Positions 1-64,000 of a stretch of 64,000 nt of DNA are shown piece by piece (within the stretch, counting starts at the first letter, position 1; the number at the start of each line of letters is the position of its first letter). The notes beneath the pieces are model-generated. The model was not told where the DNA came from. It worked only from the letters and a program-made list of their open reading frames with translations, and made no database searches. Location of the stretch: NCBI GenBank assembly GCA_964017235.1, contig OZ024928.1, positions 82,703,566 through 82,767,565 on the forward strand. The letters run 5' to 3'. The position numbers were made by a program, and so were the translations under genes. The stretch is from Sabellastarte sp. h YS-2021 (lineage: Eukaryota > Annelida > Polychaeta > Sabellida > Sabellidae).

Positions 1-88
1 AGCAACTCTGCTCAACAAATCATAGGATCTGGTTACTTGTACATTACTACATGTCAAAAACTCTGCAGAACAGTGGTCCTGGAATTAC

Positions 89-185
89 CTTTCTTGAAGC
101 ACTCATTGCCCTTTGCTTTCTCCTCTTCCGCCAATTCTGGGTTGATGTAGGCCCTTTTCTCTCGTTCTTTCTTCTCTTTTTCTGC
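89..185 (-). CDS. STIP1: STIP1/HOP exon: TPR2A-TPR2B linker and start of TPR2B
   Basis: Seen: the minus strand reads from an AG acceptor (186-187) to a GT donor (87-88). It encodes a charged Lys/Glu/Arg helix, then AYINPEL, then KAKGNECFKK, the first helix of TPR2B. Known: STIP1 couples Hsp70 (TPR1, TPR2B) to Hsp90 (TPR2A) in the cytosol. YINP.L followed by K-x3-N is the usual entry to TPR2B, and the K-x3-N pair belongs to a carboxylate clamp that holds EEVD tails. The 97-nt exon starts in phase 0 and ends after one base, matching the phase of the exon at 777-897. The rest of TPR2B and the DP2 domain lie beyond the left window edge. Confidence is high from the protein match and splice sites. 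Confidence 0.93.
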
Positions 186-776
186 CTACAAACACAACCA
201 AAACATGTTGGCAAAATATGGCAATCAAAACAAAAGCTTTACACTAACTAATAAGTACAGCATACCCAACATTTTATTTAGGTTCACATTACATTAGTTT
301 AACTAGTAAAGTAGAGTGGTGAATTTCTCTTAATGCATGTTCATGTATAAAATTAATTATATAGAATTCCACAAATGACTGGTCATTAGAGTTTGTTAAC
401 TTGGGTTTCACAGAGATGAGAGTACATAAGACATGTTTTGTAGATTTCCAGAATTCACAGGCACCTGTGGTCTCATTCATCAGAGTGAAGAAGTAAAGTT
501 TGACATCAAAGGTTTACAATTGGCTTTTTTCAATCTAAATATTTACACAACAAAGATACCCTGTGCACTACCAAGTTTACTAAATTTATCACAAGGAGTT
601 ACAATATGCAAGACATAAATACTGAGTATAATGCACACCACACAAAACACTACATACATATCCTATTTAATGTTGCTACAAGTCTAGAAAATGTATATTA
701 TGTACTGTGACACATGCCATAAATCCCCTCTAACTCTAGTAAGAGTTACTCTACAATCAGGTAAAACCCTCTCTAC
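186..776 (-). other. STIP1 intron, no recognised element
   Basis: A short AT-rich intron of about 590 bp between the exons at 777-897 and 89-185. No gene, tandem repeat or transposon end was recognised. It is the only STIP1 intron here that looks free of large insertions. Confidence 0.6.
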
Positions 777-897
777 CTCTGCCACTGTAATGGCAATTTG
801 TCTATCTCGATGTTCTGCCAGGGATTTGTTATAATACACTATGGCTTTGTCCAAATCATCCAACTGATAGTAAGCTTTGCCAATACGTGCCAAGGCC
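777..897 (-). CDS. STIP1: STIP1/HOP exon: third repeat of TPR2A
   Basis: Seen: acceptor AG at 898-899 and donor GT at 775-776. The exon encodes ALARIGKAYYQLDDLDKA followed by VYYNKSLAEHR and a short tail. The first base completes a Lys codon begun in the exon at 6695-6797, giving K-x3-R (Lys-Ala-Leu-Ala-Arg), which matches the clamp residues that bind the Hsp90 MEEVD tail in TPR2A. NKSLAEHR is a signature of this family. Exon length is 121 nt and it ends in phase 0. I chose the donor after GAG because it restores the family spacing of 22 residues between EHR and YINP when joined to the next exon. An open frame continues past the donor but loses similarity. Confidence 0.93.
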
Positions 898-1849
898 CTG
901 AAACGACACCAATATTATACACAATATATCTTAGCAGACTGACATCGATGTATGATATGTTACTGTATTAATTTATAGCACTGTAATGTCAATGTTATAT
1001 GCTCCAGTATAATATTAACTTATCTAAGCACTCTTGACATATACTTATCATATGCTAGTGTATGCTATATTTACATTATCATACCTGAGCACTGACACTA
1101 ATCTTCTGACTTTGATACTTGTTTATAACATGCCTATGCATTATTATCATCTCAGCACTTCAATATCAATGTTACATACTAGTCATATACCATAGCATAG
1201 TGTAGTACCCAGTGGTGTGAATGATAAACCAGATGGTGGAAACAACAAAATCTGAAACAAATATTATGGCACCGATTATTGAAAATGTTATTATTTTATA
1301 CTTTCTAATGGCTGAGACTTCATCAAAACAACAAAAAAATGTACATATTGGTGAAATATATTCACATTTTAACTTTATATGGTGCAAAAGTATTGCTTTT
1401 GCATTTAATAGTATCTCACAAAAGACATTTCCGTTTGTAAACTAGAAAAAGGTTTTTGAAAACAAAGATGAGCGGCCTTATAAAGAAGCTTCAGGAATTT
1501 TTGCATTAGAATGTTATGACCCATTCACACTAAGGGCAGTGTACTCTGCAGTTAAAAGTGTTACTCAGCGGCAGAAGCACCTTCCAGAATGACTATTTTG
1601 TCCTCAGGCATTTTGTCCGTTTACCAAAACTAACAAATTTAATTAATCTTTTTAAGTGTATTCCATTAATGTGTATGAAATATATAAAGAAGGATTTAGC
1701 AAAAATTATATGTATTAGGTGTGGTGGACAAAAATCTCAAACTAAATGAGGTGGGACCTAAAACTTGATATTTATCATGTTATTGCAGCCATAGCCGTCT
1801 TAAAAACTGGCAATCTAAGTTGAACAGATCACAGAAATATTCCCCTGGT
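898..1849 (-). other. STIP1 intron segment, unclassified
   Basis: AT-rich intron sequence with several short open frames (for example 1221-1445 on plus) that resemble no family I know and have no coding signature. Repeated short phrases around 930-1180 suggest very old degenerate repeats. No clear transposon end was found. Confidence 0.4.
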
Positions 1850-2480
1850 AAGTTTAATCAATGTATTAAGTTTAAGTGATGTTGGATGAACAGTAAATGT
1901 AAACCCCCATTTTCACTTAAGATGGCCATAACTTCACTTGTATTGGTGGTCAGAAAATAAGAATGTCCCTTTTATCATCCTTAATAAGTGTGCAAAGTTT
2001 AACTGAGGTCAGCTGAACAATAAGACAGCTGGAGGCTGAAATCCCCTTTATTCACTGTTAGGTGACCATAACTTTATTCATATTGGGACTTTAATGTGAC
2101 CATAAAATAAGAATGTCCCATTTGCCATCCTTTACAAATGTCCAGAGTTTAACTGAGGTCAGCTGAAAAATAAGATAGCTGGAGGCTGAAAACAACCTTA
2201 TTTCACTGTTTGGTGCCCATAACTTCATTCATATTTGGACTTTAAGGTGACAATAAAATAAAAATGTCCCTTTTGTCATCCTTTATAAGTGTGCAAAGTT
2301 TTAATGAGCTCAGTTGAACAATAAGATAGCTGGAGGCTAAAAACTCTTATTTCAGTGTAAGGTGGCCATAATTTCATTCATATTGAGACTTTAAGGTGAC
2401 CATAAAATAAGAAGGTCCCTTTTGCCTACCTTTATAAATGTGCCAAGTTTTATTTTAAAAATCCAAATACTGAGCTTGGG
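1850..2480. repeat. Tandem repeat, ~150-bp units (about 4)
   Basis: The phrase AGTTTAACTGAGGTCAGCTG recurs near 1996 and 2146, with a diverged copy near 2297, so the period is about 150 bp. Each unit also carries a 'gtgaccataa' block and an 'aagaatgtccc' block. Units are visibly diverged. The style (GGCCATAA, AAGGTGACC) resembles the internal units of the Helentron-like elements elsewhere in the window, so this may be the core of a decayed element, but no terminal hairpin was found here. Confidence 0.7.
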
Positions 2481-3963
2481 GCTAAAACCCTACATTGTAA
2501 GTTTAAGAAGACCATATTATTCTTAATATTTAAATCATAAGGTGGCTAGAGTCTTCTTATGGTCAACTTCAACATCACTGATCAGACAGATTTAAATAAA
2601 TGGAAAAACAAAGGAGGGACTTTACGGTGACAAGCTTCTTTAATATTTACATTTTAAGGTCAGCATAAAGTCAGGATATTCCTTTGGCTAATATTAATAT
2701 ATGTGGCATTAAGGTGACCTTAAGGTCTCAGATACAGGGCTGAAACTTCAGCATGTGAGAGATTATCAAAAAGTAGCTGAATAACTTATTCCAACAAAAC
2801 ACCGAAATCCTGACCATTTTTGAGATACAAAGTACCCATTTTTTAAATTTACAAAAATCAATCACCTACTAATCAAGCATCTTTGGTCTGATCAATCAGA
2901 AATTCCTTTCCAATGTACAAATTTAGTTCGAAATTTTATAGCACTGGTGCATGTGTTTTGTTTTCCAAAAAAAAGATGACGGGTTGTTTTTGAAAAATGC
3001 TTAAGGTTATCTTAAGTGAAGTTTAAGGTCTCCTTAAAGTATCCAAAAACTTTTTCCCGCCCCTATATTTTGAAAGAAAGATGTGAAGAAAAAAATTCCA
3101 AAGCCTAAGAAGTTATTCAAGGGACACCATAATCTGGCAGCAGAGATCGGTCAAATCTTTGTGAAAACAAGTAAGTACCCCTGATGGCTGCTTAATTATG
3201 GCTCATGTACACTTGTGGTTTATTTTCACCATCTCAGTAAGAAGCGTACAAAATTCCAGATTTTGTTTGTTTCAAAGCACCGGCAACCGGTTTTGATTTT
3301 TTAAACAATACATCAATAACAGTACCAAAATATTTATGTTCAGCTAGTGTACTATCTTAACAAATTTGAGTCACTCTGACATAGATGTTACACTGTATTC
3401 ATTTTACTTACCTGATCACTCTACTATATATGACATGCAAGTGTATTACCTTAGCAAGTCGAGAACTCCTATTTTGATTTATGACATGGTAGTATTTGTC
3501 ATGGAACAATTTAATGTGTTCTCAATCGATTTTCAATGATGGTAGGTCATTGGCAAGTTTATATTATTGATCATGACACAATATTAAGCCCTGAACAGTG
3601 ATGCCAGTATCTCTGTATATTTGGAGGTTTTTATTCTGATTTTGTTGAGGGAAGACTGCCATGTTTTGGTTTCATGAGTTTCACTTGCTGTCAGTGCTCA
3701 GTCATTTAGGATGTACTAAAACACATATATTTTTTTGGAATCCTGAAATTGAAACAGTTTTGTATTGGCAGCCTCCCAATCTACATATTTTTGTAATGAC
3801 CCATCCCAACAGAAAATTCATGTTTGATATGCCACTTTATTACAGTCCTTTACAGCTGTTCCAATTCATAACCAAGAACCTGATAACTTATCCACCAACA
3901 ATGCACAGAGTTTTCAATGTACAGAATACTTTACAGTCAATGCAAAATAAACTAGATATTGCG
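2481..3963. other. Intron sequence, unclassified
   Basis: AT-rich sequence without a supported gene. The part from 2,500 to 3,200 continues the 'aaggtgac/aaggtctcc' style of the preceding repeat. A 101-codon open frame at 3661-3966 has no recognisable domain and no splice context. It ends where DIRS fragment D begins, so I treat it as chance. Confidence 0.4.
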
Positions 3964-5690
3964 TGAATGTGTCGGGCTTGAGTCACCTGTTTCTTGGATA
4001 ACCAGGTCAGGATTCTCCATAGTAGGGCCCAAAGAGGGCCTGACTTACTCCCCCCCCCCCCCTTAAATAGGCAACCACCATGATATTGTCTGTAGCTATG
4101 GTAGCGATAAGGTTCAAGCAGAGGTCTTGGAACTCCTTTAGGGCCAAAAAGACCGCCTTGGTTCCAAATACTTTATGTGTAACTTGCTTCTGGAAGGGAC
4201 CAGGTTCCCCCTGCAGTGTGTTCCCCTAAGTGAGCACTCGTCCTTCTTGATGCATCTGTAAGGATTTGCAGAGTATATTTAAGTAGGTGTAATGGTTGAC
4301 CTTGAAGCACATTGTCATCCTACAACCACCATTTTAGATGGGTGGAGTGAACTAGGATCACCTTTACTACTGAGTTTGGTATCCTTCAGCTGTTCTTCAA
4401 GTGCCACTGTATCGGCCTCATGTGGAGGTGCACTAGGTGGACTTGTTTCTGTATGGGTGTCAGTAACCCTTTCAGGGGCATCAGCTACCGGACAGGGCCT
4501 GTGGCTCCTGAGAGAAGCTTCTGGATTTGCATTCAAGGTCTGCTAACACACTAGAGCGGATCTGACCTTACCCTCTTCAAGCTGAACTGATAAGCTACCA
4601 GATCAAAGACTTGCTAGAGGTCCAGTTCTAATTTTTCATGTTAATCATTAAAACTTACTCCGGACACAGAGCTACTAGAGATTGTGTATATTGGAGACAG
4701 GTTTGGTGGGCACTGGCATTGACCGACCAGTCGTGCTGGTGGATTGTGGTACTTAGTAATGCCATAGTTAGACCTCCTAACAGACCCAAACGGGAGTGCT
4801 TGAATTGGCAGGGAAGGCCCTGGATGAGAAAACTCTGGTACTTCCTTGTTGGTTGAATGGGGTGAGAGAGTAGGCACCTTTGAGGTTATCCACTCCTCTG
4901 GCTGAAGCGAGGTTAATGTGGTTCCCGATATTCCATCTGAATTATTCAGGGTACTGAGCCACTTTTCCTGCCTGGCAACCTTGTCACACTGGTCGTTTCC
5001 GGAGGGGAGCGTGTAGCCTTCGTGGGAGATTCTTATAAACTTGGGACTGGCCCATAGGGCGGCCCAAGTTTGACCAGGCAGGCTGGGGACAAAAAACAGT
5101 GTCAACACTGGTGACAGGTTCATTGATCCACACAGTAAGAAACCATCCAAAAGGGATCTGCGACCTTAGATCATTTCCACACAACCCCACTGTGGAAAAC
5201 ACTAATAGCCATTTATGAGAACTGTGACCCCTGGTGTGATTAACAGATAAATTTACCATTACTTGAGTTGTGAAAACCGGCAAATGGGTTATAATTTTGA
5301 GGAGAAGACTGGCATACTCAGACCCCTGGTGTCAGCTGACACTGGTCACAGGCTGGGTAAAAGGCAAGCTGGGTGGCCGGTCTAGGGGGGTGGATCACTG
5401 TATCTCACTGGAACCCATAAGAAAACTTGATGAACCTCCACAGTAACTGAAACAACAGACTTCTAGCTGGCAGTAGGCTGACCAGTCCGGTTAGTTCGGC
5501 ATCTCACTGGGACCAGTAACTGGCTGGTGTGGGGTCTGATAAGATAAGGTTGACAGGTAGTTGGACAAATCTTGTTGGGAAAGTCTTATCTATAGTCACT
5601 TTCATCCAGCTAGCAGGTCCTGACAGTAGGCTGGCTGACTGGTCTGGTAGATTGAGACAGTCATCTCACCGGGACCAATGAATGGTTGAA
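3964..5690 (-). pseudogene. DIRS retrotransposon fragment D (RNase H / reverse transcriptase remnant)
   Basis: This stretch is homologous along its length to 9090-10645 in DIRS copy C: both begin with 'gaatgtgtcgggct' and end with 'gaccaatgaatgg' / 'gaccagtgactgg'. In the better copies the matching minus-strand region encodes RNase H and the reverse transcriptase. Here the frames are broken, and internal segments of a few hundred bases differ between D and C. No terminal repeat flanks it, so it is an internal fragment. It is bounded on the right by a fragment of the H1 terminal region (5700-5850). Confidence 0.7.
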
Positions 5691-5699
5691 ATTCAAGGT

Positions 5700-5850
5700 C
5701 ACAAAACAATAGCGTTCGTGGCATTGCCCATATATATCCACATACCAAATTTGAAAGGTCCAACTAAAATATTTTTTAAGTTATCGCGTCCGAAAGGAAA
5801 TCTCTGCGGCGGCAGCGTGACCATACTGAATCCTTAGTATCCCCGACTTT
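5700..5850 (-). mobile_element. Solo H1 Helentron-like end fragment
   Basis: Contains 'gttatcgcgtcc', 'aaggaaat', a short CGG run and 'tatccccgactttcg' in the same order as the right end of the H1 elements (compare 16990-17081). It is diverged and lacks the final GTCTGGGGATAT arm, so it is a decayed end. Confidence 0.6.
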
Positions 5851-6680
5851 CGACAACAAGACCATTGCCGTGGCATTAATCTCCTGCCAGGTTTTAAGCA
5901 GAAATTGGGGTAGTCTGACCACAAAAAAAGGTTGCAAGTGCAAGAGGCAATTGTTAGCCATTGATCAATGAGACATTTTTGATTTCTACCAAAATTTAAG
6001 ATGGCAACCAGAATTGGGAAAAGTAAAAATTTCTTAGAGACACTATATCTCAAACAGTTTTTTAAATAATCAACATTTTCAATTTCCACCAAAATTCAAG
6101 ATGGTGGCCAGAATTTGGAAAATTAAAAAATTTTCAGAGACATAATATGCATTGTCTATAGTACCACAAAGATCACAAAATTTGCTCAAAATTACTCTAT
6201 CTCTGACAGTTTTTGAGATAATCAAAATTTTCGATTTCTGGCAAAATCCAAAAATAACATAGTGGAAGGAATAGGCTAAGTGCAATACTTTTGAAGATAT
6301 TAGACATTTACACCTTCATTAATTTATCTTAAATTAAGAAAATAACTGCTACTCACTTGTATAGTACAGTACAGCTCCGAAGTACATACCATCTTGTAGG
6401 TAAGAAGAAAGTAGCTGGATAACATATTTTTTAACAAAATAATCTAAATACGATAGTTTTAGAGTTAGACGCCATTTACTCAAATTAGCTAAAAGTGTCA
6501 TTACTCACTTAACTTTACGCCAAAGTCCAAAAAACCTAAAAAAATTTGAAGGACATAAGATTCCATTATGATAAGCAATTGAGAAAAAAGTGTAAATCCA
6601 GTAGTTTAGAGAAATCTGTGCAACACACTGACGCTCGCACACACGCCTCCTGGGTTAAAGCCCAGCAGGAGATATTAAAC
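5851..6680 (-). mobile_element. H4/H5-like Helentron fragments ending in a hairpin beside a STIP1 exon
   Basis: 5,860-6,260 holds diverged units with 'caagatgg(t/c)ggcc' and 'ctatctctgacagttttgagat', the ~130-170 bp style seen in H5 and H2. 6,300-6,677 matches 45,300-45,540 ('tagtttagagaaatctg', CA/CG-rich run, then a hairpin 'cctgggttaaagcccagcagg' broken by a short loop, then GAGATATTA). The hairpin marks the terminus of family H4. The terminus lies about 16 bp from the end of the next STIP1 exon, just inside the intron. Confidence 0.6.
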
Positions 6681-6694
6681 TGACATGTACTTAC

Positions 6695-6797
6695 TTTCCA
6701 ATGAGTTTGAACTCTGCAGCATTTTCTCTCCCTACTTCCACGGCACGCTCACAGCCCTTGATACACTCCTCAAACTTCTTTTGTTCAAAATATACAG
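6695..6797 (-). CDS. STIP1: STIP1/HOP exon: second repeat of TPR2A
   Basis: Seen: acceptor AG at 6798-6799 and donor GTAAGT at 6694-6689. The exon encodes AVYFEQKKFEECIKGC then ERAVEVGREN, the second TPR of TPR2A, closely matching the known family pattern (AVYFE....C...CEKA.EVGREN). The first two bases complete the Ala codon split with the exon at 29894-30020, and the last two begin the clamp Lys codon completed at 897. Length is 103 nt. The intron upstream on the minus strand is about 23 kb and is filled with transposons. The intron downstream begins with the terminus of a Helentron-like element. Confidence 0.95.
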
Positions 6798-7133
6798 CTG
6801 TGTATAAACAAACAGAAGAACTTCAAAAATCTCTAACATCATTATAGTTTAGTTGTGGATATGGCTAGCTTCCACTTATTCCAATCAAAATACAAAGGTT
6901 CTTTAAAAAACAGAGAAACAAAGGCTTGTGCAGTGTGCATTCAATACATTGTACAATTATCCTTCAATACCAATATAGTTTTCTTGTAGATATTAACTTC
7001 TACTTATACCAACGAAAATACTGTATTAATTTACCGAACGTGCCAAAAAAGTTGACTTGAATTCTGTATTCCAATTAAGAATGGGAAGGTAGCATGTTTT
7101 TCATCGGTATCTGTAAATACTTACAATAAAAAT
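6798..7133 (-). other. STIP1 intron segment
   Basis: AT-rich sequence between the exon at 6695-6797 and the left end of DIRS copy C. No gene or repeat recognised. Confidence 0.5.
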
Positions 7134-7370
7134 TGCAAATTTAATAAGTAAATTAAATTTTAACAAGGTAATACCCTATCCAATGGACAATTACTTTACC
7201 CGTCGGCGCGACTGGTCCCCACAAAAACCAGAAAAACACATCCTGTATATAATACCGGCAGGACTGGTCAAGTAGTGTGCATTCGCTAGGTGGCGCATCA
7301 TACTTCCTTCCTGTCTAGACAGAGTGACTTCAGTTCATCTTTTTGGTTGTCTAAACACATTTAGACCCCT
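7134..7370. repeat. Left terminal repeat of DIRS copy C
   Basis: Starts TGCAAATTTAATAAGTA, then 'ggtaataccctatccaatgg'. The first ~57 bp recur in inverse orientation at 7411-7463, which defines the element terminus. The inner part is GC-richer and weakly resembles the inverse of 28380-28561. Confidence 0.75.
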
Positions 7371-7410
7371 AGTAAGCTGGTAGCGGGGTTGGTTGGGAGG
7401 GCCTTGCCCG

Positions 7411-7498
7411 TCCATTGGATAGGGTATTAACTTATAAAAAATTAATGTACTTATTAAATTTGCACTTTTATTGCGTTAATACATCCTATCCAATGGAC
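7411..7498. repeat. Internal complementary region (ICR) of DIRS copy C
   Basis: The left half (7411-7463) is the reverse complement of the left end of the element. The right half (7464-7498, CTTTTATTGCGTTAATACAT and on) is the reverse complement of the right-end type found at 28524-28561. Such a fused copy of both ends is diagnostic of DIRS elements and is thought to template completion of the circular cDNA. Confidence 0.85.
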
Positions 7499-7749
7499 AA
7501 TTGCTGAATAACTACCGCTTGGTTGGCAGGTAAGTTACTAGGGACTTAAGTGAACTCATAAATGATAAAATTCCCTCTGGCCTAGGTTGACTTAGAGTCA
7601 GGAAACCCGTAGGCCAATGGTCGGATACCAGTGCCCGGTTGCCGGGGTGTATACCAACGTTGCCCCCCCCTCCCCCTTTCAACAGACCTGCTCTGAGGTA
7701 GGGGAAGAGAGGGACGAGTTCAGTCCCAGGAGGCAATAACCTCCCAAAG

Positions 7750-8520
7750 GAGAGCATGTCAATTAGTTCCTATATACAAATCTCAATATAAGGGCTAATT
7801 GTGGAACTGCTGACCAGCCATTACTAAGCCCAATCAAAAAAGCTCTGAATCAGCTCAAGCCACATCCTTCAAATAGAACTGTGTGAAGGTGTTATGTTAC
7901 TTCCAGTGGAAGCCTGAAAAATTTGTTCTAAGGAGACTCCCGACTGGAAGACCTTAGAAAATAGCTCATAAAATAGGATCACAGTCTGCGTGATCCAGGA
8001 GACAGTGGCAGGTGAGATGTCTTGTCAAAACCTTTCTTAAAGTACACAAAGAGTAACTCATTGTTCTGTCTGAGGTCCTGTCCCAATAAGTAGCGCAGTG
8101 CTCTGACCAGACACAGAGGCCTATCAGACTTTAGGGACTAATCCAGAGTTGGGACCAGGGCTGGCATAACCACTGGGACCACACCGTCTGGGCTCTCCTT
8201 GGCTAGCTAGTTCTTGGAAAGAAAGCTGGGTGCTGGGTACAAAGATACCTTGACCAGTCTGACTGGTGTTTGATGCTTTTGTTTTGCAAGCATGGATCTC
8301 ACTCCTGCGTTTGCCAGAACCCAGGGTCAAAAGGAAAACAGCCTTGAAGGTCAATACTTCAAAGAGGTCTCTTTAAGGTGTTTGAATGGAGCCTTGCCAA
8401 TTGGTGCAACACCAGGGGAAGGTTCCAGGAGTGGATGCCCTTCTGATCCTTAGGTGTATCTCTATGTGAACTGTCCAAGGGACGAGTGAGATTCTCATCT
8501 TGCTGACATTGGTGAATTAC
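7750..8520 (-). pseudogene. Tyrosine recombinase remnant of DIRS copy C
   Basis: 8124-8354 reads LGSGKRRSEIHA, the box holding the first catalytic Arg of DIRS recombinases. Below it, 7,760-8,110 can be read in changing frames as RALRYLLG...LLFVYFKKG and, further on, a broken match to the QACHW...FYLKD box. Stops and frameshifts are present throughout, so the protein cannot be made. Similarity to copies A and B is clear but low. Confidence 0.8.
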
Positions 8521-10650
8521 CCAGTTGTCAGCAATGACCGATCTGGTTGATCCTCTTGTGGAGCCTCAATTCGTGCTGCCACTGCCTCAGAGAAACCCTG
8601 CTCCTTGACTGCTGAGGCTGTAGGAGCCATGCATGCAGATCTAAGTTTGACAGATTCCGGTGAGGAGACTGATCGAATGGTTGAATGAGCAAGTTGGCCA
8701 GGTACAAAGGAATCTGACTAGATATGGTCACAAGATCCCAGAACCAGGCATGTTGGGCCACCTTGGAGCAATCAGAAATAATTCCCCTGCATGGGTAGTC
8801 CTGCAACTTCTCCACCACTTGCCTAAGATGGTTACTGGTGGGAAGGCATATAGGTCCAGATCCTCCCATGGCAGAATGATTGCATCACTGTCCATATTGG
8901 GGGTCTGGCACCGGTGAAACAAGTTGAGGCAGTTTGTTGTTGAGTCAGGTGGCAAAAACAGGATCACTTGGGGCTGGTGCCGCCAGAAGCGTATTGCTTG
9001 CAAAAAACTCGGACAGGAGGGACCATTCAGTCTGTTCTGTCTGGTTGGCAGAGCCTGGATAGCTTGTCTGCTATGACATTCAGCCATCTGGAATGTGTCG
9101 GGCTAGAATCACCTGCTTTCTGGAGGACCAGGTCAGGTTTCTCCATAGTAGGGCACAGAAGGCCAACTTCATCCCCCTCCTTTTTCTTAATACAGGCAAC
9201 CACCATGGTGTTGTCTGTAGTTATGACCGCAAAATTGTTCAACCTGAGGTCTTGGAACTCTTTTAGGGCCAAAAGACCACCAAAGTTCCAGATAGACTAA
9301 TGTATAACTTGCTTCTGGAAGGAACCAGGTTCCCCTTGCAGTGTGTTCCCCTAAGTGAGCACCCCACCTTTCTTGATGCATCTGTAAGGATTGAAGAGCA
9401 TATTTAGTGGGTGTAATGATTGACCTTGAAGCCCATTGTCTTCCTGCAGCCACCATTTAGGATGGGGGGAGGGAAGGGGTCACCTTTTCAAGTGATTCTG
9501 GTACCCTCCAGCTGTTCTTCTAGTGCCACTGTGTGAGGCAACCTAGGTGGACTTCTCTATGGCTGTCAGTAACCCTATCAGGGCATCAGCTGCCAGACCA
9601 GGCATGTGGGTCTGGATTCAATGTCTACTAACGCTCTAGGGCGGGTCTAACCTTACCCTCTTTCAAACTGAACTGGAAGCCTACTAAGTCGAGGACTTGC
9701 TTGAGGTCCAGTTCTAAATTTTCATCTTTACCATTCAACCTTACTCTTGACACAGAGCTACTCGAGACTGTGGCTGGAGACAGGTTTGGTGGGAACTGGC
9801 TTGGACGAACCAGTGATACTGGTGGATTGTGGTACTTTGTAATGTCATAGTTAGACCTCCTTCACCACCACCGAGAGAACACCCCCTGTGTACTGTGAAC
9901 AGACCAACAGGGAGTGATTGAACTGGCATGGAAGACCCTGGATGTGAAAAACTCTGGTACTTCCTTGTTGGTTGAAAGGGGTGAGGGAGTAGGCAACCTC
10001 GAAGTTATCAACTCCCCTCACTGAAGATATGGTTCCCAATGTTTCCATCTGAATTATACAGGGTAAACAGCCACTTCTGCTGACCTGGTTAAGCTGGTCG
10101 TTTCTGGGAGGTGAGGGTGTAGCCCTCCTGGGAGATTCTTATGAACTTGGGGCTTGCCCCTAGGGCGGCCCAAGTTTTGAACAGGCAGGTTGAGCCCAAA
10201 CAACAGTGTCAACACTGGTGACAGGATAGACCTCACTGATCCACAAAGGGAGAAACACCATTCAAAAGATGCGACCTTTAGGTCATTTTCACACAACATT
10301 AATAAACACTAATAGCCAAAATAACAACTGTGACCCCTGGTCTGATTGACAGATATTTTCCCATTGCTTGAGTTTTGAAAACTGGCAAAAATGGGTTGCA
10401 AACTCAGGCCCCTTGTATCAGCTGACACTGGTCACAGGCTGGGTAAAAGGTAAGCTGGGTGGCCAGTCTAATTGATGTGAGGTCTGATAAGGGAATGTTG
10501 ACTGAAAGTTGTTGGACAAATCTTGCTTTGACAGTCTTCCTATTATCTATAGCCACTGTCTGACCAGCTAGGAGGTCCTGAAAGGTAGGCTGGCTGACTG
10601 GTCCGGTAGATTGCGACACTGTCATATCAATGGGACCAGTGACTGGTTTA
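8521..10650 (-). pseudogene. RNase H and reverse transcriptase remnant of DIRS copy C
   Basis: Broken minus-strand frames show the DIRS order. 9187-9456 has ERWGAHLGEHTARGTW (start of RNase H), 9027-9272 has VITTDNTMVVA and NVIADKLSRL (later RNase H carboxylate boxes), and 8728-9087 has the LYAFPP...IAPRWPNMP linker that precedes the recombinase. 9,450-10,650 corresponds to the reverse transcriptase but has no continuous frame. It is homologous to fragment D. Confidence 0.8.
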
Positions 10651-12100
10651 AGAATTCCTCTGTTTCCTTAAGCAGCAACTGGTTGGCCTAAACAGCTACT
10701 TGGACCCTTAAAAAGGGCTCTGCTGGTCTGTTAGCCAGTCCTGGAGACCTGCCCAGTACCAGGTCCTAACCGGTTATTGGTGACGCAATGCTCTGTAACC
10801 GGTTCCTGGTGACTCCACAGTTCTGCAAAACTCACTGGAGTTGGCAGAACTGGGTGAATTTGACTACTTCTTAGCAGGGATAGGTTCATATGAAGCTGCC
10901 TTTTTCCTGTCCGCAGTGGTGGATTTAGCAGCTTTTAACTGTAACTGGAAGAAAGTTCTGTAACCAATGAATTTAGACAGCACAGGTCTGTACCATTAGT
11001 AAATCCCTTGGTAGATTTTGCCGGTCCCGTAGCCTGGTGTTCCAGGTTCAGTCCGGTTACTTCACTGGTATCCCTCAATTTGGTGTGAAGCAACTGTCAA
11101 TAAAGGTTGTGTAAGCCGGCATCCGATCGGTAGGCTCTGAAACCTGTGGTTGAAGCAATTTTCCTGAAGAAAACTTCCTGTTCACCTAACTTGTCACCAG
11201 CAATTCTCTCTAACCAGGAAACCTCTGTAACCGGTGAACCTGCTGTCAGCACTGGATTTAAAGCTGGCTTCTTGCCAGTAATGGTGGGTACAGGAGATTT
11301 CTCTATAACTGGTAACCCTGCTGTCCTCCCTTACATGTTGACTGAAGGTACCCTCATCTTGTCAGTAATGGTGGGAACTGCAGATTTCTCTGTAACCGGC
11401 AAAGCCCTTGCTGGATCTCTGTGTGACCACAACTGGCAGTCTGAGTAGAACTGGTGCCGGTAACCCTCATCACTGGTTGGCTGGAGACCCTACCAGTAGC
11501 CTGAACAGGACTGGTACCAGTCAAAAATTCTGCACTGGGGAGATAAGGGTCTCAATGGTCAAAGCAACTTCTATAACCAGTTCCCATAGGTCAATCCTCT
11601 GTACCCGGTTCCCGGTAGCCTTATTTGTCTCTTGTCTTCTTATTCTTGATCTGTCCCAGTACCCATTCCAAGGTAGGGTATAATAGGTGGAGAGGGCTAG
11701 CAGGGGACCCAACCGGTAGTCTGAACAGAACTGGTACCAGTAAAACTCATCACAGGGGGTCCCATCTATTGCCATCTAATTTCTTCAGGTCATTACAACC
11801 GGTAGTCCGACCAGGACCGGTACCAGCAAATGTACTGCTCATCTTCTTCTTGCTAGCTGAACCAGTCACACTTGAGGATCTGTGTAGCAGCTTGCGGTCG
11901 TTGTGTGGAGATCTGCTGCACATTTCTTCCATTGTAAACTGTTTCTTGTTGATTTCTCGTAAGTGACTAGCCGCTTAAAATATTGCTGGTTGAAAACAGA
12001 GCAGACAGGAAATCTATTTATAGATCTCGCAAGCGACCTTGCCTCATTATTGGAGTTGAAGACTTCAAATGAAGACGATGCGTTCTTTGTAGAAGGTAAG
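10651..12100 (-). pseudogene. Probable gag remnant of DIRS copy C, ACCGGT-rich
   Basis: The sequence is dense in 'aaccggt', 'actggtaccagt' and 'ggttcccggt' phrases. On the minus strand these would encode Thr-Gly-Pro/Pro-Val tracts, as in the gag of copy A near 23,150-23,200 (RPTGPVEVPV). Position (upstream of the RT remnant) and composition support gag. I see no intact zinc-binding box, and the short open frames here on either strand are not conserved, so the assignment is tentative. Confidence 0.5.
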
Positions 12101-12324
12101 GAACTCTTTAAAAACAGCATTTATCCAGCATATTGGTGTCGTCTGTCTTCTACTGCCCCTATCCTCAACACAAGGTTAATTCGACTAGGGAGGAAACCAG
12201 CAACATAGCCATCTGCATATTTTCTCATTGCTTACTGCCATATCATCAATGTTAAATTGAGTCGACTAGGGAGCGTTTCCAGCAGATTTCGTAAGGTGAA
12301 TCTGTACTTGAGATGTATATCACA

Positions 12325-12484
12325 CTTAAAAAAAATAGCATCAGAGATGACAGTACCCCACAGCCTAGGGAAATATTTTTAACACCATGAGATATAGAAG
12401 TACTGTATCAGTACAAAGTTCAGGATACTTTCAGAGCACTGTCAGTTATATAAAGGGCCAAACAATGTTTAAATAGAGAAAACT
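12325..12484. mobile_element. H3 Helentron-like left-end fragment
   Basis: Contains 'aaatagcatcagagatgaca', 'gtaccccacagcctaggga', 'accatgagatata' and 'cagttatataaag', the first ~150 bp of family H3 (compare 31612-31770 and 48950-49080). It is cut off by the start of an H1 element at 12,485. Confidence 0.75.
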
Positions 12485-13430
12485 AGATTGGGCCAACTCG
12501 GCGCCAACATATCCCCAGACAGGTCATCACTCATGCCACAGGTTTTGATCGGGAATTTTTTATGTAAGCCATTTGTTGTATGCCATAAATCTTGGGAAAA
12601 GTTATATGAACTTCAGCACATCAATCTACTAAGTTTATATCTTCCCAAGGAAGATGGTGTATCCCCAGACGCCAAATACATAACTCAACAGAGCAATTTT
12701 CAATCTTCCTGCAATGATAACTCTGAACCTATTTTCAAAGTATTTAAATGATTGATGATTGAATGTCCATTCCAAATTAATAATCCCAAAAGAGCATATC
12801 TGTTTCTATATTTGTTGACAAATAAAATATTATTTCTAACTCAACTCATCATACTTTTCAATCTTCCTGCAAAGGGTGACTCTGAACCTATTTTCAAAGT
12901 ATTTAAATGATTCATAATCCCAAAAGCGCATATCTGTTTCTATATTTGTTCACAAATAAAATATCATTTAAAAATTATATATTATTTATATTATTATTTT
13001 ATTATATTATTTTTAGAATTTGCATTGTTTTTCAGTTATTCATTTCCTCAATTCCTATATATGTGGTCCATATATATGCAACCTAAATATGTGACACAAT
13101 CTCAGTTCTGACTCCCCTTTGTCTTATTAGATAATGAAGCAAACCCCATCTCCCAACCCCACCCCACCCCTCTCCCCTTCTCCACACCTCTCTCACTGTT
13201 ACAGAAGATCTGCAACCCCACTGAAAAGTCTAGTTCTTTGTTTCTCATTTGATATCATTCAATACCTTTGTTTATTTAGTGTCACTCAATAGCTGGAGGT
13301 CCCAGAGGTGGATGGGGGTCGGACTACAAAGAGATAGAGTGCTACAGCACAAATGGTAAACAAACAAAAGGGGTAATCAAATACAAAAAGCTCAGTTAAT
13401 CTTATCACTAAAATAAAATCAAATATATAA
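12485..13430 (-). mobile_element. H1 Helentron-like element, truncated copy 1
   Basis: Starts CTAGATTGGGCCAACTCGGC like the other H1 copies and follows their first ~950 bp, including the pyrimidine-rich tract at 13,140-13,200 and the 'tagctggaggtcccagaggt' block. It ends directly at the start of copy 2. Its missing part would contain the satellite-like core and terminal hairpin. No protein is encoded. Confidence 0.85.
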
Positions 13431-13431
13431 A

Positions 13432-16400
13432 CTAGATTGGGCCAACTCGGCGCCAACATATCCCCAGACAGGTCATCACTCACGCCACAGGTTTTGATCG
13501 GGAATTTTTTAAAACATAATTACCCATTATTATATGAACTTCAGCACATCAATCTACTCTGTTTATATCTCCCCAAGGAAGATGGTGTATCCCCAGACGC
13601 CGAATACATAACTCAAATTATATTTTCAATCTTCCTGCAATGATAACTCTAAACCTATTTTCAAAGTATTTAAATGATTGATGATTGAATGTCCATTCTA
13701 AAATAATAATCCCAAAAGAGCATATCTGTTTCTATATTTGTTGACAAATAAAATATTATTTTTAACTCAACTCATCATATTTTTCAATCTTCCTTCAAAG
13801 TATTTAAATGATTGATGATTCAATGTCCATTCTAAAATTCATAATCCCAAAAGCGCATATCTGTTTCTATATTTGTTCACAAATAAAATATTATTTAAAA
13901 AAAAATTATTTATATTATTATTTTATTATATTATTTTTAGAATTTGCAAATTGTTTTCAGTTATTCATTTCCTCTATACCTATATATGTGGTCCATATAT
14001 ATGCAACCTAAATATGTGACACAATCTCAGTTCTGACTCCCCTTTGTGTTATATGTAATGAAGCCCACCACCTCCCACCCCCACCCCTCTCCCCTTCTCC
14101 ACACCTCTCTCACTATTACACAAGATCTGCAACCCCATTGAGTTCTTTGTTTCTCATCTGATATCATTAAATACCTTTGTTTATTTAGTGTCACTCAATA
14201 TAGCTGGAGGTCCCAGAGGTGGGTGGGGGGAATCCGGGTGGGGGATGTGGGTTGAGCATAAATGGTAAACAAACAATCTATATAAAAGGGGTACTCAAAT
14301 ACAAAAAGAATTGAGAATTTTAAGTATGTGATTATCAACTGAAATGAGTTCATAACTGTAGGAGCTGTGCCAAAATTAACTGAGGCAAGTTGAATAAAAC
14401 TGGGCTAGTTGAGGGTTAAAAATCCCCTAGTTTTACTACATAAGGATATAATTTCATTAATATTGGGACTTAAAGCTCACTTAAAGTGTCCATTTTGTCT
14501 ACTTCAATATGTTTCACCAGTTTCATTTTAAAAAGTGAAGAACTCAGCAAGCAGAGGTATAACACACAAAAATAAGTTCTTAAAAGACTAAGATAGCCAT
14601 AACATTATTAATATTCAAAATTTAAATAGACAGGCATTTCCTTTTAAAAATTCAAAGATTTCAGCTCTATAACCCACATAGTTTGACAGTTACTGGTCTT
14701 TAAAGTGGCATAATATCCATAAATTGGGTTTCTGTGGGCATTTTACAATTGTTAAAGAGACCTTAGCAATTAAACTACAGATCTGAAACTTTTTGGGGGG
14801 ACATACATAACAAACAAAAATCATATATAATACAGTTTAAGACTTGTCACACTAAGCATTTCCAAATAACAGGGCAAAATACGGAAAAAATGTCAAAAAA
14901 GGCACTTGGGCGAGTGTCTATGGCCCTCATACACAGGTTAAATGTCTACTAAAAACCTTGATTTTCGGCATATGTAAAAAGGACATAATAATGCATTCCC
15001 AGATGGGATTTCAGCTCCATCAATCACATAGTTTAACAGTTACAGGGCTTAAAGGTGGTAAAAAGTTCAAATATTGGGTCATTGTGGGCCTTTTAGAGAT
15101 CTCGATGTGGCTTTCAAATTAAAGCTTCAGACTTAAAATTTCTTACATACTAAGATTACACATAGAATATGTATCTAATAAAGTTTGAAACTTCTCAGAC
15201 TTACCATTTCCAAGTTACAGAGCAAAATATGTGAAAAATGTCTTAAAAGGGTCACTCAGGTGGGTGTTAAAGGTCCTCATACACAGGTTAAATGTCTACT
15301 TGAAGCCTTGATTTTTGGCACATGTAAAAAGAACATAATAATGTATTCCCAGATGAGATTTCAGCTCTATCAGTCACATAGTTTAACAGTCACAGGCCTT
15401 AAAATTGGCAAAAAGTCCAAATACTGGGTCTTTATGGGGCCTTCTAGAGACCTAAATGTGGCCTTCAAATTAAAGCTTCAGACTTAAAATTTGTCACATA
15501 CTAAGATTACACATAGAATATGCATCTAATACAGTTTGAAACTTCTTAGACTTACCATTTCCAAGTTACAGGGAAAAATATGTGAAAAATGTCTAAAAAT
15601 GGTCACTCGGGTGGGGATTTATGGTCCTCATACACAGGTTAAATGTCTTCTTAAAGCCTTAATTTTTGGCACATATAAAAATACATACTAATATCTTCTC
15701 AGATAGGATTTGAGCTCTATCAGTCACATAGTTTGACAGTCACAGGGCTTAAAAGTAGCAAAAAGTCCAAATATTGGGTCTTTGGGAGCCTTTTAGAGAC
15801 CTCAACTTGACCTTCAAAATTAAAGCTTCAGACTTAAAATCTGTTACATACTAAGATTACACACAGAATATATATCTAATACAGTTTGAAACTTCTCAGA
15901 CTTACCATTTCCAAGTTACAGGGAAAAAGATGTGAAAAATGTCTTATAAGGGTCACTCGGGTGGGTGTTTATGGTCCTGATACACAGGTTAACTGTCTAT
16001 TAAAGGCCTAAATGTTGGGGCACATATAAGAAAACACATAGATATATTCCCAGATGATATTTAACTTAGATGAGAGACATAGTTTGAAAGCTACAGTGCT
16101 TGAAAGTGGCAAAAAGTGCATAAATTGGGTCTCTGTGGGCACTTTTGAGACCTTAAGTCGACCCCTTTGGGTAAACCTACAGCCCTAAAATTTTCTACAG
16201 ACAAGGATTACATATCAAAGTTATACCTAGCGCAGTTTGAGACTCATCAGAATTATCACTTCCAAATTATAGGGCAAAATATGTGTAAAGTATAGCAAAA
16301 AATCCCTAAGTGGGGGTATTTATGGGCCTCAAACACAATTTTCTCCTCAACTTAAAGTCATGATTTTCGGCACATGTACTAAGAACATATTAATGTGTTG

Positions 16401-17081
16401 TTAGGTAAAATTTCAGCCAGCTGAGCATCATAGTGTGTATAGAACACGCAGAAGTCAATCTGATGGTGTGCTGCTTGAGGTCCCACATTGTGCTTCAATA
16501 TATAAGTCTAAAAAGCATTTTGGCCTTAGCTTTGCATACGATGCCCCAAGAATTTGGAATGATCTTCCTGATGATGTACGCTCAGCTAAATCTCTCTCCT
16601 CATTCAGAAAAAAGTTGAAAACTTACCTCTTTGAAAAAGCTTACCCACCCTAAATCACCCCTAGTTTTTCATTTTGTCTCTCCGTGGTGTCGACCCCTGC
16701 AATGTCCCTGATTTAACGATTACGATCTCTGATTTTGGCTTTCTGCGTCTTAGAGTCTATCATTAGATAGAGATTAAGCGCTATAAAAGTACTATTAGAA
16801 TTAGAATTAGAATAGTTTGTGACCTACAGGGCTCTAAGTGGCCAAAAGTGCAATTTCTGACCTTAAGGTGGCCATAAGTTCTTTTTTACTGGGAGTTTAA
16901 GGTCACCTTAAAATAGGGATCTTCCTTTGGGCACCCTTAACATGTGTACCAAGTTTGAAAAAAAAATATTAATTTGTTTTTGAGTTATCGCGTCCACAAG
17001 GAAATTTCTACGGCGGCGGCGGCGGCGGCGGCGCGACGGACCTGAATCCAATATATCCCCGACTTTCGTCTGGGGATATAA
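13432..17081 (-). mobile_element. H1 Helentron-like element, copy 2 (both ends present)
   Basis: A non-autonomous element. On the plus strand it begins CTAGATTGG and has ATATCCCCAGAC about 25 bp in. It contains a ~350-bp tandem core (repeated 'gaaacttctcagacttacca' near 15187 and 15889, with a variant near 15538), then 'gagttatcgcgtcc', a (CGG)7 run, and ends in a hairpin with arms TATATCCCC/GGGGATATA. The inverted 12-mer GTCTGGGGATAT at the end pairs with the subterminal ATATCCCCAGAC. Read on the minus strand this is 5' hairpin ... CTAG 3', the architecture of Helentron-associated elements. It carries a LINE insertion at 16435-16811 and encodes nothing itself. Confidence 0.85.
16435..16811 (+). 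mobile_element. 5'-truncated CR1/L2-type LINE inserted in H1 copy 2
   Basis: The plus frame at 16435-16653 ends in AYDAPRIWNDLPDDVRSA, SSFRKKLKTYLF and a stop. This is the C-terminal tail after the reverse transcriptase in CR1/L2-like LINEs (pattern AP.LWN.LP...R....FK..LK..L). About 160 bp of 3' untranslated sequence follows, ending 'aagcgctataaaagt' and an ATTAGA microsatellite tail. The insert is flanked by ATAGT duplications (16430-16434 and 16812-16816) and is absent from the same site in H1 copies 3 and 4. Confidence 0.85.
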
Positions 17082-17160
17082 TAAGGAATGTCCAACAGGA
17101 AAATTATATACCTCCAGAATTAAATATAAATTATCAAACCACAAGAACAGATTTATAATA

Positions 17161-19164
17161 ATAATTCAGAATTGAGAATTTTAAGAATGTGATTATCAAC
17201 TGAAATGAGTTAGTAACTGTAGGAACTGTGTCAAAATTAACTGAGGCAAACTGAATAAAACTGGGCTAGTTGAGGGTTAAAAATCCCCTATTTTTACTAC
17301 ATAAGGCTATAATTTCATTAATATTGGACTTATAGCTCACCAGAAAATAACAGTGTCCATTTTGCCTACTTGAATATGTTTAACCAGTTTCATTTTAAAA
17401 AGTTAAAAACTCAGCAAGCAGAGAGATAACACACAAAAATAAGTACTTAAAAGCCTAAGATAGCCATAACATTATTAATAAAAATTTAAATAGACAGGCA
17501 CTTCCTTTGAAAAATTCAAAGATTTCAGCTCTATGACCCACATAGTTCGACAGTTACAGGGCTTTAAAGTGGTATAATATCCATAAACTGGGTCTCTGTG
17601 GGCATTTTACAATTGTTAAAGAGACCTTAGCAATTAAACTACAGAGCTGAAACTTTTTGGGGGACAAACATAACAAACAAAAATTATATATAATACAGTT
17701 TAAGACTTGTCACACTAAGCATTTCCAAATAACAGGGCAAAATACGGAAAAAAATGTCAAAAAAGGTCACTTGGGTGAGTGTTTATGGCCCTCATACACA
17801 GGTTAAATGTCTACTAAAAGCCTTGATTTTCGGCACATGTAGAAAGGACATAATAATGCATTCCCAGATGGGATTTCAGCTCCATCAATCACATAGTTTA
17901 ACAGTCACAGGGCTTAAAGGTGGCAAAAAGTCCAAATATTGGGTCTCTGTGGGCCTTTTAGAGATCTCGATGTGGCCTTCAAATTAAAGCTTCAGATTTA
18001 TAATCTGTCACATACTAAGATTATACATAGAATATATATCTAATAAAGTTTGAAACTTCTCAGACTTACCATTTCCAAGTTACAGAGCAAAATATGTGAA
18101 AAATGTCTTAAAAGGGTCACTTGGGTGGGTGTTTATGGTCCTCATACACAGTTTAAATGTCTACTTGAAGCCATGATTTTTGGCACATGTAAAAAGAACA
18201 TAATAATGTATTCCCAGATGAAATTTCAGCCCTATCAGTCACATAGTTTAACAGTCACAGGGCTTAAAGGTGGCAAAAAGTCCAAATACTGGGTCTTTGG
18301 GAGCCCGTCAGAGACCTCAATGTGGCCTTCAAATTAAAGCTTCAGACTTAAAATTTGTCGCATACTAAGATTACACATAGAATATGTATCTAATACAGTT
18401 TGAAACTTTTCAGACTTACCATTTCCAAGTTACAGGGCAAAATATGTGAAAAATGTCTAAAAAGGGTCACTCGGGTGGGGATTTATGGTCCTCATACATG
18501 GGTTAAATGTCTATTAAAGGCCTAAATTTTGGAGTACATACAAGAAAAACATATTGATATATTCTCAGATGATATTTCACTTAGATGAGAGACATTGTTT
18601 GAAAGCTACAGTGCTTGAAGGTGGCAAAAAGTCCATAAATTGGGTCTCTGTGGGCAATTTTGAGACCTCAAGTCGGCCTAACAGGTAAACCTACAGCCTT
18701 TAAATTTTTCACAGACAAGGATTACATATAAGAGTTACACCTAGAGCAGTTTGAGACTCATCAGAATTACCACTTCCGAATTATAGGGCAAAATATGTTA
18801 AAAATCTAGGAAAAAAGTCTTAAGTGGGGTCTTTATGGGCCCCAAACACAATTTTCTCCTCAACTTAAAGTCTTGATTTTCGGCACATGTACTAAGAATA
18901 TATAAATGTGTTCTCAGGTAAAATTTAAGCCAGATACGCCTCATAGTTTGTGACCTAGAGGGCTCTAAGTGGTCAAAAGTGCAATTTCTGACCTTAAGGT
19001 GGCCATAAGTTCTTTATCATTGGGAGTTTAAGGTCACCTTAAAATAGGGATCTTCCTTTGGGCATCCTTAACATGTGTACCAAGTTTGAAAAAAAAATAT
19101 TAATCCGTTTTTGAGTTATCGCGTCCACAAGGAAATTTCTATGGCGGCGGCGCGACGGACCTGA
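17161..19164 (-). mobile_element. H1 Helentron-like element, copy 2b truncated at both ends
   Basis: Begins inside the element ('aattgagaattttaag', compare 14310) and runs through the ~350-bp core to 'gcgacggacctga' at 19,164. There it stops about 40 bp before the normal end and joins DIRS copy A in the middle of its recombinase gene. The CGG run has only two or three units. Between 17,082 and 17,160 is about 80 bp of other AT-rich sequence. Confidence 0.8.
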
Positions 19165-21498
19165 GGCTGGTACTGAAGCTACTGAAGCCGGCCAACTGAT
19201 TCTTGGAAAGAAAACTGGGTGAAGGGTAAAAAGAGACCTGATTCCAGTTTTCTGGTACCTGATGTTCTTGTATAGCCAGGCATGAATTTCACTGCGGCGC
19301 TTGCCCGAACCCAAGGCTAGGAGGAAGACCGTTTTGAAGGTCAAATGTTTGAGAGACGCCTTTCGCAAGGGCTCAAAGGGAGCCTTGGTCAATTGATGTA
19401 ACACCAGGGACAAATTCCAAGACGGAATACCCCGCCTCCCCTTAGGCCTGTCTCGATGGAAACTGTCTAGAAGGCGAGAAAGATTTTCATCTTTGCTAAT
19501 GTTCAGTGAATCATTACCGAGCATGTCTGCTGTAGCTGTCCGATACCCATCAATGGTACTGGGTTGCAGGTTTTTCTCTGAAAAGAGATATAGCAGTAAG
19601 TCAGCAATCTGGGTTACAGAGGGTGACCGGAAGTCCACCGTATGTGTCTTACACCACTTAACAAAAATGGCCCACTTTGACTTGTACACGGCTCTGGTTG
19701 AGACTCTTTGAGGAGCCTCAATTCTTCCTGCCACTTCCTCAGAGAAGCCTCGTTTCTGGATGGCCGTGACTCTAGGAGCCACGCATGCAGATTGAGATTG
19801 CTGAGATTCCTGTGCACTAGTCCGTTGAACGGCTGTGACACCAGATCTGTCACCAAGGGCAGACAGTCTCCAAAGGAGGGCACAGAGAGAGCCTGACCTC
19901 ATACCCCCTTGCTTGTTTATGTAGGATACCACTGTCGTGTTGTCGGTCGCGACAAGAACAATGTGACCCTTGCACAGAGGCTCGAAACTCTTCAGGGCCA
20001 GGAGAACTGCCTTTAGTTCTAAAAAATTTATGTGAAGGCGGCTTTGTGGTTTCGACCAAACGCCTCTTGCAGTGAAGTCCCCTAAGTGTGCGCCCCAACC
20101 TTCGTTTGAGGCGTCTGTAAACAGTTGAAGAGCATGTTGAAGAGGATGTAAAAGCTGCCCCTCTAACACATTTTGCTCGTTCAGCCACCACCCCAGGTGA
20201 TGGTTGAGCGACAGGGGAACCGGAACGACTTTCTCTAGGACTTCGGGCACATGCCAGTGGCGTTTCAAATGCCACTGGATGGGTCTCATGTGAAGACGGC
20301 CCAGCCAAACTTGCTTCTCCGTGGCCGTAAGAAGTCCTACCAGGGACATGAATTGTCTGACCGTGCAACTGTCCTTGGACATGATGGACTTTAATTTTTC
20401 CTGGAGGGCCCTCCACCGGTCCTGAGCGGGCAACACGCGACCCTTTATCAGATCGAAACGGTAACCTACGAAATTGAAGACCTGCTGGGGAACCAGCTCT
20501 GATTTCTTCAGATTTACCACCCAACCCAACTTTTGGCAAAGGGCCAACAGGGTCTGGGTATGCTGTAGGCACGTTTCCCGGGAACGGGCTCTCAACAACC
20601 AGTCGTCTAGGTACTGGTGGATCCGAATACCCTTTGCTTGAGCCATAAGTTTCACTTCCTTTGTCACCTTGGTAAACTCCACAGGAGCAGTGGCAAGTCC
20701 AAACGGAAGGGCTGTGAATTGAAAGGTCTGACTGTTTAGAAAAAATCTGAGGTACTTCCTTGACCGGTGGTTTATTGGGATGTGGAAATACGCATCGCTG
20801 AAGTCCAGCGAGGTAACCCATTCCTGTTTCTGCAAGGATAACCGGATTGTTTCCGGAGTTTCCATCTTGAAGGTGTTGCTCTGTAAAAACAGATTTAGCT
20901 GGCTTAGGTCTAGGATTGGTCTCCAAGTCCCGTTCGGTTTGGGGACTAAGAATAGTCGGTTGAAGAAGGCAAGGGACGACTTGACAACCACTTTTTCGAC
21001 TACCAACTTTCCTATGAGGCTTCTTAAGGCCTCTGTTAGGGACCAACTTTTGACGGGGTTGGCGTAACCACTCTGAACTAAGGGGAACCTTGTCAACCGT
21101 GTCCTCTGTTTGAAGGGGAGGAATAACCGTCCCTCAGAACAGAAACCACCCGAGGATTTGCACCCATTTCCTGCCAGATATGCCAAAACTGTTGAAGCCT
21201 TCCCCCTACAGGCTGTTCGACGACAGCATTGGGGACATTGGGAACAGAGGGGACAAAAAGGCATTGATCTACACAACATACACCTTTGACATGATTTATT
21301 ATGCTCAAACAATGACCGGGGCTTACACCTTTCTTTTGCGGAAGCCCGTGTGAATGAACAGTAGGAACACGACTGACAGCATGACAACACACATCCGATT
21401 TTAGAGTCACTACATTCAATGTTTTTGAAAACTCTGTCTTTTGGCTCTCTGAATCCAACCGAACTAAATTTACTGGAACACTGGTTGGATTTACACAA
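19165..21498 (-). CDS. DIRS copy A reverse transcriptase - RNase H - truncated recombinase reading frame
   Basis: One open frame that runs on into H1 sequence to 19039. Residues 29-97 are strikingly cysteine-rich (16 Cys). The RT follows from about 175 (LFLVPKPNGTWRPILDL, LPFGLATAP, catalytic YLDD at 296-299). Then come RNase H boxes LFTDASNEGWGAHL, LELKAVLLAL and VATDNTTVVSYINKQGG. After ALLWRL the frame jumps into the recombinase N-terminal domain (AGRIEAPQR..., STIDGYRTA) and GSGKRRSEIHAW with the first catalytic Arg. Compared with copy B about 130 codons are deleted, removing the last RNase H carboxylate and fusing two frames that normally overlap. The recombinase C-terminal HxxR and Tyr boxes are absent, so neither RNase H nor recombinase should work. 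The last ~40 residues are translated H1 sequence. The true start is unclear. Confidence 0.85.
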
Positions 21499-21504
21499 TA
21501 ACTG

Positions 21505-22080
21505 TCATTTATATTGCTTAAAGGCCTGTGACTTGGAGAAACGAGGGTTTGACCCCCGCCCACGACCACGACCCCTGGGCCTGTTCCTGCTAAATTGTCT
21601 CCAGGGTCGCTGCTGCTGCTGCTGCTGCTGTGGTGCTGTCTGATCAGAGGAAGAAGCATGTTTTCTGTCCTTACGATCATAAGGCTTATATCTGTGAGGA
21701 CCCTTCCAAGCAGTGTGCTGAGAAGCACCCGAACCGGGTCCCTGAGCAACACTGCTGGCCTCATATTTGGTTATGTCCTGTTCCGCCGTCATAATGGCAG
21801 CATCCAGAAATAGTCCGTAGCCGAACAACGGGGCATTCCTGAGCAAATTCATAGTGTCCTGTTTTACACCCGTCTTGACGAAATCCAGGTAAGAGTCTCT
21901 GCGGATCAAAACAAGATTAGCCATGTGGACAAACAAACTGTCTGCAATGTGTTGGAGGGAAGTGCCCATAGCAACAGACACCCGTTGGTGGAAGGCCATA
22001 AGATCCCGCAAGTCTGTCAAGGCATTAGAAACTTCCTTGGGAGTTTTACCCTTATTCCAACTTGGAACACAAAAGGGCAA
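21505..22080 (-). pseudogene. DIRS copy A gag, C-terminal part (frameshifted)
   Basis: Encodes a helical region (NALTDLRDLMAFHQRVSVAM and on), a (Gln)7 run from a CTG/CAG tract near 21,610-21,632, and an RGRGRGRG tail. The same layout (helical domain, then Arg/Gly-rich tail) ends the gag of copy B. It lies in a different frame from the upstream part (22052-23203), with the shift at about 22,052-22,080, so gag is broken. The Arg/Gly tail probably binds RNA. It ends just before the RT frame starts. Confidence 0.8.
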
Positions 22081-23203
22081 TGTTCTGAGTCATTCGGTCC
22101 TGCAATTCCGTGGAGCAACGGTTAAAGCCGGCCGCATGATTTATAATATAACTATCCTCCCTTGCGGTGCGCTCCCATCTACGAAGAGACTCCTGCGAGA
22201 TAGGACGGCATGGAGGCCCAGTGGCAGGGTAGGCGGCAGCTCTAGTAATCCTTGGGAATTGGCTGTTGACTTTTGCCTCCGTGTTTCGCCAACTGAAGAC
22301 AGAGCGACCAGGGCGCTGAGTACCTTCTGCTTTCAACATGTGCATCTTGTACCCTTTAGATTGCGTCTTAGGCACTTTAACAAACTGATCACGTTTGAGC
22401 CCGGCTGAGTCTTGTGATCTTGAGGGGTATCCTTCGGCCACCGTCAAGTTCAACCTTTCCAACTTTTGGCAAAGCCAATCGTCCGGCGGCATGGCTACAG
22501 AAATTCTAGTTGGCTTGTTTGGGTGCTTGCCTTTCCATGGGTTAATAGACTTGTCCGGTTCGGTATAGTCTGTTTCAAAAGTAGGGATATGGTGCCATCC
22601 CATGAATGCACGAACTGATCTGACGGTTTCCCGGTATGACATGTCTTCTGTCTGTTCTGGAGGGTCATTTGAATCAGATAACTGACCTTCTTCTTCTTCA
22701 CAGGAACCGGAGTCTGACCGGTCCATAGGGTAATCAGTAAAATGTTCATAATGTTCACTGTGGTCGTCCGGTGGATAGGCACATGCTCCAGCAGAGGGTT
22801 GCCCGAAACCGGATTGAGAGGAAGGAGGTGCACCGGTGTTGCCTGTACTAACATCAAGATCTGACGGGAAAAGGCTAGTATCACCCTTGTTTAAGACCCG
22901 TTGTGAGGCAGACTCCGGACCGGAGCTGGCCACAACCGGGGGTGAGTGAGGAGCTTTTGCTGAAGAAAATTGCCGGACTGGTGAAGGAGACCAGTCCCGT
23001 CTTCTCTCCGGCTTTTGGTCTGGTTTGTGCACCGACGTCTTAGCTAGTTTAGAATCAGAGTCAGTTTTATCCTGTTTACGTGACTTGTGAGACTTTTTCT
23101 TCTTGTCTTTTTCTTCAACTTTCTTCTGCTTAGCAGAATCCTCCACGGCTACCGGAACCTCAACCGGACCGGTGGGACGGGTAGCCGGAGGAACAAAAGG
23201 GTT
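22052..23203 (-). pseudogene. DIRS copy A gag, middle part
   Basis: Low-complexity Lys/Ser/Pro-rich N-terminal half, an acidic stretch (SGSCEEEEGQLSDSND), then a conserved-looking domain (SINPWKGKHPNKPTRISVAM). The frame is open up to the hAT insertion at 23,209 and is in register with the gag start on the far side (27726-28259). Removing the hAT and one 8-bp duplication would therefore leave a continuous frame. A frameshift at the 3' end separates it from the C-terminal part. Confidence 0.8.
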
Positions 23204-23208
23204 CTTAG
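23201..23208. repeat. 8-bp target-site duplication, left copy
   Basis: GTTCTTAG, repeated at 27726-27733 on the other side of the hAT element. Confidence 0.92.
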
Positions 23209-23349
23209 TAGTGTTCTCAATAAACCCTTTTCAGTAGGACCGGGTAGGTAATGATTGCAACGGGCGGGTACCCGGGTACTCGCGCCGATGGGCGATAATA
23301 GCTGAAGCTACAAAAATCTCCATATTTACAGACTTAAAACCTACAAAAA

Positions 23350-26300
23350 CTAGATTGGGCCAACTCGGCGCCAACATATCCCCAGACAGGTCATCACTCA
23401 CGCCACAGGTTTTGATCGGGAATTTTTAAAAACATAATTACCCATTATTATATGAACTTCAGCACATCAATCTACTCTGTTTATATCTTCCAAGGAAGAT
23501 GGTGTATCCCCAGACGCCGAATACATAACTCAAATTATATTTTCAATCTTCCTGCAATGATAACTCTAAACCTATTTTCAAAGTATTTAAATGATTGATG
23601 ATTGAATGTCCATTCTAAAATAATAATCCCAAAAGAGCATATCTGTTTCTATATTTGTTGACAAATAAAATATTATTTTTAACTCAACTCATCATACTTT
23701 TCAATCTTCCTTCAAAGTATTTAAATGATTGATGATTCAATGTCCATTCTAAAATTCATAATCCCAAAAGCGCATATCTGTTTCTATATTTGTTCACAAA
23801 TAAAATATTATTTAAAAAAAAATTATTTATATTATTATTTTATTATATTATTTTTAGAATTTGCAAATTGTTTTCAGTTATTCATTTCCTCTATACCTAT
23901 ATATGTGGTCCATATATATGCAACCTAAATATGTGACACAATCTCAGTTCTGACTCCCCTTTGTGTTATATGTAATGAAGCCCACCACCTCCCACCCCCA
24001 CCCCTCTCCCCTTCTCCACACCTCTCTCACTATTACACAAGATCTGCAACCCCATTGAGGTCTTTGTTTCTCATCTGATATCATTAAATACCTTTGTTTA
24101 TTTAGTGTCACTCAATATAGCTGGAGGTCCCAGAGGTGGGTGGGGGGAATCCGGGTGGGGGATGTGGGTTGGGACTTAGTTTAGTTTATTAGTTTATTAT
24201 AGTGACATGTATTATGTTGACAAGGATTATACAAAAACTATTGAAGTAATACCCAGCCCTATATGGGCTTATAAGTCACTTTAAATAGAGAGTTAATAAC
24301 AAACAGAGCAAACATATTTTGAGGTAAGATACAGTAAATAAAGACAGCAATTCAATACATAAAAATTAACAACATAATTTACTTTTTCTTTCTTGCCACA
24401 AATCAAAAATAAAATTAATAACCATATTGACATTCATATGAGTTAATACCCTTGATAATTGATCTATTAATAATTCAGATTTATCTATATTTAAAATTTT
24501 GAAATATTTCATACGAATCAGCTCTAAAGCTGGACAAACACAAACAAAATGTATCTCATCTTCTACAACTTTTTTACACAGTTTACATGTTCTCTCAAAG
24601 AGATGGAGTGCTACAGCATAAATGGTAAACAAACAATCTATATAAAAGGGGTACTCAAATACAAAAAGAATTGAGAATTTTAAGTATGTGATTATCAACT
24701 GAAATGAGTTCATAACTGTAGGAGCTGTGTCAAAATTAACTGAGGCAAGTTGAATAAAACTGGGCTAGTTGAGGGTTAAAAATCCCCTAGTTTTACTACA
24801 TACGGATATAATTTCATTAATATTGGGACTTAAGCTCACTTAAAGTGTCCATTTTGTCTACTTGAATATGTTTAACCGGCGTTTAACCAGTTTCATTTTA
24901 AAAAGTTAAAAACTCAGCAAGCAGAGGTATAACACACAAAAATAAGTTCTTAAAAGACTAAGATAGCCATAACATTATTAATATTCAAAATTTAAATAGA
25001 CAGGCATTTCCTTTTAAAAATTCAAAGATTTCAGCTCTATAACCCACATAGTTTGACAGTTACTGGGCTTTAAAGTGGCATAATGTCCATAAATTGGGTT
25101 TCTGTGGGCATTTTACAATTGTTAAAGAGACCTTAGCAATTAAACTACAGATCTGAAACTTTTTGGGGGACATACATAACAAACAAAAATTATATATAAT
25201 ACAGTTTAAGACTTGTCACACTAAGCATTTCCAAATAACAGGGCAAAATACGGAAAAAATGTCCAAAAAGGCACTTGGGCGAGTGTCTATGGCCCTCATA
25301 CACAGGTTAAATGTCTACTAAAAACCTTGATTTTCGCCATATGTAAAAAGGACATAATAATGCATTCCCAGATGGGATTTCAGCTCCATCAATCACATAG
25401 TTTAACAGTCACAGGGCTTAAAGGTGGCAAAAAGTCCAAATATTGGGTCTCTGTGGGCCTTTTAGAGATCTCGATGTGGCTTTCAAATTAAAGCTTCAGA
25501 CTTAAAATTTGTTACATACTAAGATTACACATAGAATATGTATCTAATAAAGTTTGAAACTTCTCAGACTTACCATTTCCAAGTTACAGAGCAAAATATG
25601 TGAAAAATGTCTTAAAAGGGTCACTCAGGTGGGTGTTTAAGGTCCTCATACACAGGTTAAATGTCTACTTGAAGCCTTGATTTTTGGCACATGTAAAAAG
25701 AACATAATAATGTATTCCCAGATGAGATTTCAGCTCTATCAGTCACATAGTTTAACAGTCACAGGCCTTAAAATTGGAGAAAAGTCCAAATACTGGGTCT
25801 TTATGGAGCCATCTAGAGACCTAAATGTGGCCTTCAAATTAAAGCTTCAGACTTAAAATTTGTCACATACTAAGATTACACATAGAATATGCATCTAATA
25901 CAGTTTGAAACTTCTTAGACTTACCATTTCCAAGTTACAGACCAAAATATGTGAAAAATGTCTAAAAATGGTCACTCGGGTGGGGATTTATGGTCCTCAT
26001 ACACAGGTTAAATGTCTTCTTAAAGCCTTAATTTTTGGCACATATATAAATAACATACTAATATCTTCCCAGATAGGATTTGAGCTCTATCACTCACATA
26101 GTTTGACAGTCACAGGGCTTAAAAGTAGCAAAAAGTCCAAATATTGGGTCTTTGGGAGCCTTTTAGAGACCTCAATTTGACCTTCAAAATTAAAGCTTCA
26201 GACTTAAAATCTGTTACATACTAAGATTACACACAGAATATATATCTAATACAGTTTGAAACTTCTCAGACTTACCATTTCCAAGTTACAGGGAAAAAGA

Positions 26301-27066
26301 TGTGAAAAATGTCTTATAAGGGTCACTCGGGTGGGTGTTTATGGTCCTGATACACAGGTTAACTGTCTATTAAAGGCCTAAATGTTGGGGCACATATAAG
26401 AAAACACATAGATATATTCCCAGATGATATTTAACTTAGATGAGAGACATAGTTTGAAAGCTACAGTGCTTGAAAGTGGCAAAAAGTGCATAAATTGGGT
26501 CTCTGTGGGCACTTTTGAGACCTTAAGTCGACCCCTTTGGGTAAACCTACAGCCCTAAAATTTTCTACAGACAAGGATTACATATCAAAGTTATACCTAG
26601 CACAGTTTGAGACTCATCAGAATTACCACTTCCAAATTATAGGGCAAAATATGTGAAAAGTATAGCAAAAAATCCCTAAGTGGGGGTATTTATAGGCCTC
26701 AAAGACAATTTTCTCCTCAACTTAAAGTCGTGATTTTCGGCACATGTACTAAGAACATATTAATGTGTTGTCAGGTAAAATTTCAGCCAGCTGAGCATCA
26801 TAGTTTGTGACCTACAGGGCTCTAAGTGGCCAAAAGTCCAATTTCTGACCTTAAGGTGGCCATAAGTTCTTTTTTACTGGGAGTTTAAGGTCACCTTAAA
26901 ATAGGGATCTTCCTTTGGGCACCCTTAACATGTGTACCAAGTTTGAAAAAAAAATATTAATTTGTTTTTGAGTTATCGCGTCCACAAGGAAATTTCTACG
27001 GCGGCGGCGGCGGCGGCGCGACGGACCTGAATCCAATATATCCCCGACTTTCGTCTGGGGATATAA
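23350..27066 (-). mobile_element. H1 Helentron-like element, copy 3 (inside the hAT)
   Basis: Complete by the same criteria as copy 2: CTAGATTGG start, subterminal ATATCCCCAGAC, ~350-bp core units, (CGG)6, and the final hairpin TATATCCCC/GGGGATATA. It follows copies 2 and 4 closely, including most core substitutions, which suggests recent spread. Relative to copies 2 and 4 it has extra sequence at about 24,172-24,610 resembling a LINE fragment. Confidence 0.88.
24172..24610 (-). mobile_element. LINE 3'-end fragment inside H1 copy 3
   Basis: The minus strand encodes RTCKLCKKVVEDEIHF..CVCPAL..IRMKYF. This is a C-x2-C-x8-H-x4-C box of the kind found at the C-terminus of many non-LTR retrotransposon ORF2 proteins. 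A 3' region ending in repeated TAAAC/TAATAAAC follows. Copies 2 and 4 lack this block. Copy 1 shares only its right edge ('aaagagat(a/g)gagtgctacagca'), so the older H1 form may have contained it and copies 2 and 4 lost it. Confidence 0.7.
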
Positions 27067-27725
27067 TAATGGGATCCAAGTCCAACCATTTGCTTTATTT
27101 CTTGTCGGCCACTTTTTCGCATTCAAAACAGTATTACATGGAAGAAATGTAAAATAAAAAAAGACTTCTGTACATTCAAAACACAGTTGTTTATATAAAA
27201 ACGGAGTCACATGACCTATCATAAAAGCATTAACTGCTGCTCGAATGTAGTTTCGGAATTGAAACTTCATTTTTATTTCAGGTTGGTAAGTGAATTTTAT
27301 TAACATAAAATTATTAACTACTGTGTGAAAATATTGTATTCTTATTTATTTAAAGAGTGCATGTCACTATATAGCCAATATACACCGTTTTAAGGACTCG
27401 GAATTAAGTAACTATTTTGATATACTGACGATTTTCAAAGGGTCCCGGCATTTGACAGTGCATAAACAACCAAAATAAACGACAAATAAAATGCTATAAA
27501 TGTTGGACAAGGGCGAGAAAAACAATATTCTTGTGCATTTTAATTGAATAGTTTAATTTTTAGGTGTATTTATGAAGTGGAGATACGTCTGTACTCGGTC
27601 ACCCAACGTGGGCGATATTTACAGCAATAATGCCTAGATTCGGGTACTCGGGTATGTGATTTCGGATTCGGGTAAGTATTCAGGGTTCGGGTACCCGGAT
27701 ATCCGGATACCCGTTGAGAACACTA

Positions 27726-27733
27726 GTTCTTAG
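27726..27733. repeat. 8-bp target-site duplication, right copy
   Basis: GTTCTTAG, identical to 23201-23208. Both copies are in the same gag reading frame. Confidence 0.92.
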
Positions 27734-28259
27734 AGATCAAAGCTTGAGAGTCAATAGGCTTGACAGCTGAGACTGGGGTAGAGAAAACGTTACCCCGCGA
27801 TAGAAGAGCCTCCATCCGGGCGAACTGCTCCGACCATTTATCAGAGATAGCCAACAACTGATCTGAAGTGACATAGTTCATTGTTGGAGCAGCGGATGAG
27901 GAAGACGGCATAGTAGAGGGAGGTGAATCTTCATGCTGCGCAGAAGGCTGCGCAGACGCATTAGATGGAGGTTGGAACGTAGGTTCTGAGTCCACTGTAC
28001 TAATGACTGTTACTTCCTTAGGGGACACCAATAACCCCGCCTTCTTATCCTTACGGATTCTGTAAGTGGGTGTAGCCAGTAATTCACATTGTGACTCTGA
28101 AAACCCATCACATACAGCACAAGGTTTCTTTAAAACACACTTGTCTTCACCAATCAGTTTATCGCGACACCTCGCGCACTTGTCGTGCATATCAAAGCTG
28201 GCCATTACATGACCGCAAGAACCCCTTCGCTGGCCTTTCTTATCTCCTGGAGATGCCAT
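27726..28259 (-). CDS. DIRS copy A gag, N-terminal part with zinc-binding box (interrupted)
   Basis: The first ATG is at 28259. Residues 15-50 contain Cys15, His17, His25, Cys28, Cys31, Cys41, Cys47 and Cys50. The same spacing occurs in copy B (Cys16, His18, His26, Cys29, Cys32, Cys42, Cys49, Cys52), so a zinc-binding module is conserved at the gag N-terminus. It is followed by a Ser/Pro-rich linker and a short helix (LLAISDKWSEQFARMEALLS). The frame stops exactly in the hAT end. I infer a nucleocapsid-like, nucleic-acid- or protein-binding role from position only. Confidence 0.85.
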
Positions 28260-28299
28260 GATACTTGAACAATAAAACTACTACAAATATTTTCACCAA

Positions 28300-28561
28300 A
28301 CTGTAGTTAATACGACAATAAAATTCAAATAAAAGTTTCTCTTAAAAACACAAGCGTTTACACACGCGCCAAACAAAAAGAGGAAGAGCGCATGCGCAGT
28401 ACACCGGCAGGCAGGCTACACAGCCACCTGGCGAGTAGACAGGAGGCTACCGGTCCCGGCCAGAGCCCAGCTCAGGACGTTTTTTTCTAACGTTTGGCGA
28501 GACCAGCAAGGCGCCGGACAATTGCATCTGTCCACTAGGTAAGATGTATTAACGCAATAAA
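28300..28561 (-). promoter_or_regulatory. Right terminal repeat / probable promoter region of DIRS copy A
   Basis: The terminus reads (inverse) ATTTTATTGCGTTAATACAT, matching the second half of the internal complementary region of copy C (7464-7498). The region is GC-rich against AT-rich flanks and contains GCGCATGCGC (28388-28397), a perfect match to the NRF-1 consensus, about 130 bp upstream of the gag ATG. DIRS terminal repeats carry the promoter in studied elements, so a promoter here is likely but unproven. Confidence 0.6.
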
Positions 28562-29587
28562 ATAGGTGGATTGCATACAGGAAAACACATTATCATGTGT
28601 AATTGTCCACCCATGATGATTGGAAAGGCTACAAGTCATTTAATGAAAAGATGAAAATGTAACCGTTGAGTCTGCTGATAAACTGGGGGTCAAAAATTTC
28701 GACGAAATCGCTCTATCTCACATCGTTTCCAAGATAAATGCATTTTTGCGTTTTGCACAGAAATTCAAGATGGCCACCAAAAATGATAGGAAAACGATTT
28801 TGGGAAAAGTCACCAGTTGACTCTGCTGATACCCTGGGGGTAAAACAATTTTGACGCAATTGCTATATCTCACACCGTTGCCGAGATAAATGCATTTTTA
28901 CGTTTTACACAGAAACTCAAGATGGCCAGGAAAACAATTTTTGGGAAATCTTGCCCGTCGACTCTGGGGATACCCTGGTGCTCAAAAATTTTGACGAAAT
29001 CACTCTATCTCGCACCGTTTCCAAGATATTTACACTTTTTTATTTTCCGCTAAAATCCAAAATGGCCGCCATAAGTTGTGAACATTTAAATTTTTCATTT
29101 TACCCAGGATAATTATTACCCTTTGGGTCGAAAATTTGCTCAAAATCGCTCTATCTGTAATGGTTTCTGAGATATAAGCAAAATACTCAAAAGTAGTATT
29201 GAAAATAGCCAATAAAGTACCTAAATGTCTATTACTCGTTTACTTACAGAGCTATCAGTCCCAAATGCAATACCAAGCAAGCTATAGACATAACAATCTT
29301 ATATTCCCAATTTTATTAAAATATCTTGAATCACTTTCCCTTAAATGCACGGAAACCAAAAGGTACAGAAAATAGGTATACTTGGGCATTACTCAGTAAG
29401 CAAAAGAGCTACAGCAGCTGAAAGCAATCCTTAGCAAGACACTGACCCAATAATCCTGCACACCAACTTTGGTGAAGACAGCTTCAATACTTTTCCTTAA
29501 AATGAGAGGAAACGATGTGTGACGCCAGACATCGGAAAAAGCAAAAATAATATGTCCACCCCCACCGGGGGGTGGACATAATAAATT
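28562..29587 (-). mobile_element. H5 Helentron-like element with AAGATGG repeats
   Basis: Ends in a perfect hairpin at 29551-29580 (13-bp arms TATGTCCACCCCC / GGGGGTGGACATA, loop ACCG). The inverted partner of GGGTGGACA (29570-29578) lies near the other side as TGTCCACCC (28604-28612). Between them are about four diverged ~130-bp units, each with 'caagatggcc', 'gctctatctc' and 'gagataaatgcatttt'. It abuts DIRS copy A exactly, so its left terminus may have been cut by the DIRS insertion. No coding capacity. Confidence 0.7.
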
Positions 29588-29893
29588 GGCGAATAGATGG
29601 TTCAGAATCACTCTCAGTATTAAAAACTTTGAAATTTCCCACAATTTTCGATGTCTTGGAATGTTTTGTTTCAGTATCTCCATAAGGACGATCTTAATTC
29701 TGTGAAACCAACAATACTGAGTCATCCTTCTTTTTAATAAATATTCATTTTTAGAACTAATTATGGGGTTACACGCAACCCGCCTAAATATCTGCCTTTT
29801 TAATTTTATTTCTTTATTTATTTTAAAAGAAAATGGAGATCTGTTGTGACTGCAAAATGCACAATGACAGATGTACTTCACCCCGTCACTTAC
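29588..29893 (-). other. STIP1 intron segment
   Basis: About 300 bp between the H5 hairpin and the next STIP1 exon. No repeat or gene recognised. The open frame at 29393-29881 on minus spans an intron and a transposon end and is chance. Confidence 0.5.
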
Positions 29894-30020
29894 CAGCTTT
29901 GTTAGTGTAAAACGTTATATTTGTGGGGTCCAACTCAATAGCTTTGTCATAATGTTCTATCGCAGCCTCAAAATCTTTCTTTTTATAAGCCTCATTGCCT
30001 TTTGTTTTTTCTTCTTGAGC
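29894..30020 (-). CDS. STIP1: STIP1/HOP exon: first repeat of TPR2A
   Basis: Seen: acceptor ATTATTACAG just above 30020 and donor GTAAG at 29893-29889. It encodes [19 protein letters not shown], then [12 protein letters not shown] and FYTNKA, the first TPR of the Hsp90-binding TPR2A domain. The clamp Lys and Asn (K-x3-N in KTKGN) and the following Tyr-Thr-Asn are present. Length is 127 nt, starting in phase 0 and ending one base into the split Ala codon completed at 6797. Very strong match to the family. Confidence 0.96.
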
Positions 30021-30480
30021 CTGTAATAATGGAAAGCAAAATAGTTGTATCACAAGGAAAGAGGATTAATCTCAGGGCTTGAAATGTAGTCCTTTTTAAG
30101 AGAATGTCTACTTATCAAAGCTCTTCAGAAAGGGGTTAATGTCTGTATTTTGTTTCAACACATTGGCAAAACATGATAAACATTAAGGCAGTTAATGCCC
30201 CGTTTATATCCCTGTTTCCCTCTTATAAGTTTGCCTCCTGATAATGGGGAGATATCCTCTCCACGGGCCTTACAACCTATCTGTTCAGTGCTATCATCAA
30301 TCTCTCCAGTGTCAATCAATCGTCTTGTCCTCTCTTTTCATGATAACCAACCTTTTGTCCCAAATTAACATTGTGTGTTGACACATCGTAACTTAAACGA
30401 CTTAAAGCAAATGAGAAATTATATTTCATGACATATAAAAAGTACATCTATGGCACAGGTTCAAAAATTATTGGCAGTAT
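30021..30480 (-). other. STIP1 intron segment
   Basis: AT-rich intron, no gene or element recognised. Confidence 0.5.
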
Positions 30481-30980
30481 AGATTTGAAAACTATCCATG
30501 ATTAATACATAGCTACAGTGCTTAAAGTGGCAAAAAGTCCATAAACTGGATCTCTGTGGGAATTTTGAGACCTTAAAGTGATCTTACAATTAAAGCTACA
30601 GACCTCAAACCTTTCCACAAAGTTCACATGTGAAAGTTATATCTAATACAGTCTGAGACTGGTCAGATCAACTATTTTCCAAGTTAAAGAGCAAAATACG
30701 TGAAAGAAGTACCAAAAAGTCCTCTGGTGGGATCTTTATGTGCCTCAAATATAGTTTTGACCTCAAAGTCTTGATTTTTGACACATGTAAGAACATATTT
30801 TTGTGTTTTCAGGTAAAGGTTTAGTATCATGAGCCTCATTGTGACCTACAGGCCTTTAAGTAGCCAAAGCTCCATTTCTGACTTAAGGTGGCCATAACTT
30901 CTTTATTGTTGAGAGTTTACTGTCACCTTGAAATAGGGAATTCCTCTGACCATCGTTAACGTGTTAAACTTATGAAAGTA
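30481..30980 (-). mobile_element. Solo H1-like core fragment
   Basis: Contains 'agctacagtgcttaaagtgg', 'aaaaagtccataaactgg', 'tctctgtggg' and near its right end 'ggtggccataacttct', in the order of the last ~500 bp of the H1 core (compare 16095-16130 and 16855-16930). It is clearly diverged and stops before the CGG run and hairpin. It lies about 45 bp from the donor of the exon at 31024-31228. Confidence 0.7.
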
Positions 30981-31023
30981 TTACATTAGTTTTTTTTGCT
31001 GTAAAAATAGAAATTTGGTACAC

Positions 31024-31228
31024 CTTCTCCTGATCAGAACTAGCAGTATCCATTGGTTCTGGTTGTGAGCTTTTACTGGTGGCTGGCTCCTTCTGTTCTT
31101 GTTTCCCTTCCATTTCTCCAACTCCATTCATTGCAGTCTGCATAGGGACGTTTTCATCCGCCATCTCCATCTGCACTCCAAGTAGTGACCCCAGAGTGGT
31201 CATAACTCTTGAATCCTGAATATGTTGT
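31024..31228 (-). CDS. STIP1: STIP1/HOP exon: end of DP1 and acidic linker
   Basis: Seen: acceptor CTGTACAG just above 31228 and donor GT at 31022-31023. It encodes (G)QHIQDSRVMTTLGSLLG, the conserved end of the DP1 domain, then a Met/Glu/Gln/Pro-rich linker with SSQPEPMDTAS. The family has the same order: LQDPR.MTTL..LLG followed by a variable acidic linker ahead of TPR2A. A second AG nearer the exon (31213) would destroy the frame, so I chose the upstream one. It accepts the two-base overhang of the exon at 35394-35544 and ends in phase 0 (205 nt). Confidence 0.94.
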
Positions 31229-31311
31229 CTGTACAGCAACAGATACAAAGAAACACAAATTTTCCCATAAAGATTCATCTCCATGTCAACTAATGACGCC
31301 TGAATGGACAT

Positions 31312-31611
31312 ACTATAAAAAATAACATTGGAGATGCCGGTACTGCACAACCCGGGGAAATAGTTTTCAACACTATGAGATATTGAAAAATAGCATCATA
31401 GATGCCCGTACCCCACAGTCTGCTTAAATAGTTTTCAACACAAAGAAATTTAGAAGCAGTGAAACGGTACAAAGATCTGGATACTTTCAGAGCAGTTTCA
31501 GTTATATAAAGGTCCAAATAATGCTTAGGTAGAAAAAATAAAAGAAAGAAAACTTATGTAAAGATAAAGTATTAAATCAAGACATTGCAATAGCAGGACG
31601 ACAGCATTAAA
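31312..31611. mobile_element. Two stacked H3 left ends
   Basis: The H3 start phrase ('aatagcatca(t/g)agatgcccgtaccccacag') or its variant appears near 31,318 and 31,388 and again at 31,612. Each is followed by 'atagttttcaacac' and 'gagatat'. The first is cut after ~70 bp and the second after ~220 bp by the next start, as if successive copies landed at or near the same end. Confidence 0.7.
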
Positions 31612-32799
31612 CTAAAAATAGCATCAGAGATGCCCGTACCCCACAGCCTAGGGAAATATTTTTCAACACCATGAGATATAGAAATAGTATAACAGTGCAA
31701 AGTTCAAGATACTTTCAGAGCAGTGTCAGTTATATTAAGGTCCAAATAATGCTTAAGTAGAGAAAATAGTATCTAAGGAAAAGAAATGTACGTAAAGATG
31801 AAGTATTAAAACAAAAGAATTCAATAATAAAATGACAGCACTTATCAGTAAACCAAAAATGGCCAAATTATGGTTTGAATGTTTTGAATATTACCCATGC
31901 ATACAGAAGTGGCAATACATTCAATGAATGCTTATGTGTGGTGTTGGAGAAAAGCCTGTGGCTCATTTGATGAAATTCCATCTGTTACAATGGGAACTTG
32001 CAAAAGGAAATTCTTAATGAATTCTAATATGACTTTAACAGTGCTTAATCTGCATTAACAGACAGACCCAAAGGTGCAACAAGATTTTAAAGGTCAATAC
32101 AGCAAGGTCAAAGGTCAATCAGTGTCACACCATGACGTGGCACACCTAAAACCCTCAACCAATGTCCCTACCAAGTATAAACTTCCTACACCTTACAGTC
32201 TCTGAGATATAGCCTGGACAAGATTTTATAGGTCAAGGTCACTACAGCAATGTCAAAGGTCAAATCAAGGTCACACTATGAAATAGCACACCTACACCCC
32301 CTAACCAATGTCCCTACCAAGTATCAACTTCCTACACCTTACGGTTTCCAAGATATAGCCCGGACCAGGTTTTATAGGTCAAGTTCAATACAGCAAGGTC
32401 AAAGGTCAAATCAAGGTCACACCATGATGTTGCACACCTACTACCCCCAACCAATGTCCTCACCAAGTATCACCTTCCTACACCTTACAGTTTCTGAAAT
32501 ATAGCCCGGACAAGATTTTATACGTCAAGGTCACTATGGCAAAGGTCAAAGGTCAAATCAAGGTCACACTATGAGGTTGCACATCTACACCCCCTAACCA
32601 ATGTCCCTACCAAGTATCAACTTCCTACACCTTACAGTTGCTGAGATATAGCCCGGACAAGGTTTTATAGGTCAAGGTCACTACGGCAAGGTCAAAGGTC
32701 AAATCAAGGTCAGACCATGATGTTGCACACATACAACTCCTAACCAATGTTCCTACCAAGTATCAACTTCCTACACCTCACAGTTTCCGAGATATAGCC

Positions 32800-33200
32800 T
32801 AGTGAGTGGAATCGCCTCAATTTTCGTGGTCGATTATTCGTCCATTTTTCCGACCGATGATCGACCCATGATCGACTTTTTTACTCCACTATAAGGCAAT
32901 ATACTCATGAAACACTTTCCGGGATGAAGTATTTGTTAATACAGTAAGAATAACAGTGTTCCGACATTTAGAAGATTTAGTAGGCGGTAGTTATAAACAA
33001 ACACAAAATTTGTGAGAAATCTATTGATATATTAAAGGAAAGTTTAGAAAACTGCTTAAAATATGAAAAAAATACATGGATATTGAGACACATAAAGGAG
33101 GGTAATATTTAATCGATTTATAGAAGTTGTCAGTGACCGAACGCAATTGTACCATGACACCAACGATTGATCGAACATTGGTCTAATCGTCCACCCACTA
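32800..33200. mobile_element. hAT-type MITE (401 bp) inside the H3 core
   Basis: The ends TAGTGAGTGGA and TCCACCCACTA form an imperfect inverted repeat (10 of 11). The flanking 8-bp duplication ATATAGCC lies at 32792-32799 and 33201-33208, and that octamer is part of the normal satellite unit (gagATATAGCCcgg), which supports the insertion. The ATCGATC-rich interior carries no open frame of note. Confidence 0.85.
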
Positions 33201-33349
33201 ATATAGCCCAGACAAGATTTTATAGGTCAAGGTCACTACGGCAAGGTCAAAGGTCAAACCATGACGTTGCACACCTACACCCCCTAACCAATGTTCCTAC
33301 CAAGTATCAACTTCCTACACCTTACGGTTTCCGAGATATAGCCTATAAG

Positions 33350-34135
33350 GTGGTTTCACATTGCAAACCTCTAGGACCAACAATAAACAAGTTATAAGCA
33401 CTTTTAAGTTTGGGTATCCTCGTATGACTTTGAGGGGCCCAAGGTCAAATCTGATTAAATCAAAAGATTAGCAGTTCATGATTTCCTATAGGTTGGTTTA
33501 TCATCCCAAACCTCCAGGACCAATATTAAGCAAGTTACAAGCACTTTTAAGTTTGTTTATCCTCATTTGACCTTGAAGGAGGGGTCCAAGGTCAAATCTT
33601 ACCATACCAGAAGATTCCAAGTTCATGATTTCCTATAGGCTGGTTTACCATCCCAAATCTCTTGGACCAATATTAAGCGAGTTATAAGCACTTTTAAGTT
33701 TGTTTATCCTCGTTTGACCTTGAAGGAGGGGTCCAAGGTCAAATCTGACCACATCAAAAGATTCACAGCACATGATTTCCTATAGGTTGGTTTCACACTG
33801 CAAAACTCTAGGACCAATAATAAGGGAGATATAACCACTTTTAAAGCCCACTATGTGGGTTACTTTGGCACTCCGTAGATGACCTTGAATTAAGAGCTTC
33901 AGCCAGTAGAAAAATGTATATAATTTTCAAAGAAATTCCCACGGCGGCCATCTTGATTTTCAGAATGAGGCTAATTTCCTTCCCAGAGAAGTTTACCTCC
34001 CAATGAAGATATCCTGCAAATTTGGTGAACCTAGCCAATGTAGTTTTCCTCTTAGAGCGTTAACGCCGAAAATCTCTACGCGCAGCGGCGTAGTGAACAC
34101 TAAACCAAAGTATGCCTCTGGTGGATACAATAAAT
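33350..34135. repeat. ~140-bp repeat array and Helentron-like end nested in H3
   Basis: About three to four units with 'tcctataggttggttt', 'ccaatattaag', 'agcacttttaagtttgttta' and 'tccaaggtcaaatctgac', spaced roughly 140 bp, to about 33,850. Beyond it lie 'cggcggccatcttga' and a small hairpin CTACGC/GCGTAG (34076-34093), after which the H3 units resume at 34,136. This looks like another Helentron-like family inserted into H3, but its termini are not firmly placed. Confidence 0.55.
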
Positions 34136-34954
34136 AGCCAAGACAAGTTTTTCAAATTCATGGCCATTGTGGCTAGGTCAAAGGTCAAATCAAGACTACA
34201 CCATGATGATGCACACCTACAACCCCCAACCAATGGCCCTACCAAGTATCAACTTCCTAAACCTTGGAGTTTCTGATATATAGCCTGGACATCATTTTAT
34301 AAAGGTTAAGGTCACTACAGCAAGGTCAAAGTTCAAATCAAGGTCACACCATGATGTTGCACACCTACAACCCCTAACCAATGTCCCTACCAAGCATCAA
34401 CTTCCTACACCTCACGGTTTCCGAGATATAGCCCGGACAAGATTTTATAGGTCAAGGTCACTACAGCAAGGTCAAAGGTCAAATCAAGGTCACACCATGA
34501 CGTTACACACCTACACCCCCTAGCCAATGTCCCTATCAAGTATCAACTTCCTACACCTCACAGTTTCCGAGATATAGCCCGGACAAGATTTTATAGGTCA
34601 AGGTCACTATGGCAAGGTCAAATCAAGGTCATACTATGACGTTGCACACCTACAACCCCTAACCAATGTCCCTACCAAGTATCAACTTCCTACACCTCAC
34701 GGTTTCCGAGATATAGCCCCGATAAGATTTTCAAAGTTGAGGTCACTATGGCAAGGTCAAAGGTCAAATCAAAGTCAGACTATGACGTTGCACACCTACA
34801 CATCCTAACCAATGTCCCTACCAAGTATCAACTTCCTACACCTTACAGTTTCTGAGATACAGCCCGGACAAACTTTTCCCACCACCCGCCGGCCCATCCG
34901 GACACCATGGGTGAAAACAATACCCCGACAGCCCTTAAGGGCTGTGGGGTAAAA

Positions 34955-35310
34955 ACTGTTACCAGATACCCTTCAAAACCGAATCAGTGCTAGATCCTCC
35001 TGTGGTTGACATATCCTGAAAATTTGGTGAAAATCCATGCCTGGATCGAGGCTGTAGAACACCCAAAAATTTAAGACCCAAAAATCTTTGAAATTATTGC
35101 CATGGCAAAAGTTGTTGCCAGATACCCCCCAAAACCTAATCAGCTCTGGATCCTCCTGGGGTAAACATATCCTGAAAATATGCTGAAAATCCATGCATGG
35201 GGTTAGGCTGTGGAATACCCACAATCTATTTGACCACCGCCATCCAGATGGCGCTGGGGACAACTACACCTCAGCCTTTATGGGCTTGGGTTAATACCAA
35301 GTAAAGCCCC
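34955..35310. repeat. Two ~135-bp tandem units with a weak terminal hairpin
   Basis: 'cctcctg(t/g)g(g/t)' followed by 'acatatcctgaaaat' and 'aaaatccatgc' occurs twice (34,996 and 35,150). The stretch ends with 'ggggacaactacacctcagcc' broken by 'tttat' and 'gggcttgggttaat', a degenerate version of the H3 hairpin. Probably another old Helentron-like remnant. Confidence 0.5.
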
Positions 35311-35393
35311 GATGCTTGTGAGATACGTTAGTTTACAAAATGGGAGACAATACGTAGTTACATATCATACAACAAAACACATACACAACTTAC

Positions 35394-35544
35394 CCCAGCT
35401 CTTTTGGATTCTTCTGTAACTTTTCTATTATTGACCTATAATCCGGATCTTTGAGGAATTCCTTAGTTTTTGGATCTTTTTCCAATTTGGCAAATAACTG
35501 AGGGTCTGAGAATGGATTCATTAATGGTTGACTTCCACCAGGAC
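35394..35544 (-). CDS. STIP1: STIP1/HOP exon: DP1 domain
   Basis: Seen: acceptor AAAAG just above 35544 and donor GTAAGT at 35393-35388. It encodes GSQPLMNPFSDPQLFAKLE, then KDPKTKEFLKDPDYRSIIE and LQKNPKELG. The NPF...L..KLE.DP.T...L.DP.Y diad-helix pattern with repeated Asp-Pro is the DP1 domain, which follows TPR1 in this family and affects client transfer. Length is 151 nt, taking one base from the exon at 45778-45919 and passing two on. Confidence 0.95.
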
Positions 35545-35621
35545 CTTTTCAAATACATAATATATTTACATTAAAACACTTTGACCCACATCATTATAAT
35601 TTATTTTTACATTATTTTAAC

Positions 35622-36120
35622 AAAAATCGCATCAGAGACCTTACAGATTCTGAGATATAGCTGGGACAAGATTTTAATCGTCCAGATCACTAAAGCACGT
35701 TCAATGGTCAAATAAAGGTCACACCAAGACAATCCACACCTACATCCCTCAAACAATGGCCCTGCCACATGTCAACTTCCTACATCATACAGTTTCTGAG
35801 ATATAGCCCTGACAATTTAACAATCATAATCACTACAGTAAGTTCAAATCTAGGCCACAGAATAACGTTACACACTTCCACCCCACAAGCAATGTATTTA
35901 CCAGTATTAGCTTTCTACGCCTTACAGTTCCTGAGATATGGCCCTGACAAGATTTTAAAGGTATGACATTGAACATCTACACCCAAATATGAACTTTCTA
36001 CACCTCATGGTTTCTGAGATATAGCTAGGTCAAAATTTTATTTCCCTCTGCACGCCTGCCCAATCAGACAGCATCCGACGGACACAATGGGTGAACACAA
36101 TACCTGGACAAAAGTGCAGG
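35622..36120 (-). mobile_element. Degenerate H3 fragment
   Basis: Begins 'aaaatcgcatcagagacctt' (H3 left-end phrase) and passes straight into diverged ~150-bp units ('gagatatagc', 'aaggtcacacca', 'acttcctacatcat'). It ends 'acacaatgggtgaacacaat', the sequence preceding the H3 hairpin at 34,905. The hairpin itself has decayed. It is markedly older than the copy at 31,612. Confidence 0.7.
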
Positions 36121-36940
36121 AATAATGCTTGTAAAAGTTAGAAAGTTTGCTACTGTCCCCAACAAGAGGTTCAGCTACCATCTAAAATTCGGATTCTGCA
36201 CTATGTTTAGAAATACATAACATCACAAATGATGCTATTTTCATCCACCTATTAAACCAGTGTTTTATTTAGAGTTATGGCAAAATTTTCCCCAAATATA
36301 AATGGATATTACGTTCTTGTTATATTTCCAAAGAGTGACAAGATTTTATGGTAGATGTCTCTATTTTTACCAAACATGAGATACCAAACCATGAGATACC
36401 AAACATGGAACCCAAAAACTCTGAGTGATTTTCCAGCACTATAGCACAGCCTTTATACTGTGGGTTAAAACAGAACAGTCCCCCCCCCCCCCCCCCCCTC
36501 CCCCAACCCTGAAAAATGTTTGGGCTCTGTCGAATAGATGGGAACCAGTCTTGAACCTCGTTGATGAAAGATAAATAGAAGGTTTTGTGGCTGACTTATA
36601 CAAATTTATGAGACAGAATTGCAAGAACCTGTTCTCAAAATGTCATATATTTCACAACAAACGTATACAATATTGCACAGAAATGCTTTAAAATATTTAC
36701 TTGTGTAATATTGTCAAAATACAGAGATGTGGCCAGCTTTTGATGAAAGGGGGTAAAATTCCCCCTTTGGTCTAAAAAAAGGGGGGATTTCAAAAATAAA
36801 ACGGGGGATCCGATCCTCGATGGAAATATTTCCAGAGATTATCAAACTTTAGTACATATTACGACCTAACCGTGTCATACATTGTTATCTGACAGAAACT
36901 GAAACTTGTATAATATAATGTAATGCATATTGGATATCTT
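36121..36940 (-). other. STIP1 intron, unclassified, with poly-C tract
   Basis: AT-rich sequence with a run of about 18 C at 36,481-36,498 and a G/A-rich stretch near 36,780. No element end or gene recognised. Confidence 0.4.
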
Positions 36941-37075
36941 GAGTTGTGGAAACAGATGCAGAAGTTTGGATAACTGGAGTTGTGGAAACAGATGCAGAAG
37001 TTTGGGTATTTGGAGTTGTGGAAACAGATGCAGAAGTCTGGATAACTAGAGTTGTGGAAACAGACAACTGGAGGC
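36941..37075. repeat. 36-bp minisatellite (about 3.5-4 units)
   Basis: Units of 'gagttgtggaaacagatgca' plus 'gaagtttggataactg', spacing 35-36 bp. The period is a multiple of three, so both strands stay open and give a 12-residue repeat (VVETDAEVWITG on plus, STTPVIQTSASV on minus). There is no splice or start context to suggest it is translated. Confidence 0.85.
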
Positions 37076-37800
37076 AGAGTGCATTGGTACTGTCATTCAT
37101 TACCTTTACCCTGTTCAGAGTCCTTACTGATTACTGAACTGCTAGCATTATTGTTTCCATCTGTGTTGCACACCTTGAGTTTGAAGAAATCACCAATGGA
37201 TGTATTACCTTAATGTCTCTTCCATTTTATTTTAATTTCGTTTGCATCCATATTTATCCTTTCAATGCCTATCATATAACCAAAATATTTTTGTCTGCTA
37301 CCGAAGACGTCTGTGTCCTCAACTCTGATTGGATGAGAATTAGAAAACACAGGGGTCACGTCTCGACCAAAGGAAAAATTCCTTACAGTTGAGTTCATGC
37401 ATGCGCATTGCCAACTCTTCGTGTCATCGAGCGATAATACAGCAAATATTTAGTGTATGTTAAGGTAGTGTAAGCTTAAAGCTATTTTCTTCACGCATTG
37501 GGCCCTTGCATTTGCGTGTAGTGAACGTCTAATATACCACGCCATAGTTTCGAGATTGCGTGAGATTTTACAAAAATTGCAAGATTCTCGCAATCGCACA
37601 GTCTGGCAACATCTCTGAAATATACTGAAACAAGCATTCTGCCGCATGCATTTATCTCCCGCCATATAAATGAGATGTACTAAAGATAACATATTTTAAC
37701 AAGGTGCTTTAAATGTAATACTTTTCAAGTTATAATTGATTTAGTGCATGATTTCATGAATTTTAATGCATTAAAAATTATTTTAAAAATTCATTAAAAA
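37076..37800 (-). other. STIP1 intron, unclassified
   Basis: Less repetitive and slightly GC-richer than its surroundings, with several CpGs around 37,390-37,640. Two short minus frames (37210-37398, 37450-37692) show no known domain. Nothing supports a gene. Confidence 0.35.
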
Positions 37801-37804
37801 AATT

Positions 37805-38049
37805 TAGCATGTGAAAGCTCTCCAAAATATAGGTGAATGAGTTATTTGAGAAATATTGGCTATCTGCAATACTTTTAGTGATAATAGGCAGTTACTCATT
37901 TTAAGTAGGTGAGTAATTAGCTACGGATCTGAAAATTCACTAATTGAAAGCTCTCCAAAATGTATGTGAATGAGTTATTTCAGAAATGCTGGCTATCTGC
38001 AATACTTGTAGAGATAATTCGTATTTACTCATTTTGAGTAGGTGAATAA
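37805..38049. repeat. 133-bp satellite, left part (about two units)
   Basis: Units with 'gtgaaagctctcc(c)aaaa', 'taggtgaatgagttatttga', 'ggctatctgcaatactttta', 'gagataattcgcatttactc' and 'agtaggtgaataattagcta'. This is the same family as 41,324-42,985 and 53,281-56,750. The array is split by H1 copy 4. Confidence 0.85.
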
Positions 38050-41000
38050 CTAGATTGGGCCAACTCGGCGCCAACATATCCCCAGACAGGTCATCACTCA
38101 CGCCACAGGTTTTGATCGGGAATTTTTTAAAACATAATTACCCATTATTATATGAACTTCTGCACATCAATCTACTCTGTTTATATCTTCCAAGGAAGAT
38201 GGTGTATCCCCAGACGCCGAATACATAACTCAAATTATATTTTCAATCTTCCTGCAATGATAACTCTAAACCTATTTTCAAAGTATTTAAATGATTGATG
38301 ATTGAATGTCCATTCTAAAATAATAATCCCAAAAGAGCATATCTGTTTCTATATTTGTTGACAAATAAAATATTATTTTAAACTCAACTCATCATACTTT
38401 TCAATCTTCCTTCAAAGTATTTAAATGATTGATGATTCAATGTCCATTCTAAAATTCATAATCCCAAAAGCACATATCTGTTTCTATATTTGTTCACAAA
38501 TAAAATATTATTTAAAAAAAAATTATTAATATTATTATTTTATTATATTATTTTTAGAATTTGCAAATTGTTTTCAGTTATTTATTTCCTCTATACCTAT
38601 ATATGTGGTCCATATATATGCAACCTAAATATGTGACACAATCTCAGTTCTGACTCCCCTTTGTGTTATATGTAATGAAGTCCACCACCTCCCACCCCCA
38701 CCCCTCTCCCCTTCTCCACACCTCTCTCACTATTACACAAGATCTGCAACCCCATTGAGTTCTTTGTTTCTCATCTGATATCATTAAATACCTTTGTTTA
38801 TTTAGTGTCACTCAATATAGCTGGAGGTCCCAGAGGTGGGTGGGGGGGAATCCGGGTGGGGGATGCATAAATGGTAAACAAACAATCTATATAAAAGGGG
38901 TACTCAAATACAAAAAGAATTGAGAATTTTAAGTATGTGATTATCAACTGAAATGAGTTCATAACTGTAGGAGCTGTGTCAAAATTAACTGAGGCAAGTT
39001 GAATAAAACTGGGCTAGTTGAGGGTTAAAAATCCCCTAGTTTTACTACATAAGGATATAATTTCATTAATATTGGGACTTAAAGCTCACTTAAAGTGTCC
39101 ATTTTGTCTACTTGAATATGTTTAACCAGTTTCATTTTAAAAAGTGAAAAACTCAGCAAGCAGAGGTATAACACACAAAAATAAGTTCTTAAAAGACTAA
39201 GATAGCCATAACATTATTAATATTCAAAATTTAAATAGACAGGCATTTCCTTTTAAAAATTCAAAGATTTCAGCTCTATAACCCACATAGTTTGACAGTT
39301 ACTGGGCTTTAAAGTGGCATAATGTCCATAAATTGGGTTTCTGTGGGCATTTTACAATTGTTAAAGAGACCTTAGCAATTAAACAACAGATCTGAAACTT
39401 TTTGGGGGACATACATAACAAACAAAAATTATATATAATACAGTTTAAGACTTGTCACACTAAGCATTTCCAAATAACAGGGCAAAATACGGAAAAAATG
39501 TCCAAAAAGGCACTTGGGCGAGTGTCTATGGCCCTCATACACAGGTTAAATGTCTACTAAAAACCTTGATTTTCGGCATATGTAAAAAGGACATAATAAT
39601 GCATTCCCAGATGGGATTTCAGCTCCATCAATCACATAGTTTAACAGTCACAGGGCTTAAAGGTGGTAAAAAGTCCAAATATTGGGTCTCTGTGGGCCTT
39701 TTAGAGATCTCGATGTGGCTTTCAAATTAAAGCTTCAGACTTAAAATTTGTTACATACTAAGATTACACATAGAATATGTATCTAATAAAGTTTGAAACT
39801 TCTCAGACTTACCATTTCCAAGTTACAGAGCAAAATATGTGAAAAATGTCTTAAAAGGCTCACTCAGGTGGGTGTTTAAGGTCCTCATACACAGGTTAAA
39901 TGTCTACTTGAAGCCTTGATTTTTCGCACATGTAAAAAGAACATAATAATGTATTCCCAGATGAGATTTCAGCTCTATCAGTCACATAGTTTAACAGTCA
40001 CAGGCCTTAAAATTGGCAAAAAGTCCAAATACTGGGTCTTTATGGGGCCTTCTAGAGACCTAAATGTGGCCTTCAAATTAAAGCCTCAGACTTAAAATTT
40101 GTCACATACTAAGATTACACATAGAATATGCATCTAATACAGTTTGAAACTTCTTAGACTTACCATTTTCAAGTTACAGGGCAAAATATGTGAAAAATGT
40201 CTAAAAATGGTCACTCGGGTGGGGATTTATGGTCCTCATACACAGGTTAAATGTCTTCTTAAAGCCTTAATTTTTGGCACATATATAAATAACATACTAA
40301 TATCTTCCCAGATAGGATTTGAGCTCTATCAGTCACATAGTTTGACAGTCACAGGGCTTAAAAGTAGCAAAAAGTCCAAATATTGGGTCTTTGGGAGCCT
40401 TTTAGAGACCTCAATTTGACCTTCAAAATTAAAGCTTCAGACTTAAAATCTGTTACATACTAAGATTACACACAGAATATATATCTAATACAGTTTGAAA
40501 CTTCTCAGACTTACCATTTCCAAGTTACAGGGAAAAAGATGTGAAAAATGTCTTATAAGGGTCACGCGGGTGGGTGTTTATGGTCCTGATACACAGGTTA
40601 ACTGTCTATTAAAGGCCTAAATGTTGGGGCACATATAAGAAAACACATAGATATATTCCCAGATGATATTTAACTTAGATGAGAGACATAGTTTGAAAGC
40701 TACAGTGCTTGAAAGTGGCAAAAAGTGCATAAATTGGGTCTCTGTGGGCACTTTTGAGACCTTAAGTCGACCCCTTTGGGTAAACCTACAGCCCTAAAAT
40801 TTTCTACAGACAAGGATTACATATCAAAGTTATACCTAGCGCAGTTTGAGACTCATCAGAATTACCACTTCCAAATTATAGGGCAAAATATGTGAAAAGT
40901 ATAGCAAAAAATCCCCAAGTGGGGGTATTTATGGGCCTCAAACACAATTTTCTCCTCAACTTAAAGTCGTGATTTTCGGCACATGTACTAAGAACATATT

Positions 41001-41236
41001 AATGTGTTGTCAGGTAAAATTTCAGCCAGCTGAGCATCATAGTTTGTGACCTACAGGGCTCTAAGTGGCCAAAAGTCCAATTTCTGACCTTAAGGTGGCC
41101 ATAAGTTCTTTTTTACTGGGAGTTTAAGGTCACCTTAAAATAGGGATCTTCCTTTGGGCACCCTTAACATGTGTACCAAGTTTGAAAAAAAAATATTAAT
41201 TTGTTTTTGAGTTATCGCGTCCACAAGGAAATTTCT

Positions 41237-41276
<40 letters not shown>

Positions 41277-41323
41277 GACGGACCTGAATCCAATATATCC
41301 CCGACTTTCGTCTGGGGATATAA
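38050..41323 (-). mobile_element. H1 Helentron-like element, copy 4 with a proven empty site
   Basis: Full-length: CTAGATTGG start, subterminal ATATCCCCAGAC (38076-38087), ~350-bp core units, a (CGG)12 run near 41,238-41,274 and the inverted GTCTGGGGATAT (41310-41321). The flanks are 133-bp satellite. Joining GGTGAATAA on the left to TTAACTACGGG on the right recreates the normal unit (GTGAATAATTAGCTACGGG, for example near 42,112). The insertion therefore added no target duplication and sits between A and T, as Helitron-type rolling-circle transposons do. Confidence 0.92.
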
Positions 41324-42985
41324 TTAACTACGGGTGTGAAACTTCACCAAGTGAAAGCTCTCCCAAAAGTAGGTGAATGAGTTATTTGAGAAAAATTGGC
41401 TATCTGCAATACTTTTACAGATAATTCACATTTACTCATTTTGATTAGGTGAGTAATTAGCTACGGGTCTGGAACTTCACCATGTGAAAGCTCTCCCAAA
41501 AGTAGATGAACGAGTAATTTGATAAAAATTGGATACCCGCAATACTTTTAGAGATAATTAGCATTTACTCATTTTGAGGTGAATAATTAGCTACGGCTCT
41601 GAAAATTCACCATGTAAAGCTCTCCCAAAAGTAGGTGAATGAGTTATTTGATAAAAATTGGCTATCTGCAATACTTTTAGAGATAATTCACATTTACTCA
41701 TTTTCAGTAGGTGAGTAATTAGCTACGGGTCTGGAACTTCACCATGTGAAAGCCCTCCCAAAAGTAGATGAATGAGTTATTCGATAAAAATTGGATATCC
41801 GCAATACTTTTAGAGATAATTCCCATTTACTCATTTTGAGTAGGTGAATAATTAGCTACGGGTCTGAAACCTCACCAAGTAAAAGCTTTCCCAAAAGTAG
41901 GTGAATGAATTATTTGAGAAAAATTGGATATCTGCAATACTTTTACAGATAATTCACATTTACTCATTTTGAGTAGGTGAGTAATTAGCTACGGGTCTGG
42001 AACTTCACCATGTGAAAGCTCTCCCAAAAGTAGATGAACGAGTAATTTGATAAAAATTGGATATCCACAATACTTTTAGAGATAATTAGCATTTACTCAT
42101 TTTGAGTAGGTGAATAATTAGCTACGGGTCTGAAACTTCACCAAGTGAAAGCTCTTCCAAAAGTAGGTGAATGAGTTATTTAAGAAAAACTGGATATCCC
42201 CAATACTTTTAGGGATAATTCACATTTACTCATTTTGAGTAGGTGAGTAATTAGCTACGGGTCTGGAACTTCACCATGTGAAAGCTCTCCCAAAAGTAGA
42301 TGAATGAGTTATTTGATAAAAATTGGATATCCGCAATACTTTTACAGATAATTCACATTTACTCATTTTGAGTAGGTGAATAATTAGCTACGGGTCTGAA
42401 ACCTCACCAAGTAAAAGCTCTCCCAAAAGTAGGTGAATGAGTTATTTGAGAAAAATTGGATATCTGCAATACTTTTACAGATAATTCACATTTACTCATT
42501 TTGAGTAGGCGAGTAATTAGCTACGGGTCTGGAACACCATGTGAAAGCTCTCCCAAAAGTAGATGAACGAGTAATTTGATAAAAATTGGATATCCACAAT
42601 ACTTTCAGAAATAATTAGCATTTACTCATTTTGAGTAGGTGAATAATTAGCTATGGGTCTGAAACTTCAAGTGAAAGCTCTTCCAAAAGTAGGTGAATGA
42701 GTTATTTAAGAAAAATTGGATATCCCCAATAATTTTAGGGATAATTCACATTTACTCATTTTGAGTAGGTGAGTAATTAGCTACGGGTCTGGAACTTCAC
42801 CATGTGAAAGCTCTCCCAAAAGTAGATGAATGAGTTATTTGATAAAAATTGGATATCCGCAATACTTTTAGAGATAATTATCATTTACTCATTTTGAGTA
42901 GGTGAATAATTAGCTACGGGTCTGAAACTTCACCATGTGAAAGCTCTCCCAAAAGTAGATGAAGCAGTTATTTGAGAAAAATTAT
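41324..42985. repeat. 133-bp satellite, right part (about 12 units)
   Basis: Continues the array interrupted at 38,049. Alternating variants ('caccaagtgaaagctc... gtaggtgaatga' and 'caccatgtgaaagctc... gtagatgaa(t/c)ga') occur in turn, giving a ~265-bp two-unit higher-order repeat. It grades into the 321-bp family at about 42,985. Confidence 0.88.
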
Positions 42986-45300
42986 GTCATTATTTTGCCA
43001 CAAATAAGAAAATAGCTATTACTCACTTATGGCATGCAATAGAACCCCAAACTATATGCATTTACCCTACAGTCACAATTTCAAAGTAGGTATTACTCGG
43101 CTATCCAATGTGCAACAGGTCTGAAACTTTACTATGTGATAGGTTATCAAAAACTAGATGAATAACATATTTGAAAATATTTCCCTAACTTTAATACTTT
43201 TGAAGATATTTGACATTTACTTATGTTGTTATTTTGCTACATATAAGAAAATAGCTATTACTCACTTATGGCATGCAATACAACCCCAAAATATATACCA
43301 TCTTATAGTTAAGGACAAAGTAGCTGAACAACATATTTGAAGAAAAAGCTGTAACTGCAATAGTTTTGGAGTTACAATGGATTTACTCAACAGTCACAAT
43401 TTCAAAGTAGCTATTACTTAGCTATGCAATGTGCAACAGGTCTGAAACTTTACTATGTGATAGCTTACAAAAAAGTAGATGAATGACATATTTGAAAAGA
43501 ATTCCGTAACTTTAATACTTCTGAAGATATTTGACATTTACTTATGTCATTATTTTGCTACTAATAAGAAAATAGCTATTACTCACTTATGGCATGCAAT
43601 AAAACCCCAAACTACATGCCAGCTTATAGCTAAGGACAAAGTAGGTGAACAACATATTTTACGAAAATATTGTAACTGCAATAGTTTTGGAGTTACAATG
43701 GATTTACTCAACTGTAGAATTTCAAAGTCGCTATTACTCAGCTATCCAATGTGCAACAGATCTGAAACTTTACTATATGATAGCTTATGAAAAAGTAGAT
43801 GGATAACATATTTGAAAAGAATTCCCTAACTTTAATACTTTTGAAGATATTTGACATTTACTTATGTCATGATTTTGCTACAAATAACAAAATAGCTATT
43901 ACTCACTTATGGCATGCAATAGAACCCCAAACTATGTACCATCTTATAGCTAAGGACAAAGTAGCTGAACAACATATTTTAGAAAAACACTGTAACTGCA
44001 ATAGTTTTGGAGTTACAATGGCTTTACTCAACAGTCAGAATTTCAAAGTAGCTATAATTCAGCTATCCAAGGTGCAACAGGTCTGAAACTTTACTATGTT
44101 ATAGCTTACCAAAAAGTAGATGGACAACATATTTGAAAAGATTTCCCTAACTTCAATACTTTTGAAGATATTTGACATTTACTTCTTTTGTTATTTAGCT
44201 ACAAATGAGAAAATAGCTATTACTCACTTATGGCAAGCAATAGAACCCCAAACTATGTACCATGTTATAGCTAAGAACAAAGTAGCTGAACAACATATTT
44301 TAGGAAAATACTCTAACTGCAATAGTTTTGGAGTTACAATGGCTTTACTCAACAGTCAGAATTTCAAAGTAGCTATTACTCAGCTATCCAAGGTGCAACA
44401 GGTCTGAAACTTTACTATGTCATAGCTTACCAAAAAGTAGATGGACAACATATTGAAAAGATTTCCCTAACTTTAATACTTTTGAAGATATTTGACATTT
44501 ACTTCTTCTGTTATTTAGCTACAAATGAGGAAATAGCTATTACTCGCTTATGGCAAGCAATAGAACCCCAAACTATGTACCATCTTATAGCTAAGAACAA
44601 AGTAGCTGAACAACATATTTTAGGAAAACACTCTAACTGCAATACTTTTTTAGCTACAATAGCCTTACTCAACAGTCAGAATTTCCAAGTAGCTATTACT
44701 CAGCTATCCAAGGTGCAAGAGGTCTGAAACTTTACTATGTCATAGCTTACCAAAAAGTAGATGGACAACATATTTGAAAAGATTTCCCCAACTTTAATAC
44801 TTTTGAAGATATTTGACATTTACTTCTTCTGTTATTTAGCTACAAATGAGAAAATAGCTATTACTCACTTATGGCATGCAATAGAACCCCAAACTATGTA
44901 CCATCTTATAGCTAAGGACAAAGTAGCTGAACAACATATTTTAGGAAAATACTCTAACTGCAATAGTTTTTGAGTTACAATCGCTTTACTCACCAGTCAG
45001 AATTTCAAAGTAGCTATTACTCAGCTATCCAAGGTGCAACAGGTCTGAAACTTTAGTATGTGATAGCTTACCAAAAAGAAGATGGACAACATATTTGAAA
45101 AGATTTCCCTAACTTCAATACTTTTGAAGATATCTGACATTTACTTCTTCTGTTATTTAGCTACAAATGAGAAAATAGCTATTACTCACTTATGGCATGC
45201 AATGGGACCCCAAACTATGTACCATCTTATAGCTAAGGACAAAGTAGCTGAACAACATATTTGAAGAAAAAGTTGTTACTGCAATAGTTTTTGAGTTATG
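42986..45300. repeat. 321-bp dimeric satellite (about 7 units)
   Basis: Matching start points at 43158, 43479, 43799, 44120, 44761 and 45082 give a 320-321 bp period. Each unit is two related ~160-bp halves ('tagctattactcagctatcc' versus 'tagctattactcacttatgg'). Because 321 is divisible by three, similar ~95-codon open frames recur on plus, but each unit has its own stop and no splice or start signal, so I do not call genes. Same lineage as the 133-bp and ~155-bp arrays. Confidence 0.9.
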
Positions 45301-45545
45301 AGCCCTTTACTCAAAGTAGCTAAGATTGCTATTACTCACTTATCTTTAGGCCTAAGTCAATAAAACCAAAAATTTTTTCAAGGGCATGAAAATTCATTGG
45401 GACAATTAATTTACAAAAAATCTGTAGCTGTAGTAGTTTTGGAGAAATCTGCGTGACTAACTAACGCACGCACGCACGCACGCACACACAGACATCATTT
45501 CATAATCTCCCTCCCGGGCTAAAGCCCGGCAGGAGATAATAATAT
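45301..45545 (-). mobile_element. H4 Helentron-like terminus
   Basis: Follows the 321-bp array directly: 'tagttttggagaaatctgcg', an ACGC/CA microsatellite (45,463-45,490), then a hairpin with arms CCGGGCT/AGCCCGG (45514-45529) framed by ATCTCC/GGAGAT, then ATAAT. The same block ends at 6,677. I infer that the satellite arrays to its left (37.8-45.3 kb) are the body of one expanded H4 element. Its other terminus was not identified. Confidence 0.65.
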
Positions 45546-45777
45546 CCAAAACTTCCAATTTTAATGACAACTAAACCACATTTCACTGGCATTTATGTTT
45601 CATGTACACACATAGAAAACATTACATTTTGGTGCATACTAATTCAAACGAATCCGTTTCAAATTTACTTTCAATCATAACACTACAGGTTAGTACTAAA
45701 ACTTGCAAGATATTGCGTATCCCGTCCTCTGCACGCAACACTGAGCTACTACAAAAATAGGATCTGAAATATTCCAC

Positions 45778-45919
45778 CTGTTAACTGAGACTTGGATTCT
45801 TCTATGGCTTGCTTTGCCTGGTCATTATCTGGATTAATTTTTAGGGTTTCTTCATATGCCATGACAGCCTCCTCGTGTCTGTTCATGAAAGCAAGAGCTG
45901 CACCTTTTCTAGAATAACC
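45778..45919 (-). CDS. STIP1: STIP1/HOP exon: last repeat of TPR1
   Basis: Seen: acceptor TTTTGCAG just above 45919 and donor GTGGAA at 45777-45772. It encodes GYSRKGAALAFMNRHEEAVM, then AYEETLKINPDNDQAKQAIE and a short tail. GYSRK.AAL.F..R.EEA...YEE.L is the third motif of the Hsp70-binding TPR1 domain and includes the K/R clamp residues of GYSRK. Length is 142 nt, starting in phase 0. The preceding exon(s), with the start codon and the first two TPRs, were not found up to 64,000. Confidence 0.95.
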
Positions 45920-46590
45920 CTGCAAAATTTTCATAAGAGTCATTTCAGCCATTTATCCACATAAAGAATTTTTAAAAAAAGGAAAATCTACATACAAATC
46001 TTGGTTTTTATTTCTCCAGATCAAATAAAGTTTTAGTGTTGGTGTACATGATCCATAACAGAAAATGGGTAAAGTCTTCATGAGATATTTAACTTATTTA
46101 CTTATCATATAAACTCCAATTTATCAATTTAATACTGATACACCAAAGAAAACGTATAGCAGTATACATAAGGAAAAGAAGAAATCGATATTATTTCCGT
46201 CGACAGACATGGTACCTTGTAATACACATTGATGTCGACTGCTAGTTGTCATAGATGGTAGCGAAAGGGTTAATAGATATTCTGTGGCAGAAATGAATAA
46301 AAAATGTAGCATATTTTACACAAACATTTCAATTTGCGGGTGATAATGGACTCGAGTCCTTATAAAGACTGACTCATCTATCGAAGCTCAAGTAACCGTT
46401 TGCAGTCCTATTTCTAATAATTAATGTGGCAGAAACGAACAAATAAGCTATCAGTGCCTGTGAACGGGCTCTGTGTCAGCTGACTTTGTGTTTTGAGTTT
46501 CAGAGCAGAAGTGACAGAAGAAAAGGACACAAAAGTTGTGCCCTGGAAATGGTATTCAGAAGGAAAGTAACAAGGTAACTGTTAAGGTGT
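45920..46590 (-). other. Upstream STIP1 intron, unclassified
   Basis: About 670 bp without recognised repeats or exons. I looked here for the first TPR1 exon (pattern KGN.A, Y..AI..DP) and did not find it. Confidence 0.5.
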
Positions 46591-48748
46591 AAAAAGTAAG
46601 TTAAAAACATATTTAAAGAAAATACTACAAATGCAATACTGTTCGAGTTACAACTGATTTACTCAACAGTGAGAACCTCAGAGTAGCTATTACTCAGCTA
46701 TGCAAGGAGCTACAGGTCTGCAATTATACTATTTTATAGCTGACCCAAAAGTAGGCTAATAACTTAATAACAAAATACTGTAAATGAAATAGCTTACAGG
46801 TTACAACTGATTAACTGAACAATGAAAATCTAAAAGTGGCTATTGCTCAGCTATGCCATGAGCTACAGGTCTACAATTTCACTATGTTATAGCTGACCCA
46901 TAAGTATGTGAACAACATATTTAAACAAATTTCTCTAAACACAATAGTTTTCAAGTTACATCTGATTTACTCAACCGTGAGAAAACCTGAAAGTAGCTAT
47001 TGCTCAGCTATGCCATGACCTAGAGGTCTGCAATTTCACTATGTTATAGCTAACTTAAAAGTAGGTGAACAACATATTTATAGAAAATACTTAAAATGCA
47101 ATATTTTTCAAGTTACAACTGATTTACTCAACAGTGAGAACCTGAGAATACCTATTACACAGCTATGCCTTGAGATACACATCTGCAATTTTACTATGTT
47201 ATAGCTAATTCAAAAGTAGGTGAATAACATATTTAAACAAAATTCTCTAAATGCAATAGTTTTCAAGTTACAACTGATTAACTCAAGAGAGAAAACCTCA
47301 AAGTAGCTATTGCTCAGCTATGCCATGACATACAGGTCTGCAATTTCACTATGTTATACCTGATCCAAAAGTAATTGAACAACATATTTAAACAAAATTC
47401 TCTACATACAATAATTTTCAAGTTGCAACTGATTCACTCAACAGTGAGAACCTGAAAGTAGCTATTACTCAGCTATGCCATGAGCTACAAATCTGTAATT
47501 TTACAATGTTATAGCTAATTTAAAAGTAGATGAATAACATATTTAAAGAAAACACTTAGTTTTTAAGTTACAGCTGATTAACAACAGAGAAAACCTCAAA
47601 GAAGCTATTGCTCAGCTATGGAATGAGCTACAGGTCTGCAACTTTACTATGTTATAGCTGACCCAAAAGTAGGTGAACCACATATTTGAAGAAAATACTC
47701 TAAATGCAATAGTTTTCAAGTTACAACTGATTTACTCAACAGTAAGAACCTGAAAGTAGATATTGCTCAGCTATGCCATGACCTATAGTCTGCAATTTCA
47801 CCATGTTACAGCTTACTTAAAAGTAGGTGAACAACATATTTAAAGAAAATACTCTAAATGCAATATTTTTCAAGTTAAAACTGATTTACTCAACAGTGAA
47901 GAATAGCTATTACTCAGCTATGTCATGAGATACACATCTGCAATTTTACTATGTTGTAGCTAATTTAAAAGTAAATAAACAGAACATTTAAACAATATTC
48001 TCTAAATGCAATAGTTTTCAAGTTACAACTGATTTACTCAACAGTGATAACATCAAAGTAGATATTACTCAGCTATGCAATGAGCCACAGGTCTGCAATT
48101 TTACTATGTTATAGCTGACCCCAAAGTAACTGAATAACATATTTATGCAAAATACTGTAACTGCAATAGTTTTCAAGTTACAACTGATTAACTCAACAGT
48201 GAGAACCTCAAAATAGCTAGTGCTCAGCTATGAAATAAGCTACAGGTCTGTAATTTTTCTTTGTTGTAGCTGACCCAAAAGTAGGTGAATAACATATTTA
48301 AAGAAAATATTCTAAAGTCAATAGTTTTCAAGTTATAACTGGTTTACTTAACAGGGATAATATCAAAGTAGATATTACTGAGCTATGCAATGAGCCACAG
48401 GTCTACAATTTTACTATGTTATAGCTGACCCGAAAGTACCTGAATAACATATTTATACAAAATACTGTAAATGTAATAGTTTTCAACTTACAATTGATTT
48501 ACTCAACACTCAACAGTGAGAAGCTCAAAATAGCTACTACTCAGCTATGAAATAAGCTACAGGCCTGCAATTTTACTATGTTATAGCTGATCTAAAAGTA
48601 GGTGAATAAGATAGTAAAACAAAATACTCTAACTGCAATAGTTTTCAAGTTACAACTGATTTACTCAACAGTGATAGCAAAAAAAAGTTGCTATTACTCA
48701 ACTATGGAAAGAGCTACAGGTCTGCAATTTTACTATGTTATAGCTGAC
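46591..48748. repeat. ~155-bp satellite (about 14 units)
   Basis: Phrase 'gctacaggtctgcaatttta' recurs at 153-157 bp spacing (for example 46711, 46864, 47021). Units include 'aataacatatttaaa', 'atgcaatagttttcaagtta' and 'caactgatttactcaacagt'. The order of blocks is the same as in the 133-bp and 160-bp families, so these arrays share an ancestor. Units are more diverged than in the 53-57 kb array. Confidence 0.88.
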
Positions 48749-48749
48749 C

Positions 48750-48921
48750 GGTAGTTGGAAGGGCAGAGGAAACCAGTACATACAGTTCGTTAGGGTTCTG
48801 TACTGTAAACTGCCGACCAACGGCAAGCAACTACCAGTTTTCCCACTAGAGGCCATGCCCGGAATCGAACCCCGGCCTCAGAGGTGGGAGGCGAGAGTGT
48901 TACCACTCTGCCACCGTGACA
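48750..48921 (-). mobile_element. tRNA-derived SINE (tRNA-Gly-like head)
   Basis: On the minus strand it starts 'gtcacggtggcagagtggta' (A-box region) and has 'ctctcgcctcccacctctg', resembling the anticodon arm of tRNA-Gly(CCC), and the B box GGTTCGATTCC. The tail ends 'ctggtttcctctgcccttcc', reminiscent of the shared 3' domain of animal SINEs. It lies at the edge of the ~155-bp array. It is unlikely to be a functional tRNA because the acceptor arms do not pair. Confidence 0.75.
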
Positions 48922-48946
48922 CACACACACACACACACACCCCCAC
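48918..48946. repeat. (AC)n microsatellite
   Basis: About 11 AC units followed by a C-rich stretch, between the SINE head and the truncated H3 copy. Confidence 0.9.
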
Positions 48947-49616
48947 CCCGAACAGCCTAGGGAAATAATTTTAATACCATGAGATATAGAATTAATGTAT
49001 CAGTACAAAGTTCAGGATACTTTCATAGCACTGTCAGTTATATAAAGGTCCAAACAATGTTTAAATAGAGAAAATAATGTCGAAGAGAAAGATAATGCAT
49101 GTGAAGATGAAGTATTAAACAAGACAATTCAATAACAAGATGACAGCATTAATCAGTAAACTAAACATTACTACACTCTTTTATCTACATTTGGCATGGC
49201 CGAATTATGGTTTGGATGTTTGAATATTACCATGCATATAGAAGTGGTAATACATTCAATGAATGCTTATGTGTGGAGTTGGGAGCAAAACCTGTGGCTC
49301 ACTTGATGAAATTCCATCTGTTACAATGGGAAGTTGAAAAAGTTAAATTCTTAATGAACTCTAATAAGACTTTAACAGTGCTTAATCTGCATCAAAAGAC
49401 AGATCCAAAGGTGCAACAAGATTTTATAGGTCAAGGTCACTACAACAAGGTCAAAGGTCAAATCAAGGTCACACCATGATGCTGCAGACCTGCAACCCCT
49501 AACCAATGTCCCTACCAAGTATCAACTTCCTACACCTTACGGTTTCCGTGATATAGCCCGGACAAGATTTTATAGGTCAAGGTCACTACGGCAAGGTCAA
49601 AGGTCAAACTAGGAAT

Positions 49617-51098
49617 TTCAAAAAGTGGGGGTGATCCCCCACCACTGCACAAAATGTTGGGGAGGGGCTAAAAATTCTGGGGGACGACTTTATGATAAGT
49701 TTAAACTAATAAAAAATACATTTTCAGTTTATTTATACATTTTAACAGTGGACTTCTATTAATTAGTGGTCAATTTTTATTGTCTTGCCCAATAAAAATA
49801 AACTTCAAGGCTAGTGATAGAATTTTAAAAAAATACTGAAAATGGTTATTTACATCAAAGTGGCTCCTGTCACGGCATTATGGTTTTAAGTTTTCATCTG
49901 AAGTCATGGCATCACAAATTCAGTCATTACACCATCAATTCATACAAATATGTTGGAAAACCCCCACAGAATACCATGACCTCATGAATATTAATGAGTA
50001 GTCCATAAATTCTTCAAGTAAAATATTGCTAAAAAATCCAATGGAATCGTCAAATATTTTTTTACGCATACATGAGCTCTGTAGTCCATCTAGTATTTGA
50101 TCTTAAATCAGAAAATATTAAGAATTAGTGGTGGTGGACCAATTCACACCCGGGTACCTATTCACGCCCACCCCTAAATTTATCCAAAACAATCACAGTT
50201 AAACAATAAGTTACAAATGTAAATGATCCATTTGATGAATATCTATGATGTGGTTAACATCTTCTCTCTGAAAAATTAGTGGTGGTGGACCAATTCACGC
50301 CCATGTACCTATTCACGCCCACCCTCAATTTTCTCAAAGATTTGTACTTTTTCATGGACAAGATGTTTACCACATCATAGATAATTATCGAATTGATGAT
50401 ATACATAAGTAATTTATTGTGTAATTGTGCTGGTTTTGGATAAATTTAGGGGTGGGCGTGAATAGGTACATGGGCGTGAACTGGTCCACCACCACTATAA
50501 ATCTTCATGAAAATTGAGGGTGGGCCTGAATTGGTACCCGGGCCTGAATTGGTCCACCACTACTAAAACCACCATAAAAATCTGTGACCTCATTAATATT
50601 AATGAGTTGTCCATGAATTTTGATCCAGTAAAATATTTTTCTAGGGAATTCCGACAGATACGTAGGGTCAGCACCGGCTTCACTGCCATGGCCTGTTGTA
50701 GTAACAATCCAGTCTACTGTAAGTTTCGTTTTTCTTGCAGCCATTTTTTATATAATCATCCACTTTCAGCTTAATTTTATATTTTTGGGTATAATATGTC
50801 CAAATACTGTCTGTACCTCATAATATATTTGAGTTTGTAAACGATCACGAAACCACAATCGTCTACAGGCATTATTCGAAGAACGTTTCGACGGAAAAAT
50901 CAAAACCTCGACAAACTCTCGATCCGTGCAGTGTTTCGATTTTCTAGATCTCTCGTCTTTTCGCTTCATATATTTCCCGCATCACCTTGTGTACTACGCG
51001 TTCTCATATAATTTGGTTACCGCAGACTCCAAGAAAATCCGCGTTTGTAGGCGAATTAATGCGCGATCCCGCGGAAAACGCATCCTAGAAGCAACTCT
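49617..51098. mobile_element. Unclassified insertion in H3, possibly composite
   Basis: Starts CTAGGAATTTC, followed within 15 bp by a hairpin (GTGGGGG/CCCCCAC), which resembles the end design of the other Helentron-like families. Inside are interlocked inverted repeats (50127-50567). The right part, near 50,840-51,090, is unusually CpG-rich ('cgcgatcccgcgg'). A minus frame at 50505-50744 starting MAARKTKLTVDW has an ATG and a plausible downstream sequence but matches no family I recognise. Confidence 0.45.
50127..50567. repeat. Interlocked inverted repeats (two pairs)
   Basis: Four copies of a 45-60 bp block with 'agtggtggtggaccaattca' and 'cctattcacgcccaccc': forward at about 50,127 and 50,276, inverse at about 50,438-50,499 and 50,508-50,567. 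The inner flanks tell the partners: 'ctaaatttatccaaaac' pairs the 1st with the 3rd, and 'ctcaattttc' pairs the 2nd with the 4th. The 1st-3rd hairpin extends further inward ('tatgatgtggttaacatctt' against 'aagatgtttaccacatcata'). Confidence 0.8.
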
Positions 51099-51487
51099 GA
51101 ACCAATGTCCCTACCAAGTATCAACTTCCTACACCTTACGGTTTCCGAGATATAACCTGGACAAGACTTTATAGGTCAAGGTCACTACGGCAAGGTCAAA
51201 TCAAGGTGAGAAAATGATGTAGCACACCTACACCCCCTAACCAATGTCCCTACTAAGTATCAACTTACTCTACCTTACGGTTTCCGAGATATAGCCAGGA
51301 CAAGATTTTATAGGTCAAGGTCACTACGGCAAGGTCAAAGGTCAAATCAAGGTCAGACCATGACGTTGCACACCTACACATCCTAACTAATGTCCCTACC
51401 AAGTATCGCTTCCTAAGATACAGCCCGGACAAACTTTTTCCCACCGGGAAAACACTACCCTGACAGCCCTTAAGGACTGTGGGGTAA

Positions 51488-52053
51488 AAATTCTTTTCAA
51501 AATTCATTAAAAAATAATCAAGAAAGATCCAGGTCTGACACTCACACAAGGGAATCTACTTGTGGCCTAGTACATACTACATATGTTCAAGATATGAGAG
51601 AAATCCCTGAAATAGTCACTGAGAAAATTGTGATAAAGTGTTAAAATTTTCTTACTTATAATAGCTCTAGCAAACAGATGAACAAACAGAGCTGCATGCC
51701 TTGAACAATTTTTTTTTCATGCTAGATAGATAAGCTATCTTTTTAAAAAAAATAGGCCAAGGCCTGCTGCTTACTGGCGACCCGCATGTTGTGGTTGTGC
51801 CACCCAAATACTTTTTTCATACTTTTTTCATATTTCGTCACATGTATTTTATATTCTGTGATGATATAACCTGGTCACCCAAATAGGTCGGTGATTATGC
51901 AAAATAATATATATTGTGAACACAACTAAAACTTCAATGTAATACAACTTCTTCAATAAAGCAATTATTATTTGTCAGTTTTGCATGCATACATTTCATT
52001 ATGTACCAGAAAGTTAGGAAAAAACTTTTCTTAGAATGTCAGGAGTATAAATT
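51488..52053. other. Unclassified sequence between H3 and DIRS copy B
   Basis: AT-rich sequence with no supported gene or repeat. Confidence 0.45.
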
Positions 52054-52243
52054 TGAAAATTTTAATTACTTAAATGTAGCTTTTATAAGCTACAAGCTTA
52101 CCATGTGGGACTTAATGCTGATCTCGGGTTGCCACACCCGGGGCCAACGTCTTAGAAAAAAAGACAGTTCTTGTTAGCCACCGGATATACTGGTAGTTGT
52201 CGTCACGTGATAACTTCTGACCAATCGTCCTACTTTCTCGTTG
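52054..52243. repeat. DIRS copy B terminal inverted repeat, 3' side
   Basis: 52112-52243 is the near-exact reverse complement of 63321-63452 (one substitution noticed, 'atctcggg' versus 'atcttggg'). The outer ~58 bp differ from the other end and are represented in the internal complementary region. It contains CACGTG at 52204-52209. Confidence 0.93.
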
Positions 52244-52310
52244 AAATTTTTTTTTTTTAAACCTACCCCTCAGCTGTAAACAGCGGGGAGGCAGGGTGGG
52301 ACTCTTCTAA

Positions 52311-52413
52311 GTCCCACATGGTAAGCTTGTAGCTTATAAAAGCTACATTTAAGTAATTAAAATTTTCAATTTTATTACGCTACAATAGCTTACCATGTGG
52401 GACTTAATGCTGA
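52311..52413. repeat. DIRS copy B internal complementary region
   Basis: 52311-52368 is the inverse of the 3' terminus (52054-52111). The rest, ATTTTATTACGCTACAATAG and on, is the inverse of the 5' terminus (63436-63487). The two halves meet where the element ends meet in a circle, which sets the ends at 52,054 and 63,487 within a few bases. Confidence 0.93.
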
Positions 52414-52771
52414 ATTCAACCGCCCGGTGGCGGGATTACAGCTGAGACTGGAAGGTATGTCATTTTTTCTAAGATTTTGAATTAACATGTATAGAATAGT
52501 GCCAGAAATACCAGTCTGAGTCCCATTTACAGTGCCCCTATCCCGAAGGCTGGGCCTGTAACGAGCCAAAAACCTAAGTAAATGAGAGACAGTGCTAAAA
52601 CTGTCTAGATGTTTTATTGTAGGACGGAAGTGCAGCAGAGCTCACTCCGAGGTCTGAGGGTCCAAAAGGGCCCTTCACGTATGACTCACCAACCCAGTGG
52701 TTGGGCATCTCATAAAATTTTTACAACCTGAAAATGAGATTAATGACAACTAAATAAGTCCTTAATAGAAA
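52414..52771 (-). other. DIRS copy B 3' untranslated region
   Basis: About 360 bp between the internal complementary region and the H2 insertion. It continues after H2 at 57,816 into the recombinase stop. No coding signal. Confidence 0.6.
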
Positions 52772-52869
52772 CTAGAGGATCGCTCGCAAAAAAAAAAGAT
52801 AATGTTTTTGCATAGCAAAAACAAAGCGTCCCGAAAAGGATATAAAGGTGAGTGCTAAAGTATTAAGAA

Positions 52870-53275
52870 AATGCTTCGTTTCTAGCCTTATACTGTTGTG
52901 GCAACCAAAGTCAGCGCAGTCTGCTCTATCTAGCACGGTTTTCAAGATATAAGCATTTTTGTGTTTTGCAAAAAATAAAAAAATTTAAAATGTCCGCTAT
53001 ATTTGGCGAGACAAAAATATTTTGAAAATTGGCATGGCTACTCTGCAGAGATACCCAGCAGGTCCAAAATTTTGTTGAGTTCACTCCATATAGCACGGTT
53101 TTCGAGATATAAGCATTTTTGTGTTTTGCAAAAACTTTGAAAATTCAAAATGGCCACCATTTTTGGGGAGACAAAAATTTTTGTCAAGACCACTGCCGTG
53201 GTATGTATCTCCCGCCGAGCATTAAAGCAGAAGAAATAGCTTTTCCGAGATATTCACAATTTTGCATTTTCGTGT
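52870..53275. repeat. 169-bp repeat family, left block (about 2 units)
   Basis: Units carry 'gagatataagcatttttgtg', 'caaaatggccaccattttt', 'ggcgagacaaaaa' and 'actctgcagagataccc'. The block ends with a decayed H4-style 'atctcccgccgagcattaaa' before the 133-bp array begins. Confidence 0.8.
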
Positions 53276-56200
53276 GTGAAAGGTCTTCCAAAAGTAGGTG
53301 AATGAGTTATTTGAGAAAAATTGGCTATCTGCAATACTATTAAGAGATAATTCACATTTACTCATTTTGAGTAGGTGAATAATTATCTATGGGTCTGAAA
53401 CTTCACCAAGTGAAAGCTCTCCCAAAAGTAGGTGAAGTTATTTGAGAAAAATTGGCTATCTGCAATACTTTTAGAGATAATTCGCATTTACTCATTTTGA
53501 GTAGGTGAGTAATTAGCTATGGGTCTGAAACTTCACCATGTGAAAGCTCTCCCACAAGTAGATGAATGAGTATTTGAGAAAAATTGGGTATCCGCAATAC
53601 TTTTACAGATAATTAGCATTTACTCATTTTGAGTAGGTGAATAAATAGCTATGGGTCTGAAACTTCACAGAGTGAAAGCTCTCCCAAAAGTAGGTGAATG
53701 AGTTATTTGAGAAAAATTGGCTATCTACAATACTTTTAGAGATAATTCACATTTACTCATTTTGAGTAGGTGAATAATTAGCTATGGGTCTGAAACTTCA
53801 CCAAGTGAAAGCTCTGCCAAAAGTAGGTGAATGAGTTATTTGAGAAAAATTGGCTATCTGCAATACTTTTAGAGATAATTCGCATTTACTCATTTTGAGT
53901 AGGTGAGTAATTTGCTATGGGTCTGAAACTTCACCAAGTGAAAGCTCTCCCAAAAGTAGGTGAATGAGTTATTTGAGAAAAATTGGCTATCTGCAATACT
54001 TTTAGAGATAATTCGCATTTACTCATTTTGAGTAAGTGAGTAATTAGCTATGGGTCTGAAACTTCACCAAGTGAAAGCTCTCCCAAAAGTAGGTGAATGA
54101 GTTATTTGAGAAAAATTGGCTATCTGCAATACTTTTAGAGATAATTCGCATTTACTCATTTTGAGTAGGTGAGTAATTAGCTATGGGTCTGAAACTTCAC
54201 CAAGTGAAAGCTCTCCCAAAAGTAGGTGAATGAGTTATTTGAGAAAAATTGGCTATCTGCAATACTTTTAGAGATAATTCACATTTACTCATTTTCAGTA
54301 GGTGAGTAATTAGCTACGGGTCTGAAACTTCACCAAGTGAAAGCTCTGCCAAAAGTAGGTGAATGAGTTATTTGAGAAAAATTGGCTATCTGCAATACTT
54401 TTAGAGATAATTCGCATTTACTCATTTTGAGTAGGTGAGTAATTAGCTATGGGTCTGAAACTTCACAGAGTGAAAGCTCTCCCAAAAGTAGGTGAATGAG
54501 TTATTTGAGAAAAATTGGCTATCTGCAATACTTTTAGAGATAATTCGCATTTACTCATTTTGAGTAGGTGAGTAATTAGCTATGGGTCTGAAACTTCACC
54601 ATGTGAAAGCTCTCCCAAAAGTAGGTGAATGAGTTATTTGAGAAAAATTAGCTATCTGCAATACTTTTAGAGATAATTCGCATTTACTCATTTTGAGTAG
54701 GTGAGTAATTAGCTATGGGTCTGAAACTTCACCAAGTGAAAGCTCTCCCAAAAGTAGGTGAACGATTAATTTGAGAAAAATTGGCTATCTGCAATACTTT
54801 TAGAGATAATTCGCATTTACTCATTTTGAGTAGGTGAGTAATTAGCTATGGGTCTGAAACTTCACCAAGTGAAAGCTCTCCCAAAAGTAGGTGAATGAGT
54901 TATTTGAGAAAAATTGGCTATCTGCAATACTTTTACAGATAATTCGCATTTACTCATTTTGAGTAGGTGAGTAATAAGCTATGGGTCTGAAACTTCACCA
55001 AGTGAAAGCTCTCCCAAAAGTAGGTGAATGATTAATTTGAGAAAAACTGGCTATCTGCAATACTTTTAGAGATAATTCGCATTTACTCATTTTGAGTAGG
55101 TGAGTAATTAGCTATGGGTCTGAAACTTCACCAAGTGAAGGCTCTCCCAAAAGTAGGTGAATGAGTTATTTGAGAAAAATTGGCTATCTGCAATACTTTT
55201 AGAGATAATTCGCATTTACTCATTTTGAGTAGGTGAGTAATTAGCTATGGGTCTGAAACTTCACCAAGTGAAAGCTCTCCCAAAAGTAGGTGAATGAGTT
55301 ATTTGAGAAAAATTGGCTATCTGCAATACTTTTAGAGATAATTCACATTTACTCATTTTCAGTAGGTGAGTAATTAGCTATGGGTCTGAAACTTCACCAA
55401 GTGAAAGCTCTGCCAAAAGTAGGTGAATGAGTTATTTGAGAAAAATTGGCTATCTGCAATACTTTTAGAGATAATTCGCATTTACTCATTTTGAGTAGGT
55501 GAGTAATTAGCTATGGGTCTGAAACTTCACAGAGTGAAAGCTCTCCCAAAAGTAGGTGAATGAGTTATTTGAGAAAAATTGGCTATCTGCAATACTTTTA
55601 GAGATAATTCGCATTTACTCATTTTGAGTAGGTGAGTAATTAGCTATGGGTCTGAAACTTCACCATGTGAAAGCTCTCCCAAAAGTAGGTGAATGAGTTA
55701 TTTGAGAAAAATTGGCTATCTGCAATACTTTTAGAGATAATTCGCATTTACTCATTTTGAGTAAGTGAGTAATTAGCTATGGGTCTGAAACTTCACCAAG
55801 TGAAAGCTCTCCCAAAAGTAGGTGAATGAGTTATTTGAGAAAAATTGGCTATCTGCAATACTTTTAGAGATAATTCACATTTACTCATTTTCAGTAGGTG
55901 AGTAATTAGCTATGGGTCTGAAACTTCACCAAGTGAAAGCTCTGCCAAAAGTAGGTGAATGAGTTATTTGAGAAAAATTGGCTATCTGCAATACTTTTAG
56001 AGATAATTCGCATTTACTCATTTTGAGTAGGTGAGTAATTAGCTATGGGTCTGAAACTTCACAGAGTGAAAGCTCTCCCAAAAGTAGGTGAATGAGTTAT
56101 TTGAGAAAAATTGGCTATCTGCAATACTTTTAGAGATAATTCGCATTTACTCATTTTGAGTAAGTGAGTAATTAGCTATGGGTCTGAAACTTCACCAAGT

Positions 56201-56752
56201 GAAAGCTCTCCCAAAAGTAGGTGAATGAGTTATTTGAGAAAAATTGGCTATCTGCAATACTTTTAGAGATAATTCGCATTTACTCATTTTGAGTAGGTGA
56301 GTAATTAGCTATGGGTCTGAAACTTCACCATGTGAAAGCTCTCCCAAAAGTAGGTGAATGAGTTATTTGAGAAAAATTGGCTATCTGCAATACTTTTAGA
56401 GATAATTCGCATTTACTCATTTTGAGTAAGTGAGTAATTAGCTATGGGTCTGAAACTTCACCAAGTGAAAGCTCTCCCAAAAGTAGGTGAATGAGTTATT
56501 TGAGAAAAATTGGCTATCTGCAATACTTTTAGAGATAATTCGCATTTACTCATTTTGAGTAGGTGAGTAATTAGCTATGGGTCTGAAATTTCACCATGTG
56601 AAAGCTCTCCCAAAAGTAGGTGAATGAGTTATTTGAGAAAAATTGGCTATCTGCAATACTTTTAGAGATAATTCGCATTTACTCATTTTGAGTAGGTGAG
56701 TAATTGGCTATGGGTCTGAAACTTCACCATGTGAAAGCTCTTCCAAAAGTAG
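53276..56752. repeat. 133-bp satellite array (about 26 units)
   Basis: A strict 133-bp period (for example 'gggtctgaaacttcacc' at 54052, 54185 and 54318) with very high identity between units. Minor variants (caccaag/caccatg/cacagag, ctcccaaaa/ctgccaaaa, gagtagg/cagtagg/gagtaag) recur in blocks of several units, which shows recent segmental amplification. Same family as 37.8-43 kb but more homogeneous. Confidence 0.95.
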
Positions 56753-57400
56753 GTGAGAAATTTTTTGTTTGAAAATTGGCATGGCTACTCTGCAGAGATA
56801 CCCTGCGGGTCAAAAATTTCGTCGAAATCCCTCTATCTAGCAGGGTTTTCGAGATATAAGCATTTTTATGTTTTGCAATTTTTGCGAAAAATTCGAAAAT
56901 TCAAAATGGCCGCCATTTTTGGCGAGACAAAATTTTTTTCAAAATTGGGATAACTACTCTGCAGAGATACCCTGCGGGTCAAAAATTTCGTCGAAATTGC
57001 TCTATCTAGCACGGTTTTCGAGATATAAGCATTTTTGTGTTTTGCAATTTTTGCGAAAATTTCGAAAATTCAAAATGGCCGCCATTTTTGGCGAGACAAA
57101 AATTTTTTGAAAATTGGGAAAAGTACTCCGCAGAGATATCCTGCGGGTCAAAAATTTTGTCGAAATTGCTCTATCTAGCACGGTTTTTGAGATATAAGCA
57201 TTTTTGTGTTTTGCAATTTTTGCGAAAATTTCGAAAATTCAAAATGGCCGCCATTTTGGGCGAGACAAAAATTTTTTGAAAATTGGGAAAACTACTCCGC
57301 AGAGATACCCTGCGGGTCAAAAATTTCGTCGAAATCGCTCTATCTAGCACGGTTTTCGAGATATAAGCATTTTTGTGTTTTCCTTATTTGGAAAATTCGT
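56753..57400. repeat. 169-bp repeat family, right block (about 3.8 units)
   Basis: The methionine-starting open frames at 56868, 57037 and 57206 mark an exact 169-bp period. Each unit contains the near-palindromic CAAAATGGCCGCCATTTT, 'ctctatctagcacggttttc' and 'tgcgggtcaaaaattt'. The repeated ~80-codon frames are a by-product of the repeat. Confidence 0.92.
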
Positions 57401-57701
57401 AATGATTAATTAATCATTAATTACTCGGCCATTTCTTGACCAATCAATGCCAAAATCTAATGATTTCCAGATTTTAATAGAATGAATGTATTTGCCAAGT
57501 TTCAGGTGAATTGATAAAATTCCTTTCAAGTTATCATCCGGACAAGCTTCCCCATCGAAAAAAGACATTTTTGGTCATGTGACCTCTCTGATTGGTTGAA
57601 ATGTCACTGCAGCATATTCAAAAAAATTCCCCAAGGCTACTGCCTAAACCTGCCAAAATTTGAAAAGAATCCGCCTAACGGTTACAGAGTTATAAGGAAA
57701 A

Positions 57702-57776
57702 CAAAATGCGGAGCCGGCGGAGCCGGCGGAGCCGGCGGAGCCGCCGGAGCCGGCGGAGCCGGCGGAGCTGGAAGCT
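57702..57776. repeat. GCCGGCGGA minisatellite in H2
   Basis: About seven units of a 9-bp GC-rich repeat at the place where H1 carries its (CGG)n run, 15-20 bp before the terminal hairpin. Confidence 0.9.
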
Positions 57777-57844
57777 CTCCCATACACAAACAAGCGTCCC
57801 TTGCGGGACGCTTAATTACTTGATAATTGAAGGATAAAATGACC

Positions 57845-58489
57845 TTACCCGTAACATCTTGAAGGTAAAGGAATACCTAGATCCTGGGAAAGACTCCTGA
57901 AGACTTGGTTGTAGCGGATGTGCCCCCCCCCCCTTTTTTCTTTCCGAGGACAACTGGTCTGAGGGGAAGGATCTAGGACTTGTTGTGCAGCCACTACGGG
58001 TCCCAGGTACAAATTGTTGTCGGTGTCCGACCAAGTAAGGTCTTTTAGGTAAAAATTTGTAAATGTGTTGTGAGCTTTCCAGTGACAGGCTTGCATGATT
58101 TGGTCCACCGATACCCCACCGTAAAAGGCCTTAGAGGCCGCGAAGGCCCGGATGTCATGCGCTTTGACTTGGACCAAGTCCAAGGCTTGTTGATCTGCTT
58201 GTTTGTAACAAAGTAAAATGGTTTGTTTCAACCATGAAGAGAGTGTAGCGGGTCTGATGTCTGAGGTATGTCCTTTCTTAAAGGAGATGAAAAGGAGAGA
58301 ACGAGACCCTCTCAGGTCTTTAGTTCGGTCCAAATAAAACCTCAGGGCCCGTACGGGACACAGGGTCCTGTCTTCTTTAAATTGTCTATCCACAATGGTA
58401 GTCAGAGCAGGGATAGTCACCGGAGACACACTTTGAGAACCTTCTCTTGCTAGTTGGTTTTTGGCTATGAAATCAGAAGAAGGGAACAA
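57845..58489 (-). pseudogene. DIRS copy B tyrosine recombinase, C-terminal part
   Basis: Carries the rest of the catalytic domain: TLCPVRALRFYLDRTKDL, LLFISFKKGHTSDI, HDIRAFAASKAFYGGVS (the H-x-x-R box) and QACHWKAHNTFTNFYLKDL (the His/Trp and nucleophilic Tyr region). A Ser/Pro/Lys-rich tail follows. It is in a different frame from the N-terminal half: a one-base shift lies at about 58,490-58,505, just after the first catalytic Arg. Apart from this the domain looks intact, so the lesion is recent, a sequencing or assembly error, or a site of programmed frameshifting. Confidence 0.88.
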
Positions 58490-60854
58490 GGCAACCTTTT
58501 CCCATTGGCCCTAAATTAGATACTTTGTTAGCGACCCAGGCATGGATTTCGCTGCGGCGCTTGCCGGAGGCCAAGGCTAGCAAGAAAGCAGTTTTTAAAG
58601 TGAGATGTTTGAGGTCTGAGTCTTTCATGGGCTCAAAAGGTGCTTTGGTGAGCTCGTTAAGGACAACAGAAAGGTTCCACTTGGGTAAGTTTCTGGAACT
58701 TTTGGGACGATCCCTGTGAAAACTGGAGAGTAACCTATGAAGGTCTGCATTGTGTGCAATATGTTGGGCTGTTGGGCCCAAAGTGTCAACGATTGCAGTC
58801 CTGTAACCATCAATGGTCGAGGGGCGCCTGTTTAAGTCTTGGTACAGGTACATGAAAAAATCTGAGATTTGTTTCACAGATGGAGTGGAGAAATCCACCG
58901 AATTTTCTCTGCACCATTTTTCAAATAGGGCCCACTTTGACTTGTAGATGGTCCTTGTTGATGACCGCTGAGGGGCAGCAATTCTCTCTGCCACCTCCAC
59001 AGAGAAGCCTTGTTCTTGGAGTTGTCCGCTCCTAGACACCAGGCGTGGAGGTTCAGGTGCTGGGGGTTGTTGTGGAACACCAGCTTGTGGGACTGTTTGA
59101 GTAGGGTTGTTGACACTGGGAGTTGCAGTGGGATCTCTGTTGAGAGCTGCACTAGGTCCCAAAACCAGGGCATCCCTGGCCAGCCTGGGGCTATTACGAT
59201 GATCAGGCACTGGCATTGCCTGATCTTTTGGATCACCTTGTGAAGGAGAGCCGTAGGAGGGTACGCATATGCTGTGAGGTTGGTCCAGTTTATGTTCAGA
59301 GCATCTATGTCCCAGGCCTTTGGGTCTGGGATAGGAGACACGTATAGAGGGAGTTTGTGGTTCAGGTGAGTGGCAAATAGGTCTACATGAGGTGTGAACC
59401 ACTTCTGGCAGATCTGTTTGAAGACCTGTGGGTGCAGAGACCATTCTGTTGACTGCACTTGGTTGGACCTGGATAGCAGGTCGGCCATCACATTCAGGCA
59501 CCCTGGAATGTGCCTGGCTTTCAATGTTATGAGGTAGTGATGGCACCAGGTCATGATCTTCCACAGGAGAGCACACATCTCTGCCGAGTGTGTTCCTCCT
59601 TGTTTGTTGATGTAGGCTACCACTGTTGAGTTGTCCGTCGCAACCAACACTGTTTGATTCTGGCACTGGTCCTTGAAGTCTCGAAGGGCCAGGGAGACCG
59701 CCTTCAATTCTAGGACATTTATGTGAAGCCTTTTTTCCCGATTTGACCACAGACCCTTGGTAAAATTTTGGTCTAAGTGAGCGCCCCAACCTTCGTTTGA
59801 GGCGTCGGTAAAGAGTTGGATACTGTGGTCTTTGGGATGAAGGTCTGCACCTTTCATCACCTTGGAGGGATTTTGCCACCAATCTAGGTGGGCTGCAATG
59901 GCTTCTGTCCAGGGAAGGAGGTTGTCCAGCGACTGAGGATATCTCCAGTGCTCCTTGAGATGAAACTGAAAGGGCCTCATGTGAAGGCGTCCCTCCGGGA
60001 CCATTTTCTCCGTTGAGGCTAGCAACCCAATTAGAGACATCAAACATCTTGCAGTCAAAACACGTTTTGACTTGAGTCGTAGGATCAAATCCTGGAGTTT
60101 GAGCCATCTCTCTAGAGTGGGTTTTACAAGGGCTGAATCTAGGTGGTATTCGTAGCCCACGAACGAAAACACCTGTGTAGGTTTCAGTTCTGATTTTTCC
60201 TGATTTATTATCCATCCCAAGGACTGAGTCAGTTCTACTACTGCCTGAGTGTTCACTTGTGCTTCCTCCTGAGACTGGGACCTGATCAGCCAGTCGTCCA
60301 GGTATTGGTGAATTCTGAGTCCTCTTGAGAGGGCCATTAGTTTCACTTCCTTTACGATCATTGTAAAGACCTGGGGGGCTGTGGCCAGTCCGAACGGGAG
60401 GGAGGTGAATTGGAACACCTGAGCCTTGTAGCAAAACCTTAGGTATTTCCTTGAGCTTGGGTGGATGGGGATATGCAGGTAGGCGTCCGACAGATCTATC
60501 GACGATACCCACTCCCCTGGAATCAGGGAGGTCCTGATGGACTCTGGAGTTTCCATTTTGAACTTTTCTACGTGTAGAAAAGTATTGAGCCTGCTTAAGT
60601 CTATAACTGGCCTCCACCTTTGGTGAGGCTTGGGTACTAGGAACAGGCGACTGTAAAACCCGAGAGATTTTACATTGTCTACCCTTTCGATAGCGTTCTT
60701 TGACAGGAGAGACTGGATACAAGTAGCCAAGGCTTGGTCTTTTTGTTGGGCCTTGTACTCTGACAGAATCAGAGGAAATCTGATCAAGTTTGGCTTTGAA
60801 CGGAATGGCAGAACGTAGCCATTGGTGATAATGTTTAACACGTTTTGAGAACAT
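58473..60854 (-). CDS. DIRS copy B overlapping frame leading into the recombinase N-terminal half
   Basis: The frame is open for 793 codons. The first ~580 overlie the RT-RNase H gene in another frame, and the last ~200 are the recombinase: ERIAAPQRSSTRTIYKSKWA, STIDGYRTAIVDTL, HRDRPKSSRNLPKW, LASGKRRSEIHAW with catalytic Arg at codon 766 or 767. DIRS elements often have a recombinase frame overlapping RT. The overlapping part has no known domain, but a frame in the same register is open in copy A (19850-21046), and both contain YRRLKRRLGR. The start codon is undetermined. The frame ends at the shift near 58,490. Confidence 0.75.
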   Translation of the reverse strand: MFSKRVKHYHQWLRSAIPFKAKLDQISSDSVRVQGPTKRPSLGYLYPVSPVKERYRKGRQCKISRVLQSPVPSTQASPKVEASYRLKQAQYFSTRRKVQNGNSRVHQDLPDSRGVGIVDRSVGRLPAYPHPPKLKEIPKVLLQGSGVPIHLPPVRTGHSPPGLYNDRKGSETNGPLKRTQNSPIPGRLADQVPVSGGSTSEHSGSSRTDSVLGMDNKSGKIRTETYTGVFVRGLRIPPRFSPCKTHSREMAQTPGFDPTTQVKTCFDCKMFDVSNWVASLNGENGPGGTPSHEALSVSSQGALEISSVAGQPPSLDRSHCSPPRLVAKSLQGDERCRPSSQRPQYPTLYRRLKRRLGRSLRPKFYQGSVVKSGKKASHKCPRIEGGLPGPSRLQGPVPESNSVGCDGQLNSGSLHQQTRRNTLGRDVCSPVEDHDLVPSLPHNIESQAHSRVPECDGRPAIQVQPSAVNRMVSAPTGLQTDLPEVVHTSCRPICHSPEPQTPSIRVSYPRPKGLGHRCSEHKLDQPHSICVPSYGSPSQGDPKDQAMPVPDHRNSPRLARDALVLGPSAALNRDPTATPSVNNPTQTVPQAGVPQQPPAPEPPRLVSRSGQLQEQGFSVEVAERIAAPQRSSTRTIYKSKWALFEKWCRENSVDFSTPSVKQISDFFMYLYQDLNRRPSTIDGYRTAIVDTLGPTAQHIAHNADLHRLLSSFHRDRPKSSRNLPKWNLSVVLNELTKAPFEPMKDSDLKHLTLKTAFLLALASGKRRSEIHAWVANKVSNLGPMGKGCLVPFF

Positions 60855-61180
60855 TTGTTTGTGAGCCAGTCTCTCCTGAAAGAACGGAGGCGACCTCCTA
60901 CTGGTGGACTGAGTGAGGCTTTGGAGGAGTCATTGGGGAGGGGGGTTTCCACGCCCCCTTCCTCTATTGTGGGGTCGAAAACGACCCCTGAAGCCTCTGA
61001 AGTTGGATTTTCCTCTTCCCGAAGGAAAGGACTGGTTACTGCTTTGAGAGGTATTGCCCCCATAGGGGCGTTTCCTGTAGGAGCCTCTTTTCTTGTGGGG
61101 ACCACGAAAGGGCTTATTCTGGTAGGGTGGAAAACCCTGAGAATCTTTTGAGGTGCCTTTTTTGAGAAGGAAGTCCTCAC
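58874..61180 (-). CDS. DIRS copy B reverse transcriptase - RNase H
   Basis: A 768-codon frame. The RT spans about residues 170-345 (RLFLVPKPHQRWRPVIDL, LDL-type SIDLSDAYLHIPI, LPFGLATAP, catalytic YLDD at 293-296). The RNase H follows with Asp459 (LFTDAS), Glu491, Asp516 (VATDNS) and Asp567 (VMADLLSR), so all four metal ligands are present. A conserved C-terminal linker (HVDLFATHLNHKLPLYVSPI, IAPGWPGMPWFWD) of the kind seen in DIRS/Ngaro elements completes it. It overlaps the gag end by about 250 bp in another frame. The listed first codon is not an ATG, so translation probably uses frameshifting or reinitiation. Looks enzymatically intact. Confidence 0.92.
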   Translation of the reverse strand: MRTSFSKKAPQKILRVFHPTRISPFVVPTRKEAPTGNAPMGAIPLKAVTSPFLREEENPTSEASGVVFDPTIEEGGVETPLPNDSSKASLSPPVGGRLRSFRRDWLTNKCSQNVLNIITNGYVLPFRSKPNLIRFPLILSEYKAQQKDQALATCIQSLLSKNAIERVDNVKSLGFYSRLFLVPKPHQRWRPVIDLSRLNTFLHVEKFKMETPESIRTSLIPGEWVSSIDLSDAYLHIPIHPSSRKYLRFCYKAQVFQFTSLPFGLATAPQVFTMIVKEVKLMALSRGLRIHQYLDDWLIRSQSQEEAQVNTQAVVELTQSLGWIINQEKSELKPTQVFSFVGYEYHLDSALVKPTLERWLKLQDLILRLKSKRVLTARCLMSLIGLLASTEKMVPEGRLHMRPFQFHLKEHWRYPQSLDNLLPWTEAIAAHLDWWQNPSKVMKGADLHPKDHSIQLFTDASNEGWGAHLDQNFTKGLWSNREKRLHINVLELKAVSLALRDFKDQCQNQTVLVATDNSTVVAYINKQGGTHSAEMCALLWKIMTWCHHYLITLKARHIPGCLNVMADLLSRSNQVQSTEWSLHPQVFKQICQKWFTPHVDLFATHLNHKLPLYVSPIPDPKAWDIDALNINWTNLTAYAYPPTALLHKVIQKIRQCQCLIIVIAPGWPGMPWFWDLVQLSTEIPLQLPVSTTLLKQSHKLVFHNNPQHLNLHAWCLGADNSKNKASLWRWQRELLPLSGHQQGPSTSQSGPYLKNGAEKIRWISPLHL

Positions 61181-63095
61181 CTTCCTTCACTAATTGAGAC
61201 TCGAACAAGGAAGCGTCCCAAAAGGACGAGTTCCTGAGTTCTTGACGTCTCGTTTCTCCTAATTGTGGATGTAATAGAGTCATCTCGGCTTCGCGCCTAA
61301 GCAAGCCGGTATTAGCCATAGAGTATAATTCCCTCTGCAAAATATGGGCTAGAGATTTGCTGAGACAAGTGAGGGCCCTGTGTTGAACAAGTACTGTCTT
61401 GTTCCAAAAATCTAAGTAGTCAGCTACTTCCTCATATCCGCGCTTTGCTGCTCTCTCAGGATCGGCACCTTTTTGAATCTGAGATTTAATCTTCTTGACC
61501 GTAGACTTGATGCTATGTTGACATTTTTCCAATGAAGCATTGCAAGAAGAGGAGGTCTTGGCAAAAGCAGCGGTGAAGTTGAGGGTAGAGATATTTTGTC
61601 TAGCCTGAAGTTCTAGCTCCTTGAGAACTGGCAGGGGAACTCTGGCTACTGGGGGCCCAGAAGGTCTAGGAGTAATACAGATCTTAGCAAAGTCTGTATT
61701 CAACTCCTGGATTTTGTCTTGAAAAGTTGGTTGTCCCACCTTGTACCACTTTGAAGTTGAGGGAGGAGGCTTGACATATTTTCCCTCAGATAAGTTGGCA
61801 GCCTTAAAGTCATGTTGGAATTTATCAAAGGCGTCCTTGATAACTGAGCTAAGTGGAAGAATAGAGGAGGGACCTCTAGGTCTGAGCTCTTGACGGCCTT
61901 TTTCATCATCCAGACCCAACACCGAGGTGGAAGACCTGGGCATAGATTCCCTGGGGTCAGGGAGAGACAAAATACGCCTGAAGGTATCAACTTCCTCAGA
62001 GTATTGTGAGGGCATGTCAGACAAAGCTACTGCCCTATAATAAGGGGGGTCTGGATCATGTTGTGGGAGGTCTTGATCAGAAGCAACTCCTGAGGGCTGA
62101 GCCCTAGAGGGCTTAGAAGACCTGTGTCTGGCTACAGGGGAGTGATCCTCCTCTGAGGTAAAAGACACGTATCTAGATCTTGATTTATGTTTGCTCTTGT
62201 CAGAGTGCTTTTTGGATCTAGAAGAAGGGATCCGAGGTTCATCGGAATCCTCATTTAGTTGGTCCGAGGCAGAGCTCGGGTCAACTGGCTGCCTATGGCT
62301 TTGCTTTTTGTGAGAGTACGAAACCTCTTCGGGATGACCTTCAGAGGGGACAACGTACTGATCCGAGGAAGGTTGAGTAGATACTAAACGAGGAGGAAGA
62401 GCTGGACCGTAGTCCACATCCATATCCTCGCTTGGAATGTTAGTACTAGATCTCGGAGGGGGCAAATCCAGAGGGGCAGCAGAAGAACTGGACAAGCCAG
62501 GTTTTGAAGCAAGAGTCGAGGACTGAGCCTCGACTTTCTGTTTTACAGTCAACTCCTCTCGGAGTGACTTAAAAGCTTCCAACATGGATGCCTGAAAGGA
62601 ACCCATTTGCTGCTGTAAGTGTATATTTAAGGAATCACCGAGTGATTTCTCTAAATTTGACTGGATTTTATTTTGCAAAGCTGTACCAGGGGTGGGTGGA
62701 ACGGTTTTTGCTGGCGTTTTCAAAGACAGGGAACTGAAGGCAAGAGGTTGTGGACGGGGGGGTGAGGTAAAAAGGCTATCAGCCGCACACTCGAGGTCTG
62801 CATTAGACCCAGTGAAGGAATCCCCGTCGCCTTCACCCAAAAGATCTAGTTCATCTTTGGAACTAGTTGTCGCTTTCTGCTTTTTCAAATACCGTTTCCG
62901 GTTTTGGATTTTCTGAAGTTGCTCATCTGTAAAAGACGTGCAAACTTCGCAAGGGGTTTCAAAGGTGACACAGGGGTCATCTCCCTTGCCAGCCTCCCTA
63001 CAAGTAGGGCAGAAATTATGTGTATCAAAACTAAAGCAGAAATGGCGGCATTTCTGCGCTCTCGGTTTGTCTTTATTTGCTTGATGTGTAGACAT
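60930..63095 (-). CDS. DIRS copy B gag
   Basis: I place the start at the first ATG (63095, context ACAAAATG). The frame is open upstream only through a TTG. Residues 16-52 contain a zinc-binding box (Cys16, His18, His26, Cys29, Cys32, Cys42, Cys49, Cys52) shared with copy A. A long Ser/Pro/Lys-rich disordered region follows, then a helical domain (about residues 390-650: AFDKFQHDFKAANLSEGKY, VARVPLPVLKELELQARQNI, LVQHRALTCLSKSLAHILQR), then a basic tail with RGKSNFRGFRGRFRP and RGRGRG. The tail suggests RNA binding. The frame is uninterrupted, so this copy could still make gag. Confidence 0.9.
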   Translation of the reverse strand: MSTHQANKDKPRAQKCRHFCFSFDTHNFCPTCREAGKGDDPCVTFETPCEVCTSFTDEQLQKIQNRKRYLKKQKATTSSKDELDLLGEGDGDSFTGSNADLECAADSLFTSPPRPQPLAFSSLSLKTPAKTVPPTPGTALQNKIQSNLEKSLGDSLNIHLQQQMGSFQASMLEAFKSLREELTVKQKVEAQSSTLASKPGLSSSSAAPLDLPPPRSSTNIPSEDMDVDYGPALPPRLVSTQPSSDQYVVPSEGHPEEVSYSHKKQSHRQPVDPSSASDQLNEDSDEPRIPSSRSKKHSDKSKHKSRSRYVSFTSEEDHSPVARHRSSKPSRAQPSGVASDQDLPQHDPDPPYYRAVALSDMPSQYSEEVDTFRRILSLPDPRESMPRSSTSVLGLDDEKGRQELRPRGPSSILPLSSVIKDAFDKFQHDFKAANLSEGKYVKPPPSTSKWYKVGQPTFQDKIQELNTDFAKICITPRPSGPPVARVPLPVLKELELQARQNISTLNFTAAFAKTSSSCNASLEKCQHSIKSTVKKIKSQIQKGADPERAAKRGYEEVADYLDFWNKTVLVQHRALTCLSKSLAHILQRELYSMANTGLLRREAEMTLLHPQLGETRRQELRNSSFWDASLFESQLVKEGEDFLLKKGTSKDSQGFPPYQNKPFRGPHKKRGSYRKRPYGGNTSQSSNQSFPSGRGKSNFRGFRGRFRPHNRGRGRGNPPPQ

Positions 63096-63320
63096 TTTGT
63101 ATGCAATAAAAGACGTAGAAAGAATTAGCCTGAACCGAGGAAAACTCAAAACACGCGACTGCAATAAAAATACTTATCCTGTGGAAATGAAACTTTTACA
63201 GAATAATCTATGATATATATTACAAGAAATATGCAAATATTAGCCTCCAACAATAAGTAAAGTCTGAGAAATAAATGAAAATGTCTGTATATTTACAAAC
63301 TGCTACCAGTCAATCGTGGC
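63096..63320 (-). promoter_or_regulatory. DIRS copy B 5' untranslated / leader region
   Basis: About 225 bp between the 5' terminal repeat and the gag ATG. With the terminal repeat it should contain the promoter by analogy with studied DIRS elements. I see no certain TATA or initiator. Confidence 0.45.
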
Positions 63321-63487
63321 CAACGAGAAAGTAGGACGATTGGTCAGAAGTTATCACGTGACGACAACTACCAGTATATCCGGTGGCTAACAAGAACTGT
63401 CTTTTTTTCTAAGACGTTGGCCCCGGGTGTGGCAACCCAAGATCAGCATTAAGTCCCACATGGTAAGCTATTGTAGCGTAATAAAAT
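63321..63487. repeat. DIRS copy B terminal inverted repeat, 5' side
   Basis: Reverse complement of 52112-52243 plus a unique outer ~35 bp ending GCGTAATAAAAT. Contains CACGTG (63355-63360) within TCACGTGAC, a strong E-box/USF-type palindrome, preserved in both terminal repeats. Confidence 0.93.
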
Positions 63488-63728
63488 AGGTTATTGTGTG
63501 TTTTCGATAGTGTAACCTTAGTCTCATCTTACTGTAGTGACCTTGCCATTTTTACATCATGTCTGGGCCCGGACAATTTTTTGAGACCTAAGGCTTTTAC
63601 TCAGAAAATGTAAAAAGGGTATAACACACTTGATTTTCACACCACATCTATGAAAAGTGTGACAAGATATGTACCAAATATGAAATAAATGTGGGAGAAA
63701 GTATACCCCACAGCTTTAACATAAGTAA
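63488..63728. other. Sequence between DIRS copy B and H1 copy 5
   Basis: About 240 bp of AT-rich sequence, no feature recognised. Confidence 0.5.
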
Positions 63729-64000
63729 CTAGATTGGGCCAACTCGGCGCCAACATATCCCCAGACAGGTCCATCACTCACGCCACAGGTTTTGATCAGG
63801 AATTTTTTAAAACATAATTACCCATTATTATATGAACTTCAGCACATCAATCTACTCTGTTTATATCTTCCCAAGGAAGATGGTGTATCCCCAGACGCCG
63901 AATACATAACTCAAATTATATTTTCAATCTTCCTGCAATGATAACTCTAAACCTATTTTCAAAGTATTTAAATGATTGATGATTGAATGTCCATTCTAAA
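63729..64000 (-). mobile_element. H1 Helentron-like element, copy 5 (runs off the window)
   Basis: Starts CTAGATTGGGCCAACTCGGC and follows copies 2, 3 and 4 closely over the 272 bp visible, including ATATCCCCAGAC and 'aattacccattattatatga'. Confidence 0.9.

Follow-up and report, generated by a model that had tools for sequence, protein, structure and literature searches.

Among the HINEs, which are non-autonomous rolling-circle transposons of the Helentron type, those of mites carry subTIRs 2-4 nt from the 5' end according to the text of PMC4067079, which also reports that DINE-1 has an IR close by, lists microsatellites or tandem repeats together with a 3' palindrome, and describes HINE boundaries as each carrying at least two T. 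The modules of the oyster are alike, with subTIRs of 11-12 bp and IRs 1-12 bp away (text of PMC7492417). In the text of PMC5148889, asymmetric terminal inverted repeats and hairpins are attributed to both Helitron2 elements and Helentrons. A CTAG end and insertion at A/T (the slash marking the insertion point) typify canonical Helitrons and proto-Helentron-Pi, not Helentrons.

This study analyzed a stretch of 64,000 nucleotides from Sabellastarte sp. h YS-2021 (contig OZ024928.1; hereafter, the window), which contains several copies of a repeat family designated H1. The best reading of H1 is that it is a HINE, because its layout is that published for HINEs and DINE-1; its sequence makes this reading highly probable. 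Membership in the class was inferred from structure. Read on the minus strand, H1 consists of TT, ATATCCCCAGAC, GAAA, a complementary arm, a CCG microsatellite, repeats of approximately 350 bp, a flank module, GTCTGGGGATAT, a palindrome, and TCTAG, followed by the target TT.

Comparison of the window with itself revealed five H1 starts, at 12483, 13432, 23350, 38050, and 63729, each opening with CTAGATTGGGCCAACTCGG, and three intact far ends reading GGGGATATAA, at 17081, 27066, and 41323. All five copies have a single orientation, on the minus strand. Copy 4, complete and located within a 133-bp satellite, occupies 38050-41323, exactly as the first-pass annotation had placed it. That annotation had also counted at least five copies in 64 kb, which agrees with the five starts: copies 2 (13432-17081), 3 (23350-27066), and 4 are bounded at both ends, the far end of copy 1 is lost, and copy 5 (63729-64000) comprises the CTAG end and continues beyond the window. 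Copy 1 is divided by the nested copy 2 into a CTAG-side part (12483-13431) and a second part (17082-19164) that matches the other copies to approximately 19164.

In one alignment, copies 2, 3, and 4 were mutually 98.7-99.1% identical (3254-3262 gap-free sites), and copy 1 was 92.5-92.9% identical to these three (2814-2824 sites); the identity of copy 1 by BLAST, with gaps counted, was 85-87%. The sequence at 12483-13431 and that from 17082 onward flank copy 2 and can be aligned with the other copies; the exception is a stretch of 127 bp, present in copy 1 and absent from the others, in which copy 2 lies. On the evidence of the sequence, a young H1 copy sits in an older, more divergent one. Copy 2 itself contains an insert of approximately 370 bp (approximately 16439-16811) with terminal TTAGAA-like repeated units and near-identical 9-bp flanking stretches, which by eye looks like a LINE-type 3' tail. 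Copy 3 contains approximately 451 bp (24165-24615) that are missing from copies 2 and 4; the last few right-hand bases of this segment are also present in copy 1, and part of the difference may be a deletion in the other copies.

The 5' end of H1 reads TT in all three complete copies (41322-41323 in copy 4). The 5' hairpin of copy 4 (41294-41322, minus strand) comprises the subTIR ATATCCCCAGAC at 41310-41321, a GAAA loop, and the complementary arm; the hairpin of TATATCCCC and GGGGATATA described in the first-pass annotation is present, its full stem being 12 bp with one bulged A. Folded as a 39-nt DNA, it reached -9.7 kcal/mol (z -4.50), and none of 200 shuffles was as stable; within a 60-nt stretch, the z score was -2.37, with 5 of 200 shuffles as stable. 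The 12-bp inverted repeat formed by ATATCCCCAGAC, previously described as near-terminal at one end and about 25 bp in at the other, is offset from these ends by 2 bp and 26 bp, respectively, in each of the three complete copies. Among 20,000 random intervals with the same three lengths and with ends outside H1, none reached an inverted match of 12 bp, and nine reached 11. The CCG microsatellite (CGG on the plus strand) occupies 41238-41275 on the minus strand in copy 4; the pure CGG run is 12 units long in copy 4, 7 in copy 2, and 6 in copy 3, and no CGG run of three or more pure units was found in copy 1. The longest perfect stem in the hairpin scan of the window (13 bp, with a 4-nt loop), at 29551-29580, lies outside H1.

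The core of copy 4 is a tandem repeat with a period of 351 (39265-40898, minus strand). Tandem Repeats Finder detected this repeat of approximately 350 bp as 4.7 units in copies 3 and 4, 3.8 units in copy 2, and 3.6 units in copy 1. On the CTAG side of copy 4, the 3' subTIR GTCTGGGGATAT (38076-38087, minus strand) is followed by a palindrome (38055-38074, minus strand) with a 7-bp stem, one bulge, and a 5-nt loop, and then terminally by TCTAG. The 20-nt palindrome has the same sequence in all five copies, and its outer edge lies 5 bp from the end. Its stability is ordinary, with a z score of -1.52 for 35 nt (17 of 200 shuffles as good) and of -0.18 in a longer stretch of 61 nt (80 of 200 as stable). 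The terminal 43 bp on this side exhibited no difference among the five copies. A stronger constraint on these bases than on the remaining element was tested for and is not supported, because 209 of the 2772 43-site stretches compared between copies 1 and 4 are likewise identical.

The insertion sites were examined through the flanks. Copy 4 is preceded by GAGTAGGTGAATAA and followed by TTAACTACGGGTGTG, and an uninterrupted satellite unit reads, for example, GTAGGTGAATAATTAGCTACGGGTCT. Excising copy 4 in silico restored the 133-bp satellite at AA/TT with a flush junction; the rejoined flanks differ from the satellite at two bases, both in the right part and neither at the junction. An independent comparison is provided by the left flank of copy 1 (12326-12482), a repeat with uninterrupted paralogues at 31607-31766, 31386-31538, and 48945-49074; in all three of these paralogues, the insertion point is followed by T and preceded by AAAA, indicating AA/T, in a comparison that is one-sided because the other side of copy 1 is lost. 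On the plus strand, H1 is preceded by AA (5/5 copies) and followed by T (3/3), which on the minus strand corresponds to TT directly after CTAG (5/5) and ATT on the other side (3/3). The junctions of the two-sided copies read AAA/TAA, AAA/TAA, and TAA/TTA; the flanks vary among copies, and the element edges are exact. As read from these junctions, H1 inserts flush at AA/T, or A/TT on the minus strand.

These results bear on three statements of the first-pass annotation. That copy 4 interrupts the satellite and that its removal almost restores the unit was borne out, as was the CTAG end followed by T, which at all five starts is followed by TT. The third statement, insertion at A/T with no target duplication, stood as to the site; its second part can equally be read as a constant 2-bp TT duplication. 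The letters are identical for an element that begins with TT and inserts without duplication, and the two cannot be told apart, because the element end and the targets both read TT on the minus strand. The texts of the HINE and FoHeli papers (PMC4067079 and PMC5148889) express a similar doubt over the terminal T. Constant longer target duplications, which had been named beforehand as refuting, were not seen in the window. The satellite forms two arrays (37812-42983 and 53276-56756), the second comprising 26.2 units with 96% matches; the first is followed by neighboring 321-bp and 155-bp arrays.

The assignment of H1 to a Helentron-associated family, as first proposed, is supported. Every structural part of a HINE named in the cited text was looked for and found, namely the 5' subTIR, the adjacent complementary IR, the microsatellite, the central tandem repeats, the 3' subTIR, the 3' palindrome, and the TT-flanked insertion. 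We scanned both strands of the window for a subTIR with an adjacent IR and a distant inverted subTIR, without using H1 letters and with thresholds chosen after H1 had been seen. The scan identified five pairs, four of which are H1 (one joins the end of copy 2 with the start of copy 1); ten shuffled windows yielded two pairs in total. The fifth pair, ATTTGACCTTG, belongs to another repeat region, at 33565 and 34613. The possibility that the 133-bp satellite is the core of another HINE was rejected, the scan having found no pair around the two arrays except copy 4, with the array edges viewed by eye. A dispersed, partly tandem, AAGGTCA-rich repeat of 146 bp was observed at 32090-32799, 34175-34871, 49416-49608, and 51092-51490.

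Copy 4 has no open reading frame of at least 120 aa, which fits the lack of coding capacity expected of a HINE. Pfam detected no Rep-helicase in any of the window's 19 stop-to-stop reading frames of 120 aa or more; two of the 19 encode reverse transcriptase and RNase H, and the other 17 matched nothing at E 0.01. The reverse transcriptase and RNase H matches mark two divergent retroelement regions on the minus strand (19039-23230 and 57845-63173), which appear DIRS-like by eye; the long frame of the former continues into H1 copy 1 at its broken end. By exact scanning, which would miss diverged relatives, the 23- and 20-base terminal strings had no match in IMG/VR, nor had a 29-base terminal string in the GTDB genome contigs. 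Scans with Rfam (gathering threshold) and for tRNA genes also revealed no match.

H1 was then compared with known families by description. According to the text of PMC7492417, Cg_HINE of Crassostrea gigas shares with H1 a 5' subTIR of 11-12 bp, a complementary IR a few bases away, a microsatellite, satellite-like central repeats, a 3' subTIR, a 3' palindrome, and a TT target; no duplication is evident in Cg_HINE, and the H1 letters are compatible with there being none. The central repeat of H1 is approximately 350 bp, whereas those of Cg_HINE are mostly 140-180 bp; the microsatellite is a CCG triplet in H1 and mostly a 4-nt unit in Cg_HINE; and H1 has a CTAG end, whereas that text gives none for Cg_HINE, a comparison of descriptions and not of sequences. 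HINE-Mo (from the mite Metaseiulus) and DINE-1 (from Drosophila) resemble H1 in the order of the subTIRs, the IR (in DINE-1), the central repeats, and the 3' palindrome, as well as in having at least two T per boundary and clean empty sites (text of PMC4067079). Unlike them, H1 ends in CTAG and targets A/TT; its 3' subTIR lies 26 bp from the end and its palindrome 5 bp, compared with 38-60 bp and 8-35 bp, respectively, in the mite HINEs described there. The ends of H1 are those of proto-Helentron-Pi from Phytophthora infestans, for which the text of PMC4067079 gives a 5' TT, a 3' CTAG, and A/T insertion, adding that there is no duplication; that element, however, is autonomous, approximately 14 kb long, and otherwise Helitron-like, whereas H1 has subTIRs and lacks a Rep-helicase. 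FoHeli1/2 of Fusarium oxysporum, of the Helitron2 type, share with H1 a hairpin at each end, a 12-bp asymmetric inverted repeat, and the doubt between terminal T and target T, but they end in TCAG and ATTTT, are autonomous, and have no tandem-repeat core described in the text of PMC5148889. H1 looks like a new HINE family with slightly unusual ends. In the literature text searched, no description of this combination of ends or of the H1 sequences was found, and a text search with six strings from the window returned four papers that were unrelated as judged by title and the start of the abstract.

One question arises within the HINE reading, namely which enzyme moved H1. A Rep-helicase of the Helitron2 or proto-Helentron type, rather than an endonuclease-bearing Helentron, is a possible but doubtful source, and the rolling-circle mechanism would be unchanged. 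All three terminal features of proto-Helentron-Pi occur in H1, as do the hairpins at both ends that, together with the 12-bp asymmetric repeat, characterize FoHeli1/2 in the text of PMC5148889; by contrast, the subTIR, IR, microsatellite, and central repeats of H1 are of the HINE type and set it apart from the otherwise Helitron-like proto-Helentron-Pi (text of PMC4067079). A nonautonomous canonical Helitron (Helitron1), in which the inverted repeats would be incidental, appears improbable. The CTAG end fits CTRR in all five copies, insertion occurs at A/T, and a palindrome lies near the CTAG end, all of which such an element would share; however, the 5' end is TT and not TC in three of three copies, the palindrome lies 5 bp and not approximately 11 bp from the end, and an asymmetric repeat of 12 bp, beyond anything in the 20,000 random intervals, is not expected.

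The outermost ends also distinguish H1 from a cut-and-paste (DDE) element with no duplication or a 2-bp one, such as those of the Spy group. They read CTAGATTGG and TTATATCCC and are unlike, so H1 has no terminal inverted repeat, and the shared 12-mer is offset by 26 bp at one end and 2 bp at the other. Spy elements insert in AAATTT without duplication, according to the text of PMC4482050, but AAA/TTT surroundings were found in none of the three two-sided H1 copies. A 2-bp AA duplication (TT on the minus strand) is compatible with the H1 letters, and we nevertheless regard this reading as very improbable; DDE-type termini, named beforehand as refuting, were not seen in the window. An origin of the copies by segmental duplication, or as a dispersed satellite, instead of by insertion is scarcely credible. 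The five copies are co-oriented, their core consists of tandem repeats, and repeats abound in the window, but the flanks differ, the edges are exact, copy 4 interrupts the satellite, and copy 2 interrupts copy 1; this explanation is already contradicted for copies 1, 2, and 4.

With H1 taken as a HINE, its parts and their order, and the wider class as characterized in the text of PMC5148889, suggest that it is most likely mobilized in trans by a Rep-helicase. The ends and targets of H1 can be read directly, and we infer the enzyme, the strand, and the intermediate. A partner element elsewhere would supply the Rep-helicase, which would recognize the subTIR/hairpin end in trans and nick there; one strand would be peeled or copied from the hairpin end through the core; the process would end at the palindrome and CTAG; and that strand would be joined into an ATT target. 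Because CTAG, A/T, and the 5' TT occur as in proto-Helentron-Pi (text of PMC4067079), the partner may lack the endonuclease.

The CTAG-side module contains an internal second unit. In all five copies, a second subTIR-like sequence, GTCTGGGGATAC, matches the 3' subTIR at 11 of 12 positions in the same orientation and is followed by a palindrome. In copy 4, this unit spans 38185-38215 (minus strand), with the match at 38204-38215 and the palindrome at 38185-38200; in the other copies, it is located at 12634-12670, 13587-13598, 23504-23515, and 63885-63896. It lies further inside than the 3' subTIR, by 128 bp in copies 3 and 4, 129 bp in copy 2, 130 bp in copy 5, and 150 bp in copy 1. Matches to the 12-mer with at most one mismatch number 13 in the window, all in H1, and averaged 0.38 in shuffles. 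The second palindrome has one mismatched pair in copy 2, and its hairpin is modest: z scores ranged from -1.46 to -2.10 when short stretches of copies 4, 1, and 5 were folded, and a longer stretch gave +0.46. CTAG is absent after the internal unit, and no H1 copy in the window ends at it. The text of PMC4067079 groups elements into one family when their subTIRs agree over 11 bp or more; by this rule, the match of 11 of 12 makes the second unit resemble the 3' end of another subfamily. The unit could be an older terminator that was bypassed, or it could provide an additional site for protein binding. It is conceivable, although we consider it rather unlikely, that H1 is composite, a HINE in which two 3' terminators are stacked, the older internal subTIR-palindrome having been bypassed and superseded by a new subTIR-palindrome-CTAG end of the proto-Helentron type.

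H1 is a sharply bounded family with a satellite-like core, for which insertion and relative age are documented within the window itself, and its terminal sequences can be used for finding an autonomous partner. If the composite reading is true, H1 records a switch of the 3' end, with Helentron-type recognition joined to Helitron-type termination at CTAG and A/T. Replacement of the 3' end is a step by which rolling-circle elements may acquire neighboring DNA, and if the second unit is a bypassed terminator, H1 would be a natural record of such a replacement.
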